Shown here in pieces: positions 1-40,578 of a stretch of DNA of 40,578 nucleotides. The stretch's first letter is position 1, and every line of letters starts with the position of its first letter. A program made the translations under genes and the position numbers. The stretch covers positions 1-40,578 of the forward strand of contig JAJYYB010000014.1 in assembly GCA_021801355.1 (NCBI GenBank), in the 5' to 3' direction. A model generated the notes under the pieces. That model made no database searches. It was not told the DNA's origin and saw only the letters and a list, made by a program, of their open reading frames with translations. This DNA is from Microcaldota archaeon (lineage in GTDB: Archaea; Micrarchaeota; Micrarchaeia; Micrarchaeales; Micrarchaeaceae).

Positions 1-1802
1 GAAACATAAGGTTCTATCAGGGCTCCACCGAGTTGCACAGCTGGTGCGAGTCAGGATGCACGAACACATCGTCAAGCGCTACGTTCTGGGTGCTCATGCC
101 GAACGGTGTGCCTTCAGGACCCAGCAGTTTGAACATGACGTTCCTTACAGTAGGCACAGCCTATGATGGCGTATACGCCGGAGAGGCGCCGGAGCTCAGC
201 CCAACCTATGGTCAGTACGATAATGGTGCAATCGTTTTCCCCTCATTCTATACCAACTTCTCCGGAGGCAACCTCAATCCTGCATTAACTGATACGGCTG
301 GCAGTGGAGTGACAATCTCAGTTAACAACGGCCTACTTATAAGAGGAGGCGGTAGCGGCAGCGAGAGTGATGGTATCGTATACACCACCGGGACATATCC
401 CAATTACATGATAGATATTGGAATAAACTCAATCAGCAGCATAGGTGGGAGCATCGACCCAAGCGTGATGGATGCGATAGGCAGCATAAGCAGCGGGTGC
501 GGCGACTCAAACTACATCTGCTCCGGCTACAGGTTCGGATACAATTATTGGAACTACGAGGAGCTGCAAATCGCGTGGTCCTCAAATAGTGGCACGCAGG
601 GCAGTGTTCCGTGCGGCGCGAGCATAGGTGGGCAGATGGGTGGTGTGCTGACCGGCGCCTGGACCTCGACAGGTAGCGAGGCCGAATACTTCAATTATGG
701 AAGCAAACTGTCATGCTCGGACGGCACTGTTGGTCTCGGCTCGACCAACCAGTACGGCTTCACATACGCTTCGAACAGCGGTTCTGCTTCGATGAGCTAC
801 TGGTGGATGAGGCTGCGTGTCGCGCCTCCCGGAGGGGTGATGCCAAGCGCCAGCTTCGGGAGCATTGTCGCACCGCAGCCAACTCGGTCCAACTTCCAGC
901 AGATGCTCACGATAGACAGCGCCAGCTACAGTGGTGCCAACGAGATAAACTCCAATTGGAACAATGTTGAGTTCACATCAGGGAATTCTGTCAACTCACC
1001 GAGCAACACGCCGTTGTACGCATGGTGCGAGTCAGGTTGCAGCAACTCCGCAGGCAGCACTGTCGTATGGGTCAATCTAGGATCTACCACGATTTCAGCG
1101 GATGGCAATGCTGTCATATACATGAACTTCATGCCGTCTAACATTATGTCGGGCCATACAAGTTACACTGGAGAAGCGCCCCAGCTCTCTCCTGTTTATG
1201 CCCAGTACGACAACGGTGCGAGTGTGTTTACATATTACCAAGCGTGGGGTGGGCTTTCAACTCTCCCTAATGGATGGAGCTATGCTAACAGTGGAGGAGT
1301 CTCACTGTCATACGGCTCCACATACACACAACTTACCGCAGGAGGCCAATGGGGGGGAATATATGAGGCCGCACCCGCAAGCACACAAGCAACAAATTAT
1401 ATTACCGATACTGATGTTTCCTGGTCTGGGACCAATGAGGAGTGGGGCACCGAGTCCAGTACAAATTTGAACAACCCATCTCCAGAAACATATTCACGTT
1501 GGACCATAAGAGTTAACGCTCCACAATTCTTTTCGAACTGTGGTTGCGCGACATCGTTGTCCCCAACATTCCCTTACTCTTTAATAAATTCGTTCTTCTA
1601 TTCGGCTACAACAACTGGTACTGTTTATGAGGGCTACGCTGCAGCGTCACCTAATCCAGTTACAGTTGATACGACACAGAACCCGACGTACTTTTATTAT
1701 GCGGCGGGCTATGGAGGAGGTAATTTGCGAATATACTGGACGAGGACAAGACTGGCGCCGCCTAACGGAGCTATGCCTACTACTACATTCATCTTGGTAT
1801 GA
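1..1802 (+). CDS. DUF2341-like repeat surface protein, 5' end outside window
   Basis: The reading frame is open from the first full codon at base 3 to TGA at 1800-1802, so the TTG at 33 is not a believable start and the N-terminus lies upstream of the window. At least two copies of a roughly 300-residue unit are visible. The first ends near base 850 and the second runs from about 870 to the stop. Each unit carries a W-C-E-S-G-C motif, a Y-x-G-E-A-P-x-L-S-P-x-Y-x-Q-Y-D-N-G-A block and a closing R-x-R-x-A-P-P-x-G-x-M-P motif. The composition is rich in Ser, Thr, Asn, Gly and aromatic residues, as expected for an exported beta-rich protein. I recall this pattern from the DUF2341 family; the exact function is unknown. 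It is paralogous to the next gene and probably cell-surface or pilus-associated. Confidence 0.85.
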   Translation, partial: NIRFYQGSTELHSWCESGCTNTSSSATFWVLMPNGVPSGPSSLNMTFLTVGTAYDGVYAGEAPELSPTYGQYDNGAIVFPSFYTNFSGGNLNPALTDTAGSGVTISVNNGLLIRGGGSGSESDGIVYTTGTYPNYMIDIGINSISSIGGSIDPSVMDAIGSISSGCGDSNYICSGYRFGYNYWNYEELQIAWSSNSGTQGSVPCGASIGGQMGGVLTGAWTSTGSEAEYFNYGSKLSCSDGTVGLGSTNQYGFTYASNSGSASMSYWWMRLRVAPPGGVMPSASFGSIVAPQPTRSNFQQMLTIDSASYSGANEINSNWNNVEFTSGNSVNSPSNTPLYAWCESGCSNSAGSTVVWVNLGSTTISADGNAVIYMNFMPSNIMSGHTSYTGEAPQLSPVYAQYDNGASVFTYYQAWGGLSTLPNGWSYANSGGVSLSYGSTYTQLTAGGQWGGIYEAAPASTQATNYITDTDVSWSGTNEEWGTESSTNLNNPSPETYSRWTIRVNAPQFFSNCGCATSLSPTFPYSLINSFFYSATTTGTVYEGYAAASPNPVTVDTTQNPTYFYYAAGYGGGNLRIYWTRTRLAPPNGAMPTTTFILV

Positions 1803-1808
1803 AACAGC

Positions 1809-1818
1809 TATTTATAAC
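1809..1818 (+). promoter_or_regulatory. TATA-like element of the second surface-protein gene
   Basis: TATTTATAAC lies about 33 bases upstream of the ATG at 1846 and directly after the preceding stop codon. This predicts a nearly leaderless transcript and separates the two paralogs transcriptionally. It is called by motif and spacing only. Confidence 0.5.
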
Positions 1819-1845
1819 CTTTCAGCGTATCTCAAATAAATTTTT

Positions 1846-3504
1846 ATGGCACGTGAAATTCTTATGAGTGCAGCAAAGCAGGAACCAAAACATTCAAGGG
1901 CCCAGTCATCGATGGAGTACCTAATGACATACGGGTGGGCCATCCTTATAATAGCGATAGCAGTTGGCGTTCTCTTCGCACTCGGCCTTTTCAACGGCTC
2001 CGCTGCAACCCCAAACGGCTGCTCCCCGCAGCCCGGTTTCACCTGCTCGAATCCGGTTTACACGCCTAACGGGATAACGGCGACGATCAGCCAGGATTCC
2101 GGCCAGAACTACTACGACGCATTCGTTTTCGTCGCTTCTGAATCAGAGAACATCGGGCCAGGCGGTCTCCCTGTCAACTTCTCCGAGTCGAACACAGTGA
2201 ACATGACACCGATAGGCACTATCCCTCCTTCAGGTACCGTGACGTTCAACTTCAATCACACAGCGGCTGGCGGCATACCTACTGCGAACATACCCGTCGG
2301 GACGGAATTCACAGGCTACATCTGGATCGCCTACTGCCTCAGCCCTGTCTGCAGCGGCCCGACAAACTTCGCAAAGGTCGGCTCCATATCGGCCAAGGAA
2401 ACCGGCGTAAGCACTTTTACGAGCGGCGGACCAACTACAACTTCATCAACCACTACATCTTCATCCACAACCAGCACATCCACCACATCGGTATATTACG
2501 TACAGATAACGCTCAGTCCAAGCAGTTCTATTTCCGGCACATTCCAGCAGAACATAACGATAAACCCATCGTCGTATTCCGGCCAGTGTTCAGGCCTCCT
2601 CGGCAGTTCTTGCGTCAACAGCGACCTTGGCAACATAAGGTTCTATTCGTCCATGTCAGGCAACGTACCGTCCGGACCCCTAGATTCGTGGCTAGAGGGT
2701 TGCCATGAGACATCATGCTCGCTATCATCGACGCAGGCGCTATTCTGGGTCACCCTGCCCGGCGGAGAGTCAGCGCCAAACACGGTAATCTACATGGTCT
2801 TCAATTCCCTCAGCACTGAATTCGACGGTTCTGTAGCTGGCGAGGCGCCGCAGCTGAGTCACTCTTACGCCCAGTACGACAACGGAGCTAATGTGTTCAG
2901 TTTCTATGACAACTTCAAATGTTGCAGCCTCAACAGCAGTTGGACGATCAGCGGCGTCCCAGTTACTGTAGATAATGGATTTAGCGCTACAGCCGCAACC
3001 TCACAGCCTTCCTACGTCGTGGACACAGGTTATAACGTAGGTTCCAACACTGTAATAGACTTCTATGGACAGGCGTACCAGAGTAGCGGGTGGGTTGATG
3101 CGGGCATTGGTACTGCATACAGCGGCACGTATGTGCCGCATCTCGCAATATCTGGAGGTGGGAGTAGCTATCCTGGAGGCGAGTGCAGCCCATCTGGAGT
3201 GGTGGGCTCCAATAGGAACAGCGGGGTAGCATGCACGTCCAACGCATTCGCTACTGGGCCAACGACTGCAGTCTGGTCCATATATGCACAGCCATCTCAA
3301 GCTACTTACTATGAGAATTACGGTGATCCACAAATAGTCACCGCGGAAATGCCTTCTTATCCGTTAAACCCTGCGCTAATACTGAGCAATGCAGGTAACA
3401 CAGCATACCCATATTCAAATACTGAGACTATGCAATGGTACAGAATAAGAGTTGCACCTCCGGGCGGCACTATGCCACACTACTTCTTCCAGTCGCTGTC
3501 TTGA
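1846..3504 (+). CDS. Class III signal peptide surface protein with DUF2341-like domain
   Basis: This is a 552-residue exported protein. Residues about 16-50 form a class III (prepilin-type) signal: a short charged stretch with S-R-A-Q-S-S-M-E-Y-L, then a hydrophobic helix ending in A-L-G-L-F. Such peptides are processed by an archaeal prepilin peptidase. Next come a Cys-containing beta-rich domain (about 55-185), a Thr/Ser-only linker (about 197-218) that is probably O-glycosylated, and a DUF2341-like domain (about 220-552) matching the repeats of the upstream gene, again closing with R-V-A-P-P-G-G-T-M-P. ATG 1864 is an alternative start. A pilin-like or surface-anchored adhesin/binding role is inferred from the architecture; the ligand is unknown. 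Confidence 0.9.
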   Translation: MAREILMSAAKQEPKHSRAQSSMEYLMTYGWAILIIAIAVGVLFALGLFNGSAATPNGCSPQPGFTCSNPVYTPNGITATISQDSGQNYYDAFVFVASESENIGPGGLPVNFSESNTVNMTPIGTIPPSGTVTFNFNHTAAGGIPTANIPVGTEFTGYIWIAYCLSPVCSGPTNFAKVGSISAKETGVSTFTSGGPTTTSSTTTSSSTTSTSTTSVYYVQITLSPSSSISGTFQQNITINPSSYSGQCSGLLGSSCVNSDLGNIRFYSSMSGNVPSGPLDSWLEGCHETSCSLSSTQALFWVTLPGGESAPNTVIYMVFNSLSTEFDGSVAGEAPQLSHSYAQYDNGANVFSFYDNFKCCSLNSSWTISGVPVTVDNGFSATAATSQPSYVVDTGYNVGSNTVIDFYGQAYQSSGWVDAGIGTAYSGTYVPHLAISGGGSSYPGGECSPSGVVGSNRNSGVACTSNAFATGPTTAVWSIYAQPSQATYYENYGDPQIVTAEMPSYPLNPALILSNAGNTAYPYSNTETMQWYRIRVAPPGGTMPHYFFQSLS

Positions 3505-3691
3505 ACAATGCAAATTCTAATCTGCAAGCTAGCCTAGTAAATCTAATAACACCATTGCAGAAAAAACGCCATTGTAGAAAACAATGCGAAAGGCGAGCAA
3601 GGAAAACATTTACAAAATTCACAAGCAAATCGCTATATATAACACAATATAACACAAAAGAATACAGAAATAACGCATGGTTAAAATTAGT

Positions 3692-3710
3692 GTAAAACTT
3701 ACGGTTTTAC
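3692..3710. repeat. Perfect 7-bp hairpin upstream of the VWA gene
   Basis: GTAAAAC and GTTTTAC flank a five-base loop. The element lies in the 274-base gap between the surface-protein gene and the VWA gene, about 35 bases before the likely TATA box. It could be a regulator site or the end of the upstream transcript. The rest of the gap is AT-rich, with a near-direct repeat (CCATTGCAGAAAA at 3552-3564, CCATTGTAGAAAA at 3569-3581) and no supported gene. Confidence 0.35.
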
Positions 3711-3744
3711 GAATAATTATTGGACAAAGTACAATGCACAAAGG

Positions 3745-3753
3745 TTTTAAATA
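3745..3753 (+). promoter_or_regulatory. TATA-like element for the VWA gene
   Basis: TTTTAAATA is centred about 33 bases before the ATG at 3782. The spacing favours ATG 3782 over the TTG at 3779 and implies a leaderless or near-leaderless mRNA. Confidence 0.45.
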
Positions 3754-3781
3754 CATATAAGGCGAGTAAGAGATACTGTTG

Positions 3782-5329
3782 ATGATAAGGATGGCGTACG
3801 AGGAAGACGAAGATGGGAACCTCGAGAATAATCTTACAAATATGCACAAGGAGGACGACATATACAAGTCCGAATCCGATCGCATAGAGAGGTATCTCAG
3901 CCAGGAAATGAAGACCCTTTACAAGGCGCTGAAGGAGGCACCGATAGTTTCAGCCGACATATTCTATGCATTATACTCAATAAGCCCTAAGGTAATCGAC
4001 CACAATGACAACGAGTTCCTCGAATCAATGAGGCAGATGATACAGCAGGTGATAGACTCGCCTGAGTTCCAGGAGCTGAGAAAGGAGACAGTGCTTAACG
4101 AAGAGAAATCTACCGCTTATACGGCTGCTATAATGCGTGAATTGTTGAGCGACCTGCAGAAACAGATCGAGAAGCAACAGCAGCAAGGCCAGAACCCAGA
4201 CAGCTACGAGCCTACCCCAGACGACCTGAAGGAGATGGTAAAGAAGGCAATGGAGGGCGACAAGTACGCGCAGGAGCAGCTGCAGAAGAAGCTGAAGGAG
4301 CTGGAGCAGGGCGGCGAGGGCGACAAGCTCGCGCAGAAGCTAAAGGACCTGCTTTCCAAGGGCAAGTCAGGCCTGGACAAGGACGTTTCTGAGATGCAGA
4401 AAGAGGAAGAAGAACGCTTAAAGCAGCAGGGTCAAGGACAGGGCCAAGGGCAGGGTCAGGGTCAGCAGGGCAACGGCAAACAGAAAGGCTCAGGGAAGGG
4501 TGCTGGCAAGGGCAATCCAGATAACGGTACCGGCATAAAGGACTACACAACGCTGCCTGTCAACAAGACCAAGCTCATAGAGTCGCTCACCAAGAAGCTG
4601 GAGAAGGCTGTGCCTGAGTTCTCTAACAAGAAGGTAAGCTCTCCTGTCGGAGACCGAATAGCAGGCTTCAGGCAGACGAAGAACATAGCAAAGGCGCTCA
4701 CAAGGGAGCTCGCCATGCCAGAGGAGATGATAATAGCCAAGGCGTTCGAGGGCTGGCTGGCCTTCGACAAGTACATAGCATTCAACGGCGCTTACTACGT
4801 GCTCATAGACAAGTCGAGCTCGATGGACGACTTCAACGGGAAGAAGGACGTCTGGGCGAGGAGCGTTGCGCTCGCGCTGCTGGACAAGGCTCAGGCCAAG
4901 GGCAGGAAGTACCACCTCAGGTTCTTCGATACGGAGTTCAGCGAGAGGCTAGACAAGCCTGCTGAGATACGTGAGGCCATAACGCATGTGGCATCGAGCG
5001 GAGGCACCACAATAAACCAGGCGATAAGCGTCGCGCTGGCCGACATAATAAACGACCCAAAGCTCAAGAAGGACACCAATACCATAATATTGATAACTGA
5101 CGGCGAGGACTCGGTATCGCCGGAGCTGGAGCAGCTCATAAAGCAGGGCAAGTGCAAGCTCATAACCATAATGATAGAGGGCAACAACGAGACCCTGAAG
5201 CATATCTCTACCGCGTACTTCACAGTGCATCCTGACAAGAAGGATGCCATAGAACTGTTCAAGGAGATGGTCAGGAAGGAGGACCAGGATAAGAAGAAAG
5301 CTGCCACCCCATCCTTGAGCTCGATGTGA
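3782..5329 (+). CDS. VWA-domain protein (CoxE/ViaA-like)
   Basis: This is a soluble protein of about 515 residues. An alpha-helical, highly charged N-terminal half leads to a low-complexity Gln/Gly stretch (about residues 215-245). A C-terminal von Willebrand factor A domain starts near residue 335, with the metal-ion-dependent adhesion motif D-K-S-S-S, a downstream G-G-T-T and an I-T-D-G-E-D strand. VWA proteins of this layout usually work with a MoxR/RavA-type AAA ATPase in metal insertion or complex remodelling, but no such ATPase lies in this window. The start is ATG 3782 by TATA spacing; ATG 3791 is possible. The domain call is solid and the partner and substrate are unknown. Confidence 0.88.
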   Translation: MIRMAYEEDEDGNLENNLTNMHKEDDIYKSESDRIERYLSQEMKTLYKALKEAPIVSADIFYALYSISPKVIDHNDNEFLESMRQMIQQVIDSPEFQELRKETVLNEEKSTAYTAAIMRELLSDLQKQIEKQQQQGQNPDSYEPTPDDLKEMVKKAMEGDKYAQEQLQKKLKELEQGGEGDKLAQKLKDLLSKGKSGLDKDVSEMQKEEEERLKQQGQGQGQGQGQGQQGNGKQKGSGKGAGKGNPDNGTGIKDYTTLPVNKTKLIESLTKKLEKAVPEFSNKKVSSPVGDRIAGFRQTKNIAKALTRELAMPEEMIIAKAFEGWLAFDKYIAFNGAYYVLIDKSSSMDDFNGKKDVWARSVALALLDKAQAKGRKYHLRFFDTEFSERLDKPAEIREAITHVASSGGTTINQAISVALADIINDPKLKKDTNTIILITDGEDSVSPELEQLIKQGKCKLITIMIEGNNETLKHISTAYFTVHPDKKDAIELFKEMVRKEDQDKKKAATPSLSSM

Positions 5330-5529
5330 TGGGTCTTAAGATCCGGCTACCCAAAATTTTGGTTTCAGCGTTGAGCATGCATGATCAAGCAGTGCTTGAA
5401 TCTCTGCGCTTCAAGGAACGCTTTTACGGCTATGGGCACCATGGCAAAAGCGGCAACGAAACCTACTTCTGCAACATACGTATACCAGAGGTAGCTTTAA
5501 AAGCTTTGTTATTCCAGTCTAATCCGTGA
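5329..5529 (+). CDS. Doubtful small ORF overlapping the VWA stop
   Basis: An ORF of about 66 codons starts at an ATG that overlaps the TGA of the VWA gene (TGATG), which would suit translational coupling. It has a basic N-terminus and no recognisable domain, membrane helix or motif. The probable TATA box of the next gene (around 5503) lies inside its 3' end, which argues against it. It is listed because it fills an otherwise empty 200-base gap. Confidence 0.25.
   Translation: MGLKIRLPKILVSALSMHDQAVLESLRFKERFYGYGHHGKSGNETYFCNIRIPEVALKALLFQSNP
5502..5511 (+). promoter_or_regulatory. TATA-like element for the small membrane protein
   Basis: GCTTTAAAAG lies about 30 bases before the ATG at 5534, standard archaeal spacing for a leaderless message. 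Confidence 0.45.
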
Positions 5530-5533
5530 TTAA

Positions 5534-5905
5534 ATGGCGACAAAAAAAAGTTCGTCCGGACCAGTTGGAGGAATCCTAGTGTTTCTAGGATCGCTGATAT
5601 ACCTGTATGTATTCTTTACATGGTATGGCGGCCCATTCAGCGCATGGCTTTCCGCTGCGTATTTCCTTGCCCCATTCGTAATAGCGTTCGCGCTGCTTAG
5701 CTCGTTCTCGCTGTTCTTCATGAGCATAGGGACGATGGCAAACAAGATGATGATGGACCAGAAGATGGCTTCAATGATGCTATGGAAGCTCATAATGTGC
5801 GCCTCTGTCGCGTTCTTCATAATAACTGGCGGGACCGGCCTATTCGATGCAGTGATCGTCGCGTTCCTCCTGACTTACATCGGGGGCATGTTAGCATCGA
5901 TGTAA
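5534..5905 (+). CDS. Small four-helix membrane protein, unknown function
   Basis: The 123-residue protein has a short Lys/Ser-rich cytoplasmic N-terminus and about four hydrophobic segments (around 10-30, 38-62, 80-98 and 104-122). A Met-rich amphipathic stretch (M-A-N-K-M-M-M-D-Q-K-M) sits between helices two and three. No family is recognised. It appears to be transcribed alone, with its own TATA box upstream and a long oligo-T tract downstream. Confidence 0.75.
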   Translation: MATKKSSSGPVGGILVFLGSLIYLYVFFTWYGGPFSAWLSAAYFLAPFVIAFALLSSFSLFFMSIGTMANKMMMDQKMASMMLWKLIMCASVAFFIITGGTGLFDAVIVAFLLTYIGGMLASM

Positions 5906-5915
5906 ATACGGTAAG

Positions 5916-5946
5916 TTTTATTTTTTAACTTCTTATTTTTCTTTTT
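5916..5946 (+). terminator. Oligo-T terminator
   Basis: Several T runs (four to six Ts, broken by single A or C bases) begin about 10 bases after the stop of the membrane-protein gene. Archaeal RNA polymerase terminates at such tracts without needing a hairpin. Confidence 0.6.
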
Positions 5947-5949
5947 GAT

Positions 5950-5978
5950 ATGGCATGCAGCGTAAGCGCTGCAGCCAT
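5950..5978. repeat. Long inverted repeat with TAAG loop
   Basis: ATGGC and TGCAGCG (separated by one bulged A) pair with CGCTGCA and GCCAT around a TAAG tetraloop, giving a stem of about 12 base pairs. It lies after the oligo-T tract and before the next gene, so it is a regulatory-site or structured-RNA candidate rather than a simple terminator. Confidence 0.5.
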
Positions 5979-6053
5979 GCGTATCTGCGTGATTATGGCC
6001 GATAAAAGGAGGGTTTAATATCATTTGTGTTGAATTATTATCCTTCCGAGAAG

Positions 6054-6779
6054 ATGGATGGGACTATGGCAAGCATATCAAAAGAGGTCAAGAACGAGCA
6101 GTCAGCCGACAAGTCGCTAATGAGGAATGACGTGCAGAAGCGCAGTGATCTTGCTGAACCGCAGACAGATAAAAGGGCAGAGGGTAATCTCGGCAACCTA
6201 CTGCATTCTGACAAGAAGAAGACAGACGCAGAAAGCAAGACTTCACAGAAGACTGAAGAGACTCAAAAGACAGCGACTGAAATCAAAGGCACACAATCAA
6301 AATTCGTAGATCCTATAAAAGGCGCTATAAGATCCACCGCAAACGCCATCGGCCTCGTAGCATCCGCTACAGGAGTAAGCGCTGGAGGCGTTGCTGCGGT
6401 AGCAGGTCTAACATCAATCTTTTTGCCGGCAGCCGCTCCAATAGCGCTTACCGCTGCTTATGTCGCAGGGGCTTCAATTTCCATCGGGGCGCTAATGGAT
6501 AAGATAGGATCTAAAGGCTTGATTATAAATCTTGAAAACAGGCTTGGCAGTGCATTTATAGGCGGCTTGGCGGGTGCGTATGCGAGTACGTACGTTTCAG
6601 CCACAGTTTGCGTAATATCATTGGTAGGATCTCTTGTAATACCCGGCCTACTCCCGGTCGCTGTTGCTTCGGCATGGACGTTCGTCGCAAGTATAGGTTC
6701 AATTATGGGCCTAGGAATAGGAGGCGTGCTACTTAAAGCGTTTTCAATAGCAGATCAAAAGAAGAAACAGAAGAAGTGA
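6054..6779 (+). CDS. Membrane protein with charged N-terminal domain, unknown
   Basis: The frame opens at GTG 6027, but ATG 6054 or 6066 are the first ATG codons. A purine-rich AGGAGGG at 6007-6013 leaves GTG 6027 possible. The first 85-90 residues are hydrophilic, rich in Lys, Glu, Gln and Ser, and probably disordered. The rest is Gly/Ala-rich with about four or five hydrophobic segments and a Lys-rich tail. The composition resembles glycine-zipper-type membrane proteins. No family is recognised. A weak hairpin (6800-6814) followed by TTTT lies just downstream and may end the transcript. Confidence 0.65.
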   Translation: MDGTMASISKEVKNEQSADKSLMRNDVQKRSDLAEPQTDKRAEGNLGNLLHSDKKKTDAESKTSQKTEETQKTATEIKGTQSKFVDPIKGAIRSTANAIGLVASATGVSAGGVAAVAGLTSIFLPAAAPIALTAAYVAGASISIGALMDKIGSKGLIINLENRLGSAFIGGLAGAYASTYVSATVCVISLVGSLVIPGLLPVAVASAWTFVASIGSIMGLGIGGVLLKAFSIADQKKKQKK

Positions 6780-6943
6780 AGCATGCTGAACAGGGCTTCG
6801 CGGAGCGATTCCGCTTTTCATGTTCCATAATGTACTATTTTTTGACTATTAGCCACGGCTCTGGTCAAATGCTATTAACAAAGTGAGCGGGAAATCCAGC
6901 ATGCTTTAGCGGTGGGATGAGGGCGAACAGCAGATAAATAGGA

Positions 6944-6967
6944 CGCCTCCTTATACCATCGGAGGCG
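6944..6967. repeat. 7-bp hairpin at the end of a minus-strand small ORF
   Basis: CGCCTCC and GGAGGCG pair across a 10-base loop. The loop contains the TAA stop (6951-6953, minus strand) of the small ORF described next, so this may mark the end of that transcript. No other gene is supported in 6780-6950. Confidence 0.4.
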
Positions 6968-7067
6968 CTATGACATCAAGACCGTGTTTCAACCTGTATG
7001 TTCTCGCTCCATCTGATTTGCCTGATTGGAAGTCAGGTCTTACGTTCCCATCTACGAAATTTATCAT
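6951..7067 (-). CDS. Candidate 38-residue protein with Shine-Dalgarno site
   Basis: On the minus strand ATG 7067 is preceded at 8 bases by GAGGAGG, an excellent ribosome-binding site in a window where most genes lack one. A TATA-like TGTATATATG lies about 55 bases before the ATG, leaving a leader of roughly 25-30 bases. The product begins M-I-N-F-V-D-G-N-V, is basic, and has no recognised domain. A hairpin surrounds the stop codon. The ORF can be extended to ATG 7139, but the promoter and ribosome-binding site favour the short form. Coding potential at this length is weak evidence. Confidence 0.35.
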   Translation of the reverse strand: MINFVDGNVRPDFQSGKSDGARTYRLKHGLDVIAPPMV

Positions 7068-7255
7068 TTCGGATTCCTCCTCGTCCCGGCGTATAATGGG
7101 ATTGTTGTCAGCATGCGCATATATACATTCTTGTTGCATATTTCATCATTGTGTTTCAATCTGGAAGCACACACCATTTACGGGTGCGAGGATGTCACCA
7201 CTACTGTCAGTATCAAAACAACAATGTTTTAATTAACCTGATTCTAAAGCAGATT

Positions 7256-7864
7256 ATGGCGTTCGGTTTGCATGTTAGTGGCAATTCAGCCCCTATGGGC
7301 TATAGCGGCTCGGATAGCTACAAGTTCATAGACAGGCTCATAAAAAGGCACAGCGGGACTTTGCGAATTGTATCGCCATATATAGGTCCTTACTACGCAA
7401 AGATGCTTGTCTCTGCAGCTATGAAAGGGAGCGTTTATGTTATAACATCAAGTTCTACTGGCCAGTCAGAGAGTCAGCAGACTGCCATACGCATACTTCA
7501 ACGCGCCGGTAAGAGGAATGTAAGCAAGAAAGTCATCGCCTACTTCGCTCTACTGCTTGTAATCTCTTTTGCAATAGGCTCGTACGCCATAATAGCACTG
7601 ATAGCACTTCTTTTCATCATAGCTCTTTACGTTGAACTTCGCCGGTCAAAGCATCCCAAGAGCGCATCAAATCTATTTCTCAAGATTGCGACCAAGAGAT
7701 TCGTGCATGAAAAGCTGTATATATCAAATTTAGAAGCAATCACAGGCAGTGCAAATCTGACATATAACGGCACCCACAAAAACATAGAGCACATAGAGGT
7801 TGTGAAGGATGATTACAGGATAAAAGTTCTCTCAGATCATTTCAGCAAACTCTGGTCGGACTGA
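7256..7864 (+). CDS. Phospholipase D-like protein with membrane hairpin
   Basis: This is a protein of about 202 residues. The N-terminal half has a PLD-like strand segment (I-V-S-P-Y-I-G). The C-terminal half has the single catalytic motif H151-x-K153, then G-S-A-N 164-167, and a conserved-looking N176-x-E178. Between them, residues 93-127 form two adjacent hydrophobic helices followed by a basic stretch, so the catalytic module is probably membrane tethered. ATG 7256 is preferred over the upstream start at 7151 because a TATA-like TTTTAATTAA sits about 25 bases before it. The substrate could be phospholipid or nucleic acid; single-motif PLD proteins usually act as dimers. Confidence 0.8.
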   Translation: MAFGLHVSGNSAPMGYSGSDSYKFIDRLIKRHSGTLRIVSPYIGPYYAKMLVSAAMKGSVYVITSSSTGQSESQQTAIRILQRAGKRNVSKKVIAYFALLLVISFAIGSYAIIALIALLFIIALYVELRRSKHPKSASNLFLKIATKRFVHEKLYISNLEAITGSANLTYNGTHKNIEHIEVVKDDYRIKVLSDHFSKLWSD

Positions 7865-7880
7865 GAACCCCAACAAATTC

Positions 7881-7890
7881 TTATACATTA
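7881..7890 (+). promoter_or_regulatory. TATA-like element for the M20 peptidase gene
   Basis: TTATACATTA is about 35 bases upstream of ATG 7921. It fits the spacing seen at neighbouring genes. Confidence 0.35.
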
Positions 7891-7920
7891 ACGTGTCTTT
7901 AATAGAGTCGTAGTGATCTT

Positions 7921-9144
7921 ATGACTTCAAACGCGCAAGATATCCGGACGCTCAATTCCAGAATAGACGCGATGCGCGAAGATATGGTATCATCAATGTC
8001 AAAGATGGTTAGCATAAAGGCGATATCACCATTGAGCGGGGGAACAGGAGAGGCAAAGAGGGCAGATTTCCTAGAGCAGAAACTGAATTCATTCGGAGTA
8101 AAGGTCAAAAGGTATGATTATAAAGATGAATCGGGCGCTATCCGTTCCAATCTCATCGCTATATTAGGCTCTAAGGACCGCACCCTCTGGATCGTAGCGC
8201 ATATGGACACTGTCGCCGAAGGCGATATAGCATTGTGGGTCCATGATCCTTTCAAAGCCCATGTGGGCGGAGGTAAAATATTCGGAAGAGGCACAAACGA
8301 CAACGGCGAGGCGCTCATCGGTGCAATGTTTGCTATCAAGGCTCTTGCTGATTCTGGCATAGATCCGAAATACAACTACGGTCTTGTTCTGGTGGCAGAC
8401 GAGGAACTTGGCAGCAAGTTTGGCATACAGAAACTGATCAAAGAGGGCCTTTTCAATAAAACCGATATGTTCCTAGTGCCTGACTCTAACACCAAAAGCG
8501 GGCGCGACATAGAGATAGCAGAGAAAAGCATACTCTGGCTTAAGATTACTGTAAACGGGAAGCAGGTGCATGCCAGCACTCCAGAGAAAGGGGTAAACGC
8601 GCAACGATACTCATCGCTCCTTATGGTTGACCTTGATGAGTTGCTCCACAAGAAATACAATGCAAGAAGCGATATGTTCGATCCTGGTGCATCTACATTC
8701 GAGATGACCAAGCACGAGAAGAACGTCGACAGCATAAATATAGTGCCTGGCAAGGACGTTTTCTACATGGATTCAAGAATACTTCCTATGTACAAAACGA
8801 AAGATATCATAAAAGACATAAAGAAACTTGTTTCGAGCCCGAAATACAAGCAGGTTAAAGTGAAGCTCGAGCCTATTCAGCAGGAAGACGCGCCGCCTCC
8901 AACCGATAAAAACGCAGAAGTTTTCGTTGCCATCTCTGATTCCATAAGGAAACAGTTAAATGTGGAGCCCAAGGCAGTAGGCATCGGAGGTGGGACATGC
9001 GCCGCATATTTCAGGAGGGAGGGCTGGCCAGCGGTCGTCTGGGGTATAGGCGAAGATGTGGCACATCAGCCAAATGAGTTCGCATACATAAACGATATAG
9101 TGAAGTGCGCAAAGGTTTTCGCAGCCATGTTCATCCAAGAATAA
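7921..9144 (+). CDS. M20-family metallopeptidase (ArgE/DapE/dipeptidase-like)
   Basis: This 407-residue cytosolic di-zinc amidohydrolase shows the full set of family ligands: H94-x-D96, D127 in G-T-N-D-N-G, the catalytic pair E161-E162, D188 and H382 near the C-terminus. Family members hydrolyse dipeptides or remove acyl groups from amino acids. The substrate cannot be read from sequence, and no diaminopimelate or arginine pathway genes sit nearby to point to DapE or ArgE. It is monocistronic by promoter layout. The next 230 bases (9145-9374) hold no supported gene. Confidence 0.9.
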   Translation: MTSNAQDIRTLNSRIDAMREDMVSSMSKMVSIKAISPLSGGTGEAKRADFLEQKLNSFGVKVKRYDYKDESGAIRSNLIAILGSKDRTLWIVAHMDTVAEGDIALWVHDPFKAHVGGGKIFGRGTNDNGEALIGAMFAIKALADSGIDPKYNYGLVLVADEELGSKFGIQKLIKEGLFNKTDMFLVPDSNTKSGRDIEIAEKSILWLKITVNGKQVHASTPEKGVNAQRYSSLLMVDLDELLHKKYNARSDMFDPGASTFEMTKHEKNVDSINIVPGKDVFYMDSRILPMYKTKDIIKDIKKLVSSPKYKQVKVKLEPIQQEDAPPPTDKNAEVFVAISDSIRKQLNVEPKAVGIGGGTCAAYFRREGWPAVVWGIGEDVAHQPNEFAYINDIVKCAKVFAAMFIQE

Positions 9145-9335
9145 TTATACAAGCATCTTCTTCTTATTTAGGAAGTTGACAAATAGAAGTAAAGCGGAGA
9201 AATAAACTCTAAGCAACGAATTTCTGGAAATGCCTTGTAAAGGAAAATACGCTCTAACTTCATGCAAACGGAGCAGAAAACAGGTCTTTCTAGATCAAAT
9301 GTCAACTCCCTACAATCCTATCCTTAAACGAAAAA

Positions 9336-9344
9336 TGTATAAAG
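9336..9344 (+). promoter_or_regulatory. TATA-like element for the P-loop gene
   Basis: TGTATAAAG is about 35 bases before ATG 9375. This supports that ATG over the longer frame opening at 9351. Confidence 0.5.
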
Positions 9345-9374
9345 AATGACTTGCAATTACTACGTGGTATAAGC

Positions 9375-10703
9375 ATGGTTGCTAAAAAAGTTATAATAAT
9401 AGGCGCCGCTGGAAGAGATTTTCACGATTTCAATGTCTTATTCCGTGACAATCCCGAGTATGAAGTGGTCGCGTTCACTGCAAGCCAGATCCCAGGAATA
9501 TCCGGAAGAATGTATCCAAAGGAGCTTAGCGGCAAGTTGTATCAAAAAGGGATAAAGATTTACGATGAATCTGAGCTCCCTTCCCTTATAAAGAAATTTA
9601 AGGTTGATTCTTGCGTGCAGGCATACAGCGACTTATCTTACAATACTGTTATGGACAAGTCCAGCATAGTTAATGCAAGCGGGGCCGATTTTTGGCTCAT
9701 AGCACCTGAGCGCACAATGATAAAGGCCAAGAGGCCAGTTATTGCGATATGCGCGGTAAGGACAGGATCAGGCAAAAGCCAAACTACAAGATACATATCA
9801 AAAATACTTAGGGAAGAAGGGCTCAAGGTAGCAGTTATAAGGCATCCGATGCCATACGGCATCCTCAGGGACCAGATTGTGCAGCGTTTCGCAAACATGG
9901 AGGATCTCAATAAAAACAAGTGCACGATAGAAGAAAGGGAGGAATACGAGCCACATATAAAAAACGGCTTCATAGTATACGCAGGGGTCGATTACGAAAA
10001 GATAGTGCGTTCGGCCGAAAAAGAAGCTGATGTAATATTGTGGGACGGGGGAAACAACGATGCACCTTTCATAAAGCCTAATCTGCTGATAACCGTTGCG
10101 GATCCATTGCGCGTCGGCGATGAGCTCACTTATTATCCTGGAGAGACAGTAGCGAGGATGGCCTCTATACTTATTGTGAACAAGGCAAACTCGGCTACGC
10201 CTGATCAATTGAGCAAGATACAGAGCAATCTAAAGTCAATAAATCCCAGTGCAGCAATGATGTTAGGAGACTCGGTAGTAATCCCTGACAACAAGAGCAT
10301 AATAAAAGGCAAGCGCGTTCTGGTGATAGAAGACGGTCCGACGATAACACATGGCGGTATGAAATTCGGTGCAGGTACTGTTGCCGCAAAGGATTACGGG
10401 GCGAAAGAAATAGTAAACGCAAGCGCAAGCGCTGTAGGTACAATAAAGGAAGCATACCAGAAATACCCGCACCTTGGCGCGGAGCTTCCTGCGCTTGGAT
10501 ACTCGCCGAAGCAGATAATGGATCTTCAGACAACTGTGAATAAGGTTGATTGCGATGTTGTAATATCGGCTACTCCTATAGATCTGCGTAGGCTCATAAA
10601 CGCAGACAAGCCAATAGTACAGGTCGGATACGAGCTTAAAATGCGGGACGACAAACTCACAAGGATAATAAAGGAGTTTGCGCGCAAGGCATCAAAGCGT
10701 TAG
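9375..10703 (+). CDS. Cyclic 2,3-diphosphoglycerate synthetase-like P-loop protein
   Basis: This 442-residue protein has an N-terminal Rossmann-like region (V-I-I-I-G-A-A-G-R-D-F-H-D-F) and a central P-loop domain with Walker A R-T-G-S-G-K-S near residue 130. A later strand reads V-I-L-W-D-G-G-N-N-D, and the C-terminal region has T-H-G-G-M and G-A-G. This is the COG2403-type family that includes the cyclic 2,3-diphosphoglycerate synthetase of methanogens. Many members outside methanogens are annotated only as predicted GTPases, so a role in making this thermoprotectant/phosphate store is possible but unproven. The VKOR gene follows directly. Confidence 0.85.
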   Translation: MVAKKVIIIGAAGRDFHDFNVLFRDNPEYEVVAFTASQIPGISGRMYPKELSGKLYQKGIKIYDESELPSLIKKFKVDSCVQAYSDLSYNTVMDKSSIVNASGADFWLIAPERTMIKAKRPVIAICAVRTGSGKSQTTRYISKILREEGLKVAVIRHPMPYGILRDQIVQRFANMEDLNKNKCTIEEREEYEPHIKNGFIVYAGVDYEKIVRSAEKEADVILWDGGNNDAPFIKPNLLITVADPLRVGDELTYYPGETVARMASILIVNKANSATPDQLSKIQSNLKSINPSAAMMLGDSVVIPDNKSIIKGKRVLVIEDGPTITHGGMKFGAGTVAAKDYGAKEIVNASASAVGTIKEAYQKYPHLGAELPALGYSPKQIMDLQTTVNKVDCDVVISATPIDLRRLINADKPIVQVGYELKMRDDKLTRIIKEFARKASKR

Positions 10704-10712
10704 GTGCAAGAG

Positions 10713-11108
10713 ATGCAGAAGCTCGAAGCCATACTCCTAATCATCCTGATAATAGCCTTGGTCGACAGCGTATACCTTGTTCTGGTATATTTTGCTCCAA
10801 GCGAGCTTGCATGCCCTGACATCGGCATAATAAACTGTGGTAGTGTGCTCTCAAGCAGATTCGGCACGATATTCGGCATACCGACCGCATTTTACGGCCT
10901 ATTATGGGCCATAGTCGCTCTAGCTATGTTTATTTTCGCAAGAAAGGCGGCCTATGCGCTTGCCTGGTACACACTAGGGCTAGGTGGAGTTACATATTCG
11001 ATAACATCAATGGTTTCGCTTGGCGAAATATGCGCTTATTGCTCGCTTCTTGACATACTAATAATAACATCTCTTGCGCTCTTATACGAAATACAGCAGA
11101 GCAAATAG
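10713..11108 (+). CDS. Vitamin K epoxide reductase (VKOR) family membrane protein
   Basis: This is a four-helix membrane oxidoreductase of about 131 residues. Visible hallmarks are the active-site C-A-Y-C in the last-helix region, a loop cysteine pair (C-P-D-I-G-I-I-N-C), the Ser after it, and an F-G-I-P-T-A-F-Y-G segment. VKOR proteins reoxidise a disulfide-forming thioredoxin-like partner using quinone, supporting disulfide bonds in exported proteins. No partner is fused or adjacent. GTG 10704, directly after the upstream stop, is an alternative start; ATG 10713 is preferred. The Cys-containing surface proteins at the left end of the window are plausible beneficiaries (inference). Confidence 0.9.
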   Translation: MQKLEAILLIILIIALVDSVYLVLVYFAPSELACPDIGIINCGSVLSSRFGTIFGIPTAFYGLLWAIVALAMFIFARKAAYALAWYTLGLGGVTYSITSMVSLGEICAYCSLLDILIITSLALLYEIQQSK

Positions 11109-12243
11109 CACAGGTGTTTGCACGAACATCCGCGATACCATATTCTCCTACATTTATGTCGATGACACGGCAGAGAAGATAATAGAGGACGAACACATGC
11201 AAAGGCTGCGATATGTCAAGCAGCTGGCCTTCGCCTATCTGGTATACCCAGGAGCGAATCACACGCGCTTCGAGCACTCGCTGGGAACGTACCATGTTAC
11301 AAAGACCATAATGCAGAACATAGGTGCGATGGAGATAAACGAAGTCGCATACGTTGGCCTGCTTCACGATATAGGCCATGCTGCATTCTCCCACATCTCC
11401 GATTTTGCTCTCGAGCGCTATCTCAAAAAGACGCATGAGGAGATAGGCGAGGAGATTATATCAAGTAGCTGCATAAAGGACATATTATCGGATGCCGGAC
11501 TTTCGTTCAAGAAGTTCGTCAAGTATTTCAAAGGCGCAGGGCCAGGAGCTTTGGTCACCGGGGCTTTGGGATCCGATAGAATCGATTACCTAATAAGGGA
11601 TTCATACTATACTGGAGTAGCATACGGCGCCATTGATTATAACCGGCTGATAAACAAAATAGCGCTGTCACTCGGTGTTCCTGCGCTATACAAGCAGGCG
11701 ATAACCAGTGCGGAGTCCCTACTCATAGCAAGGTACCTGATGTTCTCTTCTGTTTACTATCATCACACCGTGGCAATAGCTGGCGGAATGTATGGAAAGG
11801 CGCTTAGTAATGCGATAGAGCACGGTGCTGTGGAGCCGAAACTACTCTCCTCATATAACGACTGGGAACTTGTAAGCATACTCTCATCAGAGAAATCCTC
11901 CAAAGAAATTATGCAAAGGATCCTATCAAGGAGGCTTTTCAAGAGGGTATATGATGGCGAGATTCCAGATGGACTTTCTGTTTCAGATCTGGAAGGCGCT
12001 CTTGGCAAGGCAGGATTCGCAGAAGACGACTACATAATCGACAATCCAAGTTTCAAGATAAAAGACTATGATCTGCCTGTAATAGCAGATGAAGGGAAGC
12101 ATATTGGCATGCTTAGCGAATCCTCGCCGCTCATAAGGACACTCGCGAGCGCAATGAATAATACAAACAGGCTTCTGATAGCTTGCGATGTGCGCAACGT
12201 ATCGAAAGCCAAGAGGGTTATCTCAAAAGAACTTCGCACCTGA
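11074..12243 (+). CDS. HD-domain phosphohydrolase (SAMHD1/YdhJ-like)
   Basis: The 389-residue protein has H-T-R-F-E-H-S-L-G (metal ligand H68), L-L-H-D-I-G-H (H98-D99) and a distal G-S-D-R-I-D-Y-L supplying the last Asp. The N-terminal motif I-R-D-x-I-x-x-Y-I and Q-R-L-R-Y-V-K-Q-L are typical of this family, related to dNTP triphosphohydrolases. Homology begins around residue 19, yet the only usable upstream start in frame is TTG 11074, inside the VKOR gene (35-base overlap). The first in-frame ATG is about 40 codons in and would remove conserved sequence. Translational coupling from the VKOR gene or a non-standard start is likely. Confidence 0.9.
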   Translation: MRSYTKYSRANSTGVCTNIRDTIFSYIYVDDTAEKIIEDEHMQRLRYVKQLAFAYLVYPGANHTRFEHSLGTYHVTKTIMQNIGAMEINEVAYVGLLHDIGHAAFSHISDFALERYLKKTHEEIGEEIISSSCIKDILSDAGLSFKKFVKYFKGAGPGALVTGALGSDRIDYLIRDSYYTGVAYGAIDYNRLINKIALSLGVPALYKQAITSAESLLIARYLMFSSVYYHHTVAIAGGMYGKALSNAIEHGAVEPKLLSSYNDWELVSILSSEKSSKEIMQRILSRRLFKRVYDGEIPDGLSVSDLEGALGKAGFAEDDYIIDNPSFKIKDYDLPVIADEGKHIGMLSESSPLIRTLASAMNNTNRLLIACDVRNVSKAKRVISKELRT

Positions 12244-12255
12244 TGGCTTGATGTA

Positions 12256-12266
12256 AGTATAAATAC
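12256..12266 (+). promoter_or_regulatory. TATA box of tRNA-Lys
   Basis: AGTATAAATAC lies about 33-38 bases before the mature 5' end of the tRNA and gives a short 5' leader. Confidence 0.55.
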
Positions 12267-12293
12267 TTTTTCCACCAAATCTCTTCGGAAGGT

Positions 12294-12368
12294 GGGCTTG
12301 TAGCTCAGGCTGGTCAGAGCGGCTGGCTCTTAACCAGTAGGTCGTGGGTCCAAATCCCACCGAGCCCG
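12294..12368 (+). tRNA. tRNA-Lys (CTT anticodon)
   Basis: All four stems fold. The acceptor GGGCTTG pairs with CGAGCCC (one T-G wobble). The D stem is GCTC/GAGC with G18-G19 in the loop, the anticodon stem is GCTGG/CCAGT, and the T stem is GTGGG/CCCAC. The anticodon loop CTCTTAA gives CTT (12329-12331), reading AAG. The discriminator is G and no CCA is encoded. The T loop reads TCCAAAT, so position 55 is C where U is nearly universal. There is no intron. Confidence 0.95.
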
Positions 12369-12423
12369 CCTCTGTTTTCACGTCAGCGGGCGCCGGGTCC
12401 TTTCACGCCAAGTCTAGCATGAA

Positions 12424-12471
12424 GAAAACGCACGGAAACGCGGGTTCAGGGTGCGTTTCCAGGGCGTTTTC
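12424..12471. other. 16-bp interrupted hairpin downstream of tRNA-Lys (possible ncRNA)
   Basis: GAAAACGC (12424-12431) pairs with GCGTTTTC (12464-12471), and GGAAACGC (12434-12441) pairs with GCGTTTCC (12453-12460), around an 11-base loop and a small internal loop. Only short coding frames run through it. A TATA-like CTATAAATAG at 12521-12530 is symmetric and could, on the minus strand, start a transcript near 12495 that contains the hairpin. It could instead be the 3' structure of the DUF1059-like transcript or processing context for the tRNA. Confidence 0.45.
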
Positions 12472-12560
12472 GGGCGGAGCAGGAAGCTATGGAAATCAGA
12501 TATAATTGGGATTTATGGGGCTATAAATAGTTCAAAAAGCGCTATGCAAATTTAATGCGT

Positions 12561-12744
12561 TTACGCCTCTGTCATGGCTGCAGTTATCTTTGCCATTGTA
12601 GCCTCGTCTATCCGCGCCATACTGTGTGCAGTCCTCGCGTGCTCCTTTACCTTTACAAGCAGTGCCTCATTGTTTTCTGCTGTTGTCTCAAAGCCGCACT
12701 TCATCCCTATTGCTTCGCATGTGAATTTTTGCCATTTTGTTCAT
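12561..12744 (-). pseudogene. DUF1059-like small protein gene with a one-base frameshift
   Basis: The main frame (ATG 12704 to TAA 12561, 47 codons) reads M-K-C-G-F-E-T-T-A-E, then E-H-A-R-T-A-H-S-M. It ends M-A-K-I-T-A-A-M-T-E-A, matching my memory of the DUF1059 family (C-x-x-x-G-x-x-C-x-F, then a helical H-A-x-x-x-H region). The expected N-terminus M-A-K-F-T-C-E-A-I-G is present only if one A is removed from the A5 run at 12726-12730. As written, ATG 12735 or 12744 ends after about 15-18 codons. A TATA-like CTATATAAG about 30 bases before ATG 12744 marks the natural start. This is a real lesion, a sequencing/assembly error, or slippage. Confidence 0.65.
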
Positions 12745-12857
12745 AATTCAACTTTCAGTGAGACCGCTTATATAGATTTCTACGATGTTCCACAATTGTG
12801 GAAGGTTAGATAATTGTAGAATTTTGTACGCATCTGTAATTGACAAAAATAGCACGT

Positions 12858-15077
12858 CTATCTATCAAATAAAAGTGCAAGCTTTTTTTCGGCTGCCTTG
12901 TTAATAAGCTCCATAAAAAGGTCCACCTCATTCCTTGCCGTAGCATCCCAACTGAAAGATTTTGCGTTTTTTAACCCGTTTGCCGAAAGCTCTCCCCAAA
13001 AGCCCTTATCAGTTATTACTTTTTCAATCGCATCCTCAATCTGCTTGCCGTTCTTGGGATCTATAAGTACCCCATTCACATTATTCGTTATTATCATGCT
13101 TGGCCCCCCATATTTGGTCGCGACTACCGGCAGCCCGCATGCGCTGGCCTCAAGTATCGTGAGTCCAAACGGCTCTATCAATGCCGGATTTATGAATACG
13201 CCACGGCTCCTTGCAGCGATGCGATAAAGCGGCCCTAGCCCAATCTTAGGGTCTATGAATCTAACGAACGTGACTGAGCCCTGGCATTTCGAGTCGCGAA
13301 CGATCTTCTCCATACTTTGATATACTGATCTCTCCTCCTCATCAGGTTTACTGCGTAGCCTTGTGAGCACTACTAAGTTTGATATTTTTCTAAGTTTGTG
13401 GCTGTTGCAGAAAACCTCGACTAGCTTCGTCAGATTCTTCCTCCTTTCAAGCCTTGAAGCTGCAAGTATCATCGGTTTGCGTCTATAATCAAGCCCGTCT
13501 GTCATTGCGGTAATAATATCCTTATGTCGAGAGCTTGGCGTAGTAGGCGGATGGAACAGCAAAGTATCCAAACCAGGAGCGATAACGTGAAACTTCCTTT
13601 TATCTATGCGGTAGCCGGCGTACTGGTTCTCGATTTCATCACGCGTGCTAACTATTACTGCATCAGCTTTCTCTATGGCAATCTGTTCAGCGACTACTCT
13701 TTTGGAAAAATTAAAAGTATAATCATACTTAGCGTAGTTTTCTTTTTTCACGCCAAGTTTCTGCATCTTCGGTATGGCCAACGAATGTGCAGTGAATACG
13801 AATATAGAACCAGTTTTTTCTGCGAGCTCGGAGCAAGCAAGGCCCGCATCAGCATAGTTTGCATGTATAACGTCTGGCGTACCTCCCTCATTATCATTGT
13901 ATTCCATTACATTTTTTACGTATTCTTTGATATGCGGCCATAACCTCACCTTCTTAATGTAGCCTTTACCACCACAGTCTAATCTCACTATCTTGAGCTT
14001 ATCATTGATGTATTCGAAACGCTTGCCGTAACTTGGATATCTACTGTCTTCTATCCTGCGCGTCATCAGGTCGACCTGCCCAATTTGAGGTAGCTTAGAG
14101 AGGGCTTTTGCAAGTTCAATCACGTAAATTACTTGACCTCCTGTGTCCTCGTCCCTCCCAATATCAGTATAGTTCATGTTTATTAACCCGTGCATGGAAT
14201 GAATCTGGACATACAGCCCACGCTTCCTATTTTTGGAGAAGAAGCCGAAGTGCATTGCACCTTCCATAACTCCGCAAACGTCATTTCCAGTATGACAACC
14301 ATACCTGCCAGAAGAGAAATATAACGTAGGTAAAGTGGCTCTTTTTTGTGCTTTCCTCAAGACTTTGCGCTTGAGTTCTCGGGATGCGTTGTTTACCACC
14401 ACATTCTTTATGCGACTGACAAGCAAATCAAAATCGTTGTCGCTATCCCCTGCGAACATTGTATCAGGTGCTTTTATACCAATCCTTTTCATGAGCTCTT
14501 TCACTGCTCTCTTTTTTGACGCACCCCTAGGTAATACATCTAGCAATAGGTGATTTTTCCTTCCCTTGCTTAATTCTAGCGTGTACGGTATCCTAGATCC
14601 GTTGAGTTTTGCGTGCAACTCTCTCAATGCGCTGGCCTTGTTTTTATAAGAAACGTAGAAACTTCTCTTGAATTCGGATTGCCCTTCTTCTGTTTGTGCA
14701 TCGATTCCATCGATAGTTATGGCATGGTCCAAAACTTGGTTAGCAGTTTTCGCATGCCAGATGCTTTTAAGAAAGCTACGCCACCTCCGGTCGCTGACCC
14801 ATTTATTCCCATTTCCCTTTGCATATATGCCAGTACCAACATCGGTTATCAGATAGTCTGGTTCAGGAAGGCCATGTTCTTTTACGGCTCTGAGCGCTAA
14901 ATTAAGGCTTCTGCCAGTAACGTAGCAGAGTAGGGTGTCAGGATTCTTACCGAGCAGGTTTTTCAGTTTATTCAGGCATACTGAGTCCGCTTTTCCATAA
15001 AGCGGAAACATTGTCCCGTCCAAATCTGAACATAGTAACCTTCTGTTTGAAGAATTTGGTTTTTGCATATGCTGCAC
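12858..15077 (-). CDS. Fused sucrose-phosphate phosphatase / sucrose-phosphate synthase-like protein
   Basis: The 739-residue product has two enzyme modules. Residues about 12-262 are a HAD phosphatase of the sucrose-phosphate phosphatase type: D18-L-D20-G-T, T54-G-R, a Lys near 171-174, and G210-D-S-D-N-D. Residues about 286-730 are a GT-B, family-4 glycosyltransferase of the sucrose-phosphate synthase type: H-G-L-I, G-R-D-E-D-T-G-G-Q (307-315), T-A-H-S-L (429-433), R-L-E-R-R-K (542-547) and the E635/E643 pair in E-P-F-G-L-T-I-L-E. It would make sucrose 6-phosphate from UDP-glucose and fructose 6-phosphate and then dephosphorylate it. A related disaccharide such as mannosylfructose cannot be excluded. 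GTG 15077 is 25-30 bases after a TATA-like element; ATG 15068 is the alternative start. Confidence 0.88.
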   Translation of the reverse strand: MQHMQKPNSSNRRLLCSDLDGTMFPLYGKADSVCLNKLKNLLGKNPDTLLCYVTGRSLNLALRAVKEHGLPEPDYLITDVGTGIYAKGNGNKWVSDRRWRSFLKSIWHAKTANQVLDHAITIDGIDAQTEEGQSEFKRSFYVSYKNKASALRELHAKLNGSRIPYTLELSKGRKNHLLLDVLPRGASKKRAVKELMKRIGIKAPDTMFAGDSDNDFDLLVSRIKNVVVNNASRELKRKVLRKAQKRATLPTLYFSSGRYGCHTGNDVCGVMEGAMHFGFFSKNRKRGLYVQIHSMHGLINMNYTDIGRDEDTGGQVIYVIELAKALSKLPQIGQVDLMTRRIEDSRYPSYGKRFEYINDKLKIVRLDCGGKGYIKKVRLWPHIKEYVKNVMEYNDNEGGTPDVIHANYADAGLACSELAEKTGSIFVFTAHSLAIPKMQKLGVKKENYAKYDYTFNFSKRVVAEQIAIEKADAVIVSTRDEIENQYAGYRIDKRKFHVIAPGLDTLLFHPPTTPSSRHKDIITAMTDGLDYRRKPMILAASRLERRKNLTKLVEVFCNSHKLRKISNLVVLTRLRSKPDEEERSVYQSMEKIVRDSKCQGSVTFVRFIDPKIGLGPLYRIAARSRGVFINPALIEPFGLTILEASACGLPVVATKYGGPSMIITNNVNGVLIDPKNGKQIEDAIEKVITDKGFWGELSANGLKNAKSFSWDATARNEVDLFMELINKAAEKKLALLFDR

Positions 15078-15098
15078 AAATGCGTTTTAATGCGTAAA

Positions 15099-15112
15099 GG
15101 TTAAATAAAATA
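15099..15112 (-). promoter_or_regulatory. TATA-like element for the SPP-SPS gene
   Basis: On the minus strand TATTTTATTTAACC is centred about 28 bases before GTG 15077, consistent with a leaderless transcript from the GTG. Confidence 0.4.
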
Positions 15113-15292
15113 CTACTGTATTGTTTGTATAATAATGGCTAGAAAGATAATGCCTGTTTTAAGCTACTAAACTTGGTCAATGATGCAGGTCCTTTGAACA
15201 TGGAACACGCATCCAAATAATGTTAGGTCCAGACCGCGCTTGCTTAAATACTTTTTAGCTTATGCACTATAAGCCGAACATATCAGCAATAA

Positions 15293-15348
15293 GGATTGGA
15301 ACTCCGAGCGATTAATCAGTGCGTCGTAGGTCCCGATCCCCAATTCCG
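15293..15348 (+). pseudogene. Degenerate tRNA-like relic
   Basis: GGATTGG at the left can pair, with one bulge, with CCAATTCC at the right, like an acceptor stem. Between them GAGCG, TAATCAGT, GTCGT and GGTCC follow the order seen in the tRNA-Lys of this window from D-stem end to T loop. The D loop and the 5' half of the anticodon arm are missing and the T stem no longer pairs. A TTAAATACTTTTT about 50 bases upstream resembles the tRNA-Lys promoter. The whole is 56 bases long, too short to be functional. Nothing else is supported between 15113 and 15386. Confidence 0.4.
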
Positions 15349-15386
15349 ACTTTCACTAAAGCTTACGGATTTGAATAAGCCCATTA

Positions 15387-16241
15387 ATGCATGTTTATCA
15401 AAAGTTGATTTCTATGTCATATGCTGAGTTGAGGAGAAAGATTAAGGCTTATTATACAGACTCGGTAAACAACGAATGGCGCAGGCTCACAACAGGCGCT
15501 ATAAGCAGTCTTGAATTCAATACCACAATGCGATTTCTTAACGATTACCTGCCAAAGAAAGGCATCATACTTGATGCAGGCAGCGGTCCCGGAAGATACG
15601 CTTTCACTCTGGCAGAATATGGCTACAAGATAATGCTATTCGATTACACGCCAGCTAATCTGGCTTTCGCAAAGAGGAAGATAAAGCGCGCCGGGATGCA
15701 GAAAAGTATAATTGGTGCAGTAGAGGGGTCTTTGGTTGATCTTTCGGCTTTTCAGTCAAATCATTTCGACGCAGTAATGTGCCTAGGCGGGCCTCTATCC
15801 CATGTAGTTGGGCGTAAACAAAGGCAGCAGGCAGCGAAAGAGATCATAAGGGTTGCAAAGCGCGGTGCCCCGATATTTGTTTCAGTAATGAACAAGATGT
15901 CCGCCATGGTTGGCTTCGTAAGGATGTTCCGAAATGAACTCGCTGCGCCCTACTTCGAGAATTACCTTAAGAATGGCGATTATCCCGGTGGCTATGGGTT
16001 CACTGCCTATCACGGATTCGAGCCAAAAGAACTCCAAGACCTATTCGCAAAGCAAGGAGCCAAGGTCCTGGCTACAACTGCGCTAGAAGGATATGGCTCT
16101 TACTCAGAGAAGGATCTCAGCAAGCTGCGCAGGAACAAAAAGCTGTGGAAGATATGGCTTTCAGTGCATAACAGGACGATAACACATCCGAGCAGCATCG
16201 GTATAAGCCAGCATATAATGGTGGTTTGTAGGAAGGTCTGA
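15387..16241 (+). CDS. Class I SAM-dependent methyltransferase
   Basis: The 284-residue protein has the Rossmann motif I as I-L-D-A-G-S-G-P-G-R-Y near residue 55, an acidic strand-2 end (M-L-F-D-Y-T) and motif IV F-D-A-V-M-C-L-G-G-P. The C-terminal extension (about 180-284) probably shapes the substrate pocket. Family members methylate small molecules, lipids or quinone precursors, and the substrate cannot be assigned. ATG 15414 is an alternative start, since neither site has a clear TATA box at the usual distance. It stands convergent to the small coiled-coil gene. Confidence 0.85.
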   Translation: MHVYQKLISMSYAELRRKIKAYYTDSVNNEWRRLTTGAISSLEFNTTMRFLNDYLPKKGIILDAGSGPGRYAFTLAEYGYKIMLFDYTPANLAFAKRKIKRAGMQKSIIGAVEGSLVDLSAFQSNHFDAVMCLGGPLSHVVGRKQRQQAAKEIIRVAKRGAPIFVSVMNKMSAMVGFVRMFRNELAAPYFENYLKNGDYPGGYGFTAYHGFEPKELQDLFAKQGAKVLATTALEGYGSYSEKDLSKLRRNKKLWKIWLSVHNRTITHPSSIGISQHIMVVCRKV

Positions 16242-16257
16242 ACCATATTATTTAATT

Positions 16258-16288
16258 AGAAAAATCAAAAATAAAATAAAGAAAAAAG
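16258..16288 (-). terminator. T-rich terminator of the small coiled-coil gene
   Basis: Read on the minus strand, the bases just after the TGA at 16290 are runs of six, three, four, five and five Ts broken by single bases, a typical archaeal oligo-T terminator. Confidence 0.55.
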
Positions 16289-16289
16289 C

Positions 16290-16430
16290 TCAATTATTCT
16301 TCTTGAGCTCCTTTATGGCCTCATCTACGCCCTTAGTCTCCTGCTCCAACTTCTCCTTATAGTCTTGGAGAATCTCTATCTTTTCTTCCTTGGTAAAGAA
16401 GCTCCTCCTACCTTCTATATTTCCGCACAT
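16290..16430 (-). CDS. 46-residue coiled-coil protein divergent from PadR
   Basis: The product opens M-C-G-N-I-E-G-R-R-S-F-F-T-K-E-E-K and continues as one charged amphipathic helix ending E-L-K-K-N-N. I recall short proteins of this pattern (F-x-T-K-E-E-K then L-x-x-Y-K-E-x-L-E) next to PadR-type regulators in archaea, but could not verify it. The start is ATG 16430, with a TATA-like CTATATATGG about 22 bases before it on the minus strand, overlapping one arm of an inverted repeat, and an oligo-T terminator follows. It is probably controlled by the adjacent PadR protein; its function is unknown. Confidence 0.75.
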   Translation of the reverse strand: MCGNIEGRRSFFTKEEKIEILQDYKEKLEQETKGVDEAIKELKKNN

Positions 16431-16451
16431 AGTTTTCCACCGGCATCCATA

Positions 16452-16509
16452 TATAGGATGTCATATATATTAAGCAGGGAAAATATTTAAATATATAGCA
16501 TGTCCTATA
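16452..16509. promoter_or_regulatory. Divergent promoter with inverted-repeat operator
   Basis: TATAGGATGTCATATATAT (16452-16470) and the reverse complement of 16491-16509 agree at 15 of 19 positions. Each arm is itself partly symmetric around TATAG and TATA. One arm covers the TATA box of the minus-strand gene; the other covers the PadR start. Between them lies the AATATTTAAATATATA promoter of padR. The layout suggests PadR binds both arms and controls both genes. Confidence 0.5.
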
Positions 16510-16835
16510 CTTATACGAGTGTAGATATGGAAGATTACGGCTGCGATATGAGGGGAATGCTCTCATTCCAGATGCTTTGGCTGCTTTCAAAGAGGGCCAT
16601 GAACGGGGAGGAATTGGCTGAAGAGATAGAGAAAAGGCGAGGAGAAAAGCCCAAAGCAGGTACTATATATCCGGCACTAAAAGCCCTCAGCCAGAAGAAA
16701 CTTGTCAAAGGCGTAAAAAAAGGCAAGTCCGTATATTATTCGCTTACTCCTGCGGGCAAGAAGGTCCTTGGTCATGCTGTTGATCACTTTTGCAGCTCTT
16801 TCGGAGAAATAATTAAAGACTACAGCAAGGCATGA
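16500..16835 (+). CDS. PadR-family transcriptional regulator
   Basis: The 111-residue protein carries a winged helix: a first helix with M-L-S-F-Q-M-L-W-L-L, the P-K-A-G-T-I-Y-P-A-L-K-A-L recognition helix typical of PadR, and a wing K-G-V-K-K-G-K-S-V-Y-Y-S-L-T-P-A-G. A short C-terminal helix probably mediates dimerisation. ATG 16527 gives a 102-residue protein starting M-E-D-Y-G-C and is an equally good start by promoter spacing. PadR proteins repress their own gene and neighbours in response to small ligands. The inducer is unknown. Confidence 0.9.
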   Translation: MSYTYTSVDMEDYGCDMRGMLSFQMLWLLSKRAMNGEELAEEIEKRRGEKPKAGTIYPALKALSQKKLVKGVKKGKSVYYSLTPAGKKVLGHAVDHFCSSFGEIIKDYSKA

Positions 16836-16965
16836 AAGCGCGTTTTCAGCTTTTATGCATATTTTATCCAAACATGGCCCCCAAAGGCCCTAATCCTCGC
16901 ACGTTAAAAGTGGTTTCAAAATTGTCAAAATCACGTCGATAAATGTGGTAAAGCTGACCACCAAA

Positions 16966-16978
16966 AAGGTATTTAAAC
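16966..16978 (+). promoter_or_regulatory. TATA-like element for gyrB
   Basis: GTATTTAAACC predicts initiation near 16995-17000, leaving a leader of about 20 bases before ATG 17017. No second promoter is evident before gyrA, so gyrBA is probably one transcript. Confidence 0.45.
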
Positions 16979-17016
16979 CTGAATCCATAATAATGCTGCT
17001 ACTTATCTATGATTGC

Positions 17017-18933
17017 ATGGCTGATAATGACTATACCGCAAAGGACATTGTCGTTCTTTCCGGCACCCAAGGGGTTAGAAAGCGACCTGCAATGTACATA
17101 GGCTCTACCGCAAGTCCAGGCTTCATACACCTTCTTTATGAGGTATTAGACAACGCTATAGATGAAGCAATAGCGGGCTACTGCAGGAACATAACGATAA
17201 GACTTTCAAAGGAGGATGGCCAGGACGTTGCTGAAATCAGCGATGACGGCCGCGGCATACCAATTGATCCGATACCAAAGGTAGGAAAGCCGGCGCTTGA
17301 GGTGATAATGACATCGCTTCATTCCGGTGCAAAATTCGACAACAAAATATACCAGGTATCTGGAGGCCTTCACGGCGTTGGTCTGACAGTTGTAAACTCT
17401 CTATCTGAATATACTGAAGTGCTCGTAAAGAAGGGCGGCAAGAAATACAGACAGAGATTCAGCAGAGGCAGTCCTGTATCTGAGCTTGAGGTTATAGAAA
17501 GCATAAGCGAGAAGGATACCGGCACAACCATAAAGTTCAAACCAGACAAGGAGATATTCTCGGTAAACAGCTTTGACACAATAGCGCTGCAGGAACGCGT
17601 GCGTGACCTCTCGTTTCTGAATCCAAAAATAAAGATAACGCTTATAGACGGCAGGGAGGCACAGGAGAAGACAGAAGTTTTTGTTTCACAGAACGGGCTT
17701 AGCGACTTCATAAGCTATCTTAAGGGGCAGACCGGAGAGCTTTCCAAGCCTATATCATTCTCTAAGTCGCAGAACAACATCAAGGTGGAAGCGGTCTTCC
17801 AGTATATCAATGCGTATAGCGAAGAACTGCTCTCCTTTGTAAATAACATAAGGACATCGGAGGGAGGCATGCACGTTGTGGGCTTCCATACTGCACTGAC
17901 AAGGGTGATTACGAATTACATGCAGAAGGGTACGAAAAAGCCGACACGCCAGGAGACTTCGATAGAAGGGGATGACACAAGGGAGGGCTTGGTCGGGATA
18001 ATCTCTATATTAATGCAGGATCCAGAGTTCGAAGGACAGACCAAGGAGAAACTTGGCAACAGCACCGTAAAGACCCTAGTTGACAGTGTCTCATACGCAG
18101 CAATATCTACCTACCTAGAAGAAAATCCAGGAGAGGCATCAAAGATAATAGCAAAAGTCACTGCCGCAGCAGAGGCGCGTGAGTCAGCGAGGAAGGCCAG
18201 GGAACTTGCAAGGAAGAAGAACATGTTTGAGGGTGCTGTGCTTCCAGGGAAGCTTGCAGATTGCACTGAAAACGATCCAGAAAAAGTCGAGATATTTATA
18301 GTCGAAGGCGAGAGCGCCGCCGGATCAAGCAAGCAGGGTAGGGACAGGTTCTACCAAGCTATACTGCCACTAAGGGGTAAAATACTTAACGTTGAGAAGG
18401 CTTCCGATGAAAAGATATTCAACAATGCGGAGCTTCACACAATGGTTACTGCATTCGGTACTGGCATAAAAGAGACTTTCAATCCAGACAAGCTGCGCTA
18501 CAACAAGATAATCCTGCTTACAGACGCTGACGTTGACGGCAGCCATATCAGGACACTGCTTCTGACATTCTTCTATAGATACATGCAGCCTTTGGTGCAG
18601 CGCGGGCATGTGTACATAGCTCAGCCGCCGCTCTACAAGATATCAAAAGGTAGGGAGGTCAAGTACGCCTATTCGGAGGCAGAAATGAGCACAATACTCA
18701 AGGAATACGAGCAGAAAGCCGCATTGCAAAGATATAAGGGTCTGGGCGAGATGAATCCGGAACAGCTCTGGGAGACCACTATGGATCCACAGCATAGGGT
18801 TCTCAAGCAAGTGGTAATAAAAGACGCAGAACGTGCCAACGCGATTTTCACTGTCCTTATGGGACTTGATGTAGAGGCTAGAAGGAAATTTTTGGAGGAG
18901 CATTCAAGCGAAGTCTCATTCCTCGACGTATAA
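17017..18933 (+). CDS. gyrB: DNA gyrase subunit B
   Basis: This bacterial-type GyrB of about 638 residues is the ATPase and metal-binding half of gyrase. The GHKL ATPase has E-V-L-D-N-A-I-D-E, D-D-G-R-G-I-P and G-L-H-G-V-G. The Toprim region has E-G-E-S-A-A-G-S-S-K-Q-G-R-D-R and D-A-D-V-D-G-S-H-I-R. The C-terminal tail has Q-R-Y-K-G-L-G-E-M-N-P-E-Q-L-W-E-T-T. The frame opens at 16945, but homology starts just after M-A-D-N-D-Y-T-A-K-D, so ATG 17017 is chosen. With gyrA it introduces negative supercoils. Gyrase in archaea is generally seen as acquired from bacteria. Confidence 0.97.
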   Translation: MADNDYTAKDIVVLSGTQGVRKRPAMYIGSTASPGFIHLLYEVLDNAIDEAIAGYCRNITIRLSKEDGQDVAEISDDGRGIPIDPIPKVGKPALEVIMTSLHSGAKFDNKIYQVSGGLHGVGLTVVNSLSEYTEVLVKKGGKKYRQRFSRGSPVSELEVIESISEKDTGTTIKFKPDKEIFSVNSFDTIALQERVRDLSFLNPKIKITLIDGREAQEKTEVFVSQNGLSDFISYLKGQTGELSKPISFSKSQNNIKVEAVFQYINAYSEELLSFVNNIRTSEGGMHVVGFHTALTRVITNYMQKGTKKPTRQETSIEGDDTREGLVGIISILMQDPEFEGQTKEKLGNSTVKTLVDSVSYAAISTYLEENPGEASKIIAKVTAAAEARESARKARELARKKNMFEGAVLPGKLADCTENDPEKVEIFIVEGESAAGSSKQGRDRFYQAILPLRGKILNVEKASDEKIFNNAELHTMVTAFGTGIKETFNPDKLRYNKIILLTDADVDGSHIRTLLLTFFYRYMQPLVQRGHVYIAQPPLYKISKGREVKYAYSEAEMSTILKEYEQKAALQRYKGLGEMNPEQLWETTMDPQHRVLKQVVIKDAERANAIFTVLMGLDVEARRKFLEEHSSEVSFLDV

Positions 18934-18945
18934 AGTGGCAATAGA

Positions 18946-21360
18946 ATGGCCCAAACATTTGATACACCAATAGAAAAGGAGATGCAGTCCAGCTACTTGG
19001 ACTACGCCATGAGTGTAATAATAGGCAGGGCACTGCCTGACGCAAGAGACGGCCTCAAGCCTGCTCAGAGGAGGATTCTCTACTCAATGTATAAGCTAAG
19101 TAACTTCAGCGACCAGCCTACAAAGAAAAGCGCTAGGGTGGTTGGAGACTGCATAGGCAAATACCATCCTCACGGTGATATAGCCGTGTACGAAACACTG
19201 GTCAGGCTGGCACAAGACTTCTCAATGAATCACACTCTAGTCCAAGGGCAGGGCAACATGGGCTCTATCGATGGTGATCCACCGGCAGCACAGCGTTACA
19301 CAGAGGTGAGGCTAAACAAGCTCGCCGAGGAGATGCTTTCCGATATAGAGAAAAAGCCAGTTCCTTTCGTACCTAATTTCGACAACACTGAGGAAGAGCC
19401 GCTGATACTGCCCGCCAAGGTACCTAACCTGCTTTTGAACGGCGCTGCCGGAATCGCAGTCGGCGTCGCTACAAACATAATGCCCCACAACCTTAACGAG
19501 ATAGCGGACGGCGTGATCGCTTACATAGACGACCCAAACATATCGATACAGAAGCTTCTCGAATACATTAAGGGCCCTGACTTCCCGACTGGCGGAATAA
19601 TATTCTATGATGGCGGGCTGATAAACTCCTACTTGACAGGGAGGGGAGCCGTTACTGTAAGAGGAAAGACGAATATAGAAAAGCACAACAACAGGCAGTC
19701 TATAGTTATCACTGAGATACCATACGCGCTCAACAAGTCTCTGCTTGTCCAGAAGATAGCAGAATTGGTGAAGGACAAGACGCTCACCGAAATAGCAGAC
19801 CTGAGGGATGAGAGCGGAAAGGAAGGCATACGCATCGTAGTCGATCTAAAGGCCGATGCCAACCCTGACCAAGTGCTCAACATGCTATACGCGCACACAC
19901 AGCTGCAGCAGAGCATACACATAAGCAACATAGCCGTGATTGGCAACAAACTCGTCACGCTCAACCTGAAAGAGTTCATAAAGGTATTCGTACAGCACAG
20001 GCTGGAAGTTATAAAGAAGAGGGTCGAGTACGATTTCAATGTCGCTTCAGACAGGCTCCATATAGTCGAAGGCCTTCTCGTGGCCATGCTTAACATAGAA
20101 GGTGTAATAGAACTGATAAAGAAGAGCTCCGACTCCAAGGAGGCCAGAGTTTCCCTGGTCTCAAAGTACGGCATATCCGAGAAACAGGCAAACGCAATAC
20201 TAGATATGAAGCTGGGCAGATTGACAAGCCTGGAAAGCACCGCGTTGAACACAGAGAAGCTTCAGCTACAGCAGAGCATCACCAGCTTCAAGGAAATACT
20301 CGCTGATGAAAAGAAGGTTTACGGAATAATAAAGGAAGATATGACGGAGCTCAAGGCGAAGTTCGGCCGTGAACGGAGGACGCAGATAGAGGAGGGAACT
20401 AACGTCGAGCCTATAGAGCAGGAAGACCTTATAAGTGATGATGACGCCACTGTCATACTCACAAGGAACAACTACGTCAAGCGTATGCCGATAGAGGTCT
20501 ACAAGCTCCAGTCAAGGGGCGGTAAAGGAGTTATAACAATGGGCCTGAAGGAGAACGACTATCCGAAGAGCCTAATATCATGCAAACTCAAGGATTACCT
20601 CCTTGTGATCTCAACACTCGGCAGGCTTTACTGGCTCAAGGCGTATCTGGTGCCTGAAGCGCAGAGGTATGGGGCTGGTAAAGCCATAGTCAACCTAGTC
20701 AAACTTCAGGAAGGTGAAGGCGTCTCTGTAATAGTGAACACACGAAACTTCTCAAAGAGCTACCTTGTTTTCATAACCAAGAAGGGCAAGATAAAGAAGG
20801 TAATGGCTGAGAGGTTCTCAAACCCTAGGTCCAACGGCGTCCGCGCGATACCGTTGCTCCAAGGGGATGAGCTGGCAGATGTGGCGCTTGCAGAAATCTC
20901 TTCGGAGATATTTGTGGCTACTAAGGCCGGAAAGGCGCTGAGGTTTAGCGAAGCGAGGCTGAGGCCCATGGGCAGAAACGCAGTAGGCGTGCGCGGCATA
21001 AGGCTCGCTCAGGATGACGAAGTGGTTAACATAATATCTGCAAGGCATGACGACCTTGTCGTATCTATAACTGATAAAGGCTTCGGCAAAGCTACGAGGC
21101 TGGATGAATACCGCCTGCAGAACAGGGGCGGTAAAGGCGTTATAAACGTAAAGCTGAAGGAAAAGACGGGCAACGTAATAAAGGCGGTCAAGGCTTCAGA
21201 GAAAGATAACATAATATTGATAAACTCTAATGGTGTCTCAATAATGTTCCCGATATCCTCTGTAAGGATAACCGGTAGGAGCGCCAGTGGTGTGCATCTC
21301 ATGAGGCTCGACGCAGCTACAAAGGTTGTAGACGCCAGAGTGCTCCAAGAGCAGCAGTAA
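18946..21360 (+). CDS. gyrA: DNA gyrase subunit A
   Basis: This 804-residue DNA-cleaving subunit lies 12 bases after gyrB. The breakage-reunion domain has R-A-L-P-D-A-R-D-G-L-K-P and the catalytic tyrosine at 118 in A-A-Q-R-Y-T-E. The C-terminal beta-pinwheel carries a gyrase-box variant, Q-S-R-G-G-K-G, near residue 521, and a similar Q-N-R-G-G-K-G near 724. The box indicates a true gyrase able to wrap DNA rather than a ParC. In the quinolone-binding region the position matching E. coli Ser83 is Ile79, and the position matching Asp87 is Glu83. ATG 18946 fits the family start. Confidence 0.97.
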   Translation: MAQTFDTPIEKEMQSSYLDYAMSVIIGRALPDARDGLKPAQRRILYSMYKLSNFSDQPTKKSARVVGDCIGKYHPHGDIAVYETLVRLAQDFSMNHTLVQGQGNMGSIDGDPPAAQRYTEVRLNKLAEEMLSDIEKKPVPFVPNFDNTEEEPLILPAKVPNLLLNGAAGIAVGVATNIMPHNLNEIADGVIAYIDDPNISIQKLLEYIKGPDFPTGGIIFYDGGLINSYLTGRGAVTVRGKTNIEKHNNRQSIVITEIPYALNKSLLVQKIAELVKDKTLTEIADLRDESGKEGIRIVVDLKADANPDQVLNMLYAHTQLQQSIHISNIAVIGNKLVTLNLKEFIKVFVQHRLEVIKKRVEYDFNVASDRLHIVEGLLVAMLNIEGVIELIKKSSDSKEARVSLVSKYGISEKQANAILDMKLGRLTSLESTALNTEKLQLQQSITSFKEILADEKKVYGIIKEDMTELKAKFGRERRTQIEEGTNVEPIEQEDLISDDDATVILTRNNYVKRMPIEVYKLQSRGGKGVITMGLKENDYPKSLISCKLKDYLLVISTLGRLYWLKAYLVPEAQRYGAGKAIVNLVKLQEGEGVSVIVNTRNFSKSYLVFITKKGKIKKVMAERFSNPRSNGVRAIPLLQGDELADVALAEISSEIFVATKAGKALRFSEARLRPMGRNAVGVRGIRLAQDDEVVNIISARHDDLVVSITDKGFGKATRLDEYRLQNRGGKGVINVKLKEKTGNVIKAVKASEKDNIILINSNGVSIMFPISSVRITGRSASGVHLMRLDAATKVVDARVLQEQQ

Positions 21361-21394
21361 TTGCAATTGAGCCAGAAATTTATGAAATGATAAA

Positions 21395-22519
21395 ATGCCT
21401 AAGATAGCGCTCAATCCTGACAGGCCCGATGCGCGGCAGCAGATGCCACCAGCAGAAGAGGAGGATGAACCAGAACAAGCGCATGGCACCCAGCCTAAGG
21501 AAACAGACGACGTCAAGAAGCATAAAATAGGAAAGTTACCTCTATACATTCTAGGGATAGTGACACTTCTTGTGGCTCTATACCTAATAACGCCTTCAAT
21601 GAACTCAATAGTAAGTGGATTTGGACATCAGTCTGCCAGCAACGCTACCAAATCCAGCTCAGGAGCCCAGTTAAGCCAGCAGGAGCAGAGCTATGCACAT
21701 GCTATATCAGCTAACAAGACCGACGCGCCAGCCATATTCAGGATGATGTCATCAGGAGTCAACGCCACTCAGCAGCTAGGTGTATCATACTCTGGGGATT
21801 TGAGCATATCAGTTCAGGCTTCATACACAAACCTTACATATTCATTGCCATTCGAACTAAAATTTCATAAGTACGGTAACGATACAAGGGTGGACCTAAG
21901 CGGAAAGCTGATATCTACGCTATTCAGGCTTTCACAAATTCAGGGGGCTGGATTGTACGGCAGCAACGCTTCAATAAGTCTATTCAAAATAGGAAATGCT
22001 TCATATTCGTGCGTAAACGATATCACACTCAATTCTACCACTAGCGCAATTTGCCAGAGCCAATACGATAATAGCTCGTCCAATTCTTCAGTCAACGGGT
22101 CTATAACTACGCTGCCAGACCTAAATCCAAGAACTGCTGCGCAACTGTTTGATGCGCTAAACGTAACAAGCAGCAATACGACTAGTGCCTCATATGGTAG
22201 CATGCAATGCGACTTCCTGAACGATCATTTCTCAACCACTGCGCAAAAGATAGAAACCCTGCTGAGTAAGTACATCCCTTCCTCATCTCCCAGCCAATTC
22301 GGTGCTGCCACAATCAACGGAAGGCTTGGCGCATGTATCTCATACGGCTACCACGTACCATTAAATGCATCGTTCCTAATCCATATATCAAATTCTAGCA
22401 CGGACTTTGGGCTTGCAATATCTCTGAACGAAACGAGCATAGGCAGTAATTTCTCATCAAGTTACGTTACGCAGCTTCCAGCTCCTGTTGAAAACTACGG
22501 CGGCAATTACAGCCGTTAG
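21395..22519 (+). CDS. Membrane-anchored extracellular protein, unknown
   Basis: The 374-residue protein has an acidic, Pro-rich cytoplasmic N-terminus (1-47) and one transmembrane helix (about 49-67). A long outer domain is rich in Ser, Thr and Asn with many N-x-S/T sequons, so it is probably glycosylated. A few Cys residues (for example in Y-S-C-V-N and M-Q-C-D-F) could form disulfides. The outer part looks beta-rich. It is not recognised as a known family. It lies 34 bases after gyrA and 9 bases before a second membrane protein, which suggests a pair of surface proteins. Confidence 0.8.
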   Translation: MPKIALNPDRPDARQQMPPAEEEDEPEQAHGTQPKETDDVKKHKIGKLPLYILGIVTLLVALYLITPSMNSIVSGFGHQSASNATKSSSGAQLSQQEQSYAHAISANKTDAPAIFRMMSSGVNATQQLGVSYSGDLSISVQASYTNLTYSLPFELKFHKYGNDTRVDLSGKLISTLFRLSQIQGAGLYGSNASISLFKIGNASYSCVNDITLNSTTSAICQSQYDNSSSNSSVNGSITTLPDLNPRTAAQLFDALNVTSSNTTSASYGSMQCDFLNDHFSTTAQKIETLLSKYIPSSSPSQFGAATINGRLGACISYGYHVPLNASFLIHISNSSTDFGLAISLNETSIGSNFSSSYVTQLPAPVENYGGNYSR

Positions 22520-22528
22520 GGCGAGCAA

Positions 22529-23008
22529 ATGGCAAATGCAAAGACCGAACAAAATAAAATTGCTCAAAATACCAACGTCAGGCAACCATATTGGCGTGAG
22601 AAACCTTTCTTGGCGATAGCAACTACACTTTTCGGAGGATTCCTGATATTTGGCATAAGCCTGTTGGGTATACTGATCATAGCACCACTGACTAGCTCCG
22701 CCCAATCGACATTGACTTTAGAGCAATTGTGCTCTGGCCAGGGAATAAACCTTACACAAAACTTCACTGCGTCCCTATCTACGTGCATTACAGGAACAGA
22801 GACAGCGTATGGCACTGGAATGCTTGCAGGCGCGATAGTCATCTTGGCCGGAATCAGCATGAACTCCTATGACGCCAAAAAGGTCAACAAGATGGGTGCG
22901 ATAGCACTTGCATTCTCGCTGGCGAGCGCTTTCAGCGGAGGTGGTGCTATCATTGGCCTTATACTAGGGTTTTGCGGCGGCATACTAGGTATAATATACA
23001 AGGGCTGA
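22529..23008 (+). CDS. Four-helix membrane protein, unknown
   Basis: The 159-residue protein has a polar N-terminus, hydrophobic helices at about 28-53, 93-110, 119-136 and 139-156, and an outer loop (54-92) with two Cys residues and N-x-T/S sequons. The last two helices are Gly-rich. It starts 9 bases after the stop of the glycosylation-rich surface protein and is likely co-transcribed with it. No family is recognised. Confidence 0.78.
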   Translation: MANAKTEQNKIAQNTNVRQPYWREKPFLAIATTLFGGFLIFGISLLGILIIAPLTSSAQSTLTLEQLCSGQGINLTQNFTASLSTCITGTETAYGTGMLAGAIVILAGISMNSYDAKKVNKMGAIALAFSLASAFSGGGAIIGLILGFCGGILGIIYKG

Positions 23009-23011
23009 AGC

Positions 23012-23506
23012 TCATTGCAGCTTATAGCCTATCCTCCTTACGAATTCCCTGCGCGAGCGCATGTCCGCTTCGCTCTCCGAGCCAATGGCATCGCTTCCAT
23101 CCGCAACTCCAATAACTGCGCTATCAGGTCCTGTTTTAGCGATTACCACTGTTACGGGGTTTGCAGTTGCGCAAAATAAGCCAGACACCTCCACAACGCC
23201 CTTCACTGCATTGGAGACGTTGACCGGATAAGCATTATCAAACAGCACAACAAATGTATGTCCTGCACCTATCGCAAGCGCATTCTTCGCGGCAAGATGC
23301 CTAAGTACTTCATCATTGCCTTCAGTTCTTACTAGGCGCGGGCCGCTTGCTTCATTGAACGCGACCCCAAATTTTATTCCAGGCGCGGAATTTATAAGGG
23401 CCTCGTATAAGTCCTCGGCCGTCTTTATGAATCCGGCGTGTCCTAGTATAACCTGAGTGTTCTCTGACTTCTCAATTTTTACCGTCTTAATAACCGTTTC
23501 CACCAT
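23012..23506 (-). CDS. Adenosine-specific kinase-like protein (COG1839/DUF355)
   Basis: The 164-residue cytosolic protein matches the family throughout: V-I-L-G-H near the start, F-I-K-T-A-E-D-L-Y-E-A-L, S-A-P-G-I-K-F-G-V-A-F-N-E-A-S-G, A-I-G-A-G-H, F-C-A-T-A-N-P-V and a closing R-R-I-G-Y-K-L. Members bind nucleosides or nucleotides and one is reported as an adenosine-specific kinase; the physiological role is poorly known. The frame continues to 23692 but homology begins at ATG 23506. It is divergent from the XTP pyrophosphatase gene through a shared twin TATA region. Confidence 0.9.
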   Translation of the reverse strand: MVETVIKTVKIEKSENTQVILGHAGFIKTAEDLYEALINSAPGIKFGVAFNEASGPRLVRTEGNDEVLRHLAAKNALAIGAGHTFVVLFDNAYPVNVSNAVKGVVEVSGLFCATANPVTVVIAKTGPDSAVIGVADGSDAIGSESEADMRSRREFVRRIGYKLQ

Positions 23507-23550
23507 TTCGATCACTAAACGAATAAGCAAGCATAATGGGGAGGATAAAG

Positions 23551-23567
23551 TTATATAAGTTATATAA
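23551..23567. promoter_or_regulatory. Twin palindromic TATA element of a divergent promoter
   Basis: Two copies of the palindrome TTATATAA, offset by nine bases, lie between the divergent adenosine-kinase-like and ITPase genes. Because the motif is self-complementary, either copy can serve either strand. Spacing predicts leaders of about 20 bases leftward and about 30-70 bases rightward, depending on the start codon. Confidence 0.5.
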
Positions 23568-23657
23568 GATATTATTATCGCCTGTCCTGCGCTTTGATTA
23601 ATTAAAACTTCATCAATCATGCATGTTTGTATGGAAGTATGGAAAATAGTTGATAGA

Positions 23658-24212
23658 ATGCCGAGTCCATTGCTCTTTGCGACTTCCAACAAGAATAAGT
23701 TGCGCGAATTCCAAGAGATACTCGGAATGCCTGTCGCGCAGGTGGAGCTAGAGCTTACCGAACCGCAGTCGATGGATGTCGAAGAGGTCGTTAAGGAGAA
23801 GGCAATCCAAGCTTATAGGATGCTCAGCAAGCCGGTCCTCGTGGAAGACACGGGCCTGTTTGTGCGTGCATGGAACGGCTTCCCGGGCGCGCTTGTCAAA
23901 TGGGCCGTAAAGAGCGCAGGCACCAGAGGCATAATCAAAATGCTCGGCGGCGAAGTTGACAGAAATGCAACCGCGAAAACCGCCATAGCGTTTTATGACG
24001 GCAAGTCAACCCACATTTTCTCTGGTTCTATCGAAGGTAAAATATCGACCAAGGTGCTCGGAAAGAGCGGCTTCGGATGGGATCCAATATTCATACCTTT
24101 GGGCGCAGAAAAGAGCTTCGCAGAGATGGGCCCAGCCGAAAAGAACAAGATTTCGATGCGCAGTATGGCGCTCCTCAAGCTGAAGAGATACATCGACCAG
24201 CCTGGTGCATGA
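23658..24212 (+). CDS. XTP/dITP pyrophosphatase (HAM1/RdgB family)
   Basis: This protein of about 184 residues hydrolyses non-canonical purine triphosphates (dITP, XTP) to monophosphates, keeping them out of DNA and RNA. Visible signatures are F-A-T-S-N-K-N-K-L-R-E-F at the N-terminus, V-L-V-E-D-T-G-L and W-N-G-F-P-G-A in the active site, and G-F-G-W-D-P-I-F plus a C-terminal F-A-E-M. The frame opens at 23619; ATG 23658 places the first strand at the family position, while ATG 23619 fits the promoter spacing somewhat better. It abuts the GNAT gene (ATG 24214) directly. Confidence 0.92.
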   Translation: MPSPLLFATSNKNKLREFQEILGMPVAQVELELTEPQSMDVEEVVKEKAIQAYRMLSKPVLVEDTGLFVRAWNGFPGALVKWAVKSAGTRGIIKMLGGEVDRNATAKTAIAFYDGKSTHIFSGSIEGKISTKVLGKSGFGWDPIFIPLGAEKSFAEMGPAEKNKISMRSMALLKLKRYIDQPGA

Positions 24213-24213
24213 T

Positions 24214-24789
24214 ATGGCCAACTATCTTATAAGGGACTTGGATATTGCTGACTGTGCTGATATTATCTCCATATACTACAGCTACTACGACGAGCTCAAA
24301 GCAGGCAACGCCACTATAGGCATTGGCCTTTTCAAGAAGAAGCCGAGCTATGGCAGCGAGGTCAGTTGGTTCGCAGACCTTTACAACAGGGTGCTTGAAG
24401 GCAACGAAGTCGCGAAGGTTGCAGTCGTAGGCGGCAAGGTTGTCGGCCTGTGCAATGTGGGGAGGCGTAGGCCCGGTTCAGAGTCTGAACACATAGGGGG
24501 ACTTGGTATAGCAGTCAAGGACGGGTTTAGGAGCTCAGGGATAGGCACCGCATTGATGGAAGCTGCTCTAAAGGATAGTAGCAAGATGTTCGAGGTCGTG
24601 GTACTCGAAGTTTTCACGATTAACGCGCATGCAATCGCGCTCTACAAGAAGATGGGCTTCGTCGAATACGGCATGCTGCCGCACGCGATCAAAAGAGGGA
24701 CTAGATACTACGATGAATACCTAATGTACAAAGAATTAAGCAAAAAGAAATCGAGGCATACCAGAAAGACCGGCATGCCAGTGCTGTAG
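24214..24789 (+). CDS. GNAT-family N-acetyltransferase
   Basis: The 191-residue protein has the acetyl-CoA-binding motif A as a G-L-G-I-A-V strand followed by R-S-S-G-I-G-T-A-L-M. Motif B follows, with N-A-H-A-I-A-L-Y-K-K-M-G-F, as in RimI-like enzymes and small-molecule acetyltransferases. ATG 24214 follows the pyrophosphatase stop by one base, so the two are co-translated. The substrate is not predictable. The basic tail (K-K-K-S-R-H-T-R-K) is not part of the fold. Confidence 0.88.
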   Translation: MANYLIRDLDIADCADIISIYYSYYDELKAGNATIGIGLFKKKPSYGSEVSWFADLYNRVLEGNEVAKVAVVGGKVVGLCNVGRRRPGSESEHIGGLGIAVKDGFRSSGIGTALMEAALKDSSKMFEVVVLEVFTINAHAIALYKKMGFVEYGMLPHAIKRGTRYYDEYLMYKELSKKKSRHTRKTGMPVL

Positions 24790-24807
24790 CCTTAATAAGC
24801 TTAAAAA

Positions 24808-25098
24808 TTATGGTTCTGTCCTACTGGTGAACTTGACTTCACATCCAAGCGCCCTCAACTTGCGTGCTATGTCATTTGCATTTATTAGGTGCTCAGCTGA
24901 GGCTTTCTCATGCTTGCCCTCATAGTGGTTGGTTGCAAGGACTGCAGCTGCAAGCCCGCCAGTTGGAATCAACACGACAGGAAACATTATGGCTATGGCT
25001 CCTGACATGAAAGCGAAATAAGCCATCGCCAACTTGGTTGCCATGTACGCATAGGCAGCATCGTTTTCCATTCTGCACAGGTAGATTTCCGTATCCAA
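24808..25098 (-). CDS. Small membrane protein, possibly a decayed remnant
   Basis: A 96-codon frame starts at TTG 25098; ATG 25071 is the first ATG. One hydrophobic hairpin (about residues 24-54) is followed by a polar helix ending in the basic L-R-A-L-G-C-E-V-K-F. It has no recognised family. The TTG directly follows an in-frame TAG, and upstream of that TAG the same frame reads A-A-D-R-E-K-R-I-E-K-L-R-K, which looks like coding sequence. Before that, another frame reads I-E-K-S-D-E-L-S-K. The gene may therefore once have extended to about 25200 and been cut by a stop and a frameshift. Confidence 0.45.
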   Translation of the reverse strand: MDTEIYLCRMENDAAYAYMATKLAMAYFAFMSGAIAIMFPVVLIPTGGLAAAVLATNHYEGKHEKASAEHLINANDIARKLRALGCEVKFTSRTEP

Positions 25099-25268
25099 CT
25101 ACTTTCTGAGCTTCTCTATCCTCTTCTCCCTGTCCGCCGCCCAGCTGACTTGCTAAGCTCATCAGATTTTTCTATGCTACTGCTATCAATGCTTTTGTAT
25201 GCGCCAATGGCAAACTACTGGCCTTTGGCAAAGTCTATCTTATCGCGCCGAAAGGCAGGCCTTCGCTC

Positions 25269-25823
25269 CTAAAATCTTTCTTTTTCTTCGGATGGCGCCT
25301 TCTCCCCTTCATCTTCGCCAGCAGCCTCGCCCAGCGCGCCTAGCATCTGACCCAAGGCGATCATGCTCTTTGCCATCTGGATTTCGCTCTCAATCGCGGG
25401 TAATACTGCCCTGAGCTCTCTTTCTGTAACCCCGATTTCTATCAGCTTCTTCTCCCTGTCGGTGAAATCGCTGCTTTTACTAATCAAAGCTTCATCCATT
25501 GGAAGCTCCTCGCTCCATGTGCCGTTCTTCTTTGTCAGCTCCACCGCGCGGTTCACTACTTCGTCTATCGAGCGCTTCAGCTGGAACTTCTTTTCTATCG
25601 TCATGCCGTTCCATATTTTGTCGCTCTCATTTAGGTATCTCTTAAGCACAACTACCTCCGCTTCCATAGCCTCCAGGCTGACAAGCATCTTCTTCGTCTC
25701 ATCCTTCTCCTCCAGCAGACCATCATAGTATTTCGCTATAATTTCACCATCTTTTACTGTCTTATCAGCCAGCTCGTACAGTTGTTCCACTGCATCTTTG
25801 GTTTTTGGTGCTTGTTTCTCCAT
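25269..25823 (-). CDS. Coiled-coil protein, unknown function
   Basis: The 184-residue protein is highly charged and mostly helical, without membrane segments or signal peptide. It shows heptad-like stretches around 10-75 and 120-165, and an acidic, Ala/Gly/Glu-rich tail. No domain is recognised. ATG 25823 has a TATA-like CTTTAAATATTA about 45 bases upstream on the minus strand. The 170 bases between this gene and the next small membrane ORF contain the suspected decayed coding sequence. The 223 bases on its other side, to 26046, show nothing supportable. Confidence 0.65.
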   Translation of the reverse strand: MEKQAPKTKDAVEQLYELADKTVKDGEIIAKYYDGLLEEKDETKKMLVSLEAMEAEVVVLKRYLNESDKIWNGMTIEKKFQLKRSIDEVVNRAVELTKKNGTWSEELPMDEALISKSSDFTDREKKLIEIGVTERELRAVLPAIESEIQMAKSMIALGQMLGALGEAAGEDEGEKAPSEEKERF

Positions 25824-26046
25824 TTTATCAATCCTATGTAGTGATTATCCTTATCTCTAAATTAATATTTAAAGGCTTCCTACCTGTAATCGCGATTTTT
25901 GATCGTTTCAAAATATTGCTCAGAATACGGAGCGCTCTATACATCAAAAATGCTACCCCTAATTAATTAGACGCAGAAAGAAGGAATATAATCTAAGCAT
26001 GCTTTGTGCCAGCTGTACGTGCAATCAATATGATGCTATTTGCCGA

Positions 26047-26193
26047 TCACTCGCCAAAATCAGTTGTTTCGAATTCTGTAGGTTCGTAATCTACCTCTGC
26101 CGTCTCTACGTCTTCTGGGCCGTAACCTACGACTTCCACAGAGTCAGAATCGATAAATTTCTTTGCCTTCTTGGTCTTAGTCTTGCTTGCCAT
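26047..26193 (-). CDS. 48-residue acidic small protein
   Basis: From ATG 26193 the product has a basic head (M-A-S-K-T-K-T-K-K-A-K-K) and a strongly acidic tail rich in Glu, Asp, Val and Thr. On the minus strand a TATA-like CTTATATATC lies about 45 bases before the ATG, followed by a G-rich GGTGGGG close to the start that could act as a ribosome-binding site. The frame can be extended to 26262, but the promoter lies inside that extension. No family is recognised; the basic/acidic polarity suggests a disordered binding protein (inference). Confidence 0.5.
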   Translation of the reverse strand: MASKTKTKKAKKFIDSDSVEVVGYGPEDVETAEVDYEPTEFETTDFGE

Positions 26194-26377
26194 AACCCCA
26201 CCATCGACTAAAAAATCATCGTTGTGCCAGATATATAAGGGTTTCCTATAAAGTACCTGCATCCGGAAATTACTGCCATATCATGAATCAGATTTGGTGC
26301 ACATCAAATCATCTCTTGCCCTCGAAAGCATAGGAAAGCCTTATTTACTTATTCCTCCAAATTAATAGTGTGTGAGT

Positions 26378-26995
26378 ATGGTGACGAAGGATATGCCGGC
26401 AGAGGCACAAGTGCAGGCCAAGAAGGTCATAGCACTGGATGTAGACGGCACCATAGCTGACCTTGCAACCCAGATAATGAAGATCGTAAAGGAGCGCTAC
26501 GGAGTCGAGCTTACGATGGAACAGATGACCAAGTACCATGTCGAGGAGCTAGTCCCTGGCATGACAAGGCCGGAGTTCGTAGACATACTAAGGCAGATAT
26601 GGGGCAATTACAAGGAAATCGGCTTGGTCGACAATCAGATACCCCAGATTCTCAAAGATGTGCATGCTGATTACGAGATACATGTGGTTACAGCAGCGGT
26701 AGGTACGGATGACCAGATAAAGGACTGGCTCAGGATAAACAACATAACATACGACAAGTTCGTGCATGTCGCGCGTCAGGCTGACAAGCAGAAGGAGGGC
26801 GCCGACATATACGTGGACGACTACTTTGAAGTGGCCAAGCAGGTCGCAGTTCTCGATAAGAACGTGATAATAATAAAGCAGCCATGGAGTGAGATAGACG
26901 AACAGACAATACTCAGCAGCCACAACAGGATAGTGGTTGCCCAGACGTGGATAGATGTCAGGGAACTCTTGCTGCCTAAGATGCTAAGGAAGTAA
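26378..26995 (+). CDS. HAD-superfamily 5'-nucleotidase-like phosphatase
   Basis: This protein of about 205 residues has the HAD nucleophile motif A-L-D-V-D-G-T-I-A-D near residue 20, a C1-type helical cap (about 40-85), a V-V-T-A-A motif II and I-Y-V-D-D-Y as the acidic motif IV. The layout matches the NT5C/deoxyribonucleotidase-like branch that dephosphorylates nucleoside monophosphates. Substrate assignment is tentative. GTG 26372 is an alternative start two codons upstream. TTATTTACTTATT about 30 bases upstream is a plausible TATA element. Confidence 0.82.
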   Translation: MVTKDMPAEAQVQAKKVIALDVDGTIADLATQIMKIVKERYGVELTMEQMTKYHVEELVPGMTRPEFVDILRQIWGNYKEIGLVDNQIPQILKDVHADYEIHVVTAAVGTDDQIKDWLRINNITYDKFVHVARQADKQKEGADIYVDDYFEVAKQVAVLDKNVIIIKQPWSEIDEQTILSSHNRIVVAQTWIDVRELLLPKMLRK

Positions 26996-27039
26996 AACAG
27001 CAGCGCTCCGTTCCTTTGGTTCAAAACGCTACTCTAGAG

Positions 27040-27681
27040 ATGCACCTCTCAAACATGGCGATAATCACGGGCAACTGGGAAGATATATTCAGTTCTGAAG
27101 GGGTAACTTGGCATGGCGTACAGGAGGACGTTCCTAAAATCGCCCACATATTGAAGCACGTAAGGGCAAATAAAATCCTTGACCTTGGCTGTGGCACTGG
27201 TAGGCATACAATCTACCTTGCAAAGAAAGGCTTCAATGTATACGGATTCGACATGTCTGTTACAGGAATACGCTACACAAAGCGGCGTCTAAAAGCCAAA
27301 GGGCTCAAGGCGCACATTTCGGTGCACGATATGTCAGCAGGCATACCATACAGAAGCGGCTTCTTTGATGCTCTTATATCAATTCAGGTAATAGACCACA
27401 ATACTGCAAAAGGCCTTAGGAGCACTATAAATGAGATATATAGGGTGCTGAGAAAAGGCGGCACACTCTTCGTCTCGGTGCAGAGCAAGCGCGCCCTGGC
27501 AGGTAACAAGCACAGGTTCCTCTCGAAGTACACATACATACCGCTGGATGGCGGCGAGAAGGGCTTATTGCACCACTATTTCACTGCAGGTACATTGCGC
27601 AGCGCATTCAAGAACTTCGATATAAAAGACGTGCACTTGGACTCTTATGGCCAACTATGTATTTTGGCTACTAAGCCTTGA
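27040..27681 (+). CDS. Class I SAM-dependent methyltransferase
   Basis: The protein of about 213 residues has motif I I-L-D-L-G-C-G-T-G-R-H, the strand-2 acidic end V-Y-G-F-D-M-S, and the motif IV region F-D-A-L-I-S-I-Q-V. The N-terminus resembles other members with W-E-D-I-F before the SAM fold, so ATG 27055 is also a good start; the frame opens at TTG 27016. It follows the HAD gene closely, so the two may be co-transcribed. Its 3' end overlaps the convergent prs gene by 11 bases. The substrate is unknown. Confidence 0.85.
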   Translation: MHLSNMAIITGNWEDIFSSEGVTWHGVQEDVPKIAHILKHVRANKILDLGCGTGRHTIYLAKKGFNVYGFDMSVTGIRYTKRRLKAKGLKAHISVHDMSAGIPYRSGFFDALISIQVIDHNTAKGLRSTINEIYRVLRKGGTLFVSVQSKRALAGNKHRFLSKYTYIPLDGGEKGLLHHYFTAGTLRSAFKNFDIKDVHLDSYGQLCILATKP

Positions 27682-28546
27682 GAGAAGTGGCTATTTGGCC
27701 ACCTATATCAAGAATCTTTGCACCATCGTAAGGTACAGTGTTGGTGCCAAATATTTCGGATACGCCTGCACCTTTCATCCTGTCCTTCGCACCGCTTGCC
27801 ATTACCAGGTGGGTAGCAACTGCAACCACCTTTTCGGCACCCTTTGAGAGTACCTCCCTGGAAGCCTGCGCTATAGTGCCTCCGGTGCTTATTATGTCAT
27901 CAATTATCACAACGTCCTTGCCCTTGAATGAGCCTACGAGCGGTGCCTCTATCTTCACCTCCCACGTGATGCTGTCCCTCACCTTGTCTATGTGAGAGTA
28001 CTTGCAGCCCAGTATCTCAGCAAGCTCCTTAGCCCTGGCAACGCCTCCCTTATCCGGCGCAAGTACTATCGGATCGTTCAGTATCTTTGATATAGCCTTG
28101 GCCTGAACTGGCACCGGGTCCACTATGCAGACCCTGCCATTGAACGCATCGAAAGGGGTGCTCTTATGAGGCTGCACAACTGCGAGCGAAGATACCCCTA
28201 CTGAATTGATAAGCCTCAATACTGCCTGCGAGCTTATCGCCTCCCCATCAAGGAACCTCCTGTCCTGCCTCAGGTATGCCATGTAAGGAACTACGGCCGT
28301 TATGCTTTTAGCCCCCAGCTCCCTTGCAGTGTCTGCCATGAGAAGGAGCTCCATTATATGCTTGTCCTGCGGACTGTATGTTGACTGAACGAGGACGACG
28401 TCCTCGCCCTCAATGCCTTCTGGCATCTTTACATAAGACTCGCCATCAGGGAAGAGCTTTGACACCGCCTTTACCGATCTAGCGTGCAGTGACTTCCCTA
28501 TGCTATCCTCCAGGCCGTTCGATGCCGGGCCTCCAATGACAAGCAT
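27671..28546 (-). CDS. prs: Ribose-phosphate pyrophosphokinase
   Basis: The 291-residue enzyme makes PRPP from ribose 5-phosphate and ATP for nucleotide, histidine and tryptophan synthesis. Visible signatures are F-P-D-G-E-S-Y, Q-S-T-Y-S-P-Q-D-K-H-I-M-E-L, R-Q-D-R-R-F and the PRPP loop V-I-I-D-D-I-I-S-T-G-G-T. The length fits archaeal class enzymes, slightly shorter than bacterial ones. On the minus strand a CTTTTAAG element about 25 bases before ATG 28546 overlaps an inverted repeat, AGACTT/AAGTCT (28565-28578), which could be an operator. Confidence 0.95.
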   Translation of the reverse strand: MLVIGGPASNGLEDSIGKSLHARSVKAVSKLFPDGESYVKMPEGIEGEDVVLVQSTYSPQDKHIMELLLMADTARELGAKSITAVVPYMAYLRQDRRFLDGEAISSQAVLRLINSVGVSSLAVVQPHKSTPFDAFNGRVCIVDPVPVQAKAISKILNDPIVLAPDKGGVARAKELAEILGCKYSHIDKVRDSITWEVKIEAPLVGSFKGKDVVIIDDIISTGGTIAQASREVLSKGAEKVVAVATHLVMASGAKDRMKGAGVSEIFGTNTVPYDGAKILDIGGQIATSLKA

Positions 28547-28616
28547 AATGAGTTATTAGAATTCAGACTTAAAAGTCTTCTCATCACAGACCCAAAGCGC
28601 TATGTGCATAGCAAAG

Positions 28617-29396
28617 TCATACTTCGTCCTTCTTGCTGAAAAGCTCGTCGGCCCTTTTTTTCGCTATAGCGGTTTTCAGCAACTGTATCGCGAAGGCCGG
28701 GTCTACGGACTTGGGGCACACCTTCGAGCAGGAGCCCGAGAACTCGCAGCCCCATACATTATCGCCGGTGTCAAGGTACTCTAGTCTCTTGTCGCCCGCC
28801 TGGTCCTTAGAATCAGCGTAATACCTGTAAGCCTGCGCGAGCGCCTGCGGGCCGGCGAAGTTCTTGTTTATGTTCGATACAGGGCATGCATCGACGCAAA
28901 GCCCGCACTTTATGCATTCGGAGAACGGCAGGAAATTGTCGCGCTGGGCATCGGTTTGCATGAACTCCTTTTCATGGCTGTACTTCTCTGATGGATTGTT
29001 CCTCATTATCCAAGGCTTCATAGCCTTGTGGTGCTCAAAAAAGTCATCGAAGTCTGTCACAAGCCCCCTAAGTATCGGGTGGCCGTGCATAGGCTCTACG
29101 GTTATGGTATTGCTCTGCTCCCTAAGCACGTTCGTCTCGCATGCCAGCGCCGGCCTGCCGTTTATCACCATAGCGCAGGAGCCGCATATCCCCATCCTGC
29201 AGCTATACCTCATCGATATCTTCTTGTCCTCGCTCTCGTTTATGCCTATAAGCGCATCAAGCACCGTGGTAAGGTTTGTCACGTTCAGGTCTCGGGCTGA
29301 CCTGCTGAAAGACTCCGTGTTCGGATCAAACGAGTTTACCACGAATTTTACTTTCTGCGTATAGTCAGTTTTAGCAGCTTTCGCTTTTTTAGCCAT
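28617..29396 (-). CDS. sdhB: Succinate dehydrogenase/fumarate reductase iron-sulfur subunit
   Basis: The 259-residue electron-transfer subunit has the 2Fe-2S plant-type ligands in S-C-R-M-G-I-C-G-S-C with a distal A-L-A-C, then the bacterial-ferredoxin-like domain with C-I-K-C-G-L-C-V-D-A-C-P and C-E-F-S-G-S-C-S-K-V-C-P-K. It passes electrons between the flavin subunit and the membrane anchors. ATG 29396 is chosen over the frame opening at 29471. It overlaps the anchor gene by 8 bases and is last in the operon sdhA, anchor 1, anchor 2, sdhB. The direction in vivo is not decided by sequence. Confidence 0.95.
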   Translation of the reverse strand: MAKKAKAAKTDYTQKVKFVVNSFDPNTESFSRSARDLNVTNLTTVLDALIGINESEDKKISMRYSCRMGICGSCAMVINGRPALACETNVLREQSNTITVEPMHGHPILRGLVTDFDDFFEHHKAMKPWIMRNNPSEKYSHEKEFMQTDAQRDNFLPFSECIKCGLCVDACPVSNINKNFAGPQALAQAYRYYADSKDQAGDKRLEYLDTGDNVWGCEFSGSCSKVCPKSVDPAFAIQLLKTAIAKKRADELFSKKDEV

Positions 29397-29598
29397 GCAT
29401 AAACACCTCCCAGAAACCCAGGATGCCGTAAACCAATGAGGCAACGCCCAAAAGGAACGCGAAAACATCAAGTATTATAGGGAACAACTGAACCGGAAAG
29501 AAGGCATAGACAAGCGATATCACCGCAACGAGCCAGAGCAGGACGGGCACACCTATCATCGCGCCGTAGAAAAATCTCATTGTTTCGAATCCGCTCAT
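29389..29598 (-). CDS. Succinate dehydrogenase membrane anchor subunit 2
   Basis: The 69-residue protein starts at an ATG that overlaps the stop of the preceding gene (ATGA) and ends 8 bases inside sdhB, so its place in the operon is firm. It has two hydrophobic helices (about 12-35 and 40-63). It is too short to be recognised by sequence alone; the call rests on position. ATG 29610 would add four residues. It presumably anchors the SDH catalytic subunits and helps bind quinone. Confidence 0.72.
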   Translation of the reverse strand: MSGFETMRFFYGAMIGVPVLLWLVAVISLVYAFFPVQLFPIILDVFAFLLGVASLVYGILGFWEVFMHG

Positions 29599-30008
29599 AC
29601 TGTCCACCATACCAGCATTATAAAGAAGCCCATGAGCCAAAGCAGCATCGCGCCGTAAGGCATGATATCGAAGAATCCTGTCCTTACCTTGTATTTTGAC
29701 TTTTCGAGGAAGACACGCTCCTGGCTGAAATGACCGAATGATAGCCCCCCGGTGCTTATCATAGAAAGCATTTTCACGCTTTCGAAGAGCTGCGGCGTTA
29801 TGAGCACCCACACCAGCGCGGTCAGGAGCTTTATCAGCAATAGCGGCACAGAGATGAGAAATGAAAGCAGCAGCACTATGCCGTATATCATCGATATAAA
29901 GACGAGTATCCTGAAGAAGAGCATGTGGATGAAGCCCTCTATGTCAAATCCCGCCAGCCTTATTATGTTTGATTGGCTTCCCCTCATATCGTAAAGCTTC
30001 TTCTCCAT
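29595..30008 (-). CDS. Succinate dehydrogenase membrane anchor subunit 1
   Basis: The 137-residue membrane protein is encoded 9 bases after sdhA. The hydrophobic stretch at about 27-78 is long enough for two helices, and a third lies near 115-136, with a polar, basic segment (90-112) between. His28 and His92 are the only obvious haem-ligand candidates. No Cys-rich CCG motif is present, which argues against the type E anchor. The call is made from operon position and topology, since sequence similarity to known SdhC is not evident. Confidence 0.72.
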   Translation of the reverse strand: MEKKLYDMRGSQSNIIRLAGFDIEGFIHMLFFRILVFISMIYGIVLLLSFLISVPLLLIKLLTALVWVLITPQLFESVKMLSMISTGGLSFGHFSQERVFLEKSKYKVRTGFFDIMPYGAMLLWLMGFFIMLVWWTV

Positions 30009-30017
30009 CGCCCTTAC

Positions 30018-31769
30018 CTAATACTTCCTCTCCTCCGGCTTCCATTTTGTTATTTTGACCGGAATGTAAGAGAGCTTGACCCCTCCGCTTGCCATCTTAT
30101 AAGCTATAGTATGCTTCATCCATCTCTTGTCGTCCCTCTTCGGATAGTCCCTTCTCGCGTGCGCACCCCTAGACTCCTTCCTGTTTATCGCGCCCGCTAC
30201 CACGACGCAAGCAAGGTCTATCATGTTGCCGATCTCGATCGTGTCCCTAAGGTTGGTGTTGTATACGCGGCTCTTGTCGTCTACATAAATCTTTCCGTAC
30301 AGCCTCTTGAGCTTAGCCAGTTCAGTCCTTGCCTGCTTAAGCGAATTAAGATTCCTGAAAGCGCCCACCTTTACATCCATTACCCTCCATAACGCCTTCC
30401 TCAAATCGTACGGGTTTTCCGAACCGTTGCTGTCCAGCAGCTTGTTCAGCTTGTCCTCCTGCGAATCTATGAGCTTCTTGGTCTTGTGCGACAGCTCCGT
30501 TGTAGCGCCTCCGCTCTTTGCCAATTGCACTGCGGCATTCCCTGCCATCTTTCCCCAAATCACGCACTGGCTTAGCGAGTTGCTGCCTAACCTATTGGCT
30601 CCGTGGACGCTTACACATCCGCACTCTCCCACCGCCCAAAGGCCTGTCGTCGATTTTTTGTCGTTAAGCATAACCTTGCCGTTTATGTCGGTGTGTATGC
30701 CGCCCATCGTGAAGTGCGCCACTGGGGCTACTGGCAGAGGCTCCTTGGCAGGATCAACGCCTATCATCTTCAACGCGATTTCCTTAACCATAGGCAATCT
30801 TTCGGCTATCTTCTCTTCACCAAGATGCCTTAAGTCAAGGTGCACGAAATTCATGTCTCCGAATCTCGGATCAGTAAGTCCCCTTCCCTCCTCTATCTCG
30901 GTTATAATTGATCTTGATACTATGTCGCGCGGAGCCAATTCCATCTTGTTCTTGGCGTAGCGCTCCATGAACCTTTCGCCCTTAGAATTGATCAGGTAAG
31001 CGCCCTCGCCTCTTGAGGCTTCTGTTATGAGTATGCCGCTTGGCACTAGTCCAGTTGGGTGGAATTGCACGAATTCCATGTTCTTGAGAGGAAGCCCAGC
31101 ATTGTAAGCCAATGCTGCACCGTCTCCAGTGCACGAATAAGCGTTCGTCGTAAAGCCGTATATGCGCGCGAATCCTCCAGTCCCTATTATGCCGGCCTTT
31201 GCAACGAAAGCCCTCATGGTGCCGCTAGCCATGTCAAGCGCAGTTATCGCCCTGAAGGCCCCTTTCTCCATCACCAAGCCCGTAGCCAGGTATTCATGAA
31301 ATATTTTTATGTTGTCAAATTCCAGCAGGTTATCATAAAGAGCACTGAGCATGAAGAATCCTGTCTTGTCAGATGCGAAGGCAGTCCTCGGTATGCTCAT
31401 ACCGCCGAACGGGCGCAGCACTATCTTGCCATTGTTATCCCTGTTCCATGGCACACCTAGATGGTCAAAAAGCTTTATCTCCTCGGGTGCGTGCTTGACA
31501 AGTAGCTCTACTGCATCCTGGTCGCCAAGAAAATCTCCTCCCTTGGCGGTGTCATAGCCGTGAAGGTCCTCGCTGTCTCCATGCTCGCCAGGATACAACA
31601 CCCCTGATATGCCTCCTTCAGCTGAAACAGAATGGCTCCTCATAGCATGAAGCTTTGATATAACCGCAATACGCGCCTTGCCGTTTGATGCTATCGCAGC
31701 CTGGAGCGCAGCCCTCATTCCAGCCAGTCCGCTTCCAAGTATAACTATATCATAGTCGAGGACTTCCAT
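30018..31769 (-). CDS. sdhA: Succinate dehydrogenase/fumarate reductase flavoprotein subunit
   Basis: The 583-residue subunit has the N-terminal FAD-binding D-I-V-I-L-G-S-G-L-A-G-M, the H-S-V-S-A-E-G-G segment that carries covalent FAD in the family, Q-F-H-P-T-G in the active site, L-A-P-R-D-I-V-S-R with the catalytic Arg, and H-F-T-M-G-G-I. It oxidises succinate or reduces fumarate. It is first in the four-gene operon, with a TATA-like TATTTTAAAG about 35 bases before ATG 31769. It is divergent from fumC across 144 bases, so consecutive steps of the cycle are adjacent. Confidence 0.96.
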   Translation of the reverse strand: MEVLDYDIVILGSGLAGMRAALQAAIASNGKARIAVISKLHAMRSHSVSAEGGISGVLYPGEHGDSEDLHGYDTAKGGDFLGDQDAVELLVKHAPEEIKLFDHLGVPWNRDNNGKIVLRPFGGMSIPRTAFASDKTGFFMLSALYDNLLEFDNIKIFHEYLATGLVMEKGAFRAITALDMASGTMRAFVAKAGIIGTGGFARIYGFTTNAYSCTGDGAALAYNAGLPLKNMEFVQFHPTGLVPSGILITEASRGEGAYLINSKGERFMERYAKNKMELAPRDIVSRSIITEIEEGRGLTDPRFGDMNFVHLDLRHLGEEKIAERLPMVKEIALKMIGVDPAKEPLPVAPVAHFTMGGIHTDINGKVMLNDKKSTTGLWAVGECGCVSVHGANRLGSNSLSQCVIWGKMAGNAAVQLAKSGGATTELSHKTKKLIDSQEDKLNKLLDSNGSENPYDLRKALWRVMDVKVGAFRNLNSLKQARTELAKLKRLYGKIYVDDKSRVYNTNLRDTIEIGNMIDLACVVVAGAINRKESRGAHARRDYPKRDDKRWMKHTIAYKMASGGVKLSYIPVKITKWKPEERKY

Positions 31770-31913
31770 ATTTTAACATTATTTGTAATCATCTTTAAAA
31801 TACTAACGCAAACACCCTTGCAGTTGCAAGCACAGAACGCAACTAGCAAAATAGCTAAAGTCTAAAAGCTTTTGATGCTAATCCAAAATAAGGGTTAATA
31901 ATTCGTTGATTTT

Positions 31914-33293
31914 ATGGAATTTAGAATAGAGAATGATGTCCTTGGGGAAGTAAAAGTCCCGAAGGACGCTTATTACGGATCAGAGACCCAGCGCGCGGTG
32001 GAAAACTTCCCGGTTTCAGGTCTACATTTGCAGAAGTCGATAATACATAACTATGCGGTGCTGAAGAAGGCCTGCGCGCTAGCGAACATGCGCGCGGGAA
32101 AGTTGGACAAAAAGAAAGGCGATGCGATAATCAAGGCGTGCGACGAAGTATCGAGCGGCAAGTTCGATGACCAGTTCGTGGTGGATGCTTTCCAGGCAGG
32201 GGCCGGCACGAGCACCAACATGAATCTGAACGAGGTGATAGCGAATAGGGCAATAGAATTGCTCAATGGCAAGCGCGGCGAGTACGAGATAGTACACCCC
32301 AACGACCATGTCAACATGTCTCAGTCCACAAACGATACATTCCACTGCGTTACGCATATGGCTGCTTATGAGTGTGTCCACAAGGGACTCATACCAGCTT
32401 TGGAGGAGCTCGAGGCCGCGCTCTCATCCAAGTCAAAGGAGTATTCAAAGATAATAAAGGTGGGCAGGACCCATCTCCAAGACGCAGTTCCGATGACGCT
32501 AGGTCAGGAGTTCTCAGGGTATGCTGGCGCAGTTAGCACGGTACTCCGCCATCTGAAAGAATCATCTAATGCACTTCTTGAAATACCACTTGGCGGCACA
32601 GCACTCGGCACAGGGATAAACACACCAAAGGACTACTCAAAGTACGCTATAGAGGAGCTTAACAGTGAAACAGGGTACAATTTCATATTGGCACCGAACG
32701 TTTTCGCTTCGATGCAAAACCAGATTGATGAGCTAAGGATAGCGGGAGCAATCAAGGAGGTAGCTACAACTCTTGGCAAGATCGCCAATGACATAAGGCT
32801 TCTCAGTTCTGGCCCACGAACCGGCATATCAGAACTTGTGCTCCCGGCAGTGCAGCCAGGTTCATCGATAATGCCAGGAAAGATAAATCCGAGCATGGCG
32901 GAGATGCTCAACCAGACATGCTTCCATGCGATCGGCAACTGCCAGGCTGTCGAGGCCGCGGCAGCGGCAGGACAGCTCGAGCTGAACGTGTTCATGCCTC
33001 TGATTGCTTTCAACCTGGTTTTCGCGATAAACATCCTCTCTAACGCTGCGAGAGCGTTCACCAAGAGGTGCATCTCAGGCATAAAAACAAACGATGCGGC
33101 AATAAGCAGATACGTAACTATGAACATCTCTACGGCAACAGCGCTAAGCCCTTACATAGGTTACAGCAAAGCCGCAGAAATAGCAAGGAAAGCCTACCTC
33201 GAGGATAAAAGCGTGATACAGGTATGTCTTGAGATGAAGGTGCTGCCCAAGGAGAAGCTGGAACAGATACTCGATCCGCACAGGCAGATATGA
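31914..33293 (+). CDS. fumC: Class II fumarate hydratase
   Basis: The 459-residue iron-independent fumarase interconverts fumarate and malate. Family signatures are G-S-E-T-Q-R-A near the start, H-P-N-D-H-V-N, G-R-T-H-L-Q-D-A with the catalytic His region, and G-S-S-I-M-P-G-K-I-N-P on the mobile loop. The length equals that of typical FumC. Aspartase shares the fold, but the adjacency to sdhA supports fumarase. The following gap to 33395 has a small perfect hairpin, CTGCAA/TTGCAG at 33359-33374. Confidence 0.94.
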   Translation: MEFRIENDVLGEVKVPKDAYYGSETQRAVENFPVSGLHLQKSIIHNYAVLKKACALANMRAGKLDKKKGDAIIKACDEVSSGKFDDQFVVDAFQAGAGTSTNMNLNEVIANRAIELLNGKRGEYEIVHPNDHVNMSQSTNDTFHCVTHMAAYECVHKGLIPALEELEAALSSKSKEYSKIIKVGRTHLQDAVPMTLGQEFSGYAGAVSTVLRHLKESSNALLEIPLGGTALGTGINTPKDYSKYAIEELNSETGYNFILAPNVFASMQNQIDELRIAGAIKEVATTLGKIANDIRLLSSGPRTGISELVLPAVQPGSSIMPGKINPSMAEMLNQTCFHAIGNCQAVEAAAAAGQLELNVFMPLIAFNLVFAINILSNAARAFTKRCISGIKTNDAAISRYVTMNISTATALSPYIGYSKAAEIARKAYLEDKSVIQVCLEMKVLPKEKLEQILDPHRQI

Positions 33294-33395
33294 AAGCGGT
33301 TGCTGCTGCTCGATGTAGAGATATGTCTGCACCAAATATTGTCGCGTTTTGCTTTACACTGCAAGCCCTTGCAGATGTATTGAAAGCTGGTTGAT

Positions 33396-34682
33396 ATGCC
33401 ATTGAAGCATTATAGGGACCGTTCTGCGCGATGGCTTTACATGATGGTGCCGTATCAGATAGCTTACGGGCCGCTCTCCAACATAATAATACTGTACATA
33501 CTTCAGATCAACGGCACAGTGGTCGATGCATCCTATGCAGTTGCTGTATCAAACATAATGTGGATAGCGGCAAGCGCGTTCTGGGGCAGGATGGTTGAGA
33601 TATACGACAAGAGGAAGATATTCGTAGCCTCATCGCTTCTCGGCCTTGCAATTTCGCTGGCTGGCATAGCGCTCATAAAGAACGTTCTCGGAGTCATAAT
33701 AATCTACGGCATCCTGACTTTCATGGTGATAGCGAACAGCATGCCATTCAACATGCTTATAATGGAGACAAACCCAAAGGATAGGTGGGCGCATGGCTTC
33801 TCAAGGTTGCAGATGCTCTCCACGATCGGCGTTGTCTTCGGCTATGTAATAACAGCATTCCTATCTGGATTTCTTCCGCTCGACTACGTAATACTAATGC
33901 TGGTCCCGTTCTCCATAATAGCGCTGATATTCACAAAGTTCATACACGAGCCCACCTCGCCATTCCCAAAACTATCCATACTGAGCAGCATTCAGGTGCT
34001 AGGTGGCAGGTTCCTCTCAAACCCACTATTGTTTATCAAGATACCCGGCTTTGCGCGAAGAGGAAACGCTTCATCAACGAACTTGTCCGCATCGCAGCCG
34101 ATCCTAAAGAAAGGAGAATACATAAACAATCTCTACATCGCTGTTCTCGTGTTCTTTATAGGTAGCACAATATTCAACACTGCATTCCCTGCCGGGCTTA
34201 CCGCGCAGGGTTTCAGCAATTCTGATGTGTTATCAGTGCTTCTTGTCGGTAACATAGTTCAAGCAGTGATATTCTACAAATCAGGAATGCTGATCGAAAA
34301 GAGGGTAAAATCAAAGGTGGCCTCCAGTGCATTGATGGTCAGGGGTTTAGGTTACATCAGCGTTGGGATATCATTCATACTGCTCACAAATATCGCGTTG
34401 CTTGGTGCGAGCGTAATTCTTTACACTATAGCTGCAGGAATAGCATATGCCATATTCTATGCGACATTCAACACAATGGTTTTCGAGGCCGTCGGAAATG
34501 AAAAGCGGGGTACGAAGTTGGGAATTTACAGCGGATTTGTGGGATTCGGTTCATTTGTCGGGGCACCAATTGCAGGATACCTTTCATACTACATAGGATA
34601 TTGGTTTGCTTTTATGGCAGCTGGTGCTTTCATAATAGCAACGGCAGGAGTCATTCTCTTAGGCAGAAAGAGCGCTAAGTAA
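33396..34682 (+). CDS. Major facilitator superfamily transporter
   Basis: This 428-residue permease has about 12 hydrophobic helices in two halves separated by a basic cytoplasmic loop (about 192-235). The loop after helix 2 reads W-G-R-M-V-E-I-Y-D-K-R-K, a version of the MFS motif A. A second loop in the C-terminal half has N-E-K-R-G-T-K-L-G-I-Y-S-G. The substrate is not readable. Proximity to fumC makes a dicarboxylate or other organic acid conceivable, but that is guesswork. Confidence 0.88.
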   Translation: MPLKHYRDRSARWLYMMVPYQIAYGPLSNIIILYILQINGTVVDASYAVAVSNIMWIAASAFWGRMVEIYDKRKIFVASSLLGLAISLAGIALIKNVLGVIIIYGILTFMVIANSMPFNMLIMETNPKDRWAHGFSRLQMLSTIGVVFGYVITAFLSGFLPLDYVILMLVPFSIIALIFTKFIHEPTSPFPKLSILSSIQVLGGRFLSNPLLFIKIPGFARRGNASSTNLSASQPILKKGEYINNLYIAVLVFFIGSTIFNTAFPAGLTAQGFSNSDVLSVLLVGNIVQAVIFYKSGMLIEKRVKSKVASSALMVRGLGYISVGISFILLTNIALLGASVILYTIAAGIAYAIFYATFNTMVFEAVGNEKRGTKLGIYSGFVGFGSFVGAPIAGYLSYYIGYWFAFMAAGAFIIATAGVILLGRKSAK

Positions 34683-34684
34683 GT

Positions 34685-34690
34685 CTAAAA
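34685..34690 (-). terminator. Short oligo-T terminator of the aldo/keto reductase gene
   Basis: A six-base T run on the minus strand lies about 20 bases after the stop at 34712, within the 29-base convergent gap. Confidence 0.35.
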
Positions 34691-34711
34691 AAGAGAAAGC
34701 ATGCACCCACT

Positions 34712-35641
34712 TTACTTCTGCAGTTTCTTTCTGTAACGATCAGCCATGAAATCAGACCAGAGCGGCGCAGTGTTTTTTATAAGCGTATGGAAGCGGCTCG
34801 TACTGGTCCTTGCTGCTGCCTTAACTCTGAATGAATCTATACCTAACATTTCCTTCCTGTCTAGAGAAAAATCAACCCCACCTGCATTCTCCCTCATATG
34901 GTCTGCGTTGCTCGCTTTCGGTATTGCCACGACCATATCCTTGCTCACCAACCAGTTCAATGCAACCTGTGCGGGGCTCTTGCCATGCTTCTTGCCTATC
35001 TGATCAAGTATCCCGTAGAGCCCTTCAAGACGCTTGGAGAATAGGGCCCCTGCGCCCAGTGGGCTATAAGCTATAATTGTTATACTGTTTTTTCTCGCGT
35101 AATCAAGCATCGTTCTTTCAGGATCCCTCACTACAACGCTGTACTCTACCTGATTTGAAACAATCTCATTCGATTTAAGCGCTCCCTGCGCCTCCTCCAG
35201 CTCTTTCACGGAAAAATTGCTTACACCTATATAACGGATCTTGCCCTCCTTTACCAGCTTTTCCATAGCGGCCATCGTCTCTGATACACTTATCTTGCTG
35301 TTCGGCCAGTGGATCTGGTATAAGTCTATTGTTTTTACTCCAAGCGCCTTCAGGCTCTGATTGCAAGAGTTCTCTATGTCATCAGCATGCAGATGGTTTG
35401 GCGAAACCTTCGTCGCCACTAAAACTCCTTCTTCGCCCTCGATCGCCTTGCCAACCAATGATTCATTGGCGTAAAGCTCCGCAGTGTCTACCATACGCAT
35501 ACCAAGCTCCAAGCCGACTCTTATCGCCTTCATCTCGGTATCCCGGTCAGTGCCGAGCTTCCACGTCCCTATCCCGACCGCAGGTATCCTCTCACCTGTT
35601 TTACCCAAAGCTTTGAACTTCATGCTATCAAATTTTTCCAT
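34712..35641 (-). CDS. Aldo/keto reductase
   Basis: This 309-residue NADPH-dependent (beta/alpha)8 oxidoreductase has the full catalytic tetrad: Asp and Tyr in V-D-T-A-E-L-Y-A-N-E, Lys in V-A-T-K-V-S, and His in Y-Q-I-H-W-P. G-V-S-N-F and I-P-K-A-S-N are typical cofactor-side motifs. It reduces aldehydes, keto sugars or similar carbonyls; the substrate is open. ATG 35641 or 35623 could be used. The upstream region carries CGCCAGAA at about 35644 facing TTCTGGCG at about 35691, a possible operator or stem. Confidence 0.92.
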   Translation of the reverse strand: MEKFDSMKFKALGKTGERIPAVGIGTWKLGTDRDTEMKAIRVGLELGMRMVDTAELYANESLVGKAIEGEEGVLVATKVSPNHLHADDIENSCNQSLKALGVKTIDLYQIHWPNSKISVSETMAAMEKLVKEGKIRYIGVSNFSVKELEEAQGALKSNEIVSNQVEYSVVVRDPERTMLDYARKNSITIIAYSPLGAGALFSKRLEGLYGILDQIGKKHGKSPAQVALNWLVSKDMVVAIPKASNADHMRENAGGVDFSLDRKEMLGIDSFRVKAAARTSTSRFHTLIKNTAPLWSDFMADRYRKKLQK

Positions 35642-35825
35642 CGCGCCAGAAGCTACAGCTTCCAGAATTAATCAAAGCCGCATTTTGCCGTTCTGGCGAT
35701 TAAACATAACTATTATAAGATTTAAATGCGATAATATTGCAGTAGTAAGTTGGATAAACTACCAAATATAAATGGTTTTACTTTAGGTTAGCGTTAACTG
35801 TAATACAAAGTTGCATACCAACTGA

Positions 35826-35838
35826 TTTTATATTTTAA
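35826..35838 (+). promoter_or_regulatory. TATA-like element for the oxidoreductase operon
   Basis: TTTTATATTTTAA is about 27-30 bases before ATG 35859, giving a leaderless transcript for the two-gene operon. Confidence 0.5.
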
Positions 35839-35858
35839 CCTACCTAAATCAACACTGC

Positions 35859-38658
<2,800 letters not shown>

Positions 38659-39240
38659 TTACTTTATGCGCAGCACCACAAGTTCCTCAAAAAAGAGCCT
38701 CATCCTGCAAACTACTTCTGCACCGAGTCTAACTACGTCATTCTCATAGCCGTTAAGCGAGCTTTCGAGCAGCAATATCACGTGCTCATCTAGAAGATGG
38801 CTCGCTGCTTCATTCAAGAATCTGTCAATCACCTCCCTTCCTTCAGCTCCCCCATCCAATGTCCTATCAACAACCTTATCGTTCCCTAAGCTTTCCGAAT
38901 TTAGATAAGGAGGATTAAAAGCTATCGTGTTAAAGCTTCCATTGATTTTTGAGAATATGTCGCTCACTACAAATTTTCCCGCTATCCCGTTCGCTTCAGC
39001 ATTAGCTTTCGCACAGGATACCGCATTGCTATCTATGTCGCAAAATGTCACATCGCAACCTTTTAACGCACCAGTTATGCCAGCTATGCCGCTTCCGGTT
39101 CCCATATCGAGCATCTTCCCGAATGCGTATTTTTCAACAGCCTCAGCGAGAAGGTACGAATCCTCCCTAGGCGCATAGACGCCTTTTATGGTCGCTATCT
39201 TCGGATAACTTGTCATGGTCTTACTTGAAGGTTGCTTCAT
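38659..39240 (-). CDS. HemK/PrmC-like N5-glutamine (or related) methyltransferase
   Basis: The 193-residue SAM enzyme has V-Y-A-P-R-E-D-S-Y-L-L at the start, motif I L-D-M-G-T-G-S-G-I-A-G, strand-2 C-D-I-D, and the diagnostic N-P-P-Y. The short, N-domain-free form matches the archaeal/eukaryotic HemK2/Mtq2 group, which methylates the Gln of the GGQ loop of release factor aRF1. The start ATG overlaps the tyrS stop (ATGA), so the two genes are translationally coupled, joining two translation functions. Confidence 0.88.
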   Translation of the reverse strand: MKQPSSKTMTSYPKIATIKGVYAPREDSYLLAEAVEKYAFGKMLDMGTGSGIAGITGALKGCDVTFCDIDSNAVSCAKANAEANGIAGKFVVSDIFSKINGSFNTIAFNPPYLNSESLGNDKVVDRTLDGGAEGREVIDRFLNEAASHLLDEHVILLLESSLNGYENDVVRLGAEVVCRMRLFFEELVVLRIK

Positions 39241-40328
39241 CTGGTTATCATATAGCTGCTGACTTCCTTGTAAAGCTCCGCAGCCCTTCTGTCATTCTCG
39301 AAATGCGCCCTCGCCGGCCCCACCAGCTTCTCAAGTTCTCCGGCTACATAAGCTTTTAGGTCGGCCGGATGGACACCCCCAGTCCTATACTTCTCAAGAA
39401 GATCGGCGTAGCTTGAAAATTCTATCGGTCCACCGAATTTCTGTGGCCTGTCAATTGTTATAGGCGCAGTTTGGTCATCTATTATGACCAATTCCAGATA
39501 GTTGAAAAGCGGGTTCCCGTACACAACGCCTTCAGGGCAGTACGCACCGTTTATCTTCTGCTTTATAATTTCGTATGAATCATGTATGTAAATCGCGCTT
39601 TTCGGATTGGACTTCGACATTTTATACTCAGCTGCGATTTCAGGTTGGTCCTTCAGGCTTACGCCAACAGGCATTCCCTGCAGGCCTAGCATCAATGGAT
39701 GATGCACCGCTACTGGCATTCTCCAATTTTCCTTGTGTGCTATCTCCCTAGCCAGCATATTTGCCTTCCTCTGGTCCATCCCCATCTCACATATGTCGAC
39801 TTCGAGCTCGAAAACATCAGAGACCTGCATTGCAGGATAGAACAATTGCGCCGCAGATAAGTTTTCACCCTCCTTGCGCCCCATTATCGTTATCGCCCTC
39901 TTTACCCTATCAAGCGTCGTGTCCCTGCCTATCCTTATGACCCTATCCCAGTAGCCGATGGCATCCATGATGTCCTTGGCCCAAAGCACCTCCACCTTGC
40001 TTGTGTCTATACCGCAGGCCTTCCATACCTCAACGAAATACTCCCCTGCCTTCCTTATGTGTTCGAGGTTGCCCTCGAGCTTGTTGTTTATAAAAGCGTA
40101 ATAATCAGCCAAGAAAAGCTTGAAACGCACGCCAGAATCGAGCATGCGCTTTACGTTCTTTGCCCTCTGGAGGCCGAAATGTATCGGCGCCACCCCGGAT
40201 GGCTCGAATCCATCATATGCGACTGGGTGCTCATTCGTCTCAAAAACATGTCTGAGATCGTCCTCCGTAACTATCTCTTGGGCAAAGCCGCGTATCATAG
40301 CAAGTTTGGTCTCTATGTCCACTGGCAC
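39237..40328 (-). CDS. tyrS: Tyrosyl-tRNA synthetase
   Basis: This 363-residue class I synthetase charges tRNA-Tyr. It has the HIGH-equivalent P-I-H-F-G, the Tyr pocket segment Y-D-G-F-E-P-S-G, the tyrosine-side helix Q-V-S-D-V-F and K-M-S-K-S-N-P. The length and lack of a C-terminal S4 domain indicate the archaeal/eukaryotic type. The start is GTG 40328, supported by a TATA-like TTTTTATATGA about 25 bases upstream on the minus strand; a second GTG lies two codons in. Confidence 0.95.
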   Translation of the reverse strand: MPVDIETKLAMIRGFAQEIVTEDDLRHVFETNEHPVAYDGFEPSGVAPIHFGLQRAKNVKRMLDSGVRFKLFLADYYAFINNKLEGNLEHIRKAGEYFVEVWKACGIDTSKVEVLWAKDIMDAIGYWDRVIRIGRDTTLDRVKRAITIMGRKEGENLSAAQLFYPAMQVSDVFELEVDICEMGMDQRKANMLAREIAHKENWRMPVAVHHPLMLGLQGMPVGVSLKDQPEIAAEYKMSKSNPKSAIYIHDSYEIIKQKINGAYCPEGVVYGNPLFNYLELVIIDDQTAPITIDRPQKFGGPIEFSSYADLLEKYRTGGVHPADLKAYVAGELEKLVGPARAHFENDRRAAELYKEVSSYMITR

Positions 40329-40344
40329 ACCGCATTAAAATCGC

Positions 40345-40358
40345 CCTCCTCATATAAA
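40345..40358 (-). promoter_or_regulatory. TATA-like element for tyrS-hemK operon
   Basis: On the minus strand TTTTTATATGA precedes GTG 40328 by about 25 bases. A GAGGAGGG directly after it could also act as a ribosome-binding site if transcription begins upstream. Confidence 0.45.
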
Positions 40359-40502
40359 AATTTTGCCTGCAGGAGCCTGTAGAGAACATCAAGACGCAAT
40401 TCCACAGGCATGAAGTCATACAATAATGTCATCTTGGCAGGGCAACAAATCGAGTTTGTCCAATAATTCCACAAATTCCTAGGGGTTTTTAGCCCCCCAG
40501 GT

Positions 40503-40530
40503 TGCATTTTGTTTTTGGCGACAAAATGCA
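40503..40530. repeat. Perfect 10-bp inverted repeat near the right edge
   Basis: TGCATTTTGT and ACAAAATGCA flank an 8-base loop (TTTTGGCG). Just to its left is a second G/C stem (GGGG at 40484-40487, CCCC within 40493-40498) around TTTTTA. A TATA-like ACTTATAACC (40553-40562) follows and probably starts a rightward gene beyond the window, so the repeat may be its upstream operator. Confidence 0.5.
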
Positions 40531-40578
40531 GACCTACAATAGAGATTGGAAAACTTATAACCAGCGGTTGGTTGACCG

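What the first reader, a model, noticed from the sequence alone, without database searches (positions are those of the whole stretch)
12858..15077. Sucrose-phosphate phosphatase fused ahead of sucrose-phosphate synthase in an archaeon
Both modules have complete catalytic motifs: HAD D18/D20, T54 and G210-D-S-D-N-D; GT4 G-R-D-E-D-T-G-G-Q, T-A-H-S-L and E635/E643. In plant and cyanobacterial bidomain enzymes the synthase comes first and the phosphatase-like domain last; here the order is reversed. A self-contained sucrose (or mannosylfructose-like) synthase in a streamlined archaeon would be an unexpected compatible-solute or carbon-storage route.
Basis: partly seen in the sequence, partly recalled or inferred. 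Interest (0 to 1): 0.8.

Follow-up and report, generated by a model that had tools for sequence, protein, structure and literature searches.

The report
Phosphatase-first sucrose-making fusion enzyme in archaea
A tiny-genome archaeon carries one gene whose product joins the two sucrose-making enzymes in the opposite order to the fusions described in plants and cyanobacteria; it looks fully functional, arose separately from the known fusion, and sits beside salt- and pressure-response genes in several relatives.

Summary
Window 12858-15077 (minus strand) is one 739-aa ORF with an N-terminal sucrose-phosphatase domain (12-279) and a C-terminal GT4 sucrose-phosphate-synthase domain (288-715). The host is Candidatus Micrarchaeota (Microcaldota). 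The fusion is in 9 of 301 genomes of the phylum, in three family-level groups; no SPP-first fusion turned up in 371 genomes of the Woesearchaeota's phylum, 258 Desulfobulbia-class genomes or the plasmid homologs examined. All catalytic residues tested are present, and four positions that separate SPS from sucrose synthase carry the SPS state in 9/9. The phosphatase domain groups with stand-alone SPPs, not with the C-terminal domains of classical bidomain SPS (AU p=0.00014), so this is an independent fusion. Desulfobulbia carry the likely pre-fusion state: adjacent spp-sps genes, in one genome parted only by an in-frame stop. The host genome encodes PGI, PGM/PMM and two sugar nucleotidyltransferases. 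In 4 of 9 genomes the gene lies beside Na+/H+ antiporters or MscS channels, hinting at osmoadaptation. The exact donor (UDP-, dTDP-glucose or GDP-mannose), activity and product are not shown. New variant of a known kind; a 2015 survey reported no archaeal SPS and no such domain combination.

The parts
12858..15077 (-). Fused gene, 739 aa, GTG start: SPP domain followed by SPS domain
   Evidence: eight further Micrarchaeota genomes with orthologs
14241..15044 (-). N-terminal HAD-IIB sucrose-6-phosphate phosphatase domain (residues 12-279)
   Evidence: Pfam S6PP E=3.4e-49; own-genome search gives this span; Foldseek to Synechocystis SPP 1s2o, target TM 0.84
15018..15026 (-). HAD motif I, D18-L-D20 (nucleophile and acid/base)
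   Evidence: aligned with D9/D11 of Synechocystis SPP
14433..14450 (-). HAD motif IV, G210-D-S-D-N-D215
14217..14240 (-). Short junction (residues 280-287, within FFSKNRKRG) where spp and sps were joined
   Evidence: matches the spp stop / sps start of Desulfobulbia pairs to within a few residues
12933..14216 (-). C-terminal GT4 sucrose-phosphate synthase domain (residues 288-715)
   Evidence: TIGR02472 E=2.9e-119; H. orenii SPS 2r60 phmmer E=1.9e-66 and best Foldseek hit; tree
14133..14159 (-). G307-R-D-E-D-T-G-G-Q315 loop, equivalent to the GGQ of H. orenii SPS
13698..13952 (-). Span holding the acceptor-site residues K376, Y408, S432, R460; K376, S432 and R460 differ in sucrose synthase (R, A, Q)
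13149..13175 (-). Donor-site motif E635-P-F-G ... E643; P636 is A in sucrose synthases

Best explanation
The gene encodes a self-contained, two-step disaccharide enzyme. The C-terminal GT4 domain transfers a hexose, most likely glucose from an NDP-glucose, to fructose 6-phosphate, giving sucrose 6F-phosphate; the N-terminal HAD domain removes the phosphate and makes the step irreversible. Shown: both domains, their catalytic residues, conservation of the fusion in nine genomes, placement of both domains in sucrose-enzyme families, and independent origin of the phosphatase-first order. Inferred: the fusion arose when the stop codon between adjacent spp and sps genes was lost, as still seen unfused in Desulfobulbia; the product is sucrose; its role is as a compatible solute in salt or osmotic stress rather than a carbon store; tethering favours hand-over of the intermediate.
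For: Domain models and structures: (AlphaFold2 mean pLDDT 89.7; best PDB match H. orenii SPS 2r60, and SPP 1s2o for the other half). SPS-type states K376, S432, R460, P636 in 9/9 fusions against R, A, Q, A in 12/12 sucrose synthases; full phosphatase catalytic set in 7 of 9 fusions, one cut by its contig, one D211N. Phosphatase domain with stand-alone SPPs, one clade with bidomain HADs rejected at p-AU 0.00014; GT of the fusions monophyletic 98/93. Pre-fusion spp-sps pairs in three Desulfobulbia genomes. Precursor enzymes in the host genome: PGI, PGM/PMM, two sugar nucleotidyltransferases. Antiporter or MscS neighbours in 4 of 9 genomes, 0.30 expected by chance. No GH13 enzyme (amylosucrase, sucrose phosphorylase type) in 8 of 9 genomes.
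Against: No activity data. No canonical GalU in the host genome: its two nucleotidyltransferases score best as RmlA-like (beside rmlC/rmlD-like genes) and as mannose-1-P guanylyltransferase-like, so UDP-glucose supply is not secured and dTDP-glucose or GDP-mannose could be the donor. The TIGR02472 score, 399 bits, is below its equivalog cut-off. The neighbour families were picked after seeing them, and the window's own neighbours (HD-domain protein, tRNA-Lys, methyltransferase, gyrBA) say nothing about osmotic stress. One ortholog (L010/L038) has D211N in the phosphatase. GH32/GH100 invertases were not searched for. On the GT tree alone a clade of fusions with bidomain SPSs is not rejected (p-AU 0.20).
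Confidence: 0.66

Rival explanations
1. Same reaction logic, different sugar: a mannosylfructose-type enzyme using GDP-mannose plus fructose 6-phosphate, followed by dephosphorylation.
For: The host has a nucleotidyltransferase scoring best as mannose-1-phosphate guanylyltransferase. Mannosylfructose-phosphate synthase and its phosphatase are described (my knowledge: Agrobacterium) as members of the same two families.
Against: Best sequence, structure and tree matches are to SPS. No mannosylfructose reference sequence was at hand, so this was not properly tested.
Confidence: 0.17
2. A phospho-disaccharide synthase with an acceptor other than fructose 6-phosphate (glycerol-phosphate, inositol-phosphate or a glycan intermediate), the HAD domain acting on that product.
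For: The acceptor phosphate site is shared with MshA-like enzymes. A phosphatase-first fusion making glucosylglycerol, GgpPS, exists in heterotrophic bacteria (PMC10873239).
Against: Both domains point to sucrose families at once: S6PP, and the GT in the SPS part of GT4 with Q315 and D410 (M and L in MshA).
Confidence: 0.1
3. The reverse order is a domain-shuffled copy of a bacterial bidomain SPS (circular permutation of GT-HAD into HAD-GT) taken up by Micrarchaeota.
For: On the GT tree the fusion is not excluded from grouping with bidomain SPSs (p-AU 0.20).
Against: HAD tree: one clade with bidomain HADs rejected, p-AU 0.00014. The junction matches the spp|sps gene boundary to within a few residues.
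Confidence: 0.04
4. Assembly or binning artefact, or bacterial contamination of the MAG.
For: The genomes are draft assemblies; the nearest stand-alone relatives include Desulfobulbia.
Against: Nine genomes in three family-level groups of one phylum, monophyletic, at 49-71% identity to the window's copy, in different neighbourhoods.
Confidence: 0.02

Closest known systems
Bidomain sucrose-phosphate synthase, GTD-PHD order (Synechocystis, Synechococcus, many Proteobacteria, Verrucomicrobiota)
   Same: Same two domain families on one polypeptide; bifunctional SPS/SPP activity demonstrated for some (PMC4390843).
   Different: Opposite order; phosphatase domain of different ancestry. 26 of 53 bidomain C-terminal HADs sampled lack at least one of seven catalytic residues, while the fusion's is complete in 7 of 9, one more being cut by its contig.
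Halothermothrix orenii SPS (single GT4 domain, PDB 2r60)
   Same: Same fold, acceptor and donor residues; best PDB hit by sequence and structure.
   Different: No phosphatase domain; 31% identity.
Stand-alone SPP (Synechocystis slr0953, PDB 1s2o)
   Same: Same catalytic residues and fold.
   Different: Not fused.
Adjacent spp-sps gene pairs in Desulfobulbia (L040, L042/L101, L103)
   Same: Same order and among the closest GT homologs, 38-42% identity; one pair separated by a single in-frame stop.
   Different: Two proteins.
GgpPS, glucosylglycerol-phosphate phosphatase-synthase fusion (Marinobacter, Stenotrophomonas; PMC10873239)
   Same: Phosphatase at the N-terminus, synthase at the C-terminus, compatible-solute enzyme.
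   Different: Different substrate and, from general knowledge, different glycosyltransferase and phosphatase families (not compared here).
Engineered Arabidopsis SPP-SPS fusion (PMC4493782)
   Same: Same domain order; the transgene promoted plant growth.
   Different: Artificial construct of plant enzymes.

Membership tests
Sucrose-phosphate synthase (GT4, EC 2.4.1.14) | GT-B fold GT4 domain closest to SPS among GT4 enzymes | tested here: met
Sucrose-phosphate synthase (GT4, EC 2.4.1.14) | Score above the curated equivalog-domain cut-off of TIGR02472 (576 bits) | tested here: not met
   398.8 bits, still the best of all NCBIfam models
Sucrose-phosphate synthase (GT4, EC 2.4.1.14) | Acceptor-phosphate and donor residues in the SPS state, not the sucrose-synthase state | tested here: met
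   K376, S432, R460, P636 in 9/9; GGQ, R542, K547, E635, E643 in 9/9
Sucrose-phosphate synthase (GT4, EC 2.4.1.14) | NDP-glucose + fructose 6-phosphate to sucrose-6F-phosphate | not testable with these tools
   needs an enzyme assay
Sucrose-phosphate phosphatase (HAD-IIB, S6PP, EC 3.1.3.24) | S6PP domain over its gathering score | tested here: met
   168 bits against 20.3
Sucrose-phosphate phosphatase (HAD-IIB, S6PP, EC 3.1.3.24) | Catalytic D, D, T, K, D, N, D | tested here: met
   D18, D20, T54, K188, D211, N214, D215
Sucrose-phosphate phosphatase (HAD-IIB, S6PP, EC 3.1.3.24) | Hydrolysis of sucrose-6F-phosphate | not testable with these tools
   needs an enzyme assay
Classical bidomain SPS (GTD-PHD) | Synthase domain N-terminal, phosphohydrolase domain C-terminal | tested here: not met
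   order reversed
Classical bidomain SPS (GTD-PHD) | Phosphohydrolase domain shares ancestry with bidomain PHDs | tested here: not met
   rejected, p-AU 0.00014
Sucrose synthase (SuSy) | R, A, Q, A at the positions of K376, S432, R460, P636 | tested here: not met
Mannosylfructose-phosphate synthase (MfpsA) | GDP-mannose donor; clustering with characterised MfpsA | not tested

The most novel reading that the evidence does not exclude
Micrarchaeota have an archaeal compatible-solute pathway in one polypeptide, a phosphatase-first disaccharide synthase fused independently from an spp-sps gene pair, making a non-reducing disaccharide from a donor other than the textbook UDP-glucose (dTDP-glucose or GDP-mannose, the sugars their reduced genome seems equipped to activate) and working together with neighbouring Na+/H+ antiporters and MscS channels.
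Probability: 0.25. Interest if true: 0.72.

Novelty: new variant of a known kind. Interest (0 to 1): 0.58.

Why it matters
Sucrose synthesis is usually told as a cyanobacterial, plant and bacterial story: a 2015 survey reported no SPS and no S6PP+GT domain combination in archaea (PMC4663468), and the reviews read here know only synthase alone or synthase-phosphatase order (PMC4390843). This gene shows that a reduced-genome DPANN-type archaeon can hold the whole two-step pathway in one protein, that the fusion happened at least twice in opposite orders, and it points to the unfused gene-pair intermediate. It gives a natural counterpart to the engineered plant SPP-SPS fusion (PMC4493782) for testing substrate hand-over, and a concrete hypothesis for how these cells handle osmotic stress.

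Tried and rejected
Viral origin: no relatives in viral contigs; phage hits only distant GT4 proteins; BFVD structure hits generic. Other SPP-first fusions: plasmid homologs L075, L077 and L081 and all bidomain loci examined are synthase-first; L076 and L078 show the two domains in separate frames with the synthase first; Paracoccus L079 has HAD then GT as separate, distant genes. Conserved synteny among Micrarchaeota: none with the window's neighbours. F6P supply through FBP aldolase/phosphatase V: absent from the host genome, but cupin-type PGI is present. Sucrose breakdown by GH13: absent in 8 of 9 genomes. Structured RNA near the gene: only the tRNA-Lys. The open literature did not give the H. 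orenii SPS or MshA ligand residues; statements about which residues hold phosphate rest on general knowledge of those structures.

Full report
What is there. Window 12858-15077 (minus strand) is one open reading frame of 739 aa. Residues 12-279 match Pfam S6PP (sucrose-6F-phosphate phosphohydrolase, 3.4e-49); residues 288-715 match NCBIfam TIGR02472, the SPS glycosyltransferase domain (2.9e-119, 399 bits, below the curated cut-off of 576). Best solved relatives are H. orenii SPS (2r60, 1.9e-66) and Synechocystis SPP (1s2o, 2.7e-18 with that domain alone). An AlphaFold2 model from 27 sequences (mean pLDDT 89.7, pTM 0.80) matches 2r60 best (E 3.8e-35, target TM 0.77) and 1s2o for the other half (target TM 0.84).

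Host and distribution. Relatives with record titles are Candidatus Micrarchaeota MAGs; the window's own genome is 1.07 Mb, 96% complete. The full fusion occurs in 9 of 301 genomes of the phylum: three of one genus, five of a second family in the same order and one of another family in the class; one copy is cut by a contig end. L003-L010 and L032-L039 appear to be the same eight genomes fetched by two routes and are not independent counts. Identity to the window is 49-71%. A search of 371 genomes of the Woesearchaeota's phylum gave no fusion, only two stand-alone GTs and one stand-alone SPP. A search of 258 genomes of the Desulfobulbia class gave about 130 genomes with SPS homologs, where every full-length two-domain protein examined was synthase-first, and no SPP-first fusion. 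The two-domain plasmid homologs examined are also synthase-first. The named-genome scan used two short patterns, so it is biased towards close kin, and the censuses are samples.

Order and origin. In the HAD tree the Micrarchaeota domains form one group (100) inside the stand-alone SPPs (98), apart from the C-terminal HADs of bidomain SPSs; forcing them together with the bidomain HADs is rejected (p-AU 0.00014). In the GT tree the fusions are monophyletic (98/93), near the stand-alone synthases of Desulfobulbia and Woesearchaeota and the bidomain group; which is sister is not resolved (p-AU 0.20 for both alternatives). So at least the phosphatase half was recruited separately. In three Desulfobulbia genomes spp lies directly before sps: in L042 an in-frame TAA and one further codon separate ...GVIEGCYHFKLFTE from MGLYIQMHSMHG; in L040 and L103 the pair lies in different frames, a few bases apart or overlapping. 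The Micrarchaeota junction reads ...GVMEGAMHFGFFSKNRKRGLYVQIHSMHG, the same two ends joined by about five residues. Loss of the stop in such a pair is the simplest origin (inference). The Woesearchaeota locus L043 has the two genes in the other order.

Function. SPS and sucrose synthase differ at four aligned positions: K376, S432, R460, P636 in the fusions (9/9), in their stand-alone kin (6/6) and in bidomain SPSs (53/53), against R, A, Q, A in sucrose synthases (12/12). K376, Y408, S432 and R460 align with the residues that, from general knowledge of the MshA and SPS structures, hold the acceptor phosphate, so the acceptor is most likely a sugar phosphate; with the S6PP domain attached, fructose 6-phosphate is the natural candidate. 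The phosphatase set D18, D20, T54, K188, D211, N214, D215 is complete in 7 of 9 (one truncated, one D211N), while 26 of 53 bidomain C-terminal HADs sampled lack one or more of these. Precursors: the host genome has a cupin-type glucose-6-phosphate isomerase, a PGM/PMM, an RmlA-like nucleotidyltransferase beside rmlC- and rmlD-like genes, and a mannose-1-phosphate guanylyltransferase-like enzyme. No canonical GalU stood out, so the donor is open between UDP- or dTDP-glucose and GDP-mannose.

Role. The window's own neighbours (VKOR, HD-domain protein, tRNA-Lys, methyltransferase, PadR, gyrB, gyrA) are uninformative, and neighbourhoods are not conserved. In four of nine genomes the fusion lies within about 2 kb of an Na+/H+ antiporter (two in tandem in G153; G141) or an MscS channel (G238, G282; G282 also has an Na+/Ca2+ exchanger on the other side). 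With the counted family sizes 0.30 such genomes are expected and P(four or more) is about 1e-4, but the families were chosen after seeing them. GH13 enzymes are absent in 8 of 9 genomes. Together this favours a compatible solute over a carbon store; it is a lead, not proof.

Known and new. Reviews read here list only the synthase alone or synthase-phosphatase order (PMC4390843). A 2015 survey stated that no archaeal SPS and no S6PP+GT combination exists (PMC4663468). The phosphatase-first plan is known for another compatible solute, GgpPS (PMC10873239), and was built artificially for sucrose in Arabidopsis and poplar (PMC4493782). The searchable library held no paper describing SPS in DPANN or Micrarchaeota; subscription papers were not searchable. 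Verdict: a real, conserved, probably bifunctional enzyme, a new variant of a known kind, in an unexpected host.

Noticed in passing
L035 (G153), L037 (G141), L032 (G238), L039 (G282): The fusion gene sits beside Na+/H+ antiporters or MscS channels in four unrelated neighbourhoods, suggesting an osmotic or ion-stress role.
   Followed up: yes
window 27671-38658: Cluster of central-metabolism genes: succinate dehydrogenase/fumarate reductase flavoprotein and Fe-S subunits, fumarase C, an MFS transporter, and 2-oxoacid:ferredoxin oxidoreductase subunits.
   Followed up: no
window 16945-21360: gyrB and gyrA pair; GyrA scores above the bacterial equivalog cut-off, as a complete DNA gyrase in an archaeon.
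   Followed up: no
window 33-5329: Three large ORFs (589, 552, 516 aa) with no or only marginal family hits (the second a weak DUF2341 match).
   Followed up: no
window 7151-7861: Phospholipase D-like protein with weak similarity to DpdK/DrmC models (7.6e-8, below cut-offs).
   Followed up: no
L010 / L038 (G165): Ortholog with D211 replaced by N in phosphatase motif IV (AGNSGND); the phosphatase may be weakened there.
   Followed up: no
L034 (G143) 378-1709: Integrase-family gene close to the fusion gene, hinting at mobility; this genome is also the only one of the nine with a GH13 enzyme.
   Followed up: no
bidomain SPS loci of the alignment: 26 of 53 bidomain SPS C-terminal HADs lack a catalytic residue (18 at the motif III Lys); several of these loci carry a separate intact SPP gene nearby.
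   Followed up: partly
L078 (Acidithiobacillus sp. AMEEHan plasmid p6): 10.8-kb plasmid carrying a compact sucrose cassette: MFS transporter, PfkB kinase, GH100 family protein, SPS, and an SPP annotated as two adjacent pieces.
   Followed up: no
G301, G303 (Desulfobulbia): These genomes hold a bidomain SPS, a separate spp-sps pair and a sucrose synthase at once.
   Followed up: partly
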